From the NCBI RefSeq assembly GCF_003664645.1, contig NZ_RCHC01000008.1, positions 1 to 64,000 of the forward strand: a stretch of DNA of 64,000 nucleotides, in the 5' to 3' direction. The position numbers and the translations under genes were made by a program. Each line of letters starts with the position of its first letter. Position 1 is the stretch's first letter. This document shows, piece by piece, positions 1 to 64,000 of the stretch. Origin of the DNA: Acinetobacter chengduensis (lineage in GTDB: Bacteria; Pseudomonadota; Gammaproteobacteria; Pseudomonadales; Moraxellaceae). The notes under the pieces are model-generated. The model had not been told where the DNA came from. It worked only from the letters and a program-made list of their open reading frames with translations, and searched no databases.

Positions 1-510
1 GGGGGGAAATTAGGGGAATAGCATAATTACGAAATTTATATGTAATTTTTGATGATTAAATCATCATTTTTAATATTAAAAGTCTGAGTAAGTACGATGA
101 TTTTGAATCAAATTGATCATTTAAACTACGTGCTATCTATGATTTAAATTAATTATTCGCTTAAGAATAAATCATTCTAAAAAGTTATGTTTTTTATAAA
201 ATAAAGTGATTAAAAAGTAAGCTGTTTTAGTGATCATTCAGTCGAAATATATTATAAAACTAGAATGTTTTAAGTAGAAATTACAGAATTATTAAAAAAA
301 AGTGGGTATTGTTAAGGGCATATAAAGACAATTTATTTTAAAAGCTTTAACCAAGTTTTTTCTTTGAGTTAGTCTGTTTGTCATTTAGACGAGTATGCTC
401 AAAAGGCATGCATCTAAATCAAACAACAAAAATTAGTTTTAAGGTCTTTTGATGCTAACGATATAACCACAATAAGTTGCATGTGAAAGGGCCTAGGGTT
501 TAGGTGTTGT
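1..510. other. AT-rich intergenic region with one imperfect hairpin
   Basis: No gene is supported here; the longest reading frames are very short and lack a ribosome binding site. The stretch is strongly AT-rich. The only structure I see is an imperfect inverted repeat, ATTTAGA at 383-389 pairing with TCTAAAT at 413-419 and an inner ATGC (395-398)/GCAT (406-409). It lies about 90 bases before the start of the sodium symporter gene and is not followed by a T run, so it does not look like a terminator. It probably belongs to the leader or control region of that gene. Confidence 0.4.
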
Positions 511-1995
511 ATGTCGGATAATCGTGAGAACTGGTCAGCGCGATCAGGATTTATTATTGCAGCTATTGGTTCTGCAGTTGGTTTAGGTAATATTTGGCGT
601 TTTCCATACGTCGCGTATGAAAATGGTGGTGGGGCGTTTTTAGTTCCTTATTTAATTGCAATTTTTGCAGCAGGTTTGCCGTTATTATTTTTAGACTATG
701 CGGTAGGTCATAAGTTTCGTAAAGCACCACCAACAGCGTATAAGAAGCTTATGAACGCTGAATCGTTGGGTTGGTGGCAAGTGATGGTGACATTGGTGAT
801 TGGTATTTACTATGCCAGTGTGTTGTCATGGGCCGGCAGTTATATGTTTTATTCATTTGGCCAAAAATGGGGAACGGATACACAAGCCTTTTTCTTTTCA
901 ACCTATTTACAAAATGGTGAAGGCTTAGCTTTAGGGTTTGTACCCACTTTGTTCTTTGGTTTAGTTGCTGTTTGGGCCGTGGTGATGTTTATCCTATATG
1001 GTGGCGTGCGTCGTGGTGTTGAATTAGCAAATAAAATCTTTATGCCATTGTTGGTGATTCTGTTTACTATTTTGGTGATTCAAGCGGTACGTTTGCCAGG
1101 TGCAACAGATGGTTTAAATGCATTTTTTACCCCAAACTGGGAAGCAATGACCAATTATAAAGTTTGGTTGGCTGCTTTTGGTCATATTTTCTTTTCATTG
1201 TCAGTGGGCTTCGGCATCATGTTGACATACGCTTCATATTTGAAGAAGAAAACCAATTTAACTGGTTCAGGTTTAGTTGTTGCTTTAGCAAACTCTTCAT
1301 TTGAAATTTTAGCGGGTATTGGTGTATTTGCTGCTCTTGGCTTTATGGCACATAGTGCGGGTGCAAGTGTACAAGATGTCGTATCTGGCGGTATTGGTTT
1401 AGCATTTATTGCGTTCCCTAAAATTATTTCAAGTATGGGTGCGGGCGGGGACTTATTTGGTTTCTTGTTCTTTGCGTCATTGGTTGTTGCGGGCATTACT
1501 TCTATGGTGAGTATCTTAGAAGTGCCTATTGCATCTTTCCAAGATAAACTGGCTTGGTCCCGTAAAAAGTCTGTAACGATTATTGCAGGCGGTTCAGCAA
1601 TTATCTCGACGCTTATTTTCTCAACGCATAGTGCAATCACATTTGTAGATATCATTGATTACTTTGCCAATAACATTGGTATTGTTGGTGGTGGTTTATT
1701 ATCGATTATTTTAGTTTCTTGGTTCCGTCGCCCACTGTTGAAGCAATTGCAGGCTCATGTGAATGAATACTCAAGTATTAAATTGGGTATGGGCTGGAAT
1801 TTTTTAGTTACAGTAATTACACCATTATCTTTATTGGTTGCACTTGTATTGACCTTTAAGTCAATTGTGTTGGAAGGTTATGGTGGTTATGCATCGCACA
1901 TCTTATGGATTGTGGGTGGCGGTACGATGGCATTTTTAATTCTTGGTGCAATCTTATTAGGTTGTTTCAAAGACAAAGGACTTGAGGAGAAATGA
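511..1995 (+). CDS. Sodium-dependent transporter, NSS/SNF family
   Basis: This is an inner-membrane secondary transporter of the neurotransmitter:sodium symporter family, which uses the Na+ gradient to import amino acids or related small molecules (LeuT fold). At 494 residues it has the usual bacterial size. Residues about 10-45 carry the family signature: SARSGFIIAAIGSAVGLGN, then IWRFPY and a glycine-rich unwound TM1 segment. About 11-12 hydrophobic segments follow. The ATG at 511 is preceded by purine-rich AGGG and AGGTG. A very short membrane protein gene starts one base after the stop, as in the MetP/MetS methionine transporters of other bacteria. The substrate cannot be read from sequence; methionine or alanine are possibilities by analogy only. 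Confidence 0.92.
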   Translation: MSDNRENWSARSGFIIAAIGSAVGLGNIWRFPYVAYENGGGAFLVPYLIAIFAAGLPLLFLDYAVGHKFRKAPPTAYKKLMNAESLGWWQVMVTLVIGIYYASVLSWAGSYMFYSFGQKWGTDTQAFFFSTYLQNGEGLALGFVPTLFFGLVAVWAVVMFILYGGVRRGVELANKIFMPLLVILFTILVIQAVRLPGATDGLNAFFTPNWEAMTNYKVWLAAFGHIFFSLSVGFGIMLTYASYLKKKTNLTGSGLVVALANSSFEILAGIGVFAALGFMAHSAGASVQDVVSGGIGLAFIAFPKIISSMGAGGDLFGFLFFASLVVAGITSMVSILEVPIASFQDKLAWSRKKSVTIIAGGSAIISTLIFSTHSAITFVDIIDYFANNIGIVGGGLLSIILVSWFRRPLLKQLQAHVNEYSSIKLGMGWNFLVTVITPLSLLVALVLTFKSIVLEGYGGYASHILWIVGGGTMAFLILGAILLGCFKDKGLEEK

Positions 1996-1996
1996 T

Positions 1997-2107
1997 ATGA
2001 ATACATACGCAATGATGATGATGATCATTTCTATAGTACTTCTTTGGGGTGGATTGATTTTAGCGACAGTACACCTTGTGAAGCATCCAGACGAAGAAGA
2101 CGATTGA
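1997..2107 (+). CDS. metS: MetS-type small subunit of the NSS transporter
   Basis: This 36-residue protein is one predicted membrane helix (about residues 5-28, opening with a run of four Met) followed by an acidic tail ending in DEEDD. It begins one base after the transporter stop codon, and the transporter's last codons GAGGAG supply the ribosome binding site, so the two are translationally linked. Small one-helix partners of this type (MetS) are known to be needed for activity or stability of NSS transporters such as MetP. The assignment rests on size, topology, acidic tail and position; sequence identity to characterised MetS was not tested. Confidence 0.75.
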   Translation: MNTYAMMMMIISIVLLWGGLILATVHLVKHPDEEDD

Positions 2108-2118
2108 GTCAATGCATT

Positions 2119-2150
2119 AAAAAAAAGGAATCCTTTGGGATTCCTTTTTT
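2119..2150 (+). terminator. Rho-independent terminator after the transporter pair
   Basis: The stem AAAAGGAATCC / GGGATTCCTTTT with a short loop is followed by a T run, 12 bases after the small-subunit stop codon. It closes the two-gene transporter operon. Confidence 0.88.
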
Positions 2151-2503
2151 ATTACTTATTTTTTATAGGACTTTTAAATCTAATTTAAATCGATAAACGT
2201 AGAAGGATCTAGTTGTATATAAAGAAAGTGATATCAATTGATTTAAATTAATACCTTATTCATGCGGTAATTCATGTGAAAATATAAAAACAGAATTTAG
2301 CTACTTTTAATAATGATTGCGACTGTAATTTATTTACAAGTGTATAGAATATATTATTGAATAATAACTAAACATATAATTAATAAATATTAAACTAATT
2401 TACAAAAAACTATAGAAATGCAAACTAAGTCTCGAAAAAACTTTATTAGTTAACAAAATGATGTAAGAATAAACAAAATATAAACATTAATTGGTTCAAT
2501 ACG
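2151..2503. other. AT-rich upstream region of the DUF11 cluster
   Basis: About 350 bases with no supported gene, very AT-rich, with many A and T tracts. It must hold the promoter of the secreted-protein cluster starting at 2504. AT-richness makes individual -35/-10 assignments unreliable, so I name none. Confidence 0.4.
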
Positions 2504-2983
2504 ATGAAGCAAAAAGCCAATAAATCGTTATTTAATTGTGTGGCAATTAGCATGATTTGTGGATTAACAAGCACAACTTTTGCAAATGAAAATCCACTCA
2601 AAGCACAAATGACGGTTTATCAAATTGTAGATCAACCCAAACATCTTAAAAAAGAGTTGAAGCAGACAGATCAGGTGAAGCCAGAAAGTCTGCTTGAATA
2701 TCAAGTGAGTTATTTAAATACCTCTGCGAACAGCTTAAAAAGTTTAAAGCTAAATCTGCCAATCCCTTCACATGTGAATTACACAGGGACATCTGTGCCT
2801 AAAAATACTTATGCATCGATAGATGGTCAGAATTTTGCTAAAGCACCTCTTACACGTGTTGTGAATGGCAAAAAAGTACTTGTGCCTTTCAATGAATATC
2901 GTGTTTTGCAGTGGCAAGTCGATGAATTAAAACCTAAACAAACGATTTCAGTCGCTGCACAAGTCCGTGTAAACGCTAATTAA
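2504..2983 (+). CDS. Small exported DUF11-like protein, first gene of surface cluster
   Basis: The 159-residue product has an N-terminal signal peptide (basic MKQKANK, hydrophobic stretch to about residue 25, cleavage probably after TTFA). The remainder looks like a single DUF11-type beta-sandwich module: LLEYQVSYLNTSANS, then a stretch with LPIPSHVNYTG, resembling the DUF11 pattern YTLTVTNTG...LPAGVTYV. Function is unknown. It is the first of five same-strand genes and lies 36 bases before the next, so co-expression is likely. It could be a periplasmic accessory subunit or a short surface subunit. The family call is moderate because the domain is divergent. Confidence 0.7.
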   Translation: MKQKANKSLFNCVAISMICGLTSTTFANENPLKAQMTVYQIVDQPKHLKKELKQTDQVKPESLLEYQVSYLNTSANSLKSLKLNLPIPSHVNYTGTSVPKNTYASIDGQNFAKAPLTRVVNGKKVLVPFNEYRVLQWQVDELKPKQTISVAAQVRVNAN

Positions 2984-3019
2984 TTTTTGCATCACAACAA
3001 TCACTTTTGTGGATTTCTT

Positions 3020-5845
3020 ATGAAACTTGATTTTAAATTAAGTACGGTAGCAGCATCTTTGGCTGTTATCGGCGGGGTAGCTTTGGCTAGCAGTCAATTA
3101 ATGGCAGCAACACCACTGGCGGGAACCAATATTAGTAACATTGCAACAGCTTCTTATGTGGATAATACCAATACGCCACGTACAGTAACATCGAACGAAG
3201 TCACCACAGCAGTTGCCCAAGTCGGTAGTTTTACTTTGGTGAATGATCGTTCCGCAACGACTACACCAAGTGGTAAAGTGGAAATGCACCACGTTTTGAC
3301 CAACACGGGTAACGGTACAGATACATTTACACTGCAATTAAATAATAAGAGTGGTGGTACATTTGATTTTGAATCAGGTAAATTTGCAGTTTATCTAGAT
3401 AAAAATCTTGATGGTGTACCTGATGATGCTGTGAATTTAGCAACGGCGAATACGGCTGTTGAGTTAAAATCAGGTGAAAGTGCTGGTTTAATTGTAGTTG
3501 CTACGACGCCAAATACTGCGACTGCGGGTCAAATGGATCAATTAGAGTTAGTGGCGACAGCTACTCAGCAGACACTCTATGTTTCGGGTCAAGGTACGAA
3601 ATCAAATACGGATACTGTAACGATTACGGCAGGTGCGGTTGTCAGCTTAACTAAGGCTGCGAGTATCAATAGTGCTAAAGTGGGCGATGAAATTGAATAT
3701 ACTTTAACGTTCAAAAATACAGGTAATGCAACAGCAACGAATGTTGCTATTTTCGATATTTTACCAACTAATGTCACTTATGTTACTAATTCAGCACGCT
3801 ATAGTGGTTCAACAGTTGCATTAACTGATATTGAAACTGATACTGATAATTATCAGTTCAATTTAGCTAAAAAGACACTGTTATTAAACATTCCTGAGCT
3901 AGCGGCAAATAAAACTGCAACCTTGAAATTTAAAGTAATCGTAAACGATACTCAGCTGAATACTGTTGATAACACAGCATACGTAGACCCAAATGGTAAG
4001 CCAAGTGATCCAAGTGATCCAACGAAGCCGAATGTGCCTTTAGAGATTGGTGATGCAGTACCACCAACAACATCAACGCCTGACGGCCCACAACCATCAA
4101 ACGAATCTAAAGTTCCTGTGGTTTCTGTGCATAAAGGTGCAATTAACGACACCTCGACATCAGCCTTCACAGATAGTGAAACACCTGCGGGCAGTGGTGA
4201 TGACGAAATTGTATTATCCGGTCAAAAAGACGGTGTACCAATTGTGTTTGGTGGATCGACGACAGCGGATGGCAATAAGATCGTTGTACATAACAGCGGT
4301 AATAGCGTCGATACCTATAACTTAACAGTTGATCGGGATGCATTGGCTCATTTTGCAGGGACAGATAAATTACCAGAAGGTACTCTGATTACGATTTTAA
4401 AATCAGATGGTGCAACGCCAATTACAGATACGAATGGCGATAAGCATTACGATACTGGTCCAATTCAACCTGGACAACATGCTGAATTTGTTATCCGTGT
4501 GACTTTACCAAATGGTTCAACGCATACAGTGGGTTACTCTTTCCTTGTAAACAGTACATCTATCGCAACCAGCACTGTAGATACGTTAAAACTTGCGACT
4601 GGTCCCATTACTGCGAATAGTGTTGACTTAGTCAACAAGGAAACAGGTGATCCTGAGAAAGGTACGGGTACGGGTACAAATACTCCAGTTCAAGATAAAA
4701 CCACACCGCCAGGCACACCGATTACATACGATGCAACCATCAAAAATAATGGTAATGTTCCTGATAACTATGTCATCACAGTACCAAATGTGCCTACAGA
4801 CTGGAAAGTTGAAATCTTTGAAAAAGATTCATCAGGCAACTGTACAACCACTAAAGCAACCAACTCAGGTAACATTCAAAATGGTAGTGAAAAAAGTTTC
4901 TGTGTGACCATCACGCCACCGCCAGGTACGCCAGCAGGAACAGAAAAAGACATTAAGGTAGAGATTAAATCACCATCAACTGGTACATCTGACTTTATTG
5001 TTTATCAAGTCGAAGTGGCGGAGCAACGTGGTTTAACATTTACCCCAGATCGTCAAGGTCAGGTTGCACCAGGCGGTACAGTTGAGTATGTACATACTTT
5101 AACCAACACTGGTAACGTTGTTGAAGGTGCTGCTGCAGTAAAAGCTGATGCTGCTAAAACTGGTTATGAATATGACCTACAGTTAGAGTGGACTTCAACG
5201 ATGACTGATGTAAATACATCGATCTATGTTGACTTAAACGGTAATGGTCAAGCAGATACCAGTGAGCTGATTACGGGTACTACTCCAGCAGCTTTAAATG
5301 CTTCATTGAAGACATTACTTGAAACATCTGGTGGTACTACGCCAGCTGATAAGGGCTTATCTCCAAATGAATCGATTCAGATCATTGTTAAAGTTCAAAC
5401 ACCAGCCACTGCAACAGCAGGTGAAAAAGATACAACGATTTTAACCTTCACTCCAACAGGTACAGGTGCACCAGGAGCTGTATCGATTACAGACTTAACT
5501 ACCATTAACTTGGGTCAAGTTCGTTTGTCTAAAACACAAGCATTGGCAACAGCTTGCGGTACAGTACCTGCGAATACAGCTTTTGTAACATCAAATATTA
5601 AAGCGAAACCAGGTGAGTGTGTTTATTACCGTGTGACTGCAGTCAATGATGGTAATCAAAATGCAACGGCTGTAAAAATCTCGGATATGGTGCCAAGTTA
5701 TACAACTTATGTTGCTAACTCGATTAAACCAACGACAGGTACAACCGAACCAACAACAACAAGTAAGGAAGTTCGTTACGATGTTGGTACGTTAACACCA
5801 GCAGCAACAGCAACATTAGAATTTGCTGTAAAAGTAGACCAATAA
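3020..5845 (+). CDS. Large exported DUF11-repeat surface protein
   Basis: This 941-residue protein has a typical signal peptide (MKLDFK, hydrophobic core, ending SSQLMAA near residue 31). A TTG 33 bases upstream is also open, but the ATG at 3020 gives a proper signal peptide and keeps alignment with the paralogous N-terminus of the next gene. The start of the mature chain (PLAGTNISNIATASY) is shared with that gene. A clear DUF11 domain lies at about 200-310 (VGDEIEYTLTFKNTGNA, then DILPTNVTYV) and another at about 845-940. Two copies of a module containing D-x-N-x-D/N-G (D127 and D738) flank Thr/Pro-rich linkers. The composition is Thr, Asn, Gly and Val-rich with few Cys, typical of extracellular beta proteins. 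C846 and C867 lie in a C-terminal module also found in the protein starting at 13012. Probably a surface stalk or fibre; function unproven. Confidence 0.85.
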   Translation: MKLDFKLSTVAASLAVIGGVALASSQLMAATPLAGTNISNIATASYVDNTNTPRTVTSNEVTTAVAQVGSFTLVNDRSATTTPSGKVEMHHVLTNTGNGTDTFTLQLNNKSGGTFDFESGKFAVYLDKNLDGVPDDAVNLATANTAVELKSGESAGLIVVATTPNTATAGQMDQLELVATATQQTLYVSGQGTKSNTDTVTITAGAVVSLTKAASINSAKVGDEIEYTLTFKNTGNATATNVAIFDILPTNVTYVTNSARYSGSTVALTDIETDTDNYQFNLAKKTLLLNIPELAANKTATLKFKVIVNDTQLNTVDNTAYVDPNGKPSDPSDPTKPNVPLEIGDAVPPTTSTPDGPQPSNESKVPVVSVHKGAINDTSTSAFTDSETPAGSGDDEIVLSGQKDGVPIVFGGSTTADGNKIVVHNSGNSVDTYNLTVDRDALAHFAGTDKLPEGTLITILKSDGATPITDTNGDKHYDTGPIQPGQHAEFVIRVTLPNGSTHTVGYSFLVNSTSIATSTVDTLKLATGPITANSVDLVNKETGDPEKGTGTGTNTPVQDKTTPPGTPITYDATIKNNGNVPDNYVITVPNVPTDWKVEIFEKDSSGNCTTTKATNSGNIQNGSEKSFCVTITPPPGTPAGTEKDIKVEIKSPSTGTSDFIVYQVEVAEQRGLTFTPDRQGQVAPGGTVEYVHTLTNTGNVVEGAAAVKADAAKTGYEYDLQLEWTSTMTDVNTSIYVDLNGNGQADTSELITGTTPAALNASLKTLLETSGGTTPADKGLSPNESIQIIVKVQTPATATAGEKDTTILTFTPTGTGAPGAVSITDLTTINLGQVRLSKTQALATACGTVPANTAFVTSNIKAKPGECVYYRVTAVNDGNQNATAVKISDMVPSYTTYVANSIKPTTGTTEPTTTSKEVRYDVGTLTPAATATLEFAVKVDQ

Positions 5846-5853
5846 TTGTAGTT

Positions 5854-5895
5854 AACCGCCTCTTTTAGGAGGGGCGGTTTCTTTTTGCTTTTTTT
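5854..5895 (+). terminator. Intrinsic terminator inside the DUF11 cluster
   Basis: The stem AACCGCC (5854-5860) / GGCGGTT (5873-5879) is followed by TCTTTTTGCTTTTTTT. It sits between the stalk-like gene and the barrel gene, just 16 bases before the latter's ATG. Transcripts may mostly end here, with some read-through or a separate start serving the downstream genes. Confidence 0.85.
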
Positions 5896-5910
5896 GTGGG
5901 TTGGGGTCCT

Positions 5911-8900
5911 ATGTCTGTTAAAACGTCAACTTCTTTGACTATTGATGCTTTGTCATGTTCGGCATTTGCGTCTGCTTTGTTGTTTGCGCAACAAAGTACT
6001 GCTGCAATGCCAATGGCTGGAGAGACTATTCAGAATATTGCTTATGCTTCATATGAGATAAGTGATGCAAATGGTGCGCAACATTTACAGACGACCCAAT
6101 CTAATCCTGTCAATGTCATGGTGCGTGAGCACTATGCACTTGACTTGTTACCTGATACAGTCAAGCAAGTTGAAGCTGGCTCTAAAGTTATTTGGCTAAA
6201 TGAGCTGAATAATTTAAGTAATACACCTGCATGGATTGATTTTTTAACTGATCCAAATGTGGGTTTATCCAATATTAAAATTTATCTGGATGCCAACCAA
6301 GATGGCATTTTTGATAGCACAGATACTTTGGTTCAAAATGGATTACAACTTGATCCAAACCAAGCTGTGTATTTATGGGTAGTTGCAGATACATCACACC
6401 AACTTGCTGATCAAAGTGAAATTGGTGTACCTATTACAGCATTTATTCGTGAACAACCTGAAATACGTGATCAGGTTGAAGATCGTGTACAAGTCATTCA
6501 ACCCAAATTAAAAATTGAAAAAGCTGTAGACCAAGCCGTTTTACAAGATACACGCCAATCACAGATTTTAAATTACACTTTAACTGTATCAAATACTGCG
6601 AATTTAGCTGTTGCACCCACACAGGTTAATGTCGATGGGCAAATGCAATCATGGGTGATTGTTGAAGATCCAATTCCAGCAAATACAACATTTGAACATT
6701 TACAGGTGAAAGAACAGCACTTAGATGTTGAGATATTACATCGCATTGCTGAAGGTCAATATTCAAAATATTTACCAGATGATAAAACAAAAATTGGCTA
6801 TGCTGTTGTGGCATATAAAAGACCATTTGCCGCACAGCAGAAAAGTCAAATTCAACTGACGGTAAAAACTAATCCAAGGTTGAGTTATACGACATTAAAA
6901 AATGAAGCTTATGTGCTTCACCAAGTAGGCAATCAAGATAAGAAAACCACCTCGAATGAGGTCGAAACACAAGTTGTAGCACCAGCCACGATTGATAGCA
7001 CAACTGGGGATTTTGCACATTCTTTACAGACAGGCCGTGTGAATGAGCCACTATATATTCAAACGAATGCTGCCATTTGTAATGCAAATCGCTCTGTGAG
7101 CGATCAGGTTAAAGTTCAGGTGACGTCTAAGCTAACGGGTGATGTTGTCTATGTGAATGCGACGGAAACGGGGGAAAATACAGGTGTTTTCCAGTTTGAT
7201 TTGCCAACAGAAGAAAATTCACAGAAAAATTTAGTTGATCAAATTTTACAAACCTTAAAGCGTGACCAGGTCAATATTCAGCTGACTGATTGTTTGGATG
7301 AACGTGGTCAAAGTACCCTGAAAATTGACAATATTCAAACCGATGTTTTGATTGACCCATACGGTATAGTATTTGATGCACAGACAGGAAAACCTGTAGC
7401 AGGTGCGACGGTCACTTTGGTCGATGAGTTTGATCGCCCTGTTGCAGACAATGTAGCATTTGAACTTGATCGAGTGACAGGTGAATTAAAATCGATTTCT
7501 GCCAAACAAGTAACCAATGAAAATGGTGAGTTTGTTTATCCACTGGTAAAAACAGGTAGTTATAAGTTGATCGTGGATACTTCAACAATCCCTGGTCAAG
7601 AATATAGCTTTGTAAGTAATCAGGTCATTTACCCCATTAGCTCATTTAATGGTAAAGAGGTTCATGCCGAATGGTCATATGGCGGAAAATTTACCTTAAC
7701 GAGTGATAGTCCTGCATTAAATATTGATATTCCGATTGATCCAAAAGCTTCAAGTAAAACAGGTTTAGTTGTTCAGAAAACAGCGCGAGATCAAAGTGTA
7801 GAATTAGGTGATTTTACTAATTACACCATTACAGTCACTAACCAAGGCAGTATTGAAGCACCAAACGTTCAGCTACAAGATACTTTGCCACGTGGTTTTA
7901 GTTATGTACCGAATACCACACGAGTAGATGGTAAAAAAGTCGCTGACCCTCTAGGGGGGAAAGGGCCTTATTTAACTTTAGGTCTGGGTAGCTTAGCTGC
8001 AAATACAGCGAAGAAAATTGAATATCGTGTTCAAATTGGCCCAAATGCATTAAATGGCGACGGGATTAACCGTGCACGTGCTGTAGATGGTCGTGGCGAA
8101 AGTTCAAATGAAGCACAGGCAAAAGTTAAAGTTCGTCCAGGGATATTTAGCTCAGAAGCATTTATTGTTGGTAAGGTATATACCGACTGTAATCGTAATG
8201 GCATGCAGGATGCAGGGGAGCTTGGTGTTCCTGGTGTACGTATCTTTATGGAAGATGGCACTTATGTGGTGACTGACCGTGAAGGTAAATACGACTTTTA
8301 TGGTGTTTCACCAAAAACACATGTCCTAAAAGTCGATCGCACCACAGTACCTGCGGGAGCTGAAATGGTGATTCAATCGAATCGTCATGCTGGTGATCCT
8401 GAAAGCCGTTTTGTTGATACCAAGCGCGGTGAATTGCATCGTGCAGACTTTGCGATTGCAGATCATGCTGAGGTATGTTCAGCACCGTTAATTGAGAAAA
8501 TTGAAAAGCGCCGTGCACAGATCAATCAAGATAATTTTAATCTAGAAAAAGCAATTAATCAGCAACTCTCTATTGATCGCCCAAGTTATACAACAACTAG
8601 TACACGTTCAGAAACGACCAGTGGCTGTCGCTCTGAGAATGGGCAAGATTGTTTATTAGGTCGTTATGATGATAAAGAAAAAACTAAATCTGGTCAGTTA
8701 AATATTGCATCGACTGAACCTAAAAAACTTGAAAAATTAGAAAGTTTATTAGGGCGTAGCGATGATAATCAGCTACGTATTTTGAATTTAAATGATGGGC
8801 AAGTCATGGCGGTCAACCAAACGACCGTACAAATTCAAGGTGCAGCAGGTGCAGAACAACGTATTTATGTAAATGACCAGCTTGTTTCTGATAAGCAAAT

Positions 8901-11900
8901 TGGTCAACGCTCTGTAATGGCGGAGCAACGTAAACAAGGTTTAGAATTTATTGGTGTTGGTTTGAATGTGGGTAAAAACTACATTCGTGCAGAACAGCTC
9001 GATTTTATGGGCAATGTTCGTGAAACTGCATCAGTGAATGTTGTTGTTCCCGATCAAATTGACAAGATTACATTAAGCCAGCAGAAAGCAACAGCCATGG
9101 CCAATGGTAGTGACCGTATTTATGTCACATTGAAGCTACTTGATAAACATGGCGTAAAAATTTCGACGCGCACCCCAATCACTTTAGAAAGTGATATTGG
9201 TATTATTGATTTGCCAGATCTTAATCCAAAGGAAAAAGGTATTCAGCAATTCATTGAAGGCGGTGAGTTGTTGATTCCGATCTTGGCGCCCAATACGCCA
9301 GGACTCGGGTCTCTACGCGTACAATCTGGCATTGTTAAGAGTGAAATTGAACTACAATTCATTGCTGATTTACGTCCATTAATTGCTGTGGGTTTAATTG
9401 AGGGTTCAATCAACTTTAGCAATTTTGATGGTAATAAATTACATAGTGTGACTCGTGATGATGGTTTCGAAGATGAATTAAGAGAAATTGGAGACTTAGG
9501 TGGTGATACAACACTGAATGGTCGTGCCGCAATGTATTTGAAGGGTAAGGTCAAAGGCGATTATTTACTGACCCTTGCTTATGATTCAGATAAAAGCTCG
9601 AAACAGCGATTGTTCCGTGATATTCAGCCTGATGAATATTATCCAGTTTATGGCGACGCTTCGGCCAAAGGCTTTGATGCACAGTCTACAAGTAAGCTCT
9701 ATGTACGCTTAGACAAAGGTCGTTCTTATGCAATGTACGGGGATTATATTACTCGTACAGAGCGTGATGAAGGGCTTGCATTAGGTCAATATAACCGTTC
9801 ATTGACGGGTGTTAAAGTTGGGTATGAGTCTGATAAATTCCGAATGGCTGCCTTTGGAGCACAAACTAAATCACGTCAAGTGGTTACGGAAAATCGTGCT
9901 TTAGGTATTACTGGTCCGTATAGCTTAGGTTCAATTTCAAATGATCTCATTTTAGAAAATAGTGAAAAAGTAGAAGTATTAACTCGAGATCGAGATAATC
10001 CAGGTCTTATTATTGAGAAAAAAGTACTCACCCGTTTTGTTGACTATGAAATTGATACTTATAGCAATAGCGTCTATTTGAAAGAAGCGGTTGCCAGTGT
10101 CGATCTTAATTTCAACCCGAACTATATTCGGATTACTGTTGAAGCAGAAGAAGTCGGTCAAGAGTACGAAGTCGCAGGTCTGAGCTTCGGCTATGCAGTG
10201 AAGAGTAATCTCAAACTCGGGGGCTCTTTTGTACAAAGTAATGATCCTCTAAACAAAGAACAAATTATTAGTGCGAATGCTGTCTTAAAACTTGGACAAT
10301 ACGGCAAACTTGTTGCAGAGATTGCTCAATCTGAAAATACCAATCAGGTTGCAGATCAAGTGACTCAAATTGGTCAAGCGATTGATGCCAATGAGAAAGA
10401 CGGGGTTGCAGCACGGATCGAATTTGATTATTCATTAGGTACACAAAATTTACGTGCATATCATCAACAAGCCGATGAGGGTTTCCAAAATGATGCTGCA
10501 ACGATCAGTGCTGGACGGGTTGAAAGTGGAATTAAGCTGAGCCAAAACATTGCGAAAGTGGGTATGGCACGTTTAGAAGCGATTCGTACTGAAGATCAAC
10601 AAAATCAAGGTGTAAGAACAGGCTTATCTGCAAGTTTAGAACGCAATTTATTTAAAGTACTGAGTGCGGAAGTTGGCTTACGTTTTTATGATGAAACGGT
10701 TGAAGGAGCAACAGCAGCGACAGAACATTTAAATGCCTATAACGGAACAACAGGTCGTGTAAAACTCAGCTCACAATTGCCATGGAAAGGTGCAAGTGTG
10801 TTTACAGAGTATGAGCAGGATTTATCTAATTCAGATAAGCAAGTTGCAACAGTCGGCGGGCGTGTACAGGCAGCTTCAAATCTTGAAGTTTATGTACATC
10901 ATCAGCTGATCTCTGCCCTCGACGGTTTGTATTCGTTAAATACAACAGAGCAGACGAACAGCACTGTTGTTGGTTTGAACAGCAACTATATGCAAGATGC
11001 TTCTGTATTTAGTGAATATCGAGTTGCGGATGGTATGAGTAACCGTGAAGCAGAAGCTGCGATTGGTTTGAAAAATCGTTGGCAGATACAACCGAAAGTC
11101 TATGTGAATACGAGCTTTGAGAAAGTGGAGACTTTATCTGCTAAAGCTGAAAATAATAGTGATTCTACGGCTGCAAGCATTGGTTTTGAGTATTTAGCAA
11201 ATGAACAATGGAAAGCCGTTACTCGTATAGAAGGGCGCCATTCAAACGATTCAGAAAGCTTAATTCACATGATAGCTTATGCTAATAAATGGTCAGATGA
11301 TTTGACTTTCTTAACCAAGAATACGGTTAACTTTATAGATAATAAGCAACCAAATCAGGGAAATCACTTACGTAACCGTTTCCAATTAGGTTTAGCATGG
11401 CGTGATTTTGACCAAAATCAACTTGATATTTTATCTAAAGTTGAACATTTTTATGAAGATAATCGGACTAACCTAGAGTCCGCATTCAAGCGTGAGTCTT
11501 ATGTCTTTTCAACGCATGCAAACTATCATCCTAATCGTCAACTGACACTGTCAGGTCAGTATGCCACGAAATGGTCAATTCTTGATGAAGATCAAGTGAA
11601 AAGTGAAGCATTGACTCAGCTTTTAAGTAATCGTGTGTTGTATGACATTAATGAGCGTTGGGATATGGGCTTGCAAACTGGTGTCATGTGGGGCAATAAC
11701 GGCGCTGGTGCACGTTATTTAGCTGGTGTTGAATTGGGTTATTTGGCTGCAACTAACTTATGGGTTTCAGCAGGTTACAACTTTTTGGGCTATCAGGATG
11801 ATGAGCTGGCAAATACGTCTTCTACTGGAGAAGGGGCATATTTGAGATTCCGCTTCAAATTTGATGAAGATCTGTTTGGACGCGGTTCATCGAGAAAGAA

Positions 11901-11931
11901 CTTTTCTTTAGAGCCAGGTGAGGGCCGTTAA
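5911..11931 (+). CDS. Giant DUF11/SdrD-B-like protein with C-terminal outer-membrane barrel
   Basis: The 2006-residue product has a signal peptide ending near QQSTAA. An in-frame GTG lies 15 bases upstream, but the ATG at 5911 follows TTGGGG. It also places the shared motifs (PMAGETIQNIAYASY and D127-x-N-x-D-G) at the same residue numbers as in the preceding gene product. Domains seen: DUF11-like at about 200-320, a carboxypeptidase-regulatory-like fold at about 481-560 (GKPVAGATVTLVD), a clear DUF11 at about 618-740, and an SdrD-B-like domain at about 752-830 (CNRNGMQDAGELGVPGVRI). From about 1150 to the end is a long alternating-residue region with YYPVYGD, ending in YLRFRFKFDEDLF, as expected for an outer-membrane beta barrel. 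It is probably the membrane anchor or exporter of the cluster. The OmpA-type gene starts 2 bases after its stop. Confidence 0.82.
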   Translation: MSVKTSTSLTIDALSCSAFASALLFAQQSTAAMPMAGETIQNIAYASYEISDANGAQHLQTTQSNPVNVMVREHYALDLLPDTVKQVEAGSKVIWLNELNNLSNTPAWIDFLTDPNVGLSNIKIYLDANQDGIFDSTDTLVQNGLQLDPNQAVYLWVVADTSHQLADQSEIGVPITAFIREQPEIRDQVEDRVQVIQPKLKIEKAVDQAVLQDTRQSQILNYTLTVSNTANLAVAPTQVNVDGQMQSWVIVEDPIPANTTFEHLQVKEQHLDVEILHRIAEGQYSKYLPDDKTKIGYAVVAYKRPFAAQQKSQIQLTVKTNPRLSYTTLKNEAYVLHQVGNQDKKTTSNEVETQVVAPATIDSTTGDFAHSLQTGRVNEPLYIQTNAAICNANRSVSDQVKVQVTSKLTGDVVYVNATETGENTGVFQFDLPTEENSQKNLVDQILQTLKRDQVNIQLTDCLDERGQSTLKIDNIQTDVLIDPYGIVFDAQTGKPVAGATVTLVDEFDRPVADNVAFELDRVTGELKSISAKQVTNENGEFVYPLVKTGSYKLIVDTSTIPGQEYSFVSNQVIYPISSFNGKEVHAEWSYGGKFTLTSDSPALNIDIPIDPKASSKTGLVVQKTARDQSVELGDFTNYTITVTNQGSIEAPNVQLQDTLPRGFSYVPNTTRVDGKKVADPLGGKGPYLTLGLGSLAANTAKKIEYRVQIGPNALNGDGINRARAVDGRGESSNEAQAKVKVRPGIFSSEAFIVGKVYTDCNRNGMQDAGELGVPGVRIFMEDGTYVVTDREGKYDFYGVSPKTHVLKVDRTTVPAGAEMVIQSNRHAGDPESRFVDTKRGELHRADFAIADHAEVCSAPLIEKIEKRRAQINQDNFNLEKAINQQLSIDRPSYTTTSTRSETTSGCRSENGQDCLLGRYDDKEKTKSGQLNIASTEPKKLEKLESLLGRSDDNQLRILNLNDGQVMAVNQTTVQIQGAAGAEQRIYVNDQLVSDKQIGQRSVMAEQRKQGLEFIGVGLNVGKNYIRAEQLDFMGNVRETASVNVVVPDQIDKITLSQQKATAMANGSDRIYVTLKLLDKHGVKISTRTPITLESDIGIIDLPDLNPKEKGIQQFIEGGELLIPILAPNTPGLGSLRVQSGIVKSEIELQFIADLRPLIAVGLIEGSINFSNFDGNKLHSVTRDDGFEDELREIGDLGGDTTLNGRAAMYLKGKVKGDYLLTLAYDSDKSSKQRLFRDIQPDEYYPVYGDASAKGFDAQSTSKLYVRLDKGRSYAMYGDYITRTERDEGLALGQYNRSLTGVKVGYESDKFRMAAFGAQTKSRQVVTENRALGITGPYSLGSISNDLILENSEKVEVLTRDRDNPGLIIEKKVLTRFVDYEIDTYSNSVYLKEAVASVDLNFNPNYIRITVEAEEVGQEYEVAGLSFGYAVKSNLKLGGSFVQSNDPLNKEQIISANAVLKLGQYGKLVAEIAQSENTNQVADQVTQIGQAIDANEKDGVAARIEFDYSLGTQNLRAYHQQADEGFQNDAATISAGRVESGIKLSQNIAKVGMARLEAIRTEDQQNQGVRTGLSASLERNLFKVLSAEVGLRFYDETVEGATAATEHLNAYNGTTGRVKLSSQLPWKGASVFTEYEQDLSNSDKQVATVGGRVQAASNLEVYVHHQLISALDGLYSLNTTEQTNSTVVGLNSNYMQDASVFSEYRVADGMSNREAEAAIGLKNRWQIQPKVYVNTSFEKVETLSAKAENNSDSTAASIGFEYLANEQWKAVTRIEGRHSNDSESLIHMIAYANKWSDDLTFLTKNTVNFIDNKQPNQGNHLRNRFQLGLAWRDFDQNQLDILSKVEHFYEDNRTNLESAFKRESYVFSTHANYHPNRQLTLSGQYATKWSILDEDQVKSEALTQLLSNRVLYDINERWDMGLQTGVMWGNNGAGARYLAGVELGYLAATNLWVSAGYNFLGYQDDELANTSSTGEGAYLRFRFKFDEDLFGRGSSRKNFSLEPGEGR

Positions 11932-11933
11932 GC

Positions 11934-12989
11934 ATGAGATTGCCGATATTATTTTTAGCAGGCTGCCTCATCAGCGGTGGCGCTACTTATGCAGGCGTAG
12001 CATCTAAGCCTTCTTTGGAGAGGATCAATGTATTAAGTGCGCAAATAGTGCCCTATACAGCGAAGGATCCGCTAAACCGTTACCATGCTTATAAAGCAAA
12101 AATGTGGCTCAGCTATGCGCTGAATCAGTCTTCTGAAGAAGGTTGGACCTCAGCAGGCCAAGAAGCGCTGGAACAAGCACAGCACATAGCGGATCAGCTG
12201 GCTACTGTGCAGAAGCTAGACTTGACTACGCCAGTTTTAAGTGTTTCTCAGGTGATGCGCCGTGACTTGTGGCTACAGGCAGAGTATTTAAAACAGCAGG
12301 GCGCAATTCAGAAAGCGCCGGAAAGTCTGGCTCATGCTGAAGTCATGCTGGTGTGGGCTGCAGCTGAATACTGTGAATTAGGTTGGCGCCATGCTAATGC
12401 ACATTTTAAAGCTGCAGAGCAGGCTTTGCATGAGGCTTCTGAGCGGTCGGGCATTTACCGTGTTGCTGGAAGCGCGGATGTAAAAGATCTCCCAAGTTTG
12501 CACCAGCTCAACGGCAAAGGTTGCAATGGTGTAAATGCTACGCTATGGCCTCTGCTGAAGAAACAGCCTCAGGCTGAAACAGCAGTTCCTATGGCAGTAC
12601 ATAACATTGTTCATTTTGCCTTAGACAGTGCACAGCTGAGCTTTGAAAGTCAAAAAATACTGGATCAGTTAAGCGCGTTGCTACATGCCCATCCGCAGAT
12701 TGAGGTATTGCTTTCAGGCTATACCGACCCGCGTGCCAATATGCAATATAATCTTGCGCTGGCGGAGCGCCGTATCCGATCAGTAAAAGATTATTTGCTT
12801 GCGCGCCATATTGATACTGGACGCATGAGTGAAGCTGTTAAAGGTGCTCAGGATTTTGTACAGGATCAGAATTCTCAGATCGCCCATGCAAAAAGCAGAA
12901 GAGTGGTCTTGGAGCTGAGCAATACAGGAGAGTTGAATATTCAGCTCGAACCGCAAGCTACAGATTTGCAAATTGAAAACCGAAATTAA
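11934..12989 (+). CDS. OmpA-family peptidoglycan-binding protein
   Basis: This 351-residue envelope protein has a short hydrophobic N-terminus (MRLPILFLAGCLISGG). LAGC at 8-11 resembles a lipobox but sits unusually early, so either lipidation or ordinary cleavage near ATYAG is possible. Residues 25-200 are helical and rich in Ala, Gln and Leu. An OmpA C-terminal domain spans about 220-335, with VHFALDSAQLSF, SGYTDPRA and NLALAERRIRSV. D265 and R280 match the residues that hold the diaminopimelate of peptidoglycan. It starts 2 bases after the giant barrel gene, with GGTGAGGG upstream, so the two are probably made together and this protein may tether the barrel to the cell wall. Gln codons are mostly CAG and Leu CTG, unlike the genes before it. 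Confidence 0.85.
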   Translation: MRLPILFLAGCLISGGATYAGVASKPSLERINVLSAQIVPYTAKDPLNRYHAYKAKMWLSYALNQSSEEGWTSAGQEALEQAQHIADQLATVQKLDLTTPVLSVSQVMRRDLWLQAEYLKQQGAIQKAPESLAHAEVMLVWAAAEYCELGWRHANAHFKAAEQALHEASERSGIYRVAGSADVKDLPSLHQLNGKGCNGVNATLWPLLKKQPQAETAVPMAVHNIVHFALDSAQLSFESQKILDQLSALLHAHPQIEVLLSGYTDPRANMQYNLALAERRIRSVKDYLLARHIDTGRMSEAVKGAQDFVQDQNSQIAHAKSRRVVLELSNTGELNIQLEPQATDLQIENRN

Positions 12990-13011
12990 AGACTTAAAGT
13001 GAACTAAATTT

Positions 13012-15912
13012 ATGAAAAAGCCGTTTTTACGTCATATTTTGGCATCTACTTTAATTTTAATTCCTTCAATTTCGGAGGCGGCGACGATTGCGGATAAGAA
13101 TGCAAAAGTTGGTATTCAGCGTAGCTTTGTTAACTTGGATTTCAGTTCTCCTCGGCTTCCATTATTAAATCAGCAGGTTAATCAAAACTTGGTTCCAGGG
13201 TGGTTAACTACGCATCGTGATATGGGTGGAACTCAAGGCCGTATTATTGAAATTTGGAAAGGTGCCGGGCACTCTACTGCAGGAGGGCTGCCTAATGCTG
13301 CGGACGATCAATATGCAGAACTGAATGCCGAAGAGGAGTCAGCTTTATATCAAAAGGTTTGCCTCTTTGGCGGAGAAAGTTTTGATTGGTCATTAAAGCA
13401 CGCTGCTCGCGAAAAAAACGTGACAGAAAAAATGGAGTTTTTTGTAGGAACTGTAGCTGATGGTGTGGGCGGAACTGCTACATATAGCACAAAATCATTG
13501 CAGCTCATTACGGAAAGTTCTGTTACGAGAAATCAAACTGGAAGATGGGTTACAAGATCGGGTAAGTCGACCTTAGATAAAACGAAGATTTCAGAGGCTG
13601 GAGGTGTTTATGCTTTTATTTTTAAAGCAAAAAACGGCGGTACATTGGGAAACTTTTTAGATAATATTGTTCTTAAATTGAAGCCAGCAGTTGAATTCAG
13701 CGCTGCGGACGGCGAGTTTATTGAAAACAGTACAGAAATCCAGCCCATCCCTTTTAAAATTGTAGGACAAATTACATCTGAAGCGGATATGCCCACTTTA
13801 AATTTTAAAGTTGCATATTCTGAAGGCACGGCTTTGAAGAAAAGAGCTGTATATGGGGTTGACTATACAATCTATAAACGTTCGGGAAATGAGTATATTG
13901 AGCTGACATCTGCGACAGATGGATTGGAAATTGACAAAGCAACCAATAATATTAAATTTAATTATTTACCATCCTATATGAGTGGCCTTGATTATTTCCA
14001 AGGTGTTGAAATTAATGGATTGGCGATTAAGCTGAAAGATAATTTTGCTGCGGATGGAGATAAAATTCTTCCATTCGCTTTTAATCTAGATGCGAACAGC
14101 AAAGCAATTACAACATCTTTATCCAGTTGTAGTACAGTGGCTGCATTGCAGGAATTTCAGCTTTCAATTGCTGATAATGATATTGATTTAGCAATTAATA
14201 AAGAGCTCGTTGAAAAATTTCCTGCTTCTGGAAGCAAAGTCAGCTATAACATTGGGATCGAAAATAAAACGGAAGGTAGTGCGCGTGATGTTGTATTAAA
14301 AGACAGTTTATTTTCCGGCTTAATAAAAGACACAGATCTAAAATTGACGTGCAGTGAAGTGGATAATGGCGGCAATAAGGCATCTTGCCCAGTATTGGCC
14401 ACAGATGCTGCCACACAGCTGTTTTCCGCTACGGGCCTGAATATTGGAAAAATTCCAGGCAAATCAAAATTGAAATTCACAGTATCCGGATTAAAAGTTG
14501 ACCCGAATGCTAAAGCTGATGCAAATGCCAGCAATTATACTGAATACAATCCATCAAAAGATTATGCAGGCTATATTGCAAACTATGCGGAAGTTTCTAC
14601 GAGCTCTAATGATATTGATGCTGAAAATAATAAATTTACAGCAGAAAACCGTATTATCGCTGCCAGTGATTTATCAAACAATAAACCGGGCGCTGCTCAG
14701 AAAGAAACAGGTACAGGACTGTTTTATATTGCTCAAGAAGGGCGTAACGGTGCTACAGCACTCTTAACAAAAACGGCTGATACAGAAGGAAAAGTCTATT
14801 TTCCTCTAAATATACAAAACAGTAGCATGTATGCGCAAAACTATAAGCTGTACGCATCCAGCACAGCAATTAACACAGCATCTGCTGAAGATTATACAGC
14901 TTTAGACACATCAAGCATCAGCTCATTTGTCACTGGCGTTCAGGTTAAGTTTTATCCTGTGATTGACAGTGAATGTAAGGCTGGCTTATCCAGTTCAGAT
15001 ATCAGTCAAATGAATGTACCTGCGAACAGTACAGTGCAGGTTTGTGCAGAAATTACATCAACATCTGCTGAAGCTACGAATATTCCGGTGTGGTTTGCTA
15101 TTGAATCTGCAGAAACAGGCCTTGGCGATATTATTAAAAACAGCATTATGTATTCAGGTCTGTCAGTGCGGAATCTGATTTTAGTAAATGATCAACAGGC
15201 GCAAGTCCAGATCGGTGGTAGCTATGTATTTGCGCACCGTCTAACCAATAATGGCTCAATTCCTGAAACAGGCATCCAGTTTGCACTTAATCCGCTGACG
15301 CCTAAAGATGGCTTTGCGTATACTTTATTTATTGATACAAACAGCAATGGCGTTTTGGACAGCAGTGATGTTCAAGTCAAGGATACAGATACATCCAGTA
15401 TTGCGTCAGGAGAGTATTTGGCGTTGCTGGTCAAAGTGCAGGCGCCAGCAACTGCAACCAATGGCATGAGAAGCCAGGTTGAGCTAAAAGCTGTTCCTAT
15501 TGAAACAGTGAAAGATATTTCTCTGCTACCTTTAATCAACACAGATACCATTACAGTCGGCATCAATCAGATTTCACTGCAAAAGATGCAGTTCAAGCAG
15601 GCTGAATGCATCAATATGACAGCAGACCAAATTGTTAAAGCAGCGTATCAAATCAGCAGTCAAACGATTGGCCGAGGCGACTGTATTGTGTACCGGATTA
15701 TGGTGAGCAATATTGGTGCTGAAACCATTAAAGCGATTGATGTAAATGATATGTATCCGGCATATACTTTCCCTTGGAGCTCAAATAAAATGCTTCCAAT
15801 GACGGATTCGAATGATGTAGTGACTGAACAAAATCAGCAAATAAAGACAGTCATTAAAGAGCTGAAGCCGAATGAACAAAAGAGTTTGTATTTCGGCATT
15901 AAACTGCAGTAA
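13012..15912 (+). CDS. Exported lectin-like, DUF11-type surface protein
   Basis: This 966-residue protein has a signal peptide (MKKPFLRHILAS, cleaved near SEAA). Residues about 30-220 look like a jelly-roll carbohydrate-binding-type domain, with VPGWLTTHRD, IIEIWKGAG and QYAELNAEEESALYQ, a pattern seen in DUF642-like and related surface domains. Residues about 240-390 resemble a Calx-beta module (AVYGVDYTI), followed by DUF11-like sequence at about 395-550. The last 250 residues parallel the end of the protein encoded at 3020-5845: D775-x-N-x-N-G, VKVQAPATAT, then C866 and C891 at nearly the same distances from the C-terminus. It is the last gene of the cluster, 22 bases after the OmpA gene. 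I infer an adhesin or surface tip; no function is proven. Confidence 0.8.
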   Translation: MKKPFLRHILASTLILIPSISEAATIADKNAKVGIQRSFVNLDFSSPRLPLLNQQVNQNLVPGWLTTHRDMGGTQGRIIEIWKGAGHSTAGGLPNAADDQYAELNAEEESALYQKVCLFGGESFDWSLKHAAREKNVTEKMEFFVGTVADGVGGTATYSTKSLQLITESSVTRNQTGRWVTRSGKSTLDKTKISEAGGVYAFIFKAKNGGTLGNFLDNIVLKLKPAVEFSAADGEFIENSTEIQPIPFKIVGQITSEADMPTLNFKVAYSEGTALKKRAVYGVDYTIYKRSGNEYIELTSATDGLEIDKATNNIKFNYLPSYMSGLDYFQGVEINGLAIKLKDNFAADGDKILPFAFNLDANSKAITTSLSSCSTVAALQEFQLSIADNDIDLAINKELVEKFPASGSKVSYNIGIENKTEGSARDVVLKDSLFSGLIKDTDLKLTCSEVDNGGNKASCPVLATDAATQLFSATGLNIGKIPGKSKLKFTVSGLKVDPNAKADANASNYTEYNPSKDYAGYIANYAEVSTSSNDIDAENNKFTAENRIIAASDLSNNKPGAAQKETGTGLFYIAQEGRNGATALLTKTADTEGKVYFPLNIQNSSMYAQNYKLYASSTAINTASAEDYTALDTSSISSFVTGVQVKFYPVIDSECKAGLSSSDISQMNVPANSTVQVCAEITSTSAEATNIPVWFAIESAETGLGDIIKNSIMYSGLSVRNLILVNDQQAQVQIGGSYVFAHRLTNNGSIPETGIQFALNPLTPKDGFAYTLFIDTNSNGVLDSSDVQVKDTDTSSIASGEYLALLVKVQAPATATNGMRSQVELKAVPIETVKDISLLPLINTDTITVGINQISLQKMQFKQAECINMTADQIVKAAYQISSQTIGRGDCIVYRIMVSNIGAETIKAIDVNDMYPAYTFPWSSNKMLPMTDSNDVVTEQNQQIKTVIKELKPNEQKSLYFGIKLQ

Positions 15913-15914
15913 AT

Positions 15915-15941
15915 AAAAAGGTGGCTATGGCCACCTTTTTT
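15915..15941 (+). terminator. Strong terminator ending the DUF11 cluster
   Basis: The stem AAAAAGGTGGC (15915-15925) / GCCACCTTTTT (15930-15940) has a four-base loop and a T run. It lies between the convergent surface-protein gene and rsmB, and the A run on the other side lets it work in both directions. Confidence 0.92.
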
Positions 15942-15956
15942 ATGATCTAAATCGGC

Positions 15957-17267
15957 TTATGCTGTCTTTTGGATCAAGCAATAATAAAAACCATCACCTT
16001 TACCTTGCTGAGGTAACAGTTGACGACCATGTATTTGTTCAATTCCCCAATCCGCATCAATTTTAATTTCTTGCGCATCTTCATGCGTCGCAAAAAAATC
16101 AACCATCTGCTGTTCATTCTCTACTTTCAAAATCGAGCATGTGATGTAGAGCAAGTGGCCACCAGCTTTAACTTGCTGCCACATGTGTTGCAAAATTTCT
16201 TTTTGGAGTGCAACAGTTTGAGCAATGTCACTCGATTGACGTAATAAACGAATGTCTGGATGACGACGCATTACACCAATAGCCGAACATGGTGCATCGA
16301 GCACGATACAATCGACGGGTTCAGGTGCAGTCCAGCTGGTTGCATCGGCAGTTAAAATTTCAACATCTGCGTGCTGTGTCAGTTGAAGACGCTCTAGGTT
16401 TTCAGAAACACGTAATAAGCGTTTTGAATCTTGATCAATGGCATATAACTTTTTCAGGTCAAAGCGTTCAAGTAAATGTGCTGTTTTTCCACCGGGTGCT
16501 GCACATGCATCCACAACCACTTTGCCATCTAAGTTTGGCAAAATTTGTGCGCAAAGCTGAGCATGTTCATCTTGTACAGAAAAACCACCATCTTCAAAGC
16601 CTGGAAGATTTGGAATTTGAACAGCTTGTTCGAGCACGATCCCAACGTCTGAAAGTTCACATGTGCGGGCTGCAATATTGTGTTCGGTTAAAATGTCTAA
16701 GAAGTCACCACGGCTCACTGCACTGTCGTTCACACGTAGCGTAAGTGGGGCAATTTGTTTTAAATCCCAACATAATTTTTCAAGGGTTTCTTCGCCCCAG
16801 TCTTTTTTCAAGCGTTTAAATAACCAACTTGGTAGACCATGTGCATGAGCGAGCTGTTCTTGAAAATGTATTGTTTCACGTGAAACACGGCGTAGAACGG
16901 CATTCACCAAACCACTCAGTGGGCCATAGCCCAATTGTTTTACGGCTTCAACAGTTTCAGAAATCACCCCATGCGGTGCAAGACGTGTACAAAGTAATTG
17001 GTAGATACCTACATACATGCATGTTTCGACCGTTTCATTGTTATCTGATTTGGTCAGTAACGGTAAAGTAATACTTTTTAAGCTATACCACTGGCGCAGT
17101 GAACCAAGTACTAATTCATGAAAAAGCGCACGGTCACGATCCGCGACTTTTTGTAAATGAATAGGGAGCACGCTTGCAAGAGATTGACCTTGATGTACGG
17201 CCAAGAGCGTACGAATAACTTGAGCGCGTAAATTAAGGTGGGAAGTTCCCGGTTGTGGCTGACTCAT
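15957..17267 (-). CDS. rsmB: 16S rRNA m5C967 methyltransferase RsmB
   Basis: RsmB (Sun/Fmu) transfers a methyl group from S-adenosylmethionine to C5 of cytosine 967 of 16S rRNA in the cytoplasm. The 436-residue length is typical. The N-terminal 140 residues match the NusB-like RNA-binding domain. The SAM site is VVDACAAPGGKTAHLLE, and the two cysteines of the m5C methyltransferase mechanism are in DAPCSAIGV and YITCSILKVEN. The gene overlaps the 3' end of fmt by 4 bases, the conserved fmt-rsmB arrangement of proteobacteria, so translation is coupled. Confidence 0.95.
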   Translation of the reverse strand: MSQPQPGTSHLNLRAQVIRTLLAVHQGQSLASVLPIHLQKVADRDRALFHELVLGSLRQWYSLKSITLPLLTKSDNNETVETCMYVGIYQLLCTRLAPHGVISETVEAVKQLGYGPLSGLVNAVLRRVSRETIHFQEQLAHAHGLPSWLFKRLKKDWGEETLEKLCWDLKQIAPLTLRVNDSAVSRGDFLDILTEHNIAARTCELSDVGIVLEQAVQIPNLPGFEDGGFSVQDEHAQLCAQILPNLDGKVVVDACAAPGGKTAHLLERFDLKKLYAIDQDSKRLLRVSENLERLQLTQHADVEILTADATSWTAPEPVDCIVLDAPCSAIGVMRRHPDIRLLRQSSDIAQTVALQKEILQHMWQQVKAGGHLLYITCSILKVENEQQMVDFFATHEDAQEIKIDADWGIEQIHGRQLLPQQGKGDGFYYCLIQKTA

Positions 17268-18241
17268 GGGAGAATTTGTCCTACCTGAAGTTTTTGAGTT
17301 TGGTTAATTTGAGCGGGATTAAGGGCTTTACCCCCTGGCCATTGCAGGCTGGTTAGACAAATCGCTTGTTCATTACCGCAAGCGACGTGTACACCTTGTT
17401 TATCTAAGCTTAAAATGGTGCCAGCAACTTTGCCTGAAGCATCTACACCTGAAAGCATAGAACCCCAAACCCGTAAGTTATTGGTTTCATCTAATTTAAT
17501 AAATGCAACAGGCCATGGGTTGAAGGCACGAATATTACGGTCTATTTGTACCGCGGTTTCAGACCAATGAATCTGTGCTTCTGCTTTAGAGAGTTTATGT
17601 GCATAAACTGTCAAAGCTTCGTCTTGGACTTCTCGTTCAGCCAAATACTGTTGCAGGCTTTGCTCTGATTTTAAGACCTGAACAGTAGCTTCAGCACCTT
17701 GTTGTGCCAATTTATCATGCAAAGTTGCAGAGGTATCTGTGGCTTCAATTGGGCAGAGGGTTTTAAGCATCATATCGCCCGTATCTAAACCTGCTGCCAT
17801 TTTCATAATGGTCACACCTGTTTCGGCATCACCTGTACTAATCGCACGTTGAATTGGGGCGGCACCACGCCAGCGTGGAAGCAATGAACCATGAATATTA
17901 AGGCAACCATATTTTGGCATGTCTAAAACGGCTTGAGGAAGAATCAGTCCATAAGCCGCAACGACCATTACATCGGCATTCAGTGCCTGTAATTCTGTTT
18001 GGGCTGCCAAGCCTTCTTCAGTCGAAGATTTAAAATGCAAAGGTTGATATACAGGAATGCTATGTTCCAGTGCTAACTGTTTGACTGGCGAAGCTGTCAG
18101 CTTTTGACCGCGTCCGGCTTTACGGTCAGGTTGTGTGTATACCGCAACAATTTCATGTTCTGTTTTTAATAATGCGTCCAAAGCTACGGCCGCAAATTCG
18201 GGCGTGCCTGCAAAGATGATTTTCAACGTGAACACGCTCAA
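17264..18241 (-). CDS. fmt: Methionyl-tRNA formyltransferase
   Basis: Fmt formylates Met-tRNAfMet using 10-formyltetrahydrofolate, making the initiator for translation. The sequence opens with KIIFAGTPEFAAVALDALL, holds the catalytic region NIHGSLLPRWRGAAPIQ and the DTGDMM motif, and ends in the OB-like C-terminal domain. The start is uncertain. TTG at 18241, GTG at 18235 and TTG at 18226 are all in frame and none has a clear ribosome binding site. Homologues usually begin a few residues before KIIFAG, which would favour 18226-18235. It is the first gene of the fmt-rsmB operon. Confidence 0.94.
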   Translation of the reverse strand: MSVFTLKIIFAGTPEFAAVALDALLKTEHEIVAVYTQPDRKAGRGQKLTASPVKQLALEHSIPVYQPLHFKSSTEEGLAAQTELQALNADVMVVAAYGLILPQAVLDMPKYGCLNIHGSLLPRWRGAAPIQRAISTGDAETGVTIMKMAAGLDTGDMMLKTLCPIEATDTSATLHDKLAQQGAEATVQVLKSEQSLQQYLAEREVQDEALTVYAHKLSKAEAQIHWSETAVQIDRNIRAFNPWPVAFIKLDETNNLRVWGSMLSGVDASGKVAGTILSLDKQGVHVACGNEQAICLTSLQWPGGKALNPAQINQTQKLQVGQILP

Positions 18242-18311
18242 AAAATGAAGTGAACTCTATTATACCAAACTCGAAATTTATAGTTCTGATTAATCTATAT
18301 GTGTAAAAATC

Positions 18312-18674
18312 ATGTTACACATAACATTAACTATAAAAGGCTTTTGGGAAACTTGGTCTGTGTACAACGCAAAAACACAATGTACAGAAACCTATAAATT
18401 TACCCAACCTTCAACTGTAGCGTATAGCGCAAAGCAGAAAAAAATGAATGGTGAATTTGCTGTGATTCGCACACAAGATCCAAAGCAACTGGATGTTTTT
18501 GCAATGAATGTAGTATCAGACAATAAAAAAGCTGGCTGTGGTGGCCAAGTCGTGGATTATAGCAATGCTCAAATCCGCTTGGGGCTGAAATGGATTTCTG
18601 CACATACAGCAGAATTATGTACAGACCTCGAAGCTAAACAATGTTTAGGCTTATATTTGATTAAGCAAAAATAA
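18312..18674 (+). CDS. Hypothetical protein, DUF3617-like, apparently lacking its signal peptide
   Basis: This 120-residue product begins MLHITLTIKGFWETWSVYNA and contains five Cys (C24, C76, C98, C105 plus one more possible position by count), suggesting an oxidised periplasmic protein. The GFWE opening followed by Cys-containing short segments resembles DUF3617-type secreted proteins, but those carry a signal peptide and only about nine residues precede the motif here. The gene may be 5'-degenerate, or a frameshift may separate the export signal. No function is proposed. It is transcribed away from fmt and followed by a good terminator, which supports expression. Confidence 0.5.
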   Translation: MLHITLTIKGFWETWSVYNAKTQCTETYKFTQPSTVAYSAKQKKMNGEFAVIRTQDPKQLDVFAMNVVSDNKKAGCGGQVVDYSNAQIRLGLKWISAHTAELCTDLEAKQCLGLYLIKQK

Positions 18675-19056
18675 GTTGACGATCATCTAATCTGCTCTTT
18701 TGGGTTAAAATTAAATGAACTAAAAAAAGCATACTGAGGAATGCTTTTTTTTGTGCCATTGGCTGGGTTATATATAAATAAAACTCATGCAAATTGTAAA
18801 AATTATTCATGAAAGTTTTGTATTTAATCATTCATGATAGCGTTATAGTAGTTTTTAGATAGAAATTTATTGTGCCTGCATCCAAGCTGATATAGACATA
18901 TCTAGGCGGTCACACGCATTTTCCGCTACTTTGCATAACAGTAGCTTATTTTATGATATGTTTAAAATTAAACTGTTTTCATGCTCACAATCATAAAGAT
19001 TTCGCCAGAGTAAATGCGGTCATTTACTCAAGCACAAACATAGTTGGAATAACACC
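18675..19056. other. Intergenic region before ilvD
   Basis: No gene is supported. It contains the terminator at 18723-18752, then AT-rich sequence. A possible ilvD promoter is TTGCAT (18931-18936) with TATGAT (18952-18957), 15 bases apart, shorter than ideal. I see no leader peptide rich in branched-chain amino acids. Confidence 0.4.
18723..18752 (+). terminator. Rho-independent terminator after the hypothetical gene
   Basis: The stem AAAAAAGCAT (18723-18732) / ATGCTTTTTT (18741-18750) has an eight-base loop and is followed by further T residues. Confidence 0.85.
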
Positions 19057-20886
19057 ATGCCTGATTATCGTTCAAAAACATCGACACACGGAAGAAACAT
19101 GGCGGGTGCGCGTGGCTTATGGCGCGCAACTGGTATGAAAGACGAAGACTTTGGCAAGCCAATTATTGCGGTTGTTAACTCATTCACGCAATTTGTACCA
19201 GGCCATGTTCATCTCAAAGACTTAGGTCAACTTGTAGCGCGCCAAATTGAACAGGCAGGCGGTGTAGCCAAAGAATTTAACACTATCGCAGTGGATGATG
19301 GTATTGCGATGGGTCATGACGGCATGCTGTATTCATTGCCTTCACGTGACCTGATTGCAGACTCTGTTGAGTACATGGTCAATGCACACTGTGCAGACGC
19401 AATGGTGTGTATTTCGAACTGTGACAAAATTACCCCAGGGATGCTTATGGCATCTATGCGCTTGAACATTCCAGTAGTGTTTGTGTCTGGCGGTCCAATG
19501 GAAGCGGGTAAAGTTAAAATTCGTGGCAATGAACATGCCATTGACCTTGTAGATGCCATGATTGTGGCAGCAGACGACAGCTTTACGGATGAAGAAGTTA
19601 AAGCTTATGAGCGTTCTGCATGTCCAACTTGTGGTTCATGTTCAGGTATGTTTACTGCAAACTCAATGAACTGCTTAACAGAAGCACTTGGTTTATCTTT
19701 ACCGGGCAATGGTTCTACACTTGCAACACATGCGAACCGTAAAAAACTATTTGAAAAAGCAGGTCAGTTAATTGTAGAGATTACTAAACGTCACTACGAA
19801 CAAAATGACTATAGCTTGTTACCACGTAACATTGCGACAAAAGCGTCGTATGAAAATGCTATGACTTTGGATATCGCAATGGGTGGTTCAACTAACACCG
19901 TATTGCATTTACTTGCAGCCGCACACGAAGCAGAAGTCGATTTTACAATGGACGATATTGATCGTTTATCACGTAAAGTGCCTGTGTTATGTAAAGTTGC
20001 GCCGGCGAAGCAAGATGTTCACATGGAAGATGTACACCGTGCAGGTGGCATCATGTCGATTCTGGGTGAATTAGACCGTGCGGGCTTATTGGATACGTCT
20101 GTGGGTACAGTACACGAAGCAACCTTAAAAGATGCTTTGGACAAATGGGATATCATCCGTACTGAAGATGAAGATGTTTATAACTTCTTTAAATCTGCAC
20201 CGGGTGGTGTACCAACGCAAACTGCATTCTCACAAGACCGCTATTACTCACGTTTAGACGGTGATCGTGAAACTGGCGTAATCCGTAATGCTGAACATGC
20301 GTTCTCTAAAGATGGTGGCTTGGCTGTACTTTACGGCAACATCGCGCTAGATGGCTGTATTGTTAAAACGGCGGGTGTAGATGAATCAATTTTGAAATTC
20401 AACGGTACTGCACGTGTATTTGAAAGCCAAGATGCTGCTGTCGAAGCAATCTTGGGCGGTAAAATTGTGGCAGGCGATGTTGTAGTGATTCGTTACGAAG
20501 GTCCACGTGGTGGTCCAGGCATGCAAGAAATGCTTTATCCAACCAGCTATTTAAAATCGAAAGGTTTAGGTAAGGACTGCGCATTAATTACCGATGGTCG
20601 TTTCTCGGGCGGTTCTTCAGGCTTGTCTATTGGCCACATTTCACCAGAAGCTGCTGAAGGCGGTGCGATTGCACTGGTTGAAGACGGCGACCGTATTGAA
20701 ATTGATATTCCAAACCGTACGATTCACTTGGCGGTAGACGATGCGACCATGGCGCTTCGTCATACACAACAAGAACAAAAAGGTTGGAAGCCTGCGGAAG
20801 AACGTCCGCGTAAAATTTCAAAAGCACTCAAAGCTTATGCAATGCATACGACTAGTGCGGCCAAAGGCGCGGTACGAGAGATCTAA
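19057..20886 (+). CDS. ilvD: Dihydroxy-acid dehydratase
   Basis: IlvD dehydrates 2,3-dihydroxy-isovalerate and 2,3-dihydroxy-3-methylvalerate to the keto acids that become valine, leucine and isoleucine. It is a cytoplasmic Fe-S enzyme. The 609-residue length is typical. Cluster ligands are visible in [12 protein letters not shown] and [19 protein letters not shown], and the C-terminal active-site region contains [12 protein letters not shown] and [11 protein letters not shown]. The start [20 protein letters not shown] is the family's usual N-terminus. The gene is alone, between two terminators, so it is probably a monocistronic unit. Confidence 0.97.
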
Positions 20887-20903
20887 TCTTGAGTTAAGCC
20901 TAT

Positions 20904-20934
20904 AAAAAAGCACGCGAAATATGCGTGCTTTTTT
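20904..20934 (+). terminator. Terminator of ilvD
   Basis: The stem AAAAAAGCACGC (20904-20915) / GCGTGCTTTTTT (20923-20934) has a seven-base loop. Confidence 0.92.
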
Positions 20935-21196
20935 ATGTCTGCGTTTCGGGTTAAGCCCCTTATGCAGGCAATTTTACAAGTAGGTATATGAAGCTTGAAC
21001 TGATAAACTAGTTGGGAAATGATCAACGGCTAATTTGATTAATGTTGCTCGCCACCTGCGTGGCATTGAACATTGTGACTTGAGTTGCTATAAGTTTGGC
21101 TGAGGGTTATAAACTAATTTCATATTCCCATGTTGGGAGATAAAACTGTGCGATATCATGACTATCGCATTGCTTTGTTTATTGAGGCTTAAATTC
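20935..21196. other. Intergenic region before the DsbA-like gene
   Basis: No gene or clear element is seen apart from the ilvD terminator at its left edge. It presumably carries the promoter for the following two genes. Confidence 0.3.
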
Positions 21197-22513
21197 ATGT
21201 CACTGTTACGCCGTTGGTTTGATCCAATCCGATCGGGATGGTTTTACAATAAACCCTCACGTCAAGCGGTGTTGTCCACAGAGCAAGGTTTAAGCGTCTA
21301 TTTACGTTTAGATGATGTCTACAGTTATTTAACCGCGCAGCAATTGCCTCAGTTGGAAGACATTTTAAGTGATGAGCTGAAACCACTCAAAGTGATTATT
21401 TCCAATCGTTCAGCAGAAGCACCCAATCACATGTCGGAAGCTGAATGGCAAAATTATTGTTTAAACGATGCCAAGATTTTATCAAAACAGCACCGTTTTA
21501 GTTTTCACGAAACACCAGAACAACCCAAACCAGAAGCCTTATTACAGGCTGAAACCATCTTAAAAAATACACCCTTACGTGGCCAAGATTTTCTATATTT
21601 ATTAGAAGATGTGTTTCACATGCTGTGGCAAAAACAACATGGCAAATTACGTACTTTATATGCCATGGCCAGTAAGCACCACCGCGCACAAAATTTTGAA
21701 GAACGTATTTTTAATGACACGCCTGTATTGGCCAGTTATTTTGAATTTGGGGAACGTAAATATCATGCAGTCGATGATTTATTACGGCTAACCCGTCGTT
21801 TACGTCAGCAAAAACTCCTGACTGATAATCCTATTTTTTTAATTAATCATATTGAGTGGCGCGAACATCTCATTAGTGATGCTGAAGAACTTAATGAAAT
21901 TCAAGCGTTAGATCCAGAGCTCGATTTATATATTGCCTTAGAAGACCCAATTTCGTGGTTGCTGCTGGCTTATATCAAAGAAGAACTGGCAGACTTTTAT
22001 AATATTCACCTCAATATTTATCCACTCAGTTACCACGGCCGTGATTTGTTTGATTGGAGTTTAGCAACACGCTTGTCCAAGCGAACAGGGGTAAGTTTTA
22101 CGCCGTTTTGTCGTCCAGATCAGCAGGCGACGGTACAGATGGCAAATATGTACTACAGTGTGCCTGAAGAACAGCGCATTGATGCTATGTATAAAATTTT
22201 GCATGCGGTATGGTGTAAAGGCAAGGATTTATCCTTCAAAGCACATTTTCAACAATTACAACAAGAACTCGAGCTGACGACATTAACTACGGAAGATGTA
22301 ACTAGCAAATTATCTGAGAATGATATGCTCTGTGAAATGAAATCACAGCCAGATTTCCCAGTACTTGAGCTCAGAATTGATGGGCAAAGTTATGTATTTA
22401 ATAGCTTATATCGCGTATGGATGATTGAAAGTATTTTCAGTAATGTGTTAGAAGAGAAGTATAAAAGTGAAAACATTGCTGAGAATGAGTTAAGGAAGAA
22501 TGAAGAAAGATAA
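21197..22513 (+). CDS. Tandem DsbA/HCCA-isomerase-like protein
   Basis: This 438-residue protein has no signal peptide and is probably cytoplasmic. An upstream in-frame ATG exists at 21158, but the ATG at 21197 has GAGG ten bases before it and starts at the conserved-looking MSLLRRWFDP. Two halves look alike. YLRLDDVYSYLTAQQLPQL (near residue 35) and LYIALEDPISWLLLAYIK (near 245) both match the first strand and helix of the DsbA-like 2-hydroxychromene-2-carboxylate isomerase fold. The C-terminal halves of each repeat are helical. There is no CXXC, so it is not a disulfide oxidase; an isomerase or glutathione-transferase-like role is possible. It overlaps the next gene by 14 bases. The fold call is moderate and the function unknown. 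Confidence 0.75.
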   Translation: MSLLRRWFDPIRSGWFYNKPSRQAVLSTEQGLSVYLRLDDVYSYLTAQQLPQLEDILSDELKPLKVIISNRSAEAPNHMSEAEWQNYCLNDAKILSKQHRFSFHETPEQPKPEALLQAETILKNTPLRGQDFLYLLEDVFHMLWQKQHGKLRTLYAMASKHHRAQNFEERIFNDTPVLASYFEFGERKYHAVDDLLRLTRRLRQQKLLTDNPIFLINHIEWREHLISDAEELNEIQALDPELDLYIALEDPISWLLLAYIKEELADFYNIHLNIYPLSYHGRDLFDWSLATRLSKRTGVSFTPFCRPDQQATVQMANMYYSVPEEQRIDAMYKILHAVWCKGKDLSFKAHFQQLQQELELTTLTTEDVTSKLSENDMLCEMKSQPDFPVLELRIDGQSYVFNSLYRVWMIESIFSNVLEEKYKSENIAENELRKNEER

Positions 22514-22787
22514 GGTTGAAAATTTGGAACAGGCACGTGCTCAAATCGATGTGATTGATCATGCTTTGATTGAGCTTATTTCAGCCCGTCAGTTTTATGT
22601 CGATCAAGCGGTCCGATTTAAACGTACAACGCACGATGTACAATCTCCTGAGCGTGTGGAAGACGTAATCAAGAAAGTCCGTGGCGCGGCGCAAGATCAG
22701 GGTGTAGACCCAAATTTAGTTGAGCATATTTATCGCGAAATGATTCATCATTTTATTCAGCGCGAGTTAAAGGAATTACGTCCATAA
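22500..22787 (+). CDS. Chorismate mutase type II (AroQ-like) protein
   Basis: This 95-residue, all-helical protein of AroQ size contains the pattern ARAQIDVIDHALIELISAR, the first helix of type II chorismate mutases and of PchB-type isochorismate pyruvate-lyases. It ends in the IYREMIHHFIQRE helix. As a free-standing single domain it could rearrange chorismate to prephenate or act as a lyase on isochorismate; the sequence alone does not decide. The ATG lies inside the end of the preceding gene, with AAGGAAGA just upstream, giving translational coupling to the DsbA-like protein. Confidence 0.85.
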   Translation: MKKDKVENLEQARAQIDVIDHALIELISARQFYVDQAVRFKRTTHDVQSPERVEDVIKKVRGAAQDQGVDPNLVEHIYREMIHHFIQRELKELRP

Positions 22788-22935
22788 TTGGTAGGTCATA
22801 TTGTAGTGAAAAATCAAATTTTTACTGCAATTTTGGATAGTTTGCAGATAAGCCTATATATTTCATTTAATATTCACTTTAAAAATGGGATAATGCATGC
22901 CTTATGTCCATGACTAAAGTCAGTTTTTATTGCCT

Positions 22936-24615
22936 ATGGATTGCCCATTTCAATATAGTAAGCTCGTGAATGAGCTTGAAAACTATCAAGTTGCCATTGA
23001 TGCGCATTCAATTGTTGCGATTACAGATACTCAGGGTGTCATTACCCATGTAAATCAGAAATTCTGTGATATTTCTAAATATTCACGTGATGAATTGCTG
23101 GGTTCTACCCACAAAATTATTAATTCAGGTTGTCACCCGCGTAGCTTCTTTAAGCAAATGTGGAGCACGATTGCACAAGGCAACATCTGGAATGGTGAAA
23201 TCTGCAATCGCAATAAACAAGGTGAACTGTATTGGGTAGACACGACAATCGTTCCATTTAAAGATCGGCACGGTGTTTTGCAACAGTACATTGCGATTCG
23301 AACGGATATTACCCAGCTCAAACAATCAGAAGATCATGCCCGCTATATGGCTTTGCATGACGAGTTAACCAATCTACCTAATCGACGTTATATGCAAGAT
23401 TATATGAAGCAAGTGATTGCTTCTAATCGGAGCAAAGGCGCGTATAGCGCGATGATCATGTTGGATTTGGATAACTTTAAAAATATTAATGACACGCTTG
23501 GGCATAGTGTGGGGGATAACCTACTGAAGATGGTGGCGGCACGTCTGCTATTGAATACACCACAGCCTAATCCGATTATTCGTTTAGGTGGCGATGAGTT
23601 TTTGGTGATCTTGTCGAATTTGTCGATGCAATATGAAGAAGCGCATGACGCGGTATTGCAGGTGGCCAATAAGCTCAAAGCAGAATTAAATAAACCCTAT
23701 TTTTTAAATGAGAAAAGTGTTCATACCACGGCCAGTAGTGGCGTATTTATTTTTAAAGACTTTAATTTATCTGAAAATGCATTTCTAAAATACGCCGATA
23801 TGGCGCTGTATCATGCCAAAGGCAGTGGTAAAAATTGTATTGCAGTTTTTGATCCTTTAATTGAAGAAAGCATTGTATCGAAAGCAAAATTAATTAATGA
23901 CTTACGTCGTGCATTACAAAATGACGAATTTGAACTGTACTATCAACGAATCGTCAATGATTCCGAACAGATCATTGGTTATGAAGCATTAATTCGTTGG
24001 CAACATCCTGAGAAAGGCTTGGTTTTACCTGGGCATTTTATGGCTGAGATTGAAAAATCCAGCATGATTCATGAAGTGGGGAAACGAGTTCTTAGCATGG
24101 CCTGCCAGCAGTTAAAAGTCTGGCGGGATAGACCTAGATGTGCGGATTGGACAATTTCAGTCAATATTAGTGTTGGGCAGTTTAGGGCCAACAATTTTGA
24201 TCAAGACGTGATTCAGTTGGTGCACAGCTTTGGTATTTGCCCAAGCCGTTTACGTTTAGAGCTGACCGAGAGTATGTTCTATACAGATATGGACAGCTCA
24301 ATTGAGAAAATGCATCGTTTAATTGAAGCTGGTTTTAACTTTTCTATGGATGACTTTGGAACCGGCTATTCATCGTTAAACTATCTGAGAATGTTGCCTT
24401 TACGGCAGCTGAAAATTGACCGCGCCTTCGTTGAGCATATTACAGATAACCCACGTGATTTAGCGATTGTAAAAACCATTATTGCCTTAGCGGCTGCACT
24501 TGAGTTAAACGTAGTGGCTGAGGGGGTGGAAACGCAAGCGCAGTTCCAATTACTCAAAGACAATGGATGCACGGCATTCCAAGGTTATTACTTTGGTCAT
24601 CCTGAAGCCTTGTAG
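22936..24615 (+). CDS. PAS-GGDEF-EAL cyclic-di-GMP turnover protein
   Basis: This 559-residue cytoplasmic sensor and enzyme has no membrane segments. The ATG at 22936 (MDCPFQYSKL) is preferred to the TTG six bases earlier. A PAS/PAC domain lies at about 18-125 (ITDTQGVITHVNQKFCDISK). A GGDEF domain at about 140-300 has an intact RLGGDEF loop, and an EAL domain at about 315-555 has EALIRWQ, LRLELTES, MDDFGTGYSSL and VVAEGVET. Both catalytic motifs are complete, so either synthesis or breakdown of c-di-GMP is possible. The RxxD inhibitory site normally just before GGDEF is absent. It probably links an unknown PAS-sensed signal to attachment or motility. Confidence 0.93.
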   Translation: MDCPFQYSKLVNELENYQVAIDAHSIVAITDTQGVITHVNQKFCDISKYSRDELLGSTHKIINSGCHPRSFFKQMWSTIAQGNIWNGEICNRNKQGELYWVDTTIVPFKDRHGVLQQYIAIRTDITQLKQSEDHARYMALHDELTNLPNRRYMQDYMKQVIASNRSKGAYSAMIMLDLDNFKNINDTLGHSVGDNLLKMVAARLLLNTPQPNPIIRLGGDEFLVILSNLSMQYEEAHDAVLQVANKLKAELNKPYFLNEKSVHTTASSGVFIFKDFNLSENAFLKYADMALYHAKGSGKNCIAVFDPLIEESIVSKAKLINDLRRALQNDEFELYYQRIVNDSEQIIGYEALIRWQHPEKGLVLPGHFMAEIEKSSMIHEVGKRVLSMACQQLKVWRDRPRCADWTISVNISVGQFRANNFDQDVIQLVHSFGICPSRLRLELTESMFYTDMDSSIEKMHRLIEAGFNFSMDDFGTGYSSLNYLRMLPLRQLKIDRAFVEHITDNPRDLAIVKTIIALAAALELNVVAEGVETQAQFQLLKDNGCTAFQGYYFGHPEAL

Positions 24616-24686
24616 ATCGGCTTTAAGTTAGATCTTTAAGCACTTTGAGCATGTTGTATGCTGTTTAATAAGTGCATTATTGGCAT

Positions 24687-24711
24687 AAAAAAAGCAGCCA
24701 TTTGGCTGCTT
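24687..24711 (-). terminator. Terminator of the pyrimidine permease gene
   Basis: The hairpin AAGCAGCCA (24692-24700) / TGGCTGCTT (24703-24711), read on the minus strand, is followed by a T run (the A run at 24687-24693 of the plus strand). Confidence 0.85.
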
Positions 24712-24729
24712 AAAATACTATTTTTTCAA

Positions 24730-26034
24730 TTATTTAGATTTATCTGCAAGGCTAAAGAACCAGTTGAGAATGAGTGCTGCAAAAGTTGCAGTGCCAATCC
24801 CACCAAGGTTAAAGCTACCAAATTGCAAAGCAAAGTCACCTGTACCTAAAATAATGGTCACTGCGGCAACCATTAGATTTTTATTTTGTGAAAAGTCGAC
24901 TTTATTTTCAATCCAAATTTTGGCACCAGCAATGGTAATTAAACCAAATACCACAATAGATGCACCAGTTAAAATCGCACTTGGAATGGTATGAATAATC
25001 GCGCCAAATTTAGGTGATAGGCCTAAAAAGATAGCAAACACACCGGCAATCACAAAAATAATAGTGGAATAGACACGTGTAACCGCCATAACACCAATAT
25101 TTTCACCATAAGTGGTCATACCTGGGCCACCGACACCACCAGACAAAGTCGTTGCAACACCATCGGCAACAAAAGCTTTACCAATATGTGGATCGAGGTT
25201 TTCACCTGTCATTGCGCTCACTGCTTTAATATGACCTAAGTTCTCTGCCACTAAAATTAAGGCAATAGGTGCAATAATCAGCATGGCGTTAACATTAAAT
25301 TCTGGTGAGTGGAACTGAGGAATACCAAACCAAGCCGCTTGTTGAATGGGCGTAAAGTTAATTGGCGTACCATATCCCATGATGTTGGATACGATAAAAT
25401 AGATGAAATAAGCGGATAGTAGGCCAACTAAAAGTAATAAGCGTTGTAATAGGCCTTTGGTGAACACGGCAATAGAACCCATGCAAAGCACAGTAACCAA
25501 TGACATCCACATATTAAAGTTATTGCCCATCACGCCTTTAACGGTTACTGGTGCAAGGTTCAGACCAATAATCATCACTACCGCACCTGTTACAACAGGA
25601 GGCATGAGTTTCTCAATCCAACGTGTCCCTGTTGCCATCACGATAAAACCAAAAATCGTATATAGCACACCACAGGCAATAATCCCGCCAGCCGCCATCG
25701 CAATATTGGCATTTGGTGCACCTGTACCTGAAGCAACGTAACCAGTTGCTGCAATCACCACCCCAATAAAGGCAAAGCTTGAACCTAAATAGCTCGGTAC
25801 ACGACCACCCGTCATAAAGAAAAACAGAACGGTACACAAACCAGACATCAGGATTGCGAGGTTTGGATCAAAACCCATTAAGAAAGGAGCGAGTACCGTT
25901 GCTCCAAACATTGCAAAGGCATGTTGTATGCCTAACACTACACTTTGTGCAGGGGGCAAATATTCGTTAGTGCCTACAGGACGTGCATCAATACTGTCTT
26001 CATACGGACGCCATTTGGGAAACCAACTGGACAT
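24730..26034 (-). CDS. Uracil/pyrimidine permease, NCS2 family (RutG/UraA-like)
   Basis: This inner-membrane proton symporter for uracil or related bases belongs to the nucleobase-cation-symporter-2 family. An ATG at 26070 is possible, but MSSWFPKWRPYED at 26034 matches the short cytoplasmic start of RutG-type proteins. The length is 434 residues, with about 14 hydrophobic segments. Diagnostic stretches are GVQHA-type GIQHAFAMFGATVLAP, LGSSFAFIGVVIAATG, the TM8 glutamate in LVAENLGH and the TM10 motif TTYGENIGVMAVTRVYS. Similarity appears closest to RutG. No pyrimidine-catabolism genes are adjacent, so it is a stand-alone transporter. Confidence 0.9.
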   Translation of the reverse strand: MSSWFPKWRPYEDSIDARPVGTNEYLPPAQSVVLGIQHAFAMFGATVLAPFLMGFDPNLAILMSGLCTVLFFFMTGGRVPSYLGSSFAFIGVVIAATGYVASGTGAPNANIAMAAGGIIACGVLYTIFGFIVMATGTRWIEKLMPPVVTGAVVMIIGLNLAPVTVKGVMGNNFNMWMSLVTVLCMGSIAVFTKGLLQRLLLLVGLLSAYFIYFIVSNIMGYGTPINFTPIQQAAWFGIPQFHSPEFNVNAMLIIAPIALILVAENLGHIKAVSAMTGENLDPHIGKAFVADGVATTLSGGVGGPGMTTYGENIGVMAVTRVYSTIIFVIAGVFAIFLGLSPKFGAIIHTIPSAILTGASIVVFGLITIAGAKIWIENKVDFSQNKNLMVAAVTIILGTGDFALQFGSFNLGGIGTATFAALILNWFFSLADKSK

Positions 26035-26283
26035 AAAATGAGCACTCAAAAGATAAATTGTGCACATCATACGCTTCTTTTTTGCAAGATTTAATCACTG
26101 AGTCAAAAAAACGTTAAACCTAATGTACTGACTTTGCAATTGTTTTACCGCATGGTAAAAGTTTTTTAAGTTAAAACTAAAGTTAAATCAGGTATTAATC
26201 ACGAATTATGTAAAGTGATATTGTTATAAATAAATCTTATTCTATATATAAATAAATTATGGATATTTCACGCAGTTGATCAT

Positions 26284-26315
26284 AAAAAAAGCACATCAAT
26301 GTGATGTGCTTTTTT
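26284..26315 (-). terminator. Terminator of ppc, active in both directions
   Basis: The perfect stem AAAAAGCACATCA / TGATGTGCTTTTT with a three-base loop has A and T runs on both sides. It lies 29 bases after the ppc stop. Confidence 0.92.
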
Positions 26316-26343
26316 CTTAATCTAACAAATATATAGGTTTAAC

Positions 26344-29028
26344 TTAGCCGGTATTACGTAGGCCAGCAGCAATACCTGCAATACTCACCATTAGTGCATG
26401 ATCGACTGGCGTATGTTCAGCTTGGCAATTGGCTAAATAGGTACGACGACGTTTCATCAATTCAGCTTGAAGCAGATGTAAGGGTAATAAGTAAGGCTTA
26501 CGTACTTTCATCGATTGATCTAAAACATCATTGCTACTGAGTAACTTAGATTCACCTTTGAGTGCTAAAAGTGTTTGCACCGCGTCACGTAGGCGTTGGC
26601 GTAGTTCTTCACCTAAGACTTTCAAATCTTCATCTTGAGTCAGATGTGATTCATAGTATAAGGCCACATGACTGTCTGCTTTAGAGAGTACCATTTCCAG
26701 CATATCAATTAAGGTTTGGAAATACGGCCATTTATGGAGCATATCCTCCAAAATGGCTTTTTGGCCTTGGTCGAGCACTTGATTAATGGCAGCGCCTGTT
26801 CCTAACCATGCAGGCAACATCAAACGAATTTGTGTCCATGCAAATACCCATGGAATTGCACGCAAAGATTCGATGCCACCAGTAACTTTACGTTTGGCAG
26901 GACGCGAGCCTAAAGGCAACATTTGCAGTTCAAGCTCAGGCGTCACGGTACGCAAGTACTTCACAAAATGTGGGTTTTCACGCACCGTTTGGCGATATAC
27001 CTGTACCGATAAATCGGTCATGCTGTGCATGAGCTCGCGCCATTCTGCTTTGGGTACTGGAGGTGGAAGTAAAGTGGCCTCAAGTGTTGCCGCTGTATAA
27101 ATCTCAAGGTTTTGCAGTGCGATGCCTTCTAAACCAAATTTAAAGCGGATCATTTCGCCTTGTTCAGTCACACGAATTGCCCCAGAGATTGAACCAGGGG
27201 GTTGAGAGAACAATGCCTGCTGTGTCGGTGCGCCACCACGACTGATTGAACCGCCACGGCCATGGAATAAGGTGAGCTGTACGGCATGATTTTTTGCAAT
27301 TTCAGTGAGTTCTTCTTGCGCACGGTACTGTGCCCAGTTGGCAGACATAAATCCTGCATCTTTGGCTGAGTCTGAGTAACCAATCATCACTTCATGCTTG
27401 CCCTGAATATGCTGTTTATACCAATGCATATTAAATAGGGTGTTCATGGTTTTAGACGCGCCGTCTAAATCTTTCAGGGTTTCAAATAGAGGAACGACAC
27501 GTAAAGGATTTAAAATGCCGGCTTCTTTTTGCAGAAGCAACACCGCCAGCACATCACTTGGATATTCCGCCATTGAAATAATATAGGCACCCAAACTTTC
27601 ACTTGGCTGTGAGGCCAAAGTGCGCATGGTGGCAAACACTTCTTGCACATCTGGATGACAAATCAGACTGCCTTCAGGTTCACTGAGATGTTTAGGTAAC
27701 AATGGGCGTTTGCTTTGTAGCTCTTGCAGTAAGAAATTTTGTCGTGCTTGTTCGGTCCAAGTTTCAAAATTCCCTAAACCTAAGTATTCAGTTATAGCAG
27801 AAATGGCTTGGCGGTGGCGTCCAGATTCTTGGCGAATGTCGAGCTTTAATAATTCAATACCAAAACAGTTTACGCGATGAATAAAGTCCAATAGTTTACC
27901 ATTGGCAATTTCAGGCAAATCACATTCAATCAGTGAGCGGTAACAAAGTAACAAAGGTTGAAGCAGTTCATCTTTGCTTTTAATCACTTGGCTGTCATCA
28001 GCATCATGGCCACGAAGTTTTTCTGTTAGCCAAAAACGTGTGGCTTTTAGGCGTTGGCGCGTATCACGTAAATATTCACGGTAGGGTTCAGCATGCTCTT
28101 TACCTAAGGCTGTACGTAATTCATCACTACACTGTTCAATCGAGAGTTCCCAGCGGAGTGCTTCAATATCACGTACATATAAATCTGCTGCTTTCCAACG
28201 AGATAACCACAGAACTTCTTGAGTGATGTCATGCGTTACATTTGGGTTGCCATCACGGTCACCGCCCATCCAAGAGGCAAAGCGAACTGGTGCAATGGTG
28301 AGTGGCAAAGACTGACCACAATGTTCGCTCACCATGCCGTCCAATTCACGCATGAATTTAGGCACCGCATTCCATAAGGTTTGCTCAATCGTGGTAAAGC
28401 CCCATTTGGCTTCATCTACAGGCGTTGGGCGATGCTGACGAATTTCATCGGTTTGCCATGCAGAGCAAATCAGTTGTTTTAAATCATCTAAAACGGCTGT
28501 GCGTTCACGTGGGGTGAGTTTTTGCTGATCCATTTGAAACAGACAGTCATTAATACCATCATATTTTTGAATCAGGGTACGGCGACTGACTTCAGTCGGG
28601 TGTGCAGTTAGTACCAATTCAATTTTGAGTTCGCAAATTTGTTGATAGAGCGTTTCTGAGCTGATGTCTCGATCTTTAAATTTTTGAAATAAGTGATCTA
28701 AAGGATTTGGTGATGGGGCATGTTCATCAAATTCGCTTTGGCGACGGCTGCGCACCACATTGTATTGTTCTGCAATATTAGCAAAATTTAGAAAGTGGGT
28801 AAAAGCGCGGGTAAGGGGCAGAATTTCATGGTCTTCTAAGCTTAAAAATAATTTTTCGAGTTCTTTTTCTGCCTCAGCTTGACCATCACGTGCACCCTTG
28901 GCTAAGGCACGAATTTGTTCAACTTGATTAAACAAATCTTGTCCAGCCTGTTGTTTTAGGGTTTCACCCAATAAATTCCCCAGCAGGCGTACATCTTCTC
29001 TAAGTGGAGCATCAATTTGTTGAATCAT
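26344..29028 (-). CDS. ppc: Phosphoenolpyruvate carboxylase
   Basis: Ppc carboxylates PEP with bicarbonate to oxaloacetate, refilling the TCA cycle in the cytoplasm. The 894-residue length fits the bacterial enzyme. The catalytic His region is LVLTAHPTEVSRRTL, the arginine/glycine loops are GGDRDGNPNVT and FHGRGGSISRGG, and the invariant C-terminus is GLRNTG. Other conserved stretches are GYSDSAKDAGF and MLPAWLGTG. The gene stands alone, with its own terminator downstream. Confidence 0.97.
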   Translation of the reverse strand: MIQQIDAPLREDVRLLGNLLGETLKQQAGQDLFNQVEQIRALAKGARDGQAEAEKELEKLFLSLEDHEILPLTRAFTHFLNFANIAEQYNVVRSRRQSEFDEHAPSPNPLDHLFQKFKDRDISSETLYQQICELKIELVLTAHPTEVSRRTLIQKYDGINDCLFQMDQQKLTPRERTAVLDDLKQLICSAWQTDEIRQHRPTPVDEAKWGFTTIEQTLWNAVPKFMRELDGMVSEHCGQSLPLTIAPVRFASWMGGDRDGNPNVTHDITQEVLWLSRWKAADLYVRDIEALRWELSIEQCSDELRTALGKEHAEPYREYLRDTRQRLKATRFWLTEKLRGHDADDSQVIKSKDELLQPLLLCYRSLIECDLPEIANGKLLDFIHRVNCFGIELLKLDIRQESGRHRQAISAITEYLGLGNFETWTEQARQNFLLQELQSKRPLLPKHLSEPEGSLICHPDVQEVFATMRTLASQPSESLGAYIISMAEYPSDVLAVLLLQKEAGILNPLRVVPLFETLKDLDGASKTMNTLFNMHWYKQHIQGKHEVMIGYSDSAKDAGFMSANWAQYRAQEELTEIAKNHAVQLTLFHGRGGSISRGGAPTQQALFSQPPGSISGAIRVTEQGEMIRFKFGLEGIALQNLEIYTAATLEATLLPPPVPKAEWRELMHSMTDLSVQVYRQTVRENPHFVKYLRTVTPELELQMLPLGSRPAKRKVTGGIESLRAIPWVFAWTQIRLMLPAWLGTGAAINQVLDQGQKAILEDMLHKWPYFQTLIDMLEMVLSKADSHVALYYESHLTQDEDLKVLGEELRQRLRDAVQTLLALKGESKLLSSNDVLDQSMKVRKPYLLPLHLLQAELMKRRRTYLANCQAEHTPVDHALMVSIAGIAAGLRNTG

Positions 29029-29180
29029 TTTGCGGTCTCCTTATGTCCTTGATTTTGACTATAGCGCGAATCTCAGCCTTGCCAAGTGAAACCGCGACAA
29101 AAGTCGGATTTGTTTTGCTTATAAATTAGCAAACAAGATGCCAAAGCAACGTAAAAGGAGTGTTTTTAACCCAATATGAT

Positions 29181-29798
29181 TTAAATTTTAGGCGGATAAC
29201 GCAGTAAAAACAGCTGTATGGTGTATTGAATAATCTGTTTGCAGTCTTGCTGATTTGGAACTTCACGTACGCCCATCAGTACTTCATGATGGCGCATACC
29301 CAATAACAAAGAAAACAATAACAGCAAATGTTCACGCTCAGGTGCAGGCTGAATAAACTTTAAAGCCACCGCTTGGTCAAAGAAGTTTTGCCATAAGGCA
29401 CTGAGTTTCTGATGCGATGCATTATAAAATTGCTGTGCCAGCGGATTATGCTGAGAGGCTAATTCCAGCAATAAGTATTCCATTTTGAGGGCTTCGGGTA
29501 AATTCACCAAATTTAGGGTGAGTTCACAGGCATGTGTAAATGCCTGAATAAAATTACAGTCATGGCTTAAAACCATCGGGCGAGCATTAATGAGTGAGTC
29601 GCAGGTTTCTGCAATCGCACAGGTAAATAGGCTTTCTTTGTCTTGAAAATGGTTATAGACGGTCAGTTTGGTGACATCGGCTTTTTGCGCAATTTTGTTC
29701 ATGCTACAGCCGTGATAGCCACATTCTAAAAATAGAACTTTTGCAGCATCTAAAATCCGTTTTCGTTTTTCTAAATCTCTTGGGCGGCCAGCAGTCAT
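29181..29798 (-). CDS. TetR/AcrR-family transcriptional regulator
   Basis: This 205-residue DNA-binding repressor has an N-terminal TetR helix-turn-helix at about 10-56 (ILDAAKVLFLECGYHG, then KADVTKLTVYNHFQDK). The helical C-terminal ligand-binding and dimer domain follows. It faces an RND efflux adaptor gene across a 151-base gap, the usual arrangement of a local repressor that controls both itself and the pump until an inducer binds. The inducing compound is unknown. Confidence 0.92.
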   Translation of the reverse strand: MTAGRPRDLEKRKRILDAAKVLFLECGYHGCSMNKIAQKADVTKLTVYNHFQDKESLFTCAIAETCDSLINARPMVLSHDCNFIQAFTHACELTLNLVNLPEALKMEYLLLELASQHNPLAQQFYNASHQKLSALWQNFFDQAVALKFIQPAPEREHLLLLFSLLLGMRHHEVLMGVREVPNQQDCKQIIQYTIQLFLLRYPPKI

Positions 29799-29853
29799 TT
29801 GCTAAAAAAAATTCCAAAATGTCATTAAAGTCATTGATTTTATCCTAAATAGA

Positions 29854-29883
29854 TAATTAATGTACCGTATAGTTTATTAATTA
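29854..29883. promoter_or_regulatory. Candidate operator between tetR and the RND genes
   Basis: The perfect inverted repeat TAATTAAT (29854-29861) / ATTAATTA (29876-29883) flanks GTACCGTATAGTTT. The core resembles the TACCGTATAG-type half sites seen upstream of other TetR-regulated efflux genes. It sits in the middle of the divergent gap, suiting control of both directions. Inferred from symmetry and position only. Confidence 0.4.
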
Positions 29884-29949
29884 AAAAATAACCATTTTAA
29901 TTTCGTCTATATTGCCTGAAAAAACAACTTTAGATAAGAGCCTAAGTTC

Positions 29950-31053
29950 ATGAGTACGATTAAGACCGCCTGCATAGGCATAATCATCGTTTGTAGTGTG
30001 ACCTTGTGGGGGTGTAGTCATAATGATGCACCAAAGGAGCAGGAAATTCCTTTGGTCATGGTGGCCCAAGCAAGCAGTAGTCAGACTGAGCAAAAAAGCT
30101 ATGCGGGTGAGGTACAAGCGCGCCAACAAACTGCGCTGGCTTTTCGTGTGGCAGGGCAGGTGGTCGACCGTTATGTTGATGTCGGTGATCGGGTGCATGT
30201 TGGGCAGGTCTTGGCACGTTTAGATGTTAAAGATGCAGAGTTACAAAAAAATGTGACCCGTGCGCAATTAGAAAGTGCTCAATCGGCTGCAAAAATTGCA
30301 GGCGATGAATTAAAGCGCTATCAGCAATTATTGCCGATGAATGCCGTGAGCCGTTCACAATATGATGCGATAGAAAACCAATATAAAGCGGCGATGTCGA
30401 GCTTAAAGCAAGCTCAATCTAATCATGAAGTTAGCTCAAATCAAACGCAATATAACCAATTGATTACTAGTAAAAATGGCGTAATTACCGAGCGTAATTT
30501 TGAAGTTGGGCAAGTTGTGGCAGCTGGTCAAGCAGTGTACCAGTTGGCCATTGATGGTGAGCGTGATGTTGTGGTGGGTGTACCTGAACAGCTTATTTCC
30601 AGTATTAAAGTAGGCCAAGTGGCGAAAGTGAGTTTATGGTCGAAGCCAGACGAAAGTTTTGACGCTTACGTCCGTGAAATTGCACCTGCTACGGATCAGT
30701 CACGCACTTATCGTGTCAAAGTGGCTTTGCGTGAAGGTTCTGGTGTTATTCAACTTGGACAAAGCGCACGGGTATTTTTAAAAAACGTGACGAATGAAAC
30801 TTTAAACATTCCATTGTCGAGTGTGTCTGCGCAAGGGCAACAGGCTTATGTGCTGACCGTAAAATCGGACAATACAGTTCATAAGGTGCCTGTGAGTTTA
30901 GGGGCATACGGGCGTGACAGTGTGCCTGTGCTGAGCGGTTTAAACCCTTCAGATTATGTGGTGATTGGTGGCGTACATTTACTGCGTGACAAGCAAAAAA
31001 TTCGTCCAATTGACCGAGAAAATCGGACTGTGACTGTTCGAGCTGGAGGTTAA
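29950..31053 (+). CDS. RND efflux periplasmic adaptor lipoprotein (MFP family)
   Basis: This 367-residue membrane-fusion protein would join an inner-membrane RND pump to an outer-membrane channel. The signal peptide ends in a lipobox (TLWGC at about residue 22), so it is probably lipid-anchored in the inner membrane. A lipoyl/barrel-sandwich domain is visible in QTALAFRVAGQVVDRYVDVG, a coiled-coil hairpin at about 95-150, then the second lipoyl half (NGVITERNFEVGQVV) and beta-barrel and proximal domains. The pump gene starts 2 bases downstream. No outer-membrane channel gene is next to them, so a TolC-type protein from elsewhere must serve. Confidence 0.92.
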   Translation: MSTIKTACIGIIIVCSVTLWGCSHNDAPKEQEIPLVMVAQASSSQTEQKSYAGEVQARQQTALAFRVAGQVVDRYVDVGDRVHVGQVLARLDVKDAELQKNVTRAQLESAQSAAKIAGDELKRYQQLLPMNAVSRSQYDAIENQYKAAMSSLKQAQSNHEVSSNQTQYNQLITSKNGVITERNFEVGQVVAAGQAVYQLAIDGERDVVVGVPEQLISSIKVGQVAKVSLWSKPDESFDAYVREIAPATDQSRTYRVKVALREGSGVIQLGQSARVFLKNVTNETLNIPLSSVSAQGQQAYVLTVKSDNTVHKVPVSLGAYGRDSVPVLSGLNPSDYVVIGGVHLLRDKQKIRPIDRENRTVTVRAGG

Positions 31054-31055
31054 AG

Positions 31056-34000
31056 ATGAATTTTAACCTGTCGGAATGGGCGCTCAAAAATAAAGGGTTG
31101 GTCCTTTATTTTATGATCCTGTTAGGAATCGTCGGCGTATTTTCATACTCCAAATTAGCGCAAAGTGAAGATCCACCCTTTACCTTTAAGGTCATGATTA
31201 TTCAGACCTACTGGCCAGGTGCAACGGCTGAGGAAGTATCGCTACAAGTCACAGACCGTATTGAAAAAGAACTTATGACCACCGGCAACTATGAACGCAT
31301 TATGGCGTTTTCACGTCCCGGTGAATCGATGGTGACTTTTGTTGCTAAAGATTCTTTGCGTTCAAAAGATATCCCTGACGTTTGGTATACGGTGCGTAAA
31401 AAGGTCAACGACATTCGTCATCAGCTGCCGAGCGGGGTGCAAGGGCCGTTTTTTAATGATGAGTTTGGCGATACCTTTGGCAATATTTATGTCCTCACAG
31501 GCAAAGATTTTGACTATGCGATACTTAAAGACTATGCCGACCGTTTGCAACTACAATTGCAACGCGTGCAGGATGTCAGCAAAGTCGATTTGATTGGTCT
31601 GCAAGATCAAAAGATTTGGATAGAAATGTCCAATACCAAGGCGGCTCAATTGGGCGTACCAGTTTCAGCCATTCAGCAAGCCTTACAACAGCAAAATACA
31701 GTAGCAAGTGCAGGCTTTTTTGAAACTCAGTCTGACCGTATACAAGTGCGTGCGAGTGGTAGCTTAAAAACAGTCGAAGAACTCAAAAAAATGCCTTTGT
31801 TGGTGAATGGTCAAACCATTCAGTTGGGTGATGTGGCTGATATTTACCGTGGTTTTAGCGATCCTGCACAGCCACGTATGCGCTTTATGGGTGAAAATGG
31901 TATTGGCATTGCGGTGTCTATGCGCAAAGGTGGCGACATTCTGGCGCTAGGTAAGCATTTAGAAACTGAATTTGCACAGCTACAAAAATCATTACCACTG
32001 GGGATGACACTACAAAAGGTTTCAGACCAGCCTGTCGCGGTGAAACGCAGTGTAAATGAGTTTATGAAAGTCTTGGCAGAAGCCGTCATCATCGTCCTGT
32101 TGGTTAGCTTTTTCTCCTTAGGTTTCCGTACTGGATTGGTGGTCGCATTTTCTATTCCTTTGGTTTTGGCGATGACCTTTGCAGGCATGAATATGCTTGA
32201 TGTCGGTCTACACAAAATATCCTTAGGGGCCTTAATTTTGGCTTTAGGACTGTTGGTGGATGATGCCATTATTGCCGTAGAAATGATGGCAATTAAAATG
32301 GAGCAAGGCTATAGCCGAATACAAGCAGCTGGCCATGCATGGCGAACCACTGCGTTTCCTATGCTCACAGGAACACTCATTACGGCGGCGGGCTTTTTAC
32401 CTATTGCTACGGCGGCATCGAGTACCGGGGAATACACCCGTTCTATTTTCCAAGTCGTCACCATTGCATTAATTGTCTCGTGGTTTGCAGCGGTACTGTT
32501 TGTGCCCTATTTAGGCGATAAACTACTTCCTGACTTTAATAAAGATTTGGTACAAAAAGCGCCTTGGTATGCACGATTATTGGCGCGTTTACGTAAGCAA
32601 CCCGAACCTGCATCCGTGGTACATCATGCGGGTGAACATCACGATCCTTATCAAACCAAGTTTTACCAAGGTTTTAAGCGCTGGGTGAATCTATGTGTCA
32701 CCTATCGTAAAACAGTGATTGTAACCACGGTGGCCATTTTTGTGCTTTCTGTGATGATGTTTAAGTTGGTTCCCCAGCAATTTTTTCCGCCATCTAACCG
32801 TGCCGAAATTTTGGTGGATATCAAACTGGAAGAAGGTGCATCGTTAAAAGCCACCGAAGTTGCTGTACGTAAAGTTGAGCAATTTTTATCAAAACAAGAA
32901 GGGATTGATAATTTTGTGGCTTATGTGGGTACGGGATCGCCACGTTTTTATTTGCCTTTAGATCAACAATTACCTCAGGCCAGCTTTGCACAATTTGTGG
33001 TGTTGGCATCATCCTTAGATGATCGTGATGAGATTCGCCGTAATTTGAGTGAAAAGATTCGGGTGTTATTGCCTGAAGCACGGACCCGCGTGTCTTTATT
33101 AGAAAACGGCCCACCTGTGGGTTATCCATTACAGTTCCGCGTATCGGGTGAAAATTTGGATGTGGTGCGTGAATGGGCACAAAAAGTAGCTGCGACAATC
33201 AGTGCGAATCCGAATAGTACCAATGTGCATTTGGATTGGGGCGAGCCAAGTAAAGTCATTCAATTAGAGATTGATCAAGATCGTGCACGCCAATTGGGCG
33301 TGAACAGTTTAGATTTATCAAATTTCTTAAGCAGTGCAATTAGCGGGGCATCGGTTAATCAATACCGTGAAAAACGTGATTTGATTGAAATCCGTATGCG
33401 TGGTGATCAAATAGATCGTGTGGATGTGGGTTCACTCAGCAGTTTGGCTGTACCGACAGCTTCGGGAAAATCAGTACCTTTAGCGCAAATTGCCAAAATT
33501 GAATATGCATTTGAAGATGGTCTGATCTGGCATCGTAATCGCCTACCAACCATTACGGTGCGGGCAGATATTCGTAGTCAGTTACAGCCAGCAACAGTCG
33601 TCAATGAGCTTGCAGAACCATTGGCAACATTACGTGCATCACTACCAAATGGTTATTTGTTAGAAGTGGGGGGCACGGTAGAAGAATCTGCAAAAGGTCA
33701 GTCTTCAGTCAATGCGGGTATGCCAATGTTCCTTGCTGTGGTGTTAACTTTGCTGATGATTCAGCTGAAGAGTATGTCGCGGACATTTATTGTCTTTTTG
33801 ACTGCGCCACTGGGTATTATTGGTGTGGTTTTATTCTTACTACTTTTTAATAAACCATTTGGTTTTGTGGCAATGCTGGGCACCATCGCACTATCCGGCA
33901 TGATTATGCGAAATTCACTGATTTTGATTGATCAGATCGAACAAGACATACAAGCAGGGCATGATCCTTGGGACTCGATTTTAGATGCAACGGTACGTCG

Positions 34001-34193
34001 TTGTCGTCCAATTGTACTCACTGCACTCGCCGCAGTTCTGGCGATGATCCCCTTATCGCGCAGTATTTTCTTCGGTCCAATGGCTGTTGCGATTATGGGG
34101 GGCTTGATTGTTGCGACACTGTTAACGTTGTTCTTCCTACCAGCCCTGTATGCACAGTGGTTTAAGGTGAAAAAAAGTCCTGAGAAAGTGTAA
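31056..34193 (+). CDS. RND efflux transporter permease
   Basis: This 1045-residue inner-membrane proton-driven exporter belongs to the AcrB/MexK-like hydrophobe/amphiphile RND family. TM1 is near residues 13-33, large periplasmic loops follow, and a cluster of helices at about 340-490 contains LALGLLVDDAIIAVEMM, the double-Asp proton relay of TM4. The second half repeats this, with a long periplasmic loop at about 560-860 and helices at 870-1035. The sequence type (early SKLAQSEDPPFTFKVM) is that of the two-gene adaptor/pump systems rather than AdeB. The substrate is unknown; drugs, detergents or metabolites are possible. Regulation is probably by the adjacent TetR protein. Confidence 0.93.
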   Translation: MNFNLSEWALKNKGLVLYFMILLGIVGVFSYSKLAQSEDPPFTFKVMIIQTYWPGATAEEVSLQVTDRIEKELMTTGNYERIMAFSRPGESMVTFVAKDSLRSKDIPDVWYTVRKKVNDIRHQLPSGVQGPFFNDEFGDTFGNIYVLTGKDFDYAILKDYADRLQLQLQRVQDVSKVDLIGLQDQKIWIEMSNTKAAQLGVPVSAIQQALQQQNTVASAGFFETQSDRIQVRASGSLKTVEELKKMPLLVNGQTIQLGDVADIYRGFSDPAQPRMRFMGENGIGIAVSMRKGGDILALGKHLETEFAQLQKSLPLGMTLQKVSDQPVAVKRSVNEFMKVLAEAVIIVLLVSFFSLGFRTGLVVAFSIPLVLAMTFAGMNMLDVGLHKISLGALILALGLLVDDAIIAVEMMAIKMEQGYSRIQAAGHAWRTTAFPMLTGTLITAAGFLPIATAASSTGEYTRSIFQVVTIALIVSWFAAVLFVPYLGDKLLPDFNKDLVQKAPWYARLLARLRKQPEPASVVHHAGEHHDPYQTKFYQGFKRWVNLCVTYRKTVIVTTVAIFVLSVMMFKLVPQQFFPPSNRAEILVDIKLEEGASLKATEVAVRKVEQFLSKQEGIDNFVAYVGTGSPRFYLPLDQQLPQASFAQFVVLASSLDDRDEIRRNLSEKIRVLLPEARTRVSLLENGPPVGYPLQFRVSGENLDVVREWAQKVAATISANPNSTNVHLDWGEPSKVIQLEIDQDRARQLGVNSLDLSNFLSSAISGASVNQYREKRDLIEIRMRGDQIDRVDVGSLSSLAVPTASGKSVPLAQIAKIEYAFEDGLIWHRNRLPTITVRADIRSQLQPATVVNELAEPLATLRASLPNGYLLEVGGTVEESAKGQSSVNAGMPMFLAVVLTLLMIQLKSMSRTFIVFLTAPLGIIGVVLFLLLFNKPFGFVAMLGTIALSGMIMRNSLILIDQIEQDIQAGHDPWDSILDATVRRCRPIVLTALAAVLAMIPLSRSIFFGPMAVAIMGGLIVATLLTLFFLPALYAQWFKVKKSPEKV

Positions 34194-34315
34194 AAATGGG
34201 TGCGAAATATTGTTTTTTTCAATATAGTAGCACCTAAATCTTTGCTGAAAATTTTTATAAGACAAACACTGTTCAGGTAAAGATTCACAGGGCAGTGTGT
34301 GGGGTTAAATCAGAC

Positions 34316-34693
34316 ATGACGACAGATAAACTGATCAAGTATCGGCGCTATATTGCGATCTCTTACGTCTTCATGTTTTTGGCGATGTTTACCGTGGTCA
34401 GCGGTGTGTTGGCTTATTGGCTGGCGCGCAAAATCACACAGGTTGATTCCGCTGAAGTTTGGCTACAAGCACAGGCATTTTGGGTGATGCGTAGCATTGT
34501 AATTTTCACTATTTTGGCTTTGTTTGCAGCACTTTGGTTTATTCCACTCTTTTTCTTTTATTGGGACAGCGCACTTTGGGTAACAGGTTGTACTGTTGCG
34601 GGTGTTATTTTTAGTGCCATTGCATTTCTGTATTTGTTAAATGCATGGGTGCAAGGCTTATCTAAATTCTTTAAAAATAAAGCAGTTTTTTAA
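34316..34693 (+). CDS. Small three-helix membrane protein of unknown function
   Basis: This 125-residue protein has about three hydrophobic segments (near 12-36, 50-75 and 82-108). A GTG at 34295 is in frame, but the ATG at 34316 (MTTDKLIKYRRYIAIS) is a more natural start, with GGGG about 12 bases before it. I do not recognise the family. The first helix is preceded by a basic cytoplasmic stretch, and the loop after it contains DSAEVWLQAQ. It lies between the efflux pump and dnaJ, in the same direction as both, with about 100 bases on each side, so an independent unit is possible. Confidence 0.7.
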   Translation: MTTDKLIKYRRYIAISYVFMFLAMFTVVSGVLAYWLARKITQVDSAEVWLQAQAFWVMRSIVIFTILALFAALWFIPLFFFYWDSALWVTGCTVAGVIFSAIAFLYLLNAWVQGLSKFFKNKAVF

Positions 34694-34799
34694 TTCGTCT
34701 ATATTTTTTTCACCGTTGACCCTTGAAAAAATGGTTTGATCCCCCAATTTCAGACCACAGCTTAGTATTAAATAAATTCCGTGAGGAGCATCGCCAGAC

Positions 34800-35921
34800 A
34801 TGGCTAAACGTGATTATTATGAGGTTTTAGGCGTATCTAAAACCGCAGGTGATGATGAAATTAAAAAAGCCTACCGTAAGTTGGCGATGAAGTATCACCC
34901 TGACCGTAACCCAGATAACCCAGAAGCTGAAGAGAAATTCAAAGAAGCTGCGGAAGCTTATGAAGTCCTTTCAGACAGCGAAAAGCGTAGCATGTACGAC
35001 CGTATGGGCCATCAAGCATTTGAAGGCGGTATGGGCGGCGGTGGCGGCTTTGGTGGCGGTTTCAGCGCTGAAGACATTTTCAGTCAGTTCGGTGATATCT
35101 TCGGTGGTGCTTTTGGTGGTGGTGGCCGTGGTGGTCAGCAACGCGCACGCCGTGGTTCAGACTTACGCTATGTGATGGAACTCACCCTTGAAGAAGCGGT
35201 GAAGGGCGTCAAAAAAACCATTACTTTCACTGCGCCTGCGCCGTGTGAAACGTGTGATGGTAAAGGCTCTAAAAATCCTAACGATGTAGAAACTTGTAAA
35301 ACCTGTCATGGCGCGGGTCAAGTGCGTATGCAACAAGGCTTCTTCTCTGTACAGCAAACCTGTAATACCTGCCGTGGTCAAGGTAAAATCATTAAGAACC
35401 CATGTAATACATGTCATGGTTCTGGTGTGTCTGACCGCCAGCAAACTTTAGAAGTAACCATCCCAGCAGGCGTAGACAACGGCGATCGCGTACGTTTAAG
35501 TGGTAAAGGCGAAGCGATTCGTGATGGTCAATCAGGTGACCTATACGTAGAAGTGGTTGTACGTGAACACGAAATCTTCCAACGTGATGGTGCAGATCTG
35601 TATATGGATGTACCTGTAAGCATTGCTGATGCAGCTTTGGGTAAAGAAATTCAGATTCCAACACTTGATGGTCGTGTAAGCTTGAAAGTACCTGAAGGTA
35701 CACAGACTGGTAAGATCTTCCGTTTACGCGGTAAAGGTGTAAAACCTGTACGTACCAGCATGCAAGGTGACTTACTCTGCCGTATTGTGGTGGAAACCCC
35801 TGTGAATTTGACTGCACGTCAACGTGAGTTACTCAAAGAATTACAAGCGAGTATGGAAAGTGAAGAAGGCGGTAAATCTTCTCCGAAGAAAAAATCGTTT
35901 TTAGATCGTTTATTTGACTAA
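34800..35921 (+). CDS. dnaJ: Chaperone protein DnaJ
   Basis: DnaJ is the J-protein co-chaperone that delivers unfolded clients to DnaK and stimulates its ATPase. The 373-residue length is standard. The J domain at 1-70 carries KYHPDRNPD, followed by a Gly/Phe-rich region (about 75-120). Four zinc-finger repeats follow: [24 protein letters not shown] and CNTCHGSG. The C-terminal client-binding domains complete the protein. The start has GAGGAG about 11 bases upstream. dnaK and grpE are not adjacent here, so dnaJ is a separate unit ending in its own terminator. Confidence 0.97.
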
Positions 35922-35957
35922 TTGATACGAGTTGATTGAGTCAATACCATTCAAAGC

Positions 35958-35988
35958 ATAAAAAAAGCGCCATAAGGCGCTTTTTTTA
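35958..35988. terminator. Bidirectional terminator between dnaJ and the PglL-like gene
   Basis: The stem AAAAAAGCGCC (35961-35971) / GGCGCTTTTTT (35976-35986) with loop ATAA has A and T runs on both sides and serves the two convergent genes. Confidence 0.92.
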
Positions 35989-36003
35989 TATCTATTCACA
36001 GCA

Positions 36004-37653
36004 TTAAGGTTGCTCTGGAGCACCTTGAAGTAAGCTGTCATAGTCCATATCTGTTTTTTGAATAATCGCCAAAAGCTTGAGCTGATGTTTTGCTTCGGCT
36101 TCGTTACCATTAAATGCCAACATTTTTGCGTATTTAATGAGGTGATAACGGGTTGGATAGCTACGTGCCATTTCGCCTGCCATCTGCAATTGCTCTGGGC
36201 TTAATGGTGTAAACGGGTCAATGAGAATAAAATTAATCCGTTGATCTAATTCTGTGAGCACGTAAATGCGATCATGATTGGTGATCTTTTCAGGCTGTAA
36301 TTCATTTTTATACACATTGCCTAATTTAGGCACTAGCGTGTCGTAATCACGATAGACTAAGGCCAACATGGCTAAGCCAAAGACCAGTATGATTTTATTG
36401 CCCAATGCAGGCAGTGCTACGGTTTTGGTCTGTGCATATTGGGCTTGTAGTGTACCTAGAATAAAGCCCGCAGGAATGAGGAAGAAAGCATAATTCTGTG
36501 GGAACTCGAGCATCATGTGAATGATGAAAGCACCCAACATCAGCAATCCAATGACAGATTCCGCTGAGTTCACTTGACGATGCAATTGAATAAGCCAGTA
36601 AGCCATATAGATAAAGAATGGAATCGCAATAATAAATCCATTCCAAAGAATGAAATCCAGTACAAAGTTATGTGCGCTACGAATCCAAACAGGCCCTTGA
36701 AAGTGCTCTGAGATGCTCACAAAAGCGGTACTGGTTTGGTACCAACCATAGCCAAACCACGGCTGTGCTGCGACCGCATGGATCATTTGTTGCCAAATCG
36801 CCAAGCGTGACATATCGCCACCAGCACGTTGAGCCAAATCACGACCTTGAATCACATCCATATTGGCGCTGTCGGCGAGCAATTGTGTGACATGCGGAAG
36901 TACCACAATTAAGCCGATAAACAGAGCAAACCACGCCAAACTATAGAACCAGCGTAAACGAACCTGATGGCGGAATTGCTGGTAAGCAAGGTAGAGCAGT
37001 ATACAAATACTTGCGACCCATGAGGTACGTGATTGACTCAGTACAACGCCAATTAAAATGGGTAAAGCTGCCAGCACTAACCAACGCGTAGCTAGGGCTT
37101 TTTTCTCATATAAATACAGCGTCGCCATTAAGGCCATGAGCAAGAACGTCGCCATTAAGTTTGGCTGCGCAAAATTGGCAAAAGGACGCGTTGTGCCACT
37201 GATATTCATCATGATGGCATTGAGAGGCTCATCAAAATTCAGCGCTTGGCAAATCGCCACTAGACCGGTAGCGACACCCGAAATTAAAAAGGTAAAGCTT
37301 AAATAACGGAAGGTTTTTGCCCGTTGCTCTGCACCTTGGGATAGATTGAAGCCCAAAGTCATTGCCAGCCAAAAGGCTGCAATATAGAGAAAGCCCAGAA
37401 ATGCGATACTAAAAAAGTACACATGACCCAAAGCCAATTGAATAAAAGGCAATACAGCCAAAGCTAAAAAGGGCAGGCCAATTTTAGGAAGATACAATTT
37501 GTCTTTGACGCAAGCAGCCGTCAAAAACATCAGGGAGATAAATGCATAAAGCTCACCAGTATAGGTGACCCAAGGTCGGTAATGGACTGGGAGTAGCCAT
37601 GCGAAAAAAATGCATATTGCAGCACAAGCAAACAGTACGTTTTTCATGCTCAT
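36004..37653 (-). CDS. PglL/O-antigen-ligase family membrane glycan transferase
   Basis: This 549-residue inner-membrane protein has about 11-12 hydrophobic segments and a soluble C-terminal tail. It belongs to the Wzy_C superfamily, which transfers lipid-linked glycans in the periplasm. A conserved pattern of the PglL-type protein O-glycosylation enzymes appears: TTRPFANFAQPNLMATFLL, VLSQSRTSWVAS, and the long periplasmic loop with GYGWYQTS and RSAHNFVLDFILWNG (His and Asn in the ligase motif). The tail resembles the PglL/Wzy_C_2 C-terminal domain. Two in-frame ATGs lie at 37653 and 37647. In Acinetobacter, PglL enzymes can share the capsule's lipid-linked sugar, and the K locus is 11 kb away. 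It could instead be another ligase, since these subtypes are hard to separate. Confidence 0.82.
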   Translation of the reverse strand: MSMKNVLFACAAICIFFAWLLPVHYRPWVTYTGELYAFISLMFLTAACVKDKLYLPKIGLPFLALAVLPFIQLALGHVYFFSIAFLGFLYIAAFWLAMTLGFNLSQGAEQRAKTFRYLSFTFLISGVATGLVAICQALNFDEPLNAIMMNISGTTRPFANFAQPNLMATFLLMALMATLYLYEKKALATRWLVLAALPILIGVVLSQSRTSWVASICILLYLAYQQFRHQVRLRWFYSLAWFALFIGLIVVLPHVTQLLADSANMDVIQGRDLAQRAGGDMSRLAIWQQMIHAVAAQPWFGYGWYQTSTAFVSISEHFQGPVWIRSAHNFVLDFILWNGFIIAIPFFIYMAYWLIQLHRQVNSAESVIGLLMLGAFIIHMMLEFPQNYAFFLIPAGFILGTLQAQYAQTKTVALPALGNKIILVFGLAMLALVYRDYDTLVPKLGNVYKNELQPEKITNHDRIYVLTELDQRINFILIDPFTPLSPEQLQMAGEMARSYPTRYHLIKYAKMLAFNGNEAEAKHQLKLLAIIQKTDMDYDSLLQGAPEQP

Positions 37654-37815
37654 TCAGTATAAAAAAAACTCGCCTATGATACATCGAAAATCATCTAAAA
37701 AATGCAATACAGACGACTCCGCCACGACTGATTTTATGCGTTGCAGATTACTAAATACCAAGCGATGAAAAATGCATAAATTTTTTGTGTCAAACTTAGC
37801 CAAACTCAGGAGTTT

Positions 37816-37824
37816 TGCTATAGT
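37816..37824 (+). promoter_or_regulatory. Candidate extended -10 promoter of dapB
   Basis: TG-C-TATAGT is an extended -10 element 35 bases before the dapB start codon. No convincing -35 is seen, as is common with extended -10 promoters. Confidence 0.35.
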
Positions 37825-37850
37825 AAGGGCAATTTTGAATCTAGCATTAG

Positions 37851-38681
<831 letters not shown>

Positions 38682-38737
38682 AAGCGCTTCAAAATCCGCT
38701 ATAAAAATAAAAGAAAACTAAAAGACGAATAATTGGA

Positions 38738-39382
38738 ATGAAAAAAGCCTTGTTGATGGCCTGTGTACTCGCATGTTCTGCGATGACACAGGCAGCACCT
38801 ACTGATCACGTTAAGCTCAGTATTAATAAAAACAATATTAAAGTTTGGACGATTCAAGACAGCCAAAACCCGATCATGATGTATAAAGCTGAGACCACGC
38901 TCAATGTTCCTATTGAACAAGCAGTCGCATTAATACTCGATGTTGATCATGCGGTTGAGTGGGTCCCTTTTTTAAGTCAAATGAAAGTCCTCTCAAGGGA
39001 TGACAAAAAAGGGGAATTTCAACTGTATATGGTGCTGGATTTTCCATTTCCTTTAAAAGACCGCGATTTGGTTGTACAAGGCAGAATGAGCAAAGATGCA
39101 CAGGGCATTATTAGCATACAAAATAAAGCCATTAAGAAAGGCTATCTGCTGAATAAAAACTACGTCCGACTGAATCAGTATGAAGGCGACTGGTCATTTC
39201 AGAAATTAGGGCCACAAAAGGTCAAAGTGTCGACTTATGGGTATGCCAATCCCGAGGGGTCTATTCCATTGTCCGTCGTGAATATGTTTGTGCAACAGCA
39301 GCCTTATCAAATGCTACAAAAAATGAAAGTAGAGCTCGAAAAATCAAAGAATTTCGCGCCCTTACCAGATATTTTAAAATAG
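38738..39382 (+). CDS. Exported START-domain (lipid-binding-type) protein
   Basis: This 214-residue protein has a signal peptide (MKKALLMACVLACSAMTQA). The mature part has the START/Bet v1-like helix-grip pattern: ETTLNVPIEQAVALILD, VEWVPFLSQMKVL, DFPFPLKDRDLVV and a long C-terminal helix (VQQQPYQMLQKMKVEL). START domains bind lipids or other hydrophobic molecules in a cavity. It is periplasmic by prediction; the ligand is unknown. It follows dapB by 56 bases in the same direction and converges on the small lipoprotein gene with only 9 bases between stops. Confidence 0.85.
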   Translation: MKKALLMACVLACSAMTQAAPTDHVKLSINKNNIKVWTIQDSQNPIMMYKAETTLNVPIEQAVALILDVDHAVEWVPFLSQMKVLSRDDKKGEFQLYMVLDFPFPLKDRDLVVQGRMSKDAQGIISIQNKAIKKGYLLNKNYVRLNQYEGDWSFQKLGPQKVKVSTYGYANPEGSIPLSVVNMFVQQQPYQMLQKMKVELEKSKNFAPLPDILK

Positions 39383-39391
39383 TGTTTAAAA

Positions 39392-39823
39392 CTACTTTTC
39401 TGATGAACCCAGTGTATACACAGTCAGTTGTCGCATCCGTTCAGGCTGAGGCAACTGTAGGCTAAGCAAAGTTTCTTCAGGGACTGCACCATTGGTCTGT
39501 GCTGGTGGAGACAGTTTAATTTGAAATTGCTGAGCACTGTTTTGTTCACAGTTAAAACGCAATTTTTTTTGACTCGGCATGAGACGGGGATGATAGGAAG
39601 TTTGTGCTTCATAAACATATAAGCGCTGACTGGCAACATGCTGCAATGCAGGTTGAACACGCCAAAGCTGATATTCCGTCAGATTTTGGGTTTTTAAAAA
39701 GCCTTCAATTAATGCACTGCAAATGAAATGTTGCTGCTTAGCGACAGTATTGCCTTGTGGCTTGCAGGCTGAAAGTGCAAGAACACAACTGAATAGGCTG
39801 AGCGCTGTGGCTATTGTTCTCAT
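39392..39823 (-). CDS. Small putative lipoprotein of unknown function
   Basis: This 143-residue protein starts at the ATG at 39823, which has AGGAG seven bases upstream; a longer frame to 40009 would run through the neighbour's promoter and lacks a signal. The N-terminus MRTIATALSLFSCVLALSAC ends in a lipobox (LSAC, Cys20). Several Cys in the mature chain could form disulfides. I do not recognise a family. It is divergent from the MocR gene with about 100 bases between, and the gap carries TGTATC/GATACA repeats, so MocR may regulate it. Confidence 0.75.
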   Translation of the reverse strand: MRTIATALSLFSCVLALSACKPQGNTVAKQQHFICSALIEGFLKTQNLTEYQLWRVQPALQHVASQRLYVYEAQTSYHPRLMPSQKKLRFNCEQNSAQQFQIKLSPPAQTNGAVPEETLLSLQLPQPERMRQLTVYTLGSSEK

Positions 39824-39896
39824 GTATCGCTCCTGTATCCTTTTGAAAAACTGTACAGCAAGCTTAAATATGTTAGTGTTTAGGATACAGATACAG
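39823..39896. promoter_or_regulatory. TGTATC/GATACA repeat array, candidate MocR operator
   Basis: TGTATC occurs at 39823-39828 and 39834-39839. Its complement GATACA occurs twice in direct contact at 39884-39889 and 39890-39895. The four half sites fill the gap between the lipoprotein and the MocR-type gene. MocR regulators commonly bind direct plus inverted half sites. One of the repeats overlaps the lipoprotein start codon. Confidence 0.5.
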
Positions 39897-39921
39897 TAAA
39901 TATAAAAAAACGGGTACAGAT

Positions 39922-41364
39922 ATGGCATTTCAATATCAGCTGATGGCACAGCAGCTGAGGCAAAAAATACAGGTAGGGGAAATTGTCGCAGGTCAGCGTT
40001 TACCTTCACTACGTCAATTTGCTGAGCAACAGAACATTAGTTTAAATACCGCAAAAAGCTGTTATGAAATGCTCGAAGCGCAGGGATTAATTTATGTTAA
40101 AGCCAAGTCAGGCTATTTTGTACAACGTCCCTCGGCTCTTTCGAATTGTGCAATTCATGCGCCTAAGCATCCAGATTTTAAATCTGAAATGCGTGAAGTT
40201 TCCAACTTGGCCTTACAAATTGAGATTCATGAAGCTGCGATCAATAGCAAATTGATTCATTTAGGCTCGATTCAGCTCTCTCCTAATTTAGTCCCAGCCA
40301 AAGCGTTGAGTCGATCTATTCAGCGTGCCTTAAAGTACAGTAAACCTGAAGATTTTTTGTATAGCGATCGCCAAGGCCACATTCGACTGCGTGAAGCACT
40401 CTCTGCACATTGGGCAGAGGATGGATTTCATATTGCACCAGAGCTAATTTATATCAGCAACGGGTGTATGCCAACATTGGCAGTCATGATCCAAAGTTTA
40501 ACCGAAGAAGGGGATGGGGTGATCGTGCCCACGCCAAACTATAATGGTCAGTTGCAAATGCTGGCCTTATTAAAGCGTAAAATTGTGGAGATTCCAGCCA
40601 ATACTGACGGTTTTGACTTGGTACGATTGGAGCACGCCATGCAACAGTCTGGTGCTAAAGTCTGTTTGCTGACTGCAAATTTTCAAAATCCATTGGGCTT
40701 TTGCTTGAGTAATACAGAGAAAGAAAAAATTGCTCAGTTGGCGGCAAAATATCAATGCTATGTGATTGAAGATGATATCTATGCCGAATGTAGTTTTAGC
40801 GTGCAGCGACCATTACCTATTCAGTATTGGGATCAGCAGGGTTATGTCATCTATTGCGGTTCGGTATCCAAATCGTTATCTCCTTCTTATCGGGTAGGAT
40901 GGTTTTGCTTGCCTACACGTTTAAAACCGATGCATGCAAAAATTATTTTGCGTAATGTTTCAGTCAATACGCCATTGCAACTCGGATTGGCAGATTTTAT
41001 TTTTAGTCGTGAATATCGTCAGCACTTAACAGCGCTACGCCCCAAACTGCAACAACAGGTACAACAGTACCGCGAATTTATTGCACAAGCGTTTCAGGGT
41101 ATCGATTTCCGCCTTAATCATCCGCAAGGTAATTATGCGCTGTGGCTTCAGTTTCCAGACCAAATTGATAGTTTAGCCTTGTACTATTTTGCAGCAGAAC
41201 AAGGGATTAATTTGGTTCCTGGCATTTTATTTGGTGAAGACAGCCGCTATAACAATTGTATCCGACTCAATGCAGGCCATGAACTATCAGAAGAGGTTCA
41301 ACAGGCCATTCAGCTTCTTGCAGACTGGGTTCGGAGCGAGTTGAGTAATCAAGCGGTCGCTTAA
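39922..41364 (+). CDS. MocR/PdxR-type GntR regulator with aminotransferase domain
   Basis: This 480-residue DNA-binding regulator of the MocR subfamily has a GntR winged helix at about 8-75 (GQRLPSLRQFAEQQNISLNTAKSCY, shown in part). A linker follows, then a fold-type I aminotransferase domain at about 110-470 with NPLGF, DDIYAECSF and the PLP-lysine motif SVSKSLSPSYRVGWF. It uses pyridoxal phosphate as effector or cofactor for sensing rather than transamination. It is divergent from a small lipoprotein gene, a possible target. The regulated pathway cannot be read from neighbours; no vitamin B6 or GABA genes are adjacent. Confidence 0.9.
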   Translation: MAFQYQLMAQQLRQKIQVGEIVAGQRLPSLRQFAEQQNISLNTAKSCYEMLEAQGLIYVKAKSGYFVQRPSALSNCAIHAPKHPDFKSEMREVSNLALQIEIHEAAINSKLIHLGSIQLSPNLVPAKALSRSIQRALKYSKPEDFLYSDRQGHIRLREALSAHWAEDGFHIAPELIYISNGCMPTLAVMIQSLTEEGDGVIVPTPNYNGQLQMLALLKRKIVEIPANTDGFDLVRLEHAMQQSGAKVCLLTANFQNPLGFCLSNTEKEKIAQLAAKYQCYVIEDDIYAECSFSVQRPLPIQYWDQQGYVIYCGSVSKSLSPSYRVGWFCLPTRLKPMHAKIILRNVSVNTPLQLGLADFIFSREYRQHLTALRPKLQQQVQQYREFIAQAFQGIDFRLNHPQGNYALWLQFPDQIDSLALYYFAAEQGINLVPGILFGEDSRYNNCIRLNAGHELSEEVQQAIQLLADWVRSELSNQAVA

Positions 41365-41394
41365 AATGTATGAATCACTGCGTGATCGCGACAT

Positions 41395-41422
41395 AAAAAA
41401 GCCTGTATCACTACAGGCTCTT
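41395..41422. terminator. Terminator between the MocR and alcohol dehydrogenase genes
   Basis: The stem AGCCTGTA (41400-41407) / TACAGGCT (41412-41419) with loop TCAC has an A run to the left and CTTT to the right. It serves the convergent genes and is stronger for the minus strand. Confidence 0.8.
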
Positions 41423-41434
41423 TAGCTTAGTGAC

Positions 41435-42457
41435 TTAAAAATCTGCTTTAAGCACTACGCGGTAACGGACTTTACCAGAGTGAAGTCGTTCAATCGCCTC
41501 ATTAATTTGAGACATTGGAAATAATTCAATTTGTGGAGCGATGTTTTTACGCGCGGCAAATTTGAGCAGTTGGCGCAAAGTGGCAGGTGAACCTGTTGGC
41601 GAGCCAGTGACAGATTTCGAACCACTGATGAGTGCGCCCGCTGGAATTTGCATGGGTTCGAGTGCCAGCCCCAACATGTGAATTGCGCCATTGGGCGCTA
41701 AAGTCGCTAAATAAGCCTGCCAGTTGAGCGTAACATTAACGGTACTGAGCAGTAGATCAAATTTACCACGATGTGCTTTGAGTGCCTCTATATCACGGCT
41801 ACTCACCACATGATCTGCGCCCATCGCTTTGAGTTCATCGGTTTTATCTAAGCTAGAGGTGAATGCGGTAATTTCACAGCCCCAAGCTTTCAACAATTTA
41901 ATGGCCATGTGACCTAGACCACCAATACCAATCACTCCAACATGATGAATGGCTTGAATTTCATGTTTTAAAATGGGATCAAATACAGTAATACCACCAC
42001 AGAGCAAAGGGCCAGCTGATTCAGGATCAAGGTCATCGGGCAGTGGAATAACCCATTGCCAACCTGCACGGACTTTGTCGGCAAAACCCCCCGCATGCCC
42101 AATGATGGTTGAGACTTTTCCGCCTGTACACTGAACTTGCTCTCCTGCCATGCATGAATCACAACATTGGCAACTTTCTGCAGTCCAGCCCACACCCACA
42201 CGCTGGCCTAATTTCAATCCTTTGGCTTCAGAACCTAAGCGCGAGATAGTGCCAATAATTTCATGACCAGCAACTACAGGGTACACACTAGAGTGCCAAT
42301 CATTTTGAATGACGGATAGATCTGAGTGGCATAGGCCACAGTATTCAACCTGAATTTCGACCTGATGCGCCTGTAACTCACCCGCATCAAATTGGTAGGG
42401 TTGCAGTGCTTCGCCTGCTTGCATGGCCGCATAGGCACGAATGGTATTTTCACTCAT
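41435..42457 (-). CDS. Zinc-dependent NAD(P) alcohol/aldehyde oxidoreductase (YahK/CAD-like)
   Basis: This 340-residue cytoplasmic medium-chain dehydrogenase/reductase carries catalytic zinc ligands in CGLCHSDLS and VVAGHEIIG. The structural zinc site is [15 protein letters not shown], and the coenzyme-binding loop is [17 protein letters not shown]. The sequence type is that of the cinnamyl-alcohol-dehydrogenase-like aldehyde reductases (YahK group), which reduce a broad range of aldehydes with NADPH. Its start overlaps the end of tag by 4 bases, so it is probably the last gene of a leftward unit. Confidence 0.93.
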
Positions 42458-43041
42458 CTCAAAGTTCCTTTTTCCAAAATAATTCGATATTTAAAGTCAC
42501 AACTATTTTCATGATCATTGACCATGCCGACAGCTTGCATAAAGGCATAGCAAATGGTGGGTCCAACAAATTTAAAGCCCTGTTTTTTTAAGCTTTTAGA
42601 CATGGCTTGGCTTTCTGTTGTTTGAGCTGGTGCGTGACGATATTCAGGGACATCATTGCAAAGTGCTGGTTGGGCTGAGAATGACCACAACCATGCTACA
42701 GGGTCGATACCTGTGAGCTTTAAATTTTGCCATGCAATTGCGTTGCTACGAATGGCCTGTAACTTGCCTAAGTGCCGAATCACACTCGGGTCTTGTACAA
42801 TTTCCCCCAATTGCGTATCAGTCATATTGGCAATGGTGTCGATATCATGTTGAAAAAAGTGTTGGCGATAAGCCTGACGCTTTTTCAGTACTGTAATCCA
42901 TGAAAGCCCTGCTTGCTGACCCTCTAAGCACAACATTTCAAATAGCTGTGCTTCATCATGTAGAGGGTGGCCCCATTCATGATCGTGGTAGTGGATATAC
43001 TGCGGGTCTTGTGTACACCACGCACAGCGTTGGACAGTCAT
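42454..43041 (-). CDS. tag: DNA-3-methyladenine glycosylase I
   Basis: Tag removes 3-methyladenine from alkylated DNA, starting base-excision repair. The 195-residue length is typical. The zinc-snap residues are visible in RCAWCTQDP with HDHEWG near the N-terminus and MVNDHENSC near the C-terminus. The active-site helix-hairpin-helix region is [21 protein letters not shown] (partial). It overlaps the alcohol dehydrogenase gene by 4 bases and follows the small protein gene by 17 bases. Confidence 0.95.
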
Positions 43042-43058
43042 GGTTTTAGCTCATCCCA

Positions 43059-43304
43059 TTAAAGTTTAAATTCAGACCATTGATCATTTTGATTGTCCCA
43101 ATAAGACAGCACCGCTTGATCTAAATCACTAAATTGAATCCATACATCTTTGCCAGCTTTATCTGCATAGCCTGTACTAATCATCAGTGCTTCTTCGGTA
43201 ATTTCCATAATCCAGCCTTGATGGGTCTGTCCAGCCACGGTTATTTTTTGTTGGTTACCTGATTCTGCAAATTCAACAAGGCGGCTGATCAGTGCTTCTG
43301 ACAT
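43059..43304 (-). CDS. Small conserved hypothetical protein (SH3-like beta)
   Basis: This 81-residue protein starts at the ATG at 43304 with AGGAAA upstream; the longer frame would begin inside the preceding gene. It is acidic and soluble. The pattern GQTHQGWIMEITEEALMIST followed by GKDVWIQFSDLDQAVLSYW suggests a small beta-barrel, as in proteins with SH3/Sm-like folds. No function can be assigned. It lies 16 bases after the M23 peptidase gene and 17 bases before tag, forming a compact leftward group. Confidence 0.75.
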   Translation of the reverse strand: MSEALISRLVEFAESGNQQKITVAGQTHQGWIMEITEEALMISTGYADKAGKDVWIQFSDLDQAVLSYWDNQNDQWSEFKL

Positions 43305-43320
43305 GAATATTTCCTGATAA

Positions 43321-43902
43321 TTAACGTAAATAAGGGAAGGGGTTAACTGCACCTCGGCCTTTACCATTTAAGTAAATACCATAATGTAGATGTGGTGCGG
43401 TATGGCGAGCGTTGCCAGTGTTGCCCACATAGCCAATGAGATCACCTTTTTTCACATAATCTCCGACCTTGAGTCCACGTTTATGGTCATCTAAATGTGC
43501 ATAGTAATGCCAAGAGCCTGCTGGCCCGATTATCCATACCACTTTACCACCCAAATTGTTATTGCGTAAGTCAGCAATCAAGCCTTCGGTGGCGGAGTAG
43601 ACTTTGGTTCCACGTGGAGCCAGAATATCAATGCCTTCGTGCGTACGGCCACTACTGCGTGATGCACCCCATGTATCTTTGAGATTTTTTGTTTTTATAT
43701 CGTCAACAGGAATAGGCAGTTTACTTGGTAGGCGCATCTGTTGGAGTTTTTGCACTTGAGCTGGTGACAGTGCGGGTTTTGATGGTGCAGGCGGCGTACT
43801 GGTACAGGCTGCCAGCCACAGCAGATTCATTCCTAAAATGACAATTGCAATCCAGCGCAGCAAGGCAAGTCCTCTATGATCTAATCGGATGTGCCGAAGC
43901 AC
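43321..43902 (-). CDS. M23-family (LytM) peptidase, putative lipoprotein
   Basis: This is a peptidoglycan-directed zinc endopeptidase or LytM-type regulator in the envelope. The N-terminus has a hydrophobic segment and lipobox LAAC. The GTG at 43902 gives 193 residues. A TTG at 43863 preceded by AGAGGA gives a cleaner lipoprotein signal (MLRWIAIVILG) and may be the true start. The M23 domain has HEGIDILAPRG (H and D zinc ligands) and PHLHYGIYLNG (HxH), so the active site looks complete. It likely trims cell-wall crosslinks. Confidence 0.9.
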   Translation of the reverse strand: MLRHIRLDHRGLALLRWIAIVILGMNLLWLAACTSTPPAPSKPALSPAQVQKLQQMRLPSKLPIPVDDIKTKNLKDTWGASRSSGRTHEGIDILAPRGTKVYSATEGLIADLRNNNLGGKVVWIIGPAGSWHYYAHLDDHKRGLKVGDYVKKGDLIGYVGNTGNARHTAPHLHYGIYLNGKGRGAVNPFPYLR

Positions 43903-43917
43903 TGTGTCCTGACTATG

Positions 43918-44949
43918 TCATAGATTGATGGCGGATATCAATTTTTTCATTGCAGTTGGAATGCCCAGCGCAGAGGCTGCCTGAGGCGTTAGCCACTGAC
44001 CTTCGAATTCAATTGCCAAATGTTCTTTTTGATCACTCGAAATTTCAAAGGCAATGGCATCCAGTTGCCAAGTAAAATGGGTAAAACTATGTGTGATTTG
44101 AGTGCGTGCAATTTCTTGCTGAAGCGAATGGCGTTGGACCTCATTTTGAAAATCAATAGAATTTTCATAAATAGGTAAACACCACAAACCTCCCCATAAA
44201 CCCTGATTGGGGCGCTGTATCCAAAGCCATTCTCCTGCGGAACGAATCAAAAGTACTTGAGCTTCTTTTATAGGAACAGGCTTTTTAGGTTTTTTAAAGG
44301 GGAGTTCAGTTTCTATACCCTGTTGATGTGCTTTACAGTGTTGTTGCATTGGGCAATACAAGCAAAGTGTTTTTTTAGGTGTGCAAACCGTTGCACCCAA
44401 ATCCATAATGGCTTGGGTATAATCATGATTACGTTCGGTTGGACAGAGCTGTTCTGCCAAGCTCCACATTTCACGCTCATGTTGGGGTTTAGACAAATCC
44501 TCTTCTATAGCAAAAAAGCGAGATAAAACCCGTTTCACATTGCCATCCATAATTACGCCGTATTCACGCAAACCGAGTGACATGAGTGCCCCAGCCGTTG
44601 AACGGCCGATTCCAGGTAATTCAATCCATTCCTCTAAATGAGTTGGGAAAGTACCTTTTTGTGCAACGATACCTGCAGCTTTGTGTAAGTTGCGTGCGCG
44701 AGCATAATAGCCCAAACCTGCCCAATAAGGCGCCACATCATCCCAGCTGGCACGACCTAAGTCCTGTACGGTCGGAAAGCGTGTGATAAAACGTTCAAAA
44801 TACTGGAGTACCGTTTTGACTTGAGTCTGCTGTAGCATAATTTCAGATACCCAGACTTTGTATGGATCATTCGCGACTTGCCAAGGCAAATCATGGCGGC
44901 CATGAACATCAAACCAAGCCAGCAAAGCATCAGAAAATTTAAAAGACAT
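43918..44949 (-). CDS. mutY: A/G-specific adenine glycosylase
   Basis: MutY excises adenine mispaired with 8-oxoguanine. The 343-residue length fits. The helix-hairpin-helix and catalytic Asp lie in LPGIGRSTAGALMSLGL and GVIMDGNVKRVLSRF, the [4Fe-4S] ligands in CTPKKTLCLYCPMQQHC (C-x6-C-x2-C-x5-C), and the C-terminal NUDIX-like 8-oxoG recognition domain runs from about 220. It is the first gene of the leftward group with the M23 peptidase, 15 bases before that gene. Confidence 0.96.
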   Translation of the reverse strand: MSFKFSDALLAWFDVHGRHDLPWQVANDPYKVWVSEIMLQQTQVKTVLQYFERFITRFPTVQDLGRASWDDVAPYWAGLGYYARARNLHKAAGIVAQKGTFPTHLEEWIELPGIGRSTAGALMSLGLREYGVIMDGNVKRVLSRFFAIEEDLSKPQHEREMWSLAEQLCPTERNHDYTQAIMDLGATVCTPKKTLCLYCPMQQHCKAHQQGIETELPFKKPKKPVPIKEAQVLLIRSAGEWLWIQRPNQGLWGGLWCLPIYENSIDFQNEVQRHSLQQEIARTQITHSFTHFTWQLDAIAFEISSDQKEHLAIEFEGQWLTPQAASALGIPTAMKKLISAINL

Positions 44950-45054
44950 GGGACATCATTAGCACAGTGAAAAACGCGCCTTATTGTAGACCATTCAAAT
45001 TTGACGTGCTGAGATTTAATTTCAACATTATCAAAGTGCCATATTTAAAAAGAT

Positions 45055-45075
45055 AAAGGCCCTATGTGGGCCTTT
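45055..45075 (-). terminator. Terminator of the HIT-family gene
   Basis: The perfect stem AAAGGCCC (45055-45062) / GGGCCTTT (45068-45075) has a five-base loop. On the minus strand it is followed by ATCTTTTT. Confidence 0.82.
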
Positions 45076-45103
45076 ATTTACAAAACATCGCTAACAGTAT
45101 GAA

Positions 45104-45469
45104 TTACAGCTGTGCTGATTTGCCCCAACGCTGATCGAGGACTAAGTCTTGATTGTCATAGTAGGGAATAACGTGAATATGCAAATGTTGCGCTTGTGTA
45201 CCAAAGGCCTTGCCATCATTAAAACCTATATGAAAACCAGCAGGCTGATGAATCAGATTCAATTCATTACGTGCTTGTTCCAATAAAGACATAAGACTTT
45301 TACGTTCTTTATCTGTGATTTCAAAAAACGAACTCACATGACGTATTGGAATAATGACACAATGTCCTTTAGACAGACTTTGTGGTTCTGGGAGAATCAT
45401 CCCAAATTCATTTTGGGCAAGTACAGCAGAATCATGGTTATCACAATATGGGCAGTGCATGTCATTCAT
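45104..45469 (-). CDS. HIT-family nucleotide-binding protein
   Basis: This 121-residue protein of the histidine-triad superfamily (nucleotide hydrolases/transferases such as Hint and Fhit types) shows the triad in QHLHIHVIPYYD (H-x-H-x-H). An N-terminal CPYC pair could bind zinc with a downstream His, as in diadenosine-polyphosphate-type HIT proteins. Two Met codons (residues 1 and 4) are candidate starts. The exact substrate is unknown. It lies 44 bases after the dienelactone hydrolase gene. Confidence 0.9.
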   Translation of the reverse strand: MNDMHCPYCDNHDSAVLAQNEFGMILPEPQSLSKGHCVIIPIRHVSSFFEITDKERKSLMSLLEQARNELNLIHQPAGFHIGFNDGKAFGTQAQHLHIHVIPYYDNQDLVLDQRWGKSAQL

Positions 45470-45513
45470 GGTGTGACCCTCACTTCGAATCAGTGGATAT
45501 TCAAATTATAAAC

Positions 45514-46266
45514 TTAAATTGATTCAGCTGTTTTAAGATTACGTTGCAGTAAATCATACATTGCAGCTAAGCTCTTTTTTTCTACTTCAGCGTTATAGCC
45601 CAAGTCTACGCCATTGGCTTTGGCGCGCTCATCTGCTAATGGATTTGAAAATCCGTGTTTAGCATCTTCATAAACAATGACTTCATGCTCGACCTGAGCG
45701 TTAAACATTTCTTCTTTAAATTTTGCAACATCATCTAAGCTGACCATGCTGTCATCTTCCCCATGCAGAACCAAAATTTCCGCTTGAACTTGACCTTTTT
45801 CTGCTGGTATTTGGGCAGATAAATTTGCATGGAATGTGGCAACAGCACTTAAAGGAGCGCCAGAACGTGCCAAATCTAAAACGACTTTGCCACCGTAGCA
45901 AAAGCCAATCGCGCCCAGCTTAGATCCATCAACTTCTTGTTGAGAAGCAAGACAATCTAGTGCTGCAGAAGCACGATCTACAATGGTGTTACTTTGCTCA
46001 AAGGTTTGCATCATCCAAGCATAGGCTTGTTTGGCATCTGTGGTAACGTTCTTATTGCCATACATATCGAGAGCTAAGGCAGCATAGCCATTTTCTGCTA
46101 ATTCTCGTGCGCGTTGCTCTGTATATTCATTGCGTCCCCACCATTCGGGTGAAACCAATACGCCTGGAACAGCATGATCAGTTTCGGGTGTGGCAAAATA
46201 TCCAATTAAGAGCGTACCGTCCGCTGCACTATATTGAATTTCACGTGTTTTTATTTTCAGAGCCAT
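45514..46266 (-). CDS. Dienelactone hydrolase family protein
   Basis: This 250-residue alpha/beta hydrolase has the nucleophile Cys in AIGFCYGGKVVLDLA, the acid in LHGEDDSMVSLDDV and the catalytic His in DAKHGFSNPLAD, a complete Cys-Asp-His triad of the DLH family. Such enzymes open lactone rings in aromatic degradation, but many family members act on other esters. No aromatic-pathway genes are adjacent, so a general carboxymethylenebutenolidase-like role is as far as the sequence goes. It is cytoplasmic, with no signal peptide. Confidence 0.92.
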   Translation of the reverse strand: MALKIKTREIQYSAADGTLLIGYFATPETDHAVPGVLVSPEWWGRNEYTEQRARELAENGYAALALDMYGNKNVTTDAKQAYAWMMQTFEQSNTIVDRASAALDCLASQQEVDGSKLGAIGFCYGGKVVLDLARSGAPLSAVATFHANLSAQIPAEKGQVQAEILVLHGEDDSMVSLDDVAKFKEEMFNAQVEHEVIVYEDAKHGFSNPLADERAKANGVDLGYNAEVEKKSLAAMYDLLQRNLKTAESI

Positions 46267-46457
46267 GAAGCCAAATCCTTATTGCGATATGAATGCAAAG
46301 ATTAAAGCATAAAAATATAAGTTATTTATGATCAAGGCGGGGATTAAAAAGAAAAAATTAAGCTAAAAATATGCAGTATTTGATGGAAGCCAGCAGTAGC
46401 GTAGGGATGAGGCAGGCTTAGCCCTAATAATAAGTGATAAGCCTGAATTGTAATGAA

Positions 46458-47150
46458 TTATTTAGAATTCACGCTGAGTAGCTCAACATCAAAAATTAAG
46501 GTGCTGTTGGGTTCAATCACATCACCTGAACCAATTTGGCCATAAGCCAAATTTGCAGGAATAAAGAAACGATATTTCGCGCCTTCTTTCATCAATTGTA
46601 AGCCTTCAGTCCAGCCTTGAATAACTTGGCTCAGTTGGAAGTTAGCAGGATGGTTACGTGCTATTGAACTGTCAAAAACAGTATCATCAATCAAACGACC
46701 TTCATAATTGACGGTTACATTTGAATTGGCCTTCGGTGATTTGCCTGTACCTTCTTTAACTACAATATATTGCAAACCAGACTTAGTTGTTTTCACCCCT
46801 TCTTTTTTTGCATTTTCAGCTAAAAAAGCAGTACCAATTTTTGCATTTTCATCGGCTTTTTGTTTAAGTTCAATCAGCTGTTTTGCTTCTGCACGACGTT
46901 TGAATTGGGTCAATACACGCGTCATTTCTTCGTCAGTTAAAGTTGCAGCCTGACCTTGCGATGATGCTTTTAAGCCCTGTACAAATGCATCAATATCCAT
47001 ATCTTTCATAGCATCGGCATTGCTACGACCCATTAGGTAGCCAAAACTATATCCGACTTGTTCAGCAGTACTACTTTTGGTATTTACCTCTTTTGCAAAG
47101 GTAGAAGCACTTAGGAGTGCACAGCATAACAGGCTTATTTTAATTTTCAT
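46458..47150 (-). CDS. Exported FKBP-type peptidyl-prolyl isomerase
   Basis: This 230-residue periplasmic prolyl isomerase has a signal peptide (MKIKISLLCCALLSASTFA), then a helical FKBP_N dimerisation domain at about 25-120 (VGYSFGYLMGRSNADAM) and an FKBP_C catalytic domain at about 125-228. The active-site aromatic and acidic residues are seen in [28 protein letters not shown] and RFFIPANLAYG. It is a paralogue of the next gene upstream (47210-47923), with which it forms a tandem pair. Confidence 0.93.
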   Translation of the reverse strand: MKIKISLLCCALLSASTFAKEVNTKSSTAEQVGYSFGYLMGRSNADAMKDMDIDAFVQGLKASSQGQAATLTDEEMTRVLTQFKRRAEAKQLIELKQKADENAKIGTAFLAENAKKEGVKTTKSGLQYIVVKEGTGKSPKANSNVTVNYEGRLIDDTVFDSSIARNHPANFQLSQVIQGWTEGLQLMKEGAKYRFFIPANLAYGQIGSGDVIEPNSTLIFDVELLSVNSK

Positions 47151-47174
47151 GGTGTATCGTTCTCAAAATAAATG

Positions 47175-47196
47175 AAGGAGAGCAAATGCTCTCCTT
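47175..47196 (-). terminator. Hairpin after fkpA
   Basis: The perfect ten-base stem AAGGAGAGCA / TGCTCTCCTT lies between the two FKBP genes, with a partly T-rich tail on the minus strand. It may end or reduce transcription before the second isomerase gene. Confidence 0.6.
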
Positions 47197-47209
47197 GGAA
47201 TCATTTTTG

Positions 47210-47923
47210 TTATTTCACTTTAATCAGTTCAACATCAAAAATAAGCGTGCTATTTGGTGGAATTGTTCCAGGAACACCATTTTCACCATAACCCAATTTT
47301 GATGGAATATAGAGTGTAGCTTTACCGCCTTCTTTCATCAGTTGTAAGCCTTCAGTCCAACCGGGAATCACTTGATTCAGTGGGAATTCAATTGGCTCAC
47401 CGCGATCAATTGAGCTGTCAAAGACTTTACCATCGACCAATTGACCTTTGTAGTGTACGGTCACGATTGAATTAGCTTGAGGTTGTTTACCTGTGCCTTC
47501 TTGCGTAATTTTATATTGTAAGCCAGAAGCTGTCGTTACAACGCCAGGTTTTTTTGCGTTTTCAGCAAGGAAAGAGTCACTTGCAACTTGCACTTGTTGT
47601 ACCTGATCATTCTGCTTTTGTTGCATGTCTTTTTGGAACTGCACATAAGCTTTTTGTAATTCTTCTTCAGTATAAGCAGGTTGTGTACGTGCATGGCCTG
47701 CGCGAACACCTGTTACAAAGCTATCAATATCAAGCTCAGGTGGTGTTTGATGGGCAACTTCATAACCCAATGCATAGCTAATTTTTGCGACAGCAGAAGC
47801 ATTGGCTGCAGGTTGAGTTGAAGTCGCAGCCTGTACAGCTGGTTTTTGTGACGCAAAATACACTGGAACAAGTGCAGCACCGCCTAGTACAACAGCGACA
47901 GCAATGGGTAGGGCCTTACTCAT
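47210..47923 (-). CDS. fkpA: FkpA-type peptidyl-prolyl isomerase at the K-locus edge
   Basis: This 237-residue exported FKBP isomerase starts at the ATG at 47923 ([15 protein letters not shown]), with GGGA seven bases upstream; a TTG four codons earlier is less likely. The N-terminal hydrophobic segment is a signal peptide or anchor. The FKBP_N domain follows ([14 protein letters not shown]), and the C-terminal catalytic domain has [28 protein letters not shown] and [10 protein letters not shown]. fkpA is the standard left border gene of Acinetobacter capsule loci, and wzc is the next gene here, 253 bases away. Confidence 0.93.
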
Positions 47924-48133
47924 AAAATTTCCCAAATTATTTTAAATCTATAAAGTTGCTGAAAAGATTAGCAGACTTTTCCAGTCATGGCGCAATTGCT
48001 TGAGCTGGAAAACTCATCATAGTCCTGTCATATAAAATATTCTATAACAGACTGAATGTATAAAACATTTATCATACAAATAAAATGGATTTAATCGCCA
48101 AAATTTAATTTGTATGGCTCATTCTCGTTGTAT

Positions 48134-48163
48134 AAAAAAACCAATGCATGGCATTGGTTTTTT
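48134..48163 (-). terminator. Terminator of the wza-wzb-wzc operon
   Basis: The long stem AAAAAACCAATGC / GCATTGGTTTTTT with a three-base loop lies just after the wzc stop codon. Confidence 0.92.
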
Positions 48164-48176
48164 GAACAATAGTGCT

Positions 48177-50381
48177 CTAGTCTTGCTCTGGATTCGCTTT
48201 GTAACCATAAGAATAATTATAGCCATAACCGTAGCCATAACCACCTGTACCACGCTGAATATCATTTAGAATGACACCATTAATTTTGACACCCACTTGT
48301 TCAAAGCGGTTCATGGTCAATTCAAGCTCTTTCATTTGTGTTTTTGCAAAACGTGCAATCACAAGATTTACACCGGTATATTGTGAAATAATAATACCAT
48401 CTGTTACCGCCAACACTGGTGGTGTATCAATAATAATATGATCATACAAAGGTGAAAGTTGCTCTAATAACGCTGCAAATTTTGCAGAGCTGAGAAGCTC
48501 AGAAGGATTTGTAGGGTTTTTACCACGCGTGATGACATTTAAACCAGAAATTTCTGTCTGCTTAATAATGCTATCCAAATTGTGTTGGTCATTTAAATAA
48601 TCAGCAAGGCCTGGTGTGTTTTCAGAGTTGAAATACTTATGTAAATAACCGCGACGCATGTCTGCATCAATAATAAGTACACGTTTATTGCTCTGCGCCA
48701 AAATTGCAGCCAAGTTGGTCGAGATAAATGATTTACCCACTTCAGGTGCTGGACCTGAAATCATAATCAAATTATTTTTAGCACTATTCATTGCAAAATG
48801 AATTGCGGTACGCATGCTACGTAGGCTTTCAATTGCAATGTCATCGTTATTTTTAATTGCAAGAACAGGAATAGTTTTCTTTTTCTTTAACAGTTTAATA
48901 CGACTTTCTTGTACAGGTGAACGTGGTACGGTGGCATAAACTGGTAAATCGAGTTCATTTTCAATTTGAGAAGAATCTTTAATCCCTGAACGCATCATGT
49001 TGCGCAGTAATGCCAACAAGGTACCAAGGAATCCACCAAGGAAAATAGAAAGAATCAGAATTTGTAGCTTTTTCGGTGCAATCGGTTCAATTGGCTCAAC
49101 TGCCGTATCCACAATACGAACATTACCAATCTCACCAGCTTTCGCAATACGAAGTTGTTGATAAGAATTTAGTAAAGAGGTGTACATTTGCTGTTTCACT
49201 TCAACTTCACGATACAGTTGTAAATAACGACGTTGTAGGTCAGGAAGCTGTTTAAGTGTATTTTCCAATTCACCAATTTTTTTGTTTAATGCAGTGAGTT
49301 GTGCGCTCATCTGTTGCATTACAGGATGTTCAGCGGTGTATTTAGCACCAGCTTCAGCAACTTTTTGTTCTAATTCAGCTTTTTGTGTCTCAAGCGTCAC
49401 GCTTTGGGTCAAGTAAAGCTCAGATTCTTTAGTGACATCCACGGTATTATATTGCTGACGGAATTTGTTAAATTCACGTTCTGCTGTATCCAACTGTTTT
49501 TTCAAATCTGGCAGTTGCTCATCGAGAAACTTTAAAGTTTGTGCGCTTTCTGCAGAACGACGTTCAATATTTTGCTGGCTATAAGCTTTCATAACAGCAT
49601 TGAGCACTTTAGTAATGTGCTCTTTATCCTGGCCCTGATAATTTAGGCCTAAAATGCCAGTCATTTTACCTTTTTCAGCAACTGAATAATTGCTTAAAAT
49701 ATCATTGACTGCATTTGGCAGAGTTTGCTTTTCAAGTAGATAGCTATCTTTGAATTCATCCTGACTGAAAATGCTGATATTCCAAATACCTTCAGCAGTA
49801 CGCACTTGATTATTAGCATTTAACGTTCCATTAAATACCGTTTGATCATTGCGTGTATCAATGAGAGAGAATTTATTGCCATCAAAACTCAGTTTTAAAG
49901 ATCTGTTTAAATAAGTTGCTGGAACTTGAAATTTACGAACATCAAATGACTTTTCGTCATCTTTAAAAATAACTGACTGTTTTAAGTATTCAGTTTGATA
50001 GTTATGTGGTGCGAATAAGCGATCTGTGAATGAGTTTTGAGTGCCGGAAATTTTTAAATCTAGGTTAAGATTTTGAATGACTGTTCCAAGAACCAGACGC
50101 GATTTTAAAATCTCAATTTCAGCTTGTGCAGGTTGCTTTTGATCAATCATGCTAGAAAGATCGCCTAATAGAGCAGCTGAAGCCCCTTTGTTTTCTTCAA
50201 CTTGAACTAAGGCATCCACCGAATAGGTATCGGGCGTGGCGCGAAGATATAGTAACGCGCAAACTAAGCTTAAAATAACGCAGAGCGCAATAAGTTTCCA
50301 TTGAGCAATTAATGAGAAGAATAATTCTTTTAAATCAATGGTGTCTTCAGTATTGGTGTTTTGTTGGCTCATAATCGTCAT
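48177..50381 (-). CDS. wzc: Capsule export tyrosine autokinase Wzc
   Basis: Wzc is the inner-membrane polysaccharide co-polymerase and BY-kinase that drives capsule polymerisation and export with Wza. Of 734 residues, the N-terminal Wzz domain lies between helices at about 30-50 and 440-460, with coiled coil at about 270-400. The kinase domain has Walker A GPAPEVGKSFIS, Walker A' VLIIDADMRRG and Walker B HIIIDTPPV. The tail after about 710 is a tyrosine cluster (YGYGYGYNYSYGY, seven Tyr), the autophosphorylation site reversed by Wzb. It is the last gene of the wza-wzb-wzc operon. Confidence 0.96.
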   Translation of the reverse strand: MTIMSQQNTNTEDTIDLKELFFSLIAQWKLIALCVILSLVCALLYLRATPDTYSVDALVQVEENKGASAALLGDLSSMIDQKQPAQAEIEILKSRLVLGTVIQNLNLDLKISGTQNSFTDRLFAPHNYQTEYLKQSVIFKDDEKSFDVRKFQVPATYLNRSLKLSFDGNKFSLIDTRNDQTVFNGTLNANNQVRTAEGIWNISIFSQDEFKDSYLLEKQTLPNAVNDILSNYSVAEKGKMTGILGLNYQGQDKEHITKVLNAVMKAYSQQNIERRSAESAQTLKFLDEQLPDLKKQLDTAEREFNKFRQQYNTVDVTKESELYLTQSVTLETQKAELEQKVAEAGAKYTAEHPVMQQMSAQLTALNKKIGELENTLKQLPDLQRRYLQLYREVEVKQQMYTSLLNSYQQLRIAKAGEIGNVRIVDTAVEPIEPIAPKKLQILILSIFLGGFLGTLLALLRNMMRSGIKDSSQIENELDLPVYATVPRSPVQESRIKLLKKKKTIPVLAIKNNDDIAIESLRSMRTAIHFAMNSAKNNLIMISGPAPEVGKSFISTNLAAILAQSNKRVLIIDADMRRGYLHKYFNSENTPGLADYLNDQHNLDSIIKQTEISGLNVITRGKNPTNPSELLSSAKFAALLEQLSPLYDHIIIDTPPVLAVTDGIIISQYTGVNLVIARFAKTQMKELELTMNRFEQVGVKINGVILNDIQRGTGGYGYGYGYNYSYGYKANPEQD

Positions 50382-50391
50382 TCAAAAATAA

Positions 50392-50820
50392 TTAAATATG
50401 GTTTTTCCAGTCAGTGACACATTGCTGAATGAGTGCACAGGCTTCATTAAATGTTTCTTGATCCTTTTGATAAGGATCAGCAATGTTGCGTCCTTGCCAG
50501 TGGCCTAAGCGAAAGGTTTTGCCTTTGGCAAAAGGCCAGGTTTGCTCGACATGTTTTTGCTGATTTTGACTCATCACCAGAATTAAATCTGCTTGTTTAA
50601 TGAGATCAGCATTCAACTTACGCGCCACATGTGCCTGCATTTGAATCCCCAATTCAGCCATGCAATGTTGCGCTTTCTCATCTGCAGGGTGCCCTACGAG
50701 ACCAGAAATACCTGCCGAGTGTATTTTTAAATGTGGAAGTTCCTGTTTTAAAAAATATTCTGCCATTGGGCTACGGCAAATATTACCAATGCAGACCACT
50801 AAAATATTTTGAATCTGCAT
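50392..50820 (-). CDS. wzb: Low-molecular-weight protein tyrosine phosphatase Wzb
   Basis: This 142-residue phosphatase dephosphorylates the Wzc tyrosine tail. The P-loop CIGNICRSPMAEYF has the catalytic C-x5-R, and the acid is in NIADPYQKD near residue 115. Its start overlaps the wza stop by one base and it is 10 bases before wzc, confirming co-translation. It is cytoplasmic. Confidence 0.96.
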   Translation of the reverse strand: MQIQNILVVCIGNICRSPMAEYFLKQELPHLKIHSAGISGLVGHPADEKAQHCMAELGIQMQAHVARKLNADLIKQADLILVMSQNQQKHVEQTWPFAKGKTFRLGHWQGRNIADPYQKDQETFNEACALIQQCVTDWKNHI

Positions 50821-51920
50821 TACTGACCTAACCGATCGAAATTATAAAGTGCATTAGAGAACGGAATCACTTGGTTTACGACACGTTGCCAGCGAGCAAG
50901 CCCTGATGCATCGACATAAACGATATCATTGCTACGCATTTTAAACTGATTGGCTAAACCAAAATCACCAATGCTGTCTAAGCTTAAATGATAAATTTCA
51001 GTCATCGGATGACTCGGACTACTACGGACAACATAAATTTTGCCACGACTTGCAGAGAGTGGATTCAAGCCCAAGCTTTCCCCCAGCACATCGCTTAAAG
51101 TCATCCCTTGATCACGCATTGGCAGGGATTGGTTTTTTCCGGATTCACCCATGACATATATTTTTTGGTTTTCACGTGAATTGACGTAAAGCGTGTCATT
51201 GGGTTGAATGAGGAGGTTATGCAGTGAATAGCCTGCTTTTTCTAATTCGATGCTATTAAGGGCATAAGTTTGTCCTTGACGCACTAAAGTAATTGAAGTG
51301 TTGTCACCAAATTGTGTGTTTACGCCACCAGCAAGACCTAAGGCAGTATATACGCTGACTGGCTGATCGCTCAGGAAGAATTGTCCACCTTTCATGACGT
51401 TGCCTTGAACAGAGTAACGCTGACCTTGATAGGACAAAACACGTGCAACAACATCAGGAGTTTTTAGATAACGTGATAATTGATTGCGCAGTTCTTGATT
51501 GACTTGCGCCAAAGATTTGCCAGCAGCTTTATAACGACCAATCACAGGGAACTGAATATAACCTTGTTGGTCAATTTGATAGCCATTTGATTGAACACCC
51601 ACTTCATTATTAATATTGTTTACGGGTGGAGTAATTTCTGGATAAGCCCATAAATAAATAGACAGAATATCGCCAGCGCTGAGTTTATAATTGGTATGTG
51701 TACGATTAAATAAATGCGCAAAACTTTGTTGATTAAATTGAGCGGGCTGAAAAGCTGGAAGAGATTCTTGTGTGATTTTTACCACATTAACTTGTGTACC
51801 AAGATCAGTTTGATATAAGCCTTCACTTGGTAAATCATAGGTTTGTAAACCTGAAGTAATTGCGCAGCCAGTCATTCCCAAGCTGAGAGCTGCGATTAAA
51901 CTGTAACGGTATAAGTCCAC
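50820..51920 (-). CDS. wza: Outer-membrane capsule export lipoprotein Wza
   Basis: Wza is the octameric outer-membrane channel for capsule. Its 366 residues begin with a lipoprotein signal ending MTGC (Cys near residue 19). The polysaccharide export domain (YKLSAGDILSIYLWAYPE) starts near residue 80. SLBB-type domains follow (VQGNVMKGGQFFLS and YVMGESGKNQSL), then a C-terminal amphipathic helix (LARWQRVVNQVIPF). It is the first gene of the leftward wza-wzb-wzc operon, divergent from tviB across about 400 bases. Confidence 0.95.
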   Translation of the reverse strand: MDLYRYSLIAALSLGMTGCAITSGLQTYDLPSEGLYQTDLGTQVNVVKITQESLPAFQPAQFNQQSFAHLFNRTHTNYKLSAGDILSIYLWAYPEITPPVNNINNEVGVQSNGYQIDQQGYIQFPVIGRYKAAGKSLAQVNQELRNQLSRYLKTPDVVARVLSYQGQRYSVQGNVMKGGQFFLSDQPVSVYTALGLAGGVNTQFGDNTSITLVRQGQTYALNSIELEKAGYSLHNLLIQPNDTLYVNSRENQKIYVMGESGKNQSLPMRDQGMTLSDVLGESLGLNPLSASRGKIYVVRSSPSHPMTEIYHLSLDSIGDFGLANQFKMRSNDIVYVDASGLARWQRVVNQVIPFSNALYNFDRLGQ

Positions 51921-52322
51921 TCTAAATCAAATCCTATTTATAAAAATAATTGGGTCACACACATACGGGTTAACAAAACCCCAAATATAGATTAAAACAC
52001 GGTATGAATTTATACCATTATTGGGCGCTAATATAACACAAGAAAACTTTAGGTCGTATGCTTTTCCAAAATATCTGATGTAAACATGCTGAACTGTTTT
52101 ATAAGGTTATTAATATGTATTTGAATGTTGGTCTAATTTATTTAAATAAGGGTTTATAAATACATTTAAGTCTATTTCTATAATGTATCAAAGCTCATAT
52201 TTAATGTTGATTTATGTCGTGATCCTTTGTTCTACCGCATCATCTAGTAGCAAATTCTGCTATATTAGAGGGCTATTTCAACCTAACGATGAATCACTCT
52301 GCATCGATAGCAAGGCGTCTAT
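51921..52322. promoter_or_regulatory. Divergent control region of the capsule locus
   Basis: About 400 AT-rich bases without a gene separate wza (leftward) from tviB (rightward), so both capsule promoters lie here. A near-perfect palindrome GGTAT-g-AATT-t-ATACC at 52001-52016 is a candidate operator or part of the wza promoter. An extended -10, TGC-TATATT at 52258-52266, fits the tviB promoter. I find no JUMPstart or ops element. Confidence 0.5.
52258..52266 (+). promoter_or_regulatory. Candidate extended -10 promoter of the capsule biosynthesis operon
   Basis: TG-C-TATATT lies 57 bases before the tviB start codon. There is no convincing -35, consistent with an extended -10 promoter. Confidence 0.35.
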
Positions 52323-53600
52323 ATGTTACAACTCTCTGAACTAAAAATAGCAATTATTGGACTTGGCTATGTGGGTTTGCCTTTGGCTGTAGAATTTGGC
52401 AAGAAAGTACCCGTTGTGGGTTTTGATATTCATCAAAAGCGTATTGATGAGCTACAGAGCGGACAAGATCATACTTTAGAAGTTTCACCAGAAGAATTAA
52501 AGCAAGCAACGCATTTAAGTTACACCACCAATTTACAGCAGTTAGAAGATTGTAATTTCTTTATTGTTACCGTTCCAACGCCGATTGATGAATTTAAGCA
52601 ACCTGACCTTACTCCCTTGGTTAAAGCATCCGAAAGTATTGCTAAAGTTTTAAATAATGGTGATGTTGTTGTCTATGAATCCACAGTTTATCCTGGTGCA
52701 ACTGAAGAAGTTTGTATTCCTGTTTTAGAAAAAAACTCAGGTTTAAAGTTCAATCAAGATTTTTATGCAGGTTATAGCCCTGAACGTATTAACCCAGGTG
52801 ATAAACTACATCGTGTCACCAATATTTTAAAAATCACTTCAGGTTCAACAGCAGAAGTCGCTGATTATGTCGATCAAGTGTATAACTTGATTATTGAAGC
52901 AGGCACACATAAAGCATCAAGTATTAAAGTTGCAGAAGCAGCCAAGGTGATTGAAAACACCCAACGTGATGTGAATATTGCCTTAATTAATGAATTGGCA
53001 TTGATTTTTAATAAAATGGGCATTGATACAGAAGCCGTGTTGCAAGCTGCAGGCACCAAGTGGAATTTCTTGCCGTTCCGTCCAGGTTTGGTCGGTGGTC
53101 ATTGCATTGGTGTAGACCCGTACTACCTAACCCATAAAGCACAAGCGATTGGCTACAACCCAGAAATTATTTTAGCAGGTCGCCGTTTAAATGATGGCAT
53201 GGGTGCTTATGTGGTGACTCAATTAGTCAAAGCAATGCTGAAAAAGCGCATTCAAGTTGAAGATGCTAAAGTGCTGATTTTAGGCTTAAGCTTTAAAGAA
53301 AACTGCCCAGATATCCGTAACACACGCATTATTGATATTGTGAATGAACTCAAAGAATATCACATAGATGCTGATGTTTATGACCCTTGGGTAGATGCTC
53401 AAGAGGCTGAACATGAATACGGTATTAGTTCTGTACAAGCACTTGAAAATCACAAATACGACGCTGTGATTTTGGCAGTTGCACATCATCAATTTAAAGA
53501 TATGGGCGTTGATGCCATCCGTGCTTTGGGTAAATCTGAGCATGTGCTGTATGACTTGAAATATGTGTTATCTCAAGCCGAATCTGACCTTCGTCTATAA
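52323..53600 (+). CDS. tviB: UDP-N-acetylhexosamine 6-dehydrogenase (TviB/Gna type)
   Basis: This enzyme oxidises the C6 of UDP-GlcNAc or UDP-GalNAc to the uronic acid with two NAD+, feeding capsule sugar synthesis. It has 425 residues. The N-terminal NAD loop is [18 protein letters not shown], the catalytic Cys lies in [15 protein letters not shown], and the C-terminal UDP-binding domain contains [17 protein letters not shown]. It is the first gene of the rightward operon, at the place where gna lies in Acinetobacter K loci, and is followed 14 bases later by the matching epimerase. The expected product of the pair is UDP-GalNAcA. Confidence 0.94.
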
Positions 53601-53614
53601 GAGGACATGCCATT

Positions 53615-54637
53615 ATGAATCAATATCAACAGGTATGTGACAAGCTCAAAACTGCACCTAAAACTTGGTTGGTGACAGGTGTCGCAGGTTTTATTGGCTC
53701 GAACCTTTTAGAAACTTTACTTAAGCTCAATCAAACAGTGGTGGGTTTAGATAACTTTGCCACAGGTCATCAGCATAATTTAGATGAAGTGCAAGGCTTA
53801 GTCACTGCTGAGCAATGGGCGAATTTCCGTTTTATTGAAGGTGATATCCGTCAGTTTACAGATTGCCAAAAAGCATGTGCTGGTGTGGATTATGTGTTGC
53901 ATGAAGCAGCGCTGGGTTCTGTACCACGTTCGATTGCTGACCCAATCACCACCAATGAAACCAATATCAGTGGTTTCTTAAATATGCTCACTGCTGCACG
54001 TGATGCAGGTGTTGCCAGCTTTACTTATGCAGCCAGCAGTTCGACCTATGGTGATCACCCTGCATTGCCGAAAGTGGAAGAAAATATTGGTAATCCGCTT
54101 TCACCTTATGCAGTCACTAAATATGTGAATGAGTTATATGCGGATGTATTTGCGCGTGCATACGGATTTAAAGCGATTGGCCTACGTTATTTTAATGTGT
54201 TCGGTCAACGGCAAGATCCAAACGGTGCCTATGCTGCGGTGATTCCAAAATGGACGGCATCGATGATTGCTGGTGAAGATGTGTTTATTAATGGTGATGG
54301 TGAAACCAGCCGTGACTTCTGTTTTATTGATAATACGGTTCAAGCCAATATTTTAGCGGCAACAGCATCGAATGAAGCAAAAAATCAGGTGTATAACGTG
54401 GCAGTGGGTGACCGTACTACGCTCAATGAGTTGTATCGGGCCATTCAAGTTGCGCTTGCGACCAATAACGTTCAATTTGACCGTGATCCTGTGTACCGTG
54501 AATTCCGTGCGGGCGATGTACGGCATTCACAAGCCAGTATTGCCAAAATTGAGCAAGGCTTGGGTTATGCACCGCAATTTAAAATTGCCGAAGGCATTCA
54601 ACTTGCGATGCGTTGGTACGTGAACAACTTAAAATGA
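53615..54637 (+). CDS. tviC: UDP-N-acetylglucosamine(uronate) 4-epimerase (TviC/WbpP type)
   Basis: This 340-residue short-chain epimerase interconverts the gluco and galacto forms of UDP-HexNAc or its uronic acid. The NAD loop is [16 protein letters not shown], the Ser site is [10 protein letters not shown], and the YxxxK motif is [30 protein letters not shown] is the signature of the WbpP/TviC subgroup that prefers N-acetylated substrates. Together with the dehydrogenase it makes the GalNAcA-type precursor. It is followed by wzx after 10 bases. Confidence 0.93.
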
Positions 54638-54647
54638 TATTGAACAG

Positions 54648-55820
54648 ATGATTGCGAAACTCTTCGCAAGATATCAGTCCATTGGACTGATTACATTAAG
54701 TTTACTGGTCGGTGCGATAATTACATTTATCGCACTTCCTGTTTTAACACGCCTATATTCTGTTGCTGACTTTGGCGCTTATGGGATTGCATTGGCAATA
54801 GTCAGTGTTTTATCGACCGTTGCTAATTTACGTCTCGATCAAGCCTTATTGGTCGCTGAGGAACAAGATAAAAAAAGCCTGATCTTTGAAGGAACGGTAT
54901 TTTCAACAGCAATCGCTGTGATGGGTGGCATCGTCATCAGCTTTATTTTAAATGTGGAAATGGCGTTTGCAGTGGCCACAGGTGTGCTGGCTAATACTCT
55001 TATTCAAAGCTTATACAATTACCAATTTTCAGCACATAAAGAATATTTTTGTGCGGGTTTAAATATATTTCGTAGTGCAATCGTGGTGGCGGTTCAACTG
55101 TCATTACCGCTCGTGATGCAGATTAGTTTGGTGAATAGCTATAATCTGAGTTCAATCATCATGATTGTGGCGGTGCTGATCTATTTAATGAAGCATCAAC
55201 TGTATCAAGTCAGTTGGCAGGCATTTAAACATTATAAAGACTTTATTTATAGCAATACCCCACATGCCTTGCTGAATAGCTTTTCGCATAACTTGCCTTA
55301 CTACGTGGTGTCGCATTTTGTCGGTGTACAGGCGATGGGTTTTTATGCCATTGTCGAACGGACTTTACGTGTCCCAATCAATCTAATTTCACAAACCCTG
55401 CGTCAATTTTTTATCCGTAAATTTAAAGATGCGGATTCCAGCCAAAATGCGTTAAAAGCCAGTGTACTACTCAGTTTAGTTTCACTGCCGTTATTTGCTT
55501 TGGTCTTTGTATTGCCTGAATCTTTATATTTATGGGCTTTTGGCAGTGAATGGGTCGGTATTTCGGCTTATTTTCAAATTTTAGCTTTGGGTTATTGGGC
55601 GATTTTCTGTAATCCACCAAGTTCAGCGTATTTGATTGCCAAACGAAATAGCCAAGTGCTGTTTAAATTGCAAATTGTTGAACTGCTGATTAAATTCGCT
55701 TTATTTGCAGGCTTCTACGTAGCCTTTGCTGATCAAGTGTATATGTTGCTTGCCGTGCCTGTGGCGTTAATTTTCTATAACTTTGCCATTTTATATGTGG
55801 TGTGGAGAAACAAGAACTGA
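54648..55820 (+). CDS. wzx: Oligosaccharide flippase Wzx
   Basis: This inner-membrane flippase of the polysaccharide transport (PST) family moves the undecaprenyl-linked repeat unit to the periplasm. Of 390 residues, about 11-12 hydrophobic segments are visible, starting with a conserved first helix (LITLSLLVGAIITFIALPVL, shown in part) and the VADFGAYGIALA motif typical of Wzx. Its stop codon overlaps the start of the acyltransferase gene. Low sequence conservation is normal for Wzx. It is a little shorter than many Wzx proteins, but no break is seen. Confidence 0.88.
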   Translation: MIAKLFARYQSIGLITLSLLVGAIITFIALPVLTRLYSVADFGAYGIALAIVSVLSTVANLRLDQALLVAEEQDKKSLIFEGTVFSTAIAVMGGIVISFILNVEMAFAVATGVLANTLIQSLYNYQFSAHKEYFCAGLNIFRSAIVVAVQLSLPLVMQISLVNSYNLSSIIMIVAVLIYLMKHQLYQVSWQAFKHYKDFIYSNTPHALLNSFSHNLPYYVVSHFVGVQAMGFYAIVERTLRVPINLISQTLRQFFIRKFKDADSSQNALKASVLLSLVSLPLFALVFVLPESLYLWAFGSEWVGISAYFQILALGYWAIFCNPPSSAYLIAKRNSQVLFKLQIVELLIKFALFAGFYVAFADQVYMLLAVPVALIFYNFAILYVVWRNKN

Positions 55821-56413
55821 TGTTTTTTAAAATCTTAAAATACATGAATTGGTTTGCTTCACAGTGCCGTAAAGTGATGTACAACATGGCATTTGGCACA
55901 CAATTCCGTTACTTCGGCAAAGCATGTACCCTAGAGATTAATGGCCAAGTCAAGATCGGCAAGAATGTCTATATTGGCGATCATGTCAGCCTTATCGTCG
56001 AGCAAGGTGCGATTTTAGAGATTGCAGATAATAGTTTTATTGGTGAAAGTTGTTATATCAAATGCTTTGGTGGCAAAGTGTCGATTGGTAAAGACGTCAG
56101 TATTAATTCTAAATCGTTTATCAACGGTTGTGGCGGTATAAGCATTGGCGATAACACCCGTATTGGTACACAAAGTATTTTGATTGCCAGCAACCATAAA
56201 TTTGGTGAACCTGATCTTTTGGTGAAAGATGCGATTACCAAACAAGGGGTGAGTTTGGGGCAAAATATTTGGCTCGGTGCACGGGTTACAGTGCTTGATG
56301 GTGTAACTATTGCCGATGATAGTGTGATTGGCGCCTGCAGTTTGGTGTCAAAACCTTTGCTTGAGTCAGGGGTATATGTCGGTATTCCGGCCAAAAAAAT
56401 CAAATCTGTATAA
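55820..56413 (+). CDS. Hexapeptide-repeat acyltransferase
   Basis: This 197-residue left-handed beta-helix acyltransferase is probably a sugar O-acetyltransferase of the capsule unit. The ATG at 55820 is used, overlapping the wzx stop; a GTG six codons earlier is less likely. Hexapeptide repeats run from about 50 to 190 (ISIGDNTRIGTQSILIA, GVSLGQNIWLGARVTVLDG), with a candidate catalytic His in ASNHKFGE. The C-terminus (GVYVGIPAKKIKSV) is the family's usual ending. The acceptor sugar is unknown. Confidence 0.88.
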   Translation: MFFKILKYMNWFASQCRKVMYNMAFGTQFRYFGKACTLEINGQVKIGKNVYIGDHVSLIVEQGAILEIADNSFIGESCYIKCFGGKVSIGKDVSINSKSFINGCGGISIGDNTRIGTQSILIASNHKFGEPDLLVKDAITKQGVSLGQNIWLGARVTVLDGVTIADDSVIGACSLVSKPLLESGVYVGIPAKKIKSV

Positions 56414-56495
56414 AGTGCTATGCGTATCGTAAAACACATTTTCAGCGTAAAATATTTAGCTTAATTTTCTCCCTTTTTTGATCCTGACATAGGTC

Positions 56496-57050
56496 ATGCG
56501 TATGGCATTTATGGTTTCTGCTTTTCGACAGCTGTTTGATCTTGCTTATTTTATGGCGAAGGGCAGTGTGGCTTATGCACGTAAAAAAGGTGTGACCGTT
56601 GGGGAAAACTGCCGAATCTATATTAAAAGTTGGGGATCAGAACCCTTTTTAGTCAGCATGGGCGATCATGTGACGGTGACTTCAGGGGTTAAATTTATTA
56701 CTCATGATGGCAGTACCTGTTTAGTCAAAGATGCGCAAGGGAAACGCTATCAACGCTTTGCCCCGATTCAAGTGGGTTCGCATGTATTTATTGGTGTGAA
56801 TAGCATTATTATGCCGGGTGTGAGCATTGGCTCAAACGTGGTGATTGGTGCGGGTTCAGTGGTCACCAAAGACATTCCTGACCATAGCGTGGCGATTGGC
56901 GTACCTGCCAAAGTGGTATCGAGCTTTGCTGATTATCAAGCCAAAATTCAAAGCGCTTGTGCGAGCGATAGTGACTTGGTTGGTATTACGGATTATCGCG
57001 AGCGTGTGGAACGTGCCATGGCGATTCAAGCCTCAAAAAAATCTCTTTAA
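56496..57050 (+). CDS. Second hexapeptide-repeat acyltransferase
   Basis: This 184-residue acyltransferase has a hydrophobic N-terminus (MRMAFMVSAFRQLFDLAYFM) and hexapeptide repeats through about 150 (VMIGDHV-type, VGSHVFIGVNSIIMPGVSI). A candidate catalytic His lies in KFITHDGST. Similar proteins acetylate capsule or lipopolysaccharide sugars. Two more in-frame ATGs follow within 15 bases, so the exact start is uncertain. It belongs to a different subgroup from the preceding acyltransferase, suggesting two different acylation events. Confidence 0.87.
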   Translation: MRMAFMVSAFRQLFDLAYFMAKGSVAYARKKGVTVGENCRIYIKSWGSEPFLVSMGDHVTVTSGVKFITHDGSTCLVKDAQGKRYQRFAPIQVGSHVFIGVNSIIMPGVSIGSNVVIGAGSVVTKDIPDHSVAIGVPAKVVSSFADYQAKIQSACASDSDLVGITDYRERVERAMAIQASKKSL

Positions 57051-57083
57051 TATTCTCCCATTTCATAAAATTTAGGTCTGATT

Positions 57084-58202
57084 ATGTTGAACAAAGTGAT
57101 GTTCTTTTTGCCAAGCTTGGGCGGTGGCGGTGCAGAACGTACGGTCATTCAACTGGCGAACAGTTTTGCTGAACAAGGGCTCAATATTCATTTAGGCGTA
57201 TGTGACCTGAATGGAGATAAAGCCAAGCTGTTACCTGAAGTGAGTTCTAAAATTGAATTGGTCAATTTTAATTGCGGTCGGGTGATGAATAGCATCACGC
57301 CCTTAAAAATAAAAATGAAAGCTGAGCAATACGATTGCTTGGTCGCAACACAAACACATACCAATATTGTGGCAGGCATCGCGAAAAAACTCGCAGGTGT
57401 TGCAACGCGGTTGATCTTCCGTGAAGTGTCTACGCCGTCCAAAAACTTAAAATTGCAAGGTATTGCTAAATTTGTGCTGAAAACTCTCGTGAATTGGACT
57501 TATCCCATGGCACAGCAGGTGGTGTGTGTCTCTAAAGGGGTTGAAGCAGATTTTCGTGAATATTATGGCTATAAAAATAATAATCTGAGCACCATTTATA
57601 ACCCTGTATTGGACGATGCTTATTTCGAAAAACTCAAAGCGCCAGTCACACACAAATTTTTAAATGGTGCCAATAACGTGATTTTGGCAGTGGGACGTTT
57701 AACTGAAGCAAAGAACTTTGGTTTTCTGATCCGTTCCTTTAAAGCCTTGCATGATTTGCATCCTGAAACCCGATTATTGATTTTAGGTGAGGGTGAACTG
57801 CGTGCAGAGTTTGAGGCTTTGGTTGCGGACTTGGGTTTAAAAGACGTAGTGGATTTACCGGGCTTTGATTCAAACCCATACGCTTATTTTAAATATGCAT
57901 CGCTTTTTGTTTTAAGTTCAAATTGGGAAGGTCTACCTGGGGTTCTGATTCAAGCTTTAGCCTCTAAAGTTAAAGTGGTCAGTACCAACTGTCCAAGCGG
58001 GCCGATGGAAATTCTAGACCATTCTAAGTTTGGTTTGTTGGTCGAATGCAATGATCAGGCAGGTTTAACACAAGCCATGCAACAGGCGATTTTTGCGGAC
58101 TATGTTCATTATTCAGATGAGAATTTCGAAGCACATATTCAGCAATTCCATAAAGAGACGGTGCTGAAACAATATCTGCGTATGCTGGAGTCAGCATCAT
58201 GA
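57084..58202 (+). CDS. Glycosyltransferase family 4 protein, EX7Q variant
   Basis: This 372-residue retaining GT4 (GT-B fold) enzyme probably adds one sugar of the repeat unit at the cytoplasmic membrane. The N-terminus has the acceptor-side glycine loop SLGGGGAERTVIQLANS, and the donor domain begins near 200 (ILAVGRLTEAKNFG). The EX7E motif reads EGLPGVLIQALA: the second Glu is replaced by Gln, which is uncommon. The gene overlaps the next GT by 4 bases. The sugar specificity is unknown. Confidence 0.9.
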   Translation: MLNKVMFFLPSLGGGGAERTVIQLANSFAEQGLNIHLGVCDLNGDKAKLLPEVSSKIELVNFNCGRVMNSITPLKIKMKAEQYDCLVATQTHTNIVAGIAKKLAGVATRLIFREVSTPSKNLKLQGIAKFVLKTLVNWTYPMAQQVVCVSKGVEADFREYYGYKNNNLSTIYNPVLDDAYFEKLKAPVTHKFLNGANNVILAVGRLTEAKNFGFLIRSFKALHDLHPETRLLILGEGELRAEFEALVADLGLKDVVDLPGFDSNPYAYFKYASLFVLSSNWEGLPGVLIQALASKVKVVSTNCPSGPMEILDHSKFGLLVECNDQAGLTQAMQQAIFADYVHYSDENFEAHIQQFHKETVLKQYLRMLESAS

Positions 58203-59293
58203 ATAAACCCTTAATGGTGCATGTGATCACCAACTTTGCAGGCGTGGGCGGTGCAGAGATGATGCTGGCACGCCTGATTCAATATACAGAAGATCAGTAT
58301 CAGCATGTGATCATAAGTTTGATGAAAACTTCCGAAGTGTATAAAAGTACTTTAGACCGCTGTCAGGCGTATTATGCGCTGGGTTGGAATGGCTTAAATA
58401 CACTGGGCACGATCAAAAAAATACGTGTATTGCTGAAAAAACTACAACCCAAAACCGTGCAATGTTGGATGTATCATGCCAATGCCTTGACCAGTCTCAG
58501 TGTGATTGGTTTAACGCAAAAACTGAATGTGGTGTGGGGTATTCATCACTCGTTAGCCTCACCGAAAGATGAATCGGTCAGCACCAAAATTGCTTTGGGC
58601 TTAAGCAAGCTTTTATCGAAACAGCCCAATGCCATTATTTACTGCGCGCATTCCTCTAAACAGCAACATGCTGAATTTGGTTTTGAAAATGCGAACCAAC
58701 ATGTCATTGCCAATGGTGTATTTCTTGATAAATTTCAGCCGAATTTACAATTAAATGAGCCGACTGTGATTGGTTTTGCAGGGCGTTATCACACTGCCAA
58801 AGGCTACCCGTATTTGTTTGAAACTATGGGCTTGCTGAAAAATGAAAACATCATCTTTAAAATCGCAGGCGCTGGTGCAAGTTTAGATAATCCTGAAGTC
58901 AAAGCCTTGTTTGGGCAATATCAACTAGACTCGTACAAAGTCCAGCTTCTTGATCAAATCTCCGATATGCCGGCATTTTATCAATCGATTGATGCATTCC
59001 TCATGACCTCAATCACCGAAGGTTTTCCTAATGTGTTGGTGGAAGCGATGGCTTCTGGTTTGCCATGTATCAGTACCGATGTCGGTGATGCCAAATACAT
59101 TGTGCAGGACTTAGGCAGTATCGTTCCACCAAGAAATGCGCAAGCCTTGGCAGATGCGATTTTAGCGTACGCAGACAAAAGCGAAGCAGAAAAACAAGCC
59201 TTAAAACAGGCAACGCGTGAACGGGTCGAGCAGAATTTCAGTATTGCAACCGTCAGCCGTCAATATATGCAGGTGTGGAGCCAACAGGCATGA
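58199..59293 (+). CDS. Glycosyltransferase family 4 protein
   Basis: This 364-residue GT4 enzyme has the N-terminal motif ITNFAGVGGAEMMLARLIQ and a donor domain with GFAGRYHTAKGYPYL. The intact EX7E motif is TEGFPNVLVEAMASGLP. It overlaps the previous gene by 4 bases and the next GT start lies within its stop codon, so the three glycosyltransferases are translated as a block. It likely adds a further sugar in the capsule unit; specificity is unknown. Confidence 0.91.
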   Translation: MNKPLMVHVITNFAGVGGAEMMLARLIQYTEDQYQHVIISLMKTSEVYKSTLDRCQAYYALGWNGLNTLGTIKKIRVLLKKLQPKTVQCWMYHANALTSLSVIGLTQKLNVVWGIHHSLASPKDESVSTKIALGLSKLLSKQPNAIIYCAHSSKQQHAEFGFENANQHVIANGVFLDKFQPNLQLNEPTVIGFAGRYHTAKGYPYLFETMGLLKNENIIFKIAGAGASLDNPEVKALFGQYQLDSYKVQLLDQISDMPAFYQSIDAFLMTSITEGFPNVLVEAMASGLPCISTDVGDAKYIVQDLGSIVPPRNAQALADAILAYADKSEAEKQALKQATRERVEQNFSIATVSRQYMQVWSQQA

Positions 59294-60432
59294 AATTTTT
59301 AATGATCAGTAGTTTTTTGCCATCGGTGCTGAATTTTCGGGGCAAATTATTGGAAGCGGTTTCTGTCCAAGGCTATGAGATTCATATCATGGCACCTGAG
59401 TTTGCAATTTTTCCTGAGGAACAGGAAAAATTGCAAGCTCTTGGCTATCACTTGCATGAAATTCCAATGCAACGTACGGGCACCAATCCACTGGCAGACT
59501 TAAAATTACTCAAAAACCTGTATCAACAAATTCGCCAAATTCAGCCTGATTATGTATTGTCTTATACCATTAAACCGGTGATTTACGGCACACTCGCATC
59601 ATGGTTGGCAAAAGTACCGCATCGTTTTGCTTTAATTACTGGTTTGGGCTATGCCTTTCAAAATGTCGAATCAGGCAAGCGTAGTTTGTTCCAAAAAATG
59701 GTACATGGTTTATATGCTCAAGCCTTAAAACACAGTGGTAAAATCTTTTTCCAAAATCCAGATGACTTAAAACTGTTCCAAGACATGCAGTTACTCGATG
59801 TCAAGAAGCCGACTGTGGTGGTGAATGGTTCAGGCGTGAATGTACAAGATTTTGACGTGATGCCCTTGCCGAAAAATGCGCAAGGGCAGGTGAAAGCATC
59901 CTTCTTACTGATCGCACGACTTTTAGGGGATAAAGGTGTACGTGAATATGCCGAATCGGCACGCATCATCAAAGCGCATTATCCTGAAGCGGAATTTCAT
60001 TTGGTCGGCTGGATTGATGATAATCCTTCTGCCATTTCGCAAACTGAACTCGATACTTGGATTACCGATGGTCGCTTAACATATTGGGGTAAACTCAGTG
60101 ATGTCCGTCCTGCAATTGCCCAAAGCTCCGTCTATGTGTTGCCATCGTATCGTGAAGGCACACCACGCACCGTGTTAGAGGCGATGGCGATGGGTCGAGC
60201 GATCATTACTACCGATGCCCCAGGTTGCCGTGAAACCGTAGCGCATGGTGTTAATGGTTATTTGGTCGGGGTAAAATCAGTCGATGATTTGGTGCAGAGC
60301 ATGCAGTATTTTATTGAAGATCCGAAGCTGATTGAGCTGATGGGTCAACGTTCACGTGAAATTGCCTTGAATAAATATGATGTGCATCAAGTCAATGCCC
60401 ACATGCTTCGCGAAATGGGAATCTCTCTATGA
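59290..60432 (+). CDS. PglA-like glycosyltransferase family 4 protein
   Basis: This 380-residue GT4 enzyme starts at the ATG at 59290, which overlaps the preceding stop; an in-frame upstream start at 59275 is unlikely. The N-terminal pattern KFLMISSFLPSVLNFRGKLL, then SYTIKPVIYGTLASW and LITGLGYAFQ, matches the PglA/WbpX-like group that adds the second sugar onto a diacetamido-trideoxyhexose-PP-lipid. The EX7E motif is intact (REGTPRTVLEAMAMG). It immediately precedes the PglC-like initiating transferase, supporting that order of addition. Confidence 0.9.
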   Translation: MKFLMISSFLPSVLNFRGKLLEAVSVQGYEIHIMAPEFAIFPEEQEKLQALGYHLHEIPMQRTGTNPLADLKLLKNLYQQIRQIQPDYVLSYTIKPVIYGTLASWLAKVPHRFALITGLGYAFQNVESGKRSLFQKMVHGLYAQALKHSGKIFFQNPDDLKLFQDMQLLDVKKPTVVVNGSGVNVQDFDVMPLPKNAQGQVKASFLLIARLLGDKGVREYAESARIIKAHYPEAEFHLVGWIDDNPSAISQTELDTWITDGRLTYWGKLSDVRPAIAQSSVYVLPSYREGTPRTVLEAMAMGRAIITTDAPGCRETVAHGVNGYLVGVKSVDDLVQSMQYFIEDPKLIELMGQRSREIALNKYDVHQVNAHMLREMGISL

Positions 60433-61031
60433 TCAAACGTATTTTGGATGTCGCAATTGCCTCAACTGCATTAATTTTGCTGTCACCGGTATATTTCATC
60501 GTAGCGCATAAGGTGAAAAAGAATTTGGGTTCCCCTGTGCTTTTTCGTCAAGTGCGTCCGGGACTTCATGGTAAACCCTTTGAAATGATCAAATTCCGTA
60601 CCATGAAAGATGCAGTGGATGAACAAGGTAATTCATTACCTGACAGTGAGCGTTTAACTCCATTTGGTAAAATGCTTCGTGCGACTAGTCTTGATGAAAT
60701 GCCCGAACTGTGGAATGTCATTAAAGGCGATATGAGTATTGTTGGTCCACGACCACTGCTGATGGAATATTTGCCTTTATATAATAGCGAACAAGCCAAA
60801 CGGCATAATGTGCGTCCGGGCATCACCGGTTATGCACAGGTAAATGGGCGAAATGCCATTTCATGGGAAAAAAAATTTGAACTGGATACATGGTATGTTG
60901 AAAATCAATCACTATGGCTCGATTTTAAAATCATGCTGAAAACCATAAAAAAAGTCATTGCCAAGGATGATATCAGTGCCGAAGGTGAGGTGACTATGAG
61001 CAAATTTACCGGCACACCGGAACAAAAATAA
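60429..61031 (+). CDS. PglC-type initiating phospho-sugar transferase
   Basis: This 200-residue monotopic phosphoglycosyltransferase puts the first sugar phosphate onto undecaprenyl phosphate. A re-entrant hydrophobic helix lies at about 6-25. Catalytic motifs are PFEMIKFRTMKD, the Asp-Glu pair in SLDEMPELWNVIKGDMS and RPGITGYAQVNGRN. Neighbouring PglD, PglE and PglF homologues make the likely substrate UDP-diNAc-trideoxyhexose. This corresponds to the small ItrB-type transferases of Acinetobacter K loci, though the exact type is not certain. Confidence 0.93.
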   Translation: MIKRILDVAIASTALILLSPVYFIVAHKVKKNLGSPVLFRQVRPGLHGKPFEMIKFRTMKDAVDEQGNSLPDSERLTPFGKMLRATSLDEMPELWNVIKGDMSIVGPRPLLMEYLPLYNSEQAKRHNVRPGITGYAQVNGRNAISWEKKFELDTWYVENQSLWLDFKIMLKTIKKVIAKDDISAEGEVTMSKFTGTPEQK

Positions 61032-61687
61032 TGACAAAACTGTATGCAATTTATGGGGCTTCAGGCTGTGGGCGTAGTTTGATGGCTGTTGCTCGTCAGC
61101 AATTAGCACGCGAACAAGAAGGTGCTGAAATTGTCTTTATTGATGATGCGCTCACGGAAATTGGTATGGTGAATGGTCATCGTGCCATGAACTATCAAGC
61201 ATTTTTGAATGAAACAGCATCTGAAAAATACGTGCAAATTGCAATTGCCAATAGTCGTGTGCGTGAAAAAATAGCGAATCGTTTAGAAGCAGATGCTATT
61301 CAGCTTTGGTCAATTATGGCGGATAACGTGACTGTGATGGATGAAGCACTGATCGCGGAAGGTTCAGCGCTCAGTCCCTTTGTGACTATCACTTCGAATA
61401 TTAAAATCGGCAAATGCTTTCATGCCAATTTATATAGCTATGTCGAGCATGATTGTGTGATTGGGGATTTCGTTACCTTTGCGCCAGGCGTAAAATGTAA
61501 TGGTAATATTCACATCCATGACCATGCTTATATTGGCGCAGGTGCAATGATTAAACAGGGCACACCCGATCAGCCATTAGTCATTGGCGAAGGTGCAGTT
61601 GTCGGCATGGGCGCAGTGGTCACCAAAAGTGTGCCTGCGGGTGTCACTGTGGTCGGCAACCCTGCACGTATTGTGCAACCCAAATAG
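61031..61687 (+). CDS. PglD-like sugar N-acetyltransferase
   Basis: This 218-residue acetyltransferase of the NeuD/PglD group has an N-terminal nucleotide-sugar-binding Rossmann-like domain (LYAIYGASGCGRSL) and a C-terminal left-handed beta-helix with the catalytic His in SYVEHDCVIGDFV. The motif IGAGAMIKQGT follows. It acetylates the 4-amino group of UDP-4-amino-trideoxy-GlcNAc to give the diacetamido sugar. The start overlaps the pglC-like stop by one base. Confidence 0.91.
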   Translation: MTKLYAIYGASGCGRSLMAVARQQLAREQEGAEIVFIDDALTEIGMVNGHRAMNYQAFLNETASEKYVQIAIANSRVREKIANRLEADAIQLWSIMADNVTVMDEALIAEGSALSPFVTITSNIKIGKCFHANLYSYVEHDCVIGDFVTFAPGVKCNGNIHIHDHAYIGAGAMIKQGTPDQPLVIGEGAVVGMGAVVTKSVPAGVTVVGNPARIVQPK

Positions 61688-61722
61688 ATTTTTAAACTCC
61701 ATTTTTAGACTGGGAAAACTCC

Positions 61723-62892
61723 ATGTTAAACAGTGCGTTTGAGCCTTGGCCGAGCTTTACTCAAGCAGAAGCCGATGCGGTATCAAAAGTCCTTTTATCT
61801 AATAAAGTGAATTATTGGACTGGGCAAGAATGCCGTGAATTTGAAAAGGAATTTGCACAGTTTACAGGAACTCAGCATGCCGTTGCGGTGGCGAATGGTA
61901 CGGTAGCACTGGATTTAGCCCTCAAAGCTTTAGGTATTGGTGCGGGTGATGATGTGATTGTCACGTCACGCACTTTCTTAGCCTCAGCAAGCTCCATTGT
62001 GACTGCGGGTGCAAATCCAATTTTTGCCGATGTCGAACTCGGTTCGCAAAACATCTCACGCCGTACCATTGAAGCGGTGATCACCCCGAATACCAAAGCC
62101 ATTATTTGTGTGCATTTGGCAGGGTGGATGTGTGATATGGATCCGATCATGCAATTGGCGGAAGAGAAAGGCATCTTCGTGATTGAAGATTGTGCTCAGG
62201 CGCATGGTGCCATGTACAAAGGTAGATCTGCAGGTTCAATCGGGCATATTGGTGCATGGTCATTCTGCCAAGACAAAATTATGACCACGGGCGGTGAAGG
62301 TGGGATGGTCACCACCAACGATGAACATCTTTGGAAAAAAATGTGGTCGTATAAAGACCATGGTAAAAACTTCGATAGCGTTTATAACAAGCAACATCCA
62401 CCGGGTTTCCGTTGGTTGCATGACTCTTTTGGGACCAACTGGCGCATGATGGAAATGCAGGCGGTGATTGGTCGTTTGCAATTGAAAAAAATGCCAGAAT
62501 GGACAGCGAAGCGCAATGCCCATATGGCACGTATTCAAGCAGTCTTTGAGAATCGTCCATATTTCACTGTATCAAAACCATCTGCTGATTATGTGCATGG
62601 CGCTTATAAATGTTATGTACAGGTGAATGTCGATGCTTTGCCTGAAGGCTGGTCACGTGATCGGATTATGGCGGAAATCTCAGCGCAAAATGTCCCGTGC
62701 TTTAGCGGTTCATGTTCAGAAGTGTATTTAGAAAAAGCTTTTGATGGCACAAACTGGCGTCCAGCACAGCGTTTAGAAAATGCCAAAGCCTTAGGTGAAA
62801 GCAGTCTGATGTTTTTGGTACATCCGACCTTATCTGAACAAAGTATTCAAAAAACTTTGGATACGATTGAACAAGTCATCGCAAAAATCTAA
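61723..62892 (+). CDS. DegT/PglE-like UDP-4-keto-sugar aminotransferase
   Basis: This 389-residue PLP enzyme aminates the 4-keto intermediate of UDP-4-keto-6-deoxy-GlcNAc, using glutamate. The fold-type I pattern AVANGTVALDLALKALGIG (in part) and DVIVTSRTFLASASS is followed by the PLP lysine in SFCQDKIMTTGGEGG. It lies between the acetyltransferase and the dehydratase of the same pathway, 35 bases downstream of the former. The DegT family also includes GDP-sugar enzymes, but context favours the UDP route. Confidence 0.93.
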   Translation: MLNSAFEPWPSFTQAEADAVSKVLLSNKVNYWTGQECREFEKEFAQFTGTQHAVAVANGTVALDLALKALGIGAGDDVIVTSRTFLASASSIVTAGANPIFADVELGSQNISRRTIEAVITPNTKAIICVHLAGWMCDMDPIMQLAEEKGIFVIEDCAQAHGAMYKGRSAGSIGHIGAWSFCQDKIMTTGGEGGMVTTNDEHLWKKMWSYKDHGKNFDSVYNKQHPPGFRWLHDSFGTNWRMMEMQAVIGRLQLKKMPEWTAKRNAHMARIQAVFENRPYFTVSKPSADYVHGAYKCYVQVNVDALPEGWSRDRIMAEISAQNVPCFSGSCSEVYLEKAFDGTNWRPAQRLENAKALGESSLMFLVHPTLSEQSIQKTLDTIEQVIAKI

Positions 62893-62899
62893 ACCTGAA

Positions 62900-62922
62900 A
62901 AGAGCGTATAATATGCGCTCTT
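62900..62922 (+). terminator. Possible weak hairpin between pathway genes
   Basis: The stem AAGAGCG (62900-62906) / CGCTCTT (62916-62922) has a nine-base loop and is followed by only ATTCGCTTT, a poor T run. It may reduce read-through to the dehydratase gene or be an RNA-processing site. Confidence 0.35.
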
Positions 62923-62953
62923 ATTCGCTTTATTGACCCCATTTGAGCATCTT

Positions 62954-64000
62954 GTGAAAGACTTTATCCGTTCTATAGCCTCATTACCGCGTCGCCAAAA
63001 ACAAATTGTTTTGGTACTGATGGATATCTGTGTTTTACCACTGATGATGTGGCTTGCCTACGCAGTACGTTTAGCACGTCCGAATGTTCAGGTCATGCAA
63101 GGGCTGGACGCTTGGTATATTTATATCGCTATTGTCGGTGTTGCTGTATTTGCTCTTCTAGGGATATATCGTGCGATTGTACGTTCATTTAATGAAGACT
63201 ATTTAATTCGCATTCTGATCGCTACTTTTATTCAAATGGTGGCGTTGTATGGAATCAAAAAATTAGATATCGCATTTATTCCCATGAGTATTCCACTCAT
63301 GTATGGCTTTATGCTGTTTTCATATATGTGGTGGAGCCGTGCAGTCATTCGTTATGCAACGTTAAAAACTTTTGCTAAAAAGCAAAGCCGTAAACGCGTG
63401 GCAATTTATGGGGCGGGCCTTGCGGGACAACAAATTGCGGCTGCTTTAAATCGCTCCGATGATTATTTGCCCGTATGTTTTATTGATGATAAACGCTCTT
63501 TACAAGGACAATCCCTGAGTGGTTTAAAAATTTATTCACCCAAAAAAGCACAAGCGAAACTTGGGAAGTTCGGTATTGAAGAAGTTTTACTGGCGATGCC
63601 TTCAGTGGGTCGAACTCGTAAAAAAGAGCTGATTGAGTCTTTTGATTCGGCAGATGTTAAAATTATGGAACTGCCAGGGGTGACACAACTGGTGGATGGT
63701 CAAGTTCAAGTTTCTGATATTCGTGAAGTCGATATTATTGATTTACTCGGTCGTGATCCTGTACCGCCAAAGCCTGAGCTTTTAGAAAAAAATATTAAAA
63801 ATAAAGTCGTGATGGTGACAGGGGCAGGGGGCTCAATTGGTTCTGAATTGTGTCGTCAGATTGTGAAGCATCAGCCAAAAATGCTGGTGCTATTCGAAAT
63901 GTCTGAATTTGCCTTGTATTCGATTGATCGAGAATTACAGACATCAGGTATTCAGGTGGTAGCTGTCTTAGGCTCCGTGACCAATCAATCAAAATTAGAA
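62954..64000 (+). CDS. PglF/WbpM-like UDP-HexNAc 4,6-dehydratase (cut by window end)
   Basis: This is the membrane-anchored nucleotide-sugar dehydratase that makes UDP-4-keto-6-deoxy-GlcNAc, the first step of the diacetamido-trideoxyhexose pathway. The reading frame is open for 349 codons to the last base, so the C-terminal half is missing. The start is a GTG at 62954 (VKDFIRSIASLPRRQKQ). About four membrane helices occupy residues 18-120. A first nucleotide-binding-like domain follows (VAIYGAGLAGQQIAAAL), then the catalytic SDR domain begins at about 285 with MVTGAGGSIGSELCRQI. It corresponds to gdr in Acinetobacter K-locus naming. Confidence 0.93.
   Translation, partial: MKDFIRSIASLPRRQKQIVLVLMDICVLPLMMWLAYAVRLARPNVQVMQGLDAWYIYIAIVGVAVFALLGIYRAIVRSFNEDYLIRILIATFIQMVALYGIKKLDIAFIPMSIPLMYGFMLFSYMWWSRAVIRYATLKTFAKKQSRKRVAIYGAGLAGQQIAAALNRSDDYLPVCFIDDKRSLQGQSLSGLKIYSPKKAQAKLGKFGIEEVLLAMPSVGRTRKKELIESFDSADVKIMELPGVTQLVDGQVQVSDIREVDIIDLLGRDPVPPKPELLEKNIKNKVVMVTGAGGSIGSELCRQIVKHQPKMLVLFEMSEFALYSIDRELQTSGIQVVAVLGSVTNQSKLE

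Follow-up and report, generated by a model that had tools for sequence, protein, structure and literature searches.

Several described systems come close to the locus analysed here. The CLIPPER fibrillar adhesin B9T28_05395 of Acinetobacter silvestris (structure 9IFR) has a proposed adhesive stalk and an OmpA part, and its source (excerpt of PMC12617251) presents DUF11 as the isopeptide-forming CLIPPER fold, whose Lys-Asp-Asn triad in 9IFR (Lys715, Asp748 and Asn806, in this order) lies within one domain. The threads of Sulfolobus acidocaldarius are donor-strand fibres that do not belong to the chaperone-usher pathway, and an isopeptide bond between subunits has been proposed for them at an N-terminus (excerpt of PMC9715654). 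The TasA fibres of the Bacillus subtilis biofilm matrix form by donor-strand exchange (title of PMC9674648). Chaperone-usher pili are built from Ig-like subunits, each short of one strand that the following subunit supplies with its N-terminus, with a tip adhesin and an outer-membrane barrel as base. Cells of S. acidocaldarius are not known to have an outer membrane; the TasA system is Gram-positive, with one small subunit and no known barrel; and the surface proteins of the type IX system bear an Ig-like C-terminal domain.

We analysed a window of 64,000 nucleotides from Acinetobacter chengduensis (contig NZ_RCHC01000008.1), in which consecutive plus-strand open reading frames (ORFs) at 2504-15912 encode five exported proteins, P1 to P5, located as the original prediction had placed them. 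With about even confidence we read this cluster as coding for a surface fibre that has its own base in the outer membrane and is put together by donor-strand complementation of CLIPPER (DUF11) domains. P5 (13012-15912, 966 aa), a DUF11 protein, would be the tip; P2 (3020-5845, 941 aa) the shaft, with a donor N-terminus and an acceptor C-terminus; P3 (5911-11931, 2006 aa) the base; and P4 (11934-12989, 351 aa) a tether to peptidoglycan, while P1 (2504-2983, 159 aa), a single DUF11-like domain without its final strand or strands, would be an acceptor only and possibly a cap. The lengths of P2 and P3 follow from ATG codons at 3020 and 5911; an upstream TTG would give P2 952 aa, and a GTG would give P3 2011 aa. 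P2, P3 and P5 matched Pfam DUF11 over the cut-off, in three stretches of P2 and two of P5. P3 begins with an N-terminal hairpin, followed by DUF11 (residues 617-742), SdrD_B (755-822, also over the cut-off), Ig-like domains and then the barrel. P1-P5 gave no Pfam or NCBIfam match to a chaperone, usher, pilin or sortase family, in agreement with the predicted absence of the first three, and no Rfam match to a structured RNA was found from 1900 to 16100. The cluster matched no characterised system and the literature searched held no description of the gene set, so that its designation as an undescribed surface system was upheld.

The gene-order survey proposed with the prediction covered 42 other Acinetobacter loci, and in 40 of them P1-P2-P3 are adjacent, on the same strand and in the same order; the remaining two have P2 split in two (L051) or a contig that stops within P3 (L129). 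The environmental species A. bouvetii and A. albensis are among those with a related cluster. Relatives of the gene set were found across Pseudomonadota, and the clusters hold several large DUF11 proteins each. P4 adjoins P3 in only 28 of the 39 testable loci, and additional upstream subunits are present in 26 of 30 other loci. The predicted internal terminator corresponds to a terminator-like hairpin between P2 and P3 (5854-5879, plus strand), whose position is kept in 36 of 41 other loci and which could make the shaft (P2) exceed the base (P3).

The cluster shares with B9T28_05395 its domain family, genus, OmpA part and proposed adhesive stalk, but that adhesin, in the excerpted source, carries tip, stalk and OmpA in one chain with intramolecular bonds, whereas the cluster has separate proteins with incomplete ends. 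The terms 'outer membrane', 'beta-barrel' and 'donor strand' are all absent from the text of PMC12617251, and a 1237-aa gene whose product matches the P3-type barrel is found 12 bases away from the parent gene of 9IFR (L143). The proposed fibre would resemble chaperone-usher pili in the features given above; donor-strand complementation between its subunits would fit the sequence anatomy, with modest results from the join tests. The cluster lacks chaperone and usher (PF00577) families, the genome's only usher match lying on another contig, and has CLIPPER-type subunits of ~900 residues, an OmpA tether and a possible covalent joint. Archaeal threads are similar in their donor strand and proposed intermolecular isopeptide bond; they differ in having one small subunit and a bond that links the amino group at the N-terminus with an Asn two subunits further on (excerpt of PMC9715654), a text from which 'DUF11' is absent. 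With the type IX system (SprA barrel, OmpA-type PorE) the likeness consists of a very large barrel together with an OmpA protein, and of the Ig-like C-terminal domain of its surface proteins. In contrast to that system, the genome gave no match to the sorting domain PF18962 at E 0.001 (among 14 control genomes only Bacteroides ihuae gave a match, below the cut-off), no solved chain matches the P3 barrel by sequence, and P4 scored 56.6 bits against an NCBIfam cut-off of 600 for PorE. The best NCBIfam match of P4 was PdsO of the proteobacterial dedicated sortase system, through the OmpA domain (70.5 bits, the cut-off being 152.2), but the genome of the cluster has no sortase (PF04203). Also rejected were the FilF pilus protein of A. 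baumannii, for which a literature search gave no tie to DUF11 or the gene set; Type XI secretion cargo, since the lone mention of DUF11 in the excerpt of PMC12282271 is in passing; and F-ENA spore appendages, in which DUF11 is confined to the anchor protein (excerpt of PMC11952670).

The C-terminal DUF11 domains were compared with internal ones using a profile trained solely on complete internal domains of P2 and P3 (59 domains of the same loci and two from the window). The column of the isopeptide Asn was reached by 60/60 internal domains of the training set, as it must be by construction, by 172 of 192 internal matches outside that set, and by none of 164 C-terminal matches from 63 loci (39 of the 164 from outside Acinetobacter; 0/165 with inclusion of an ORF truncated at a locus end). 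In 159 of the 164, the match stopped with ≤5 residues remaining. Among the 20 internal matches that fell short of the Asn, 11 stopped with 41-70 residues remaining and probably represent C-terminal domains as well. In another tally, 93 of 105 C-terminal matches passed a strict test (column ≤101, ≤5 residues left); eight of the 12 failures were local alignments ending mid-domain with 46-67 residues left, and three ended at columns 93-110 with 17-22 residues left, one of them the P2-type end of L096 (1077 aa), which aligned to column 110, beyond the Asn, with 18 residues left. The twelfth, in L097 (955 aa), ends at column 43 with 56 residues left and could join the eight mid-domain cases. P1 had no Pfam match at E 0.1 and was recognised by the trained profile (22 bits) up to column 97 of 127, at its last residue; it is one incomplete DUF11 domain and nothing else.

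Complete triads can be assigned by sequence within single internal domains of P2 (Lys212/Asp246/Asn318) and P3 (Lys623/Asp657/Asn720), and when an internal domain of P3 is aligned with 9IFR, the Asn residues coincide. The proposed acceptors at the C-termini of P2 (residues 828-941, 5501-5842) and P5 (residues about 850-966, 15559-15909) contain the Lys and the Asp (Lys838 and Asp889; Lys858 and Asp913), and both residues are retained in 50/56 P2-type and 13/14 P5-type ends. P1 lacks the isopeptide Asp, and in one locus (L093) the P2 end has neither Lys nor Asp, yet the donors retain the Asn. A single-sequence search with the P2 C-terminal domain gave no credible solved relative. The sequences thus show that P1, P2 and P5 each finish in a DUF11 domain without the final, Asn-bearing strand or strands. 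The alternative in which the N-terminal hairpin simply opens the first module and nothing is missing from the C-terminal domains was considered and set aside: 9IFR has its triad, in that order, within one domain, and P1 is a lone domain without an N-terminal hairpin, so that relative to this fold an end is lacking. A C-terminal domain may nevertheless fold without the missing strand. The original prediction had overlooked both the missing last strand in P1, P2 and P5 and the similar strand that starts P2 and P3, features that point to a mechanism.

By sequence, the mature N-termini of P2 and P3 appear to open with a strand resembling the missing one. The proposed donor strands are hairpins at residues 30-66 of P2 (3107-3217, Asn40; cleavage site placed by eye) and 32-75 of P3 (6004-6135, Asn42). 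A strict motif, [ILVMTF]xNx[AVS]x[AV] within residues 16-85, occurred in 39/59 P2-type and 33/43 P3-type proteins, against 9/168 other ORFs, 2/35 P1, 0/15 P5 and 0/23 P4; it was absent from the remaining 20 P2-type and 10 P3-type N-termini, and since ORFs were called mechanically, some with wrong starts, matches were lost. The N-termini of P2/P3 scored higher (median 5.7, n=99) in a 12-column matrix built around the Asn than did unrelated N-termini (median 1.9, n=197, p 1e-23), those of P1/P4/P5 (n=73, p 7e-15) or internal blocks taken at random (median 2.9, n=495, p 1e-15), with p values that are optimistic because the rows are related; just 19% of the N-termini exceeded the 95th percentile of the internal blocks. 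The best-scoring window of P3 itself was an internal domain tail, and the second-best was its N-terminus. Profile-profile comparison of the N-terminal segments with the missing part found the correct columns weakly (P 0.04 and 0.08, probability about 1%) and was set aside as proof of a donor strand, the segment being too short for a strong result.

Acceptor ends were further joined to N-termini and scored with Pfam DUF11, which is independent of the profile trained here. Addition of the P3 N-terminus moved the end of the match from column 85 to 104 for P2 (46.2 to 50.3 bits) and from column 78 to 104 for P5 (21.7 to 26.1 bits), whereas the control join gave 47.8 bits to column 95 and 22.5 bits to column 87; the P2 end joined to the P2 N-terminus gained 0.9 bits, less than the 1.6 of the control. 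With the trained profile, which took in 19 of 56 acceptors, gains were small (medians -1.2 to +3.2 bits, against up to +2.3 for shuffled donors), and the match reached the profile end in 29-40% of true joins, compared with 0-4% for other N-termini, 5-7% for internal pieces and 7-14% for shuffled donors.

The C-terminal part of P3 (residues about 1150-2006, 9358-11928) is predicted to be a very large outer-membrane beta barrel, as had been claimed, by fold searches and an AlphaFold2 model of low confidence (mean pLDDT 61.7, pTM 0.40), in which DSSP assigned 32 consecutive strands from residue ~1400, preceded by 8-10 shorter, poorly predicted strands. This barrel has no Pfam family and no credible solved relative by sequence. 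Autotransporter and inverse-autotransporter barrel families were absent from P3 (Pfam, E 0.1) and from 30 barrel sequences (E 1), and weak Invasin_D3/Big_1 matches were confined to the Ig part preceding the barrel. Foldseek matched the model (pLDDT 62) to SprA at E 9e-6, TM 0.20 and 7% identity, the single outer-membrane barrel among the best 50 matches listed; in a second fold search TonB-receptor barrels ranked high (Z 13-15) and SprA was not among the best 50 listed, an absence that rules nothing out. Five distant P3 proteins were tested, and each of the five contains an OmpA domain with the DUF11 part on one side of it and the barrel on the other; for this reason the DUF11 part of P3 is more likely periplasmic than extracellular. 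The original interpretation was supported in part, as a real conserved surface system with a barrel, wall tether, DUF11 parts and lectin-like tip, but not in its placement of P3's DUF11 stalk outside the cell.

The lectin-like jelly roll proposed for the tip was modelled at the start of P5 (residues about 36-226, 13117-13689; pLDDT 77.9), with better support than the P3 barrel, as a CBM4/16/22-like domain. Its best structural match was CBM4 (Z 12.1), and it resembles jelly rolls that do not bind sugar (cyclases, meprin) at equal Z.

Gene order, the missing strand, the Lys/Asp conservation, the N-terminal motif and the OmpA-P3 fusions come from sequence; strand exchange, polymerisation, a covalent bond, export via P3, sugar binding and adhesion we infer. 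Since P1, P2 and P5 end without the Asn strand and P2 and P3 start with such a strand, a chain from P5 through successive P2 to P3 would follow: P5, with its jelly-roll tip and acceptor only, would be completed by the N-terminus of a P2, each P2 by the next, head-to-tail, and the last P2 by the N-terminus of P3, which has a donor only, followed by the barrel. Because P2 and P5 acceptors retain Lys and Asp and the donors supply Asn, each joint may close as an intermolecular isopeptide bond with no enzyme. As an acceptor that has no Asp, P1 would either bind free periplasmic donor strands as a reversible cap or terminate chains. P3 would anchor the fibre in the outer membrane through its barrel, by which the fibre probably exits, with P4 tethering P3 to peptidoglycan, and assembly would proceed without chaperone, usher or sortase. 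The P5 tip probably binds polysaccharide, and the fibre would therefore serve attachment or biofilm. The fullest version of this reading seems possible but doubtful to us: a covalent, self-assembling Gram-negative fibre, present in more than one class of Pseudomonadota, whose CLIPPER isopeptide is split between C-terminal Lys and Asp and the next N-terminal Asn, so that the subunits would join with no help from sortase, chaperone or usher and exit via a dedicated, wall-tied barrel of 30-40 strands. If the proposed fibre is right, Gram-negative bacteria would have a widespread way of assembling fibres for which no assembly enzyme is known, and its joints would be split-isopeptide pairs of natural origin, like those now engineered to label proteins. 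The DUF11 architecture of many genomes and a large barrel family that has no Pfam entry would then gain a function, and the DUF11 adhesin with the domain solved as 9IFR would gain a partner.

The evidence from the ends and N-termini would serve as well for a short anchored adhesin that forms no polymer, in which P3 uses its N-terminal strand to hold a single P2 or P5, or else a P5-P2 pair, and donor/acceptor pairs merely attach the adhesin to the barrel. A single P2 or P5 is already long, making a long fibre unnecessary, and the additional upstream subunits could be alternative adhesins; however, a donor-like start and an acceptor end in P2 permit chains, and the P2-P3 hairpin fits an excess of P2, and we consider a short adhesin unlikely. 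That all C-terminal matches end at the same place could instead mean that the incomplete domain is a secretion signal read by a P3 translocon, as in type IX, with the N-terminal motif as the start of the first module. The SprA match and the OmpA protein accompanying the barrel agree with such a signal, but the genome lacks the sorting domain, the SprA likeness is slight and comes from a weak model, and it is left unexplained why P3, the would-be exporter, has the N-terminal motif of P2 and why P1 consists of nothing but an acceptor domain; we regard this as less likely still.

Less probable than either is a sheet or loose matrix of DUF11 proteins held on P3 and binding the cell's own polysaccharide. 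Acinetobacter strains with surface layers have been described, and both the several large DUF11 proteins of each cluster and the CBM-like domain of P5 would suit one, but none of the tests favours a sheet, and complementary ends point to a chain rather than a lattice. The same CBM-like domain, with the high-ranking TonB-receptor barrels, could point to uptake, with P3 as a wide polysaccharide receptor or porin and P5/P2 capturing polysaccharide; this we find the least probable, as Pfam identified no enzyme or inner-membrane transporter among the five proteins and the complementary ends are left unexplained. The donor-strand fibre remains our preferred reading.

P4, the proposed tether, has an N-terminal part that is helical by eye, and its OmpA domain (12615-12893) exceeded the Pfam cut-off (50.4 bits), in line with the predicted OmpA-type peptidoglycan binder. 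P4 of the window has a Cys in its signal peptide (LAGC), but P4 as a lipoprotein was rejected, as most of 15 other Acinetobacter P4 proteins, inspected by eye, have no such Cys. Short relatives of P4 in loci L096-L099 do resemble lipoproteins.

The cluster encodes five exported proteins on the forward strand, P1 (2504-2983), P2 (3020-5845), P3 (5911-11931), P4 (11934-12989) and P5 (13012-15912), all of which, judged by eye, have signal-peptide-like starts. It is bordered by a transporter gene of the sodium-symporter type (511-1995) and, on the other side, by the opposite-strand genes rsmB and fmt (all identified by reading). Its GC content (0.406) is similar to that of the remaining window (0.415), and the leader of ~350 bases upstream of P1 (2150-2503) has a GC content of just 0.20, lacks any 100-aa ORF and matched nothing in Rfam. 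Pfam matches over the cut-off were DUF11 in P2, P3 and P5, SdrD_B in P3 and OmpA in P4, and Pfam and NCBIfam searches of P1-P5 gave no match to pilus chaperone, usher, pilin or sortase families. P1 had no Pfam match and was matched by a profile of the internal DUF11 domains of the system, the match stopping at column 97 of 127, the last P1 residue.

In PMC12617251, DUF11 is described as CLIPPER: the fold is Ig-like, carries an isopeptide bond formed by Lys, Asp and Asn, and was solved as 9IFR from Acinetobacter silvestris; an internal P3 DUF11 domain aligned to 9IFR carries the Asn in the same place. We scanned 648 ORFs, from the window and the fetched neighbourhoods, with a 127-column profile built from 61 complete internal domains (Asn at column 105), counting matches within 40 residues of the stop as C-terminal. 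Column 105 was reached by 172/192 internal matches outside the training set and 60/60 within it, and by 0/164 C-terminal matches, 159 of which had five or fewer residues left. The 164 matches (39 outside Acinetobacter) are spread over 63 loci in related genomes and are thus not independent events. Aligning the last 150 residues only gave one exception past the Asn column, in the distant locus L096. Lys and Asp were both retained in 50/56 P2-type and 13/14 P5-type ends, and the single-domain P1 proteins have, by eye, no Asp at the Asp position. On these sequence comparisons, we regard the missing C-terminal end as firm.

After the signal peptide, P2 (ATPLAGTNISNIATASY) and P3 (AMPMAGETIQNIAYASY) begin with segments similar to the missing tail (profile consensus AGALAGDIINRAYAD); with cleavage sites placed by eye, the Asn is residue 11 of either mature protein. 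A strict motif, [ILVMTF]xNx[AVS]x[AV] in residues 16-85, was found in 39/59 P2-type and 33/43 P3-type N-termini versus 9/168 other ORFs, and near-motifs such as ISNMAIG or ITNIASG occur in several P2/P3-type N-termini that do not carry it. Scored with a 12-column matrix around the Asn, the N-terminus of the window P3 ranked second among all its windows, behind a true internal tail, and that of P2 third, behind residue 133 and an internal tail; across all proteins, the best N-terminal window ranked in the top three in 26/56 P2-type and 26/43 P3-type proteins. Tests of acceptor-donor joining were positive and modest, one of four failing with Pfam, and profile-profile comparison of the N-terminal segments with the missing tail was weak. 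We infer, with moderate support, that the start of the next protein replaces the missing end.

P5 and P1 would then be acceptors only, P2 both donor and acceptor, and P3 donor only, and these types would give the fibre a single polarity, with P5 at the tip, P2 as shaft and P3 at the base. This polarity fits the binding-type domain on P5 and the membrane anchor on P3, neither of which was used in deriving it. P1 would cap donors, and the chain would probably cross the membrane through the wide barrel, the obvious route. In the model of P5 residues 24-385 (pLDDT 77.9), approximately the first 190 residues form a jelly roll, whose best structural matches were CBM4 modules (Z 12.1, rmsd 3.2-3.6, 143-146 residues), with CBM16 and CBM22 just behind and indole-alkaloid cyclases and meprin matching equally well (Z 11-12). 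Two buried-type Trp pairs are invariant across 14 relatives, as are Glu, His and Arg positions, and sugar is the likely ligand of this predicted domain.

No Pfam family exceeded the cut-off in the last 857 residues of P3, the commonest weak match of the barrel being DUF2490 (28/30 sequences, best E 1e-4). An AlphaFold2 model of the C-terminal part from 30 sequences (mean pLDDT 61.7, pTM 0.40) has 32 consecutive strands in model residues 459-1038, preceded by 8-10 shorter, badly predicted strands. Taken at face value, the putative P3 barrel would have 30-40 strands. Ushers have 24 strands, LptD 26 and SprA 36, so that the modelled count lies above ushers and LptD and within the SprA range. SprA was the sole outer-membrane barrel among the 50 best Foldseek matches listed (two rows; E 9e-6 and 1e-5, TM 0.19-0.20, 7% identity, on a low-confidence model), the majority of which fall on the Ig part; a second fold search ranked an Mtr complex chain, TonB receptors, FimD and LptD (Z 10-17, rmsd 6-15). 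We take these matches to mean a very large barrel, not kinship. In two distant loci (L111, L112), the halves of P3 are encoded separately: a gene for a long DUF11 protein precedes one for a barrel-type protein of ~1730 aa.

In 5/5 distant P3 proteins tested (L102, L103, L107, L109, L110; 47-87 bits, over the cut-off), OmpA sits within P3, after the DUF11 part and before the barrel; in the distant relatives L096-L099, it is on a separate small protein after P3. The fusions link P3 and P4 in function and, OmpA domains being peptidoglycan binders, would make this stretch of P3 periplasmic. In L094 and L095, which belong to a different genus within the family, only the N-terminal part of P4 is matched, and by this match P4 must have a role beyond wall binding.

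The proposed fibre would work similarly to a chaperone-usher pilus, of which the cluster is not a member, as P1-P5 include no usher or chaperone; the sole usher match in the genome lies on contig C34, away from the cluster, and the genome has no sortase or type IX sorting domain. Closest in principle is the archaeal thread (PMC9715654). In the open PMC literature, which leaves out most subscription papers and bioRxiv, we found neither the gene set nor DUF11 joints between proteins described, and given also its unlikeness to known systems we call it a new form of donor-strand fibre; a split isopeptide joint and barrel route, if shown, would make the cluster a kind of its own. At L143, a protein of 2129 aa that bears nine DUF11 stretches and a CshA_NR2 domain and ends in OmpA contains the 9IFR sequence (121 residues without difference, by eye) and equals in length the 9IFR parent of PMC12617251. 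Twelve bases downstream lies a 1237-aa protein with no Pfam match, the central part of which matches the P3 barrel (E 6e-22); the two genes occupy L143 4685-14800. A comparable pair is found in L142 and in L154, where the contig end interrupts the DUF11 gene; the DUF11 adhesin with the solved domain thus seems to have a barrel partner too.

A strong hairpin lies between P2 and P3 (5854-5879). Hairpins of at least 8 pairs occur in this gap in 36/41 other Acinetobacter loci, with sequence varying between groups, versus 0/41 of the shorter P1-P2 gaps and 25/820 shuffled P2-P3 gaps, making a conserved attenuator possible. A T-rich stretch follows in some loci, including the window, and P2 may thus be kept above P3 by partial termination or by processing.

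P3 matches were found in 45/175 Acinetobacter genomes, with a long P3 in 43, including the window's own (the others at ~48-69% identity), and a distant relative only in 2. P5 was also matched in 45/175, with partial coverage, mostly of the C-terminal half, outside its own genome and 12 close ones. All 42 other Acinetobacter loci were fetched: P1-P2-P3 are adjacent on one strand in 40, and P4 comes next after P3 in 28/39 (those with >600 bases past P3). The compact form of the window recurs in 12 loci, including L047, whose end falls inside P5, and L051, a decaying copy with P2 broken into pieces of 591 and 298 aa, no P4, and P3 and P5 intact. Three additional large subunits precede P1 on the same strand in 26 of the 30 non-compact loci (L056, L058-L062, L120, L121, L123-L128, L130-L141), with the same incomplete end wherever ends matched the DUF11 profile. 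Among the longest extra subunits, only those of L058 and L128 matched a CBM-like jelly roll, and six genomes encode, elsewhere than the locus, 1377-1387-aa proteins with a P5-like start. An Ig-plus-barrel profile matched 36/293 genomes (19/118 genera) at the order level and 46/398 (26/213 genera) at the phylum level, other classes included, and a P1-type gene is present in 13/20 distant neighbourhoods. A relative is carried by Acinetobacter sp. SFB, A. albensis, sp. ANC 4169, A. bouvetii, A. lwoffii and Ca. A. avistercoris.
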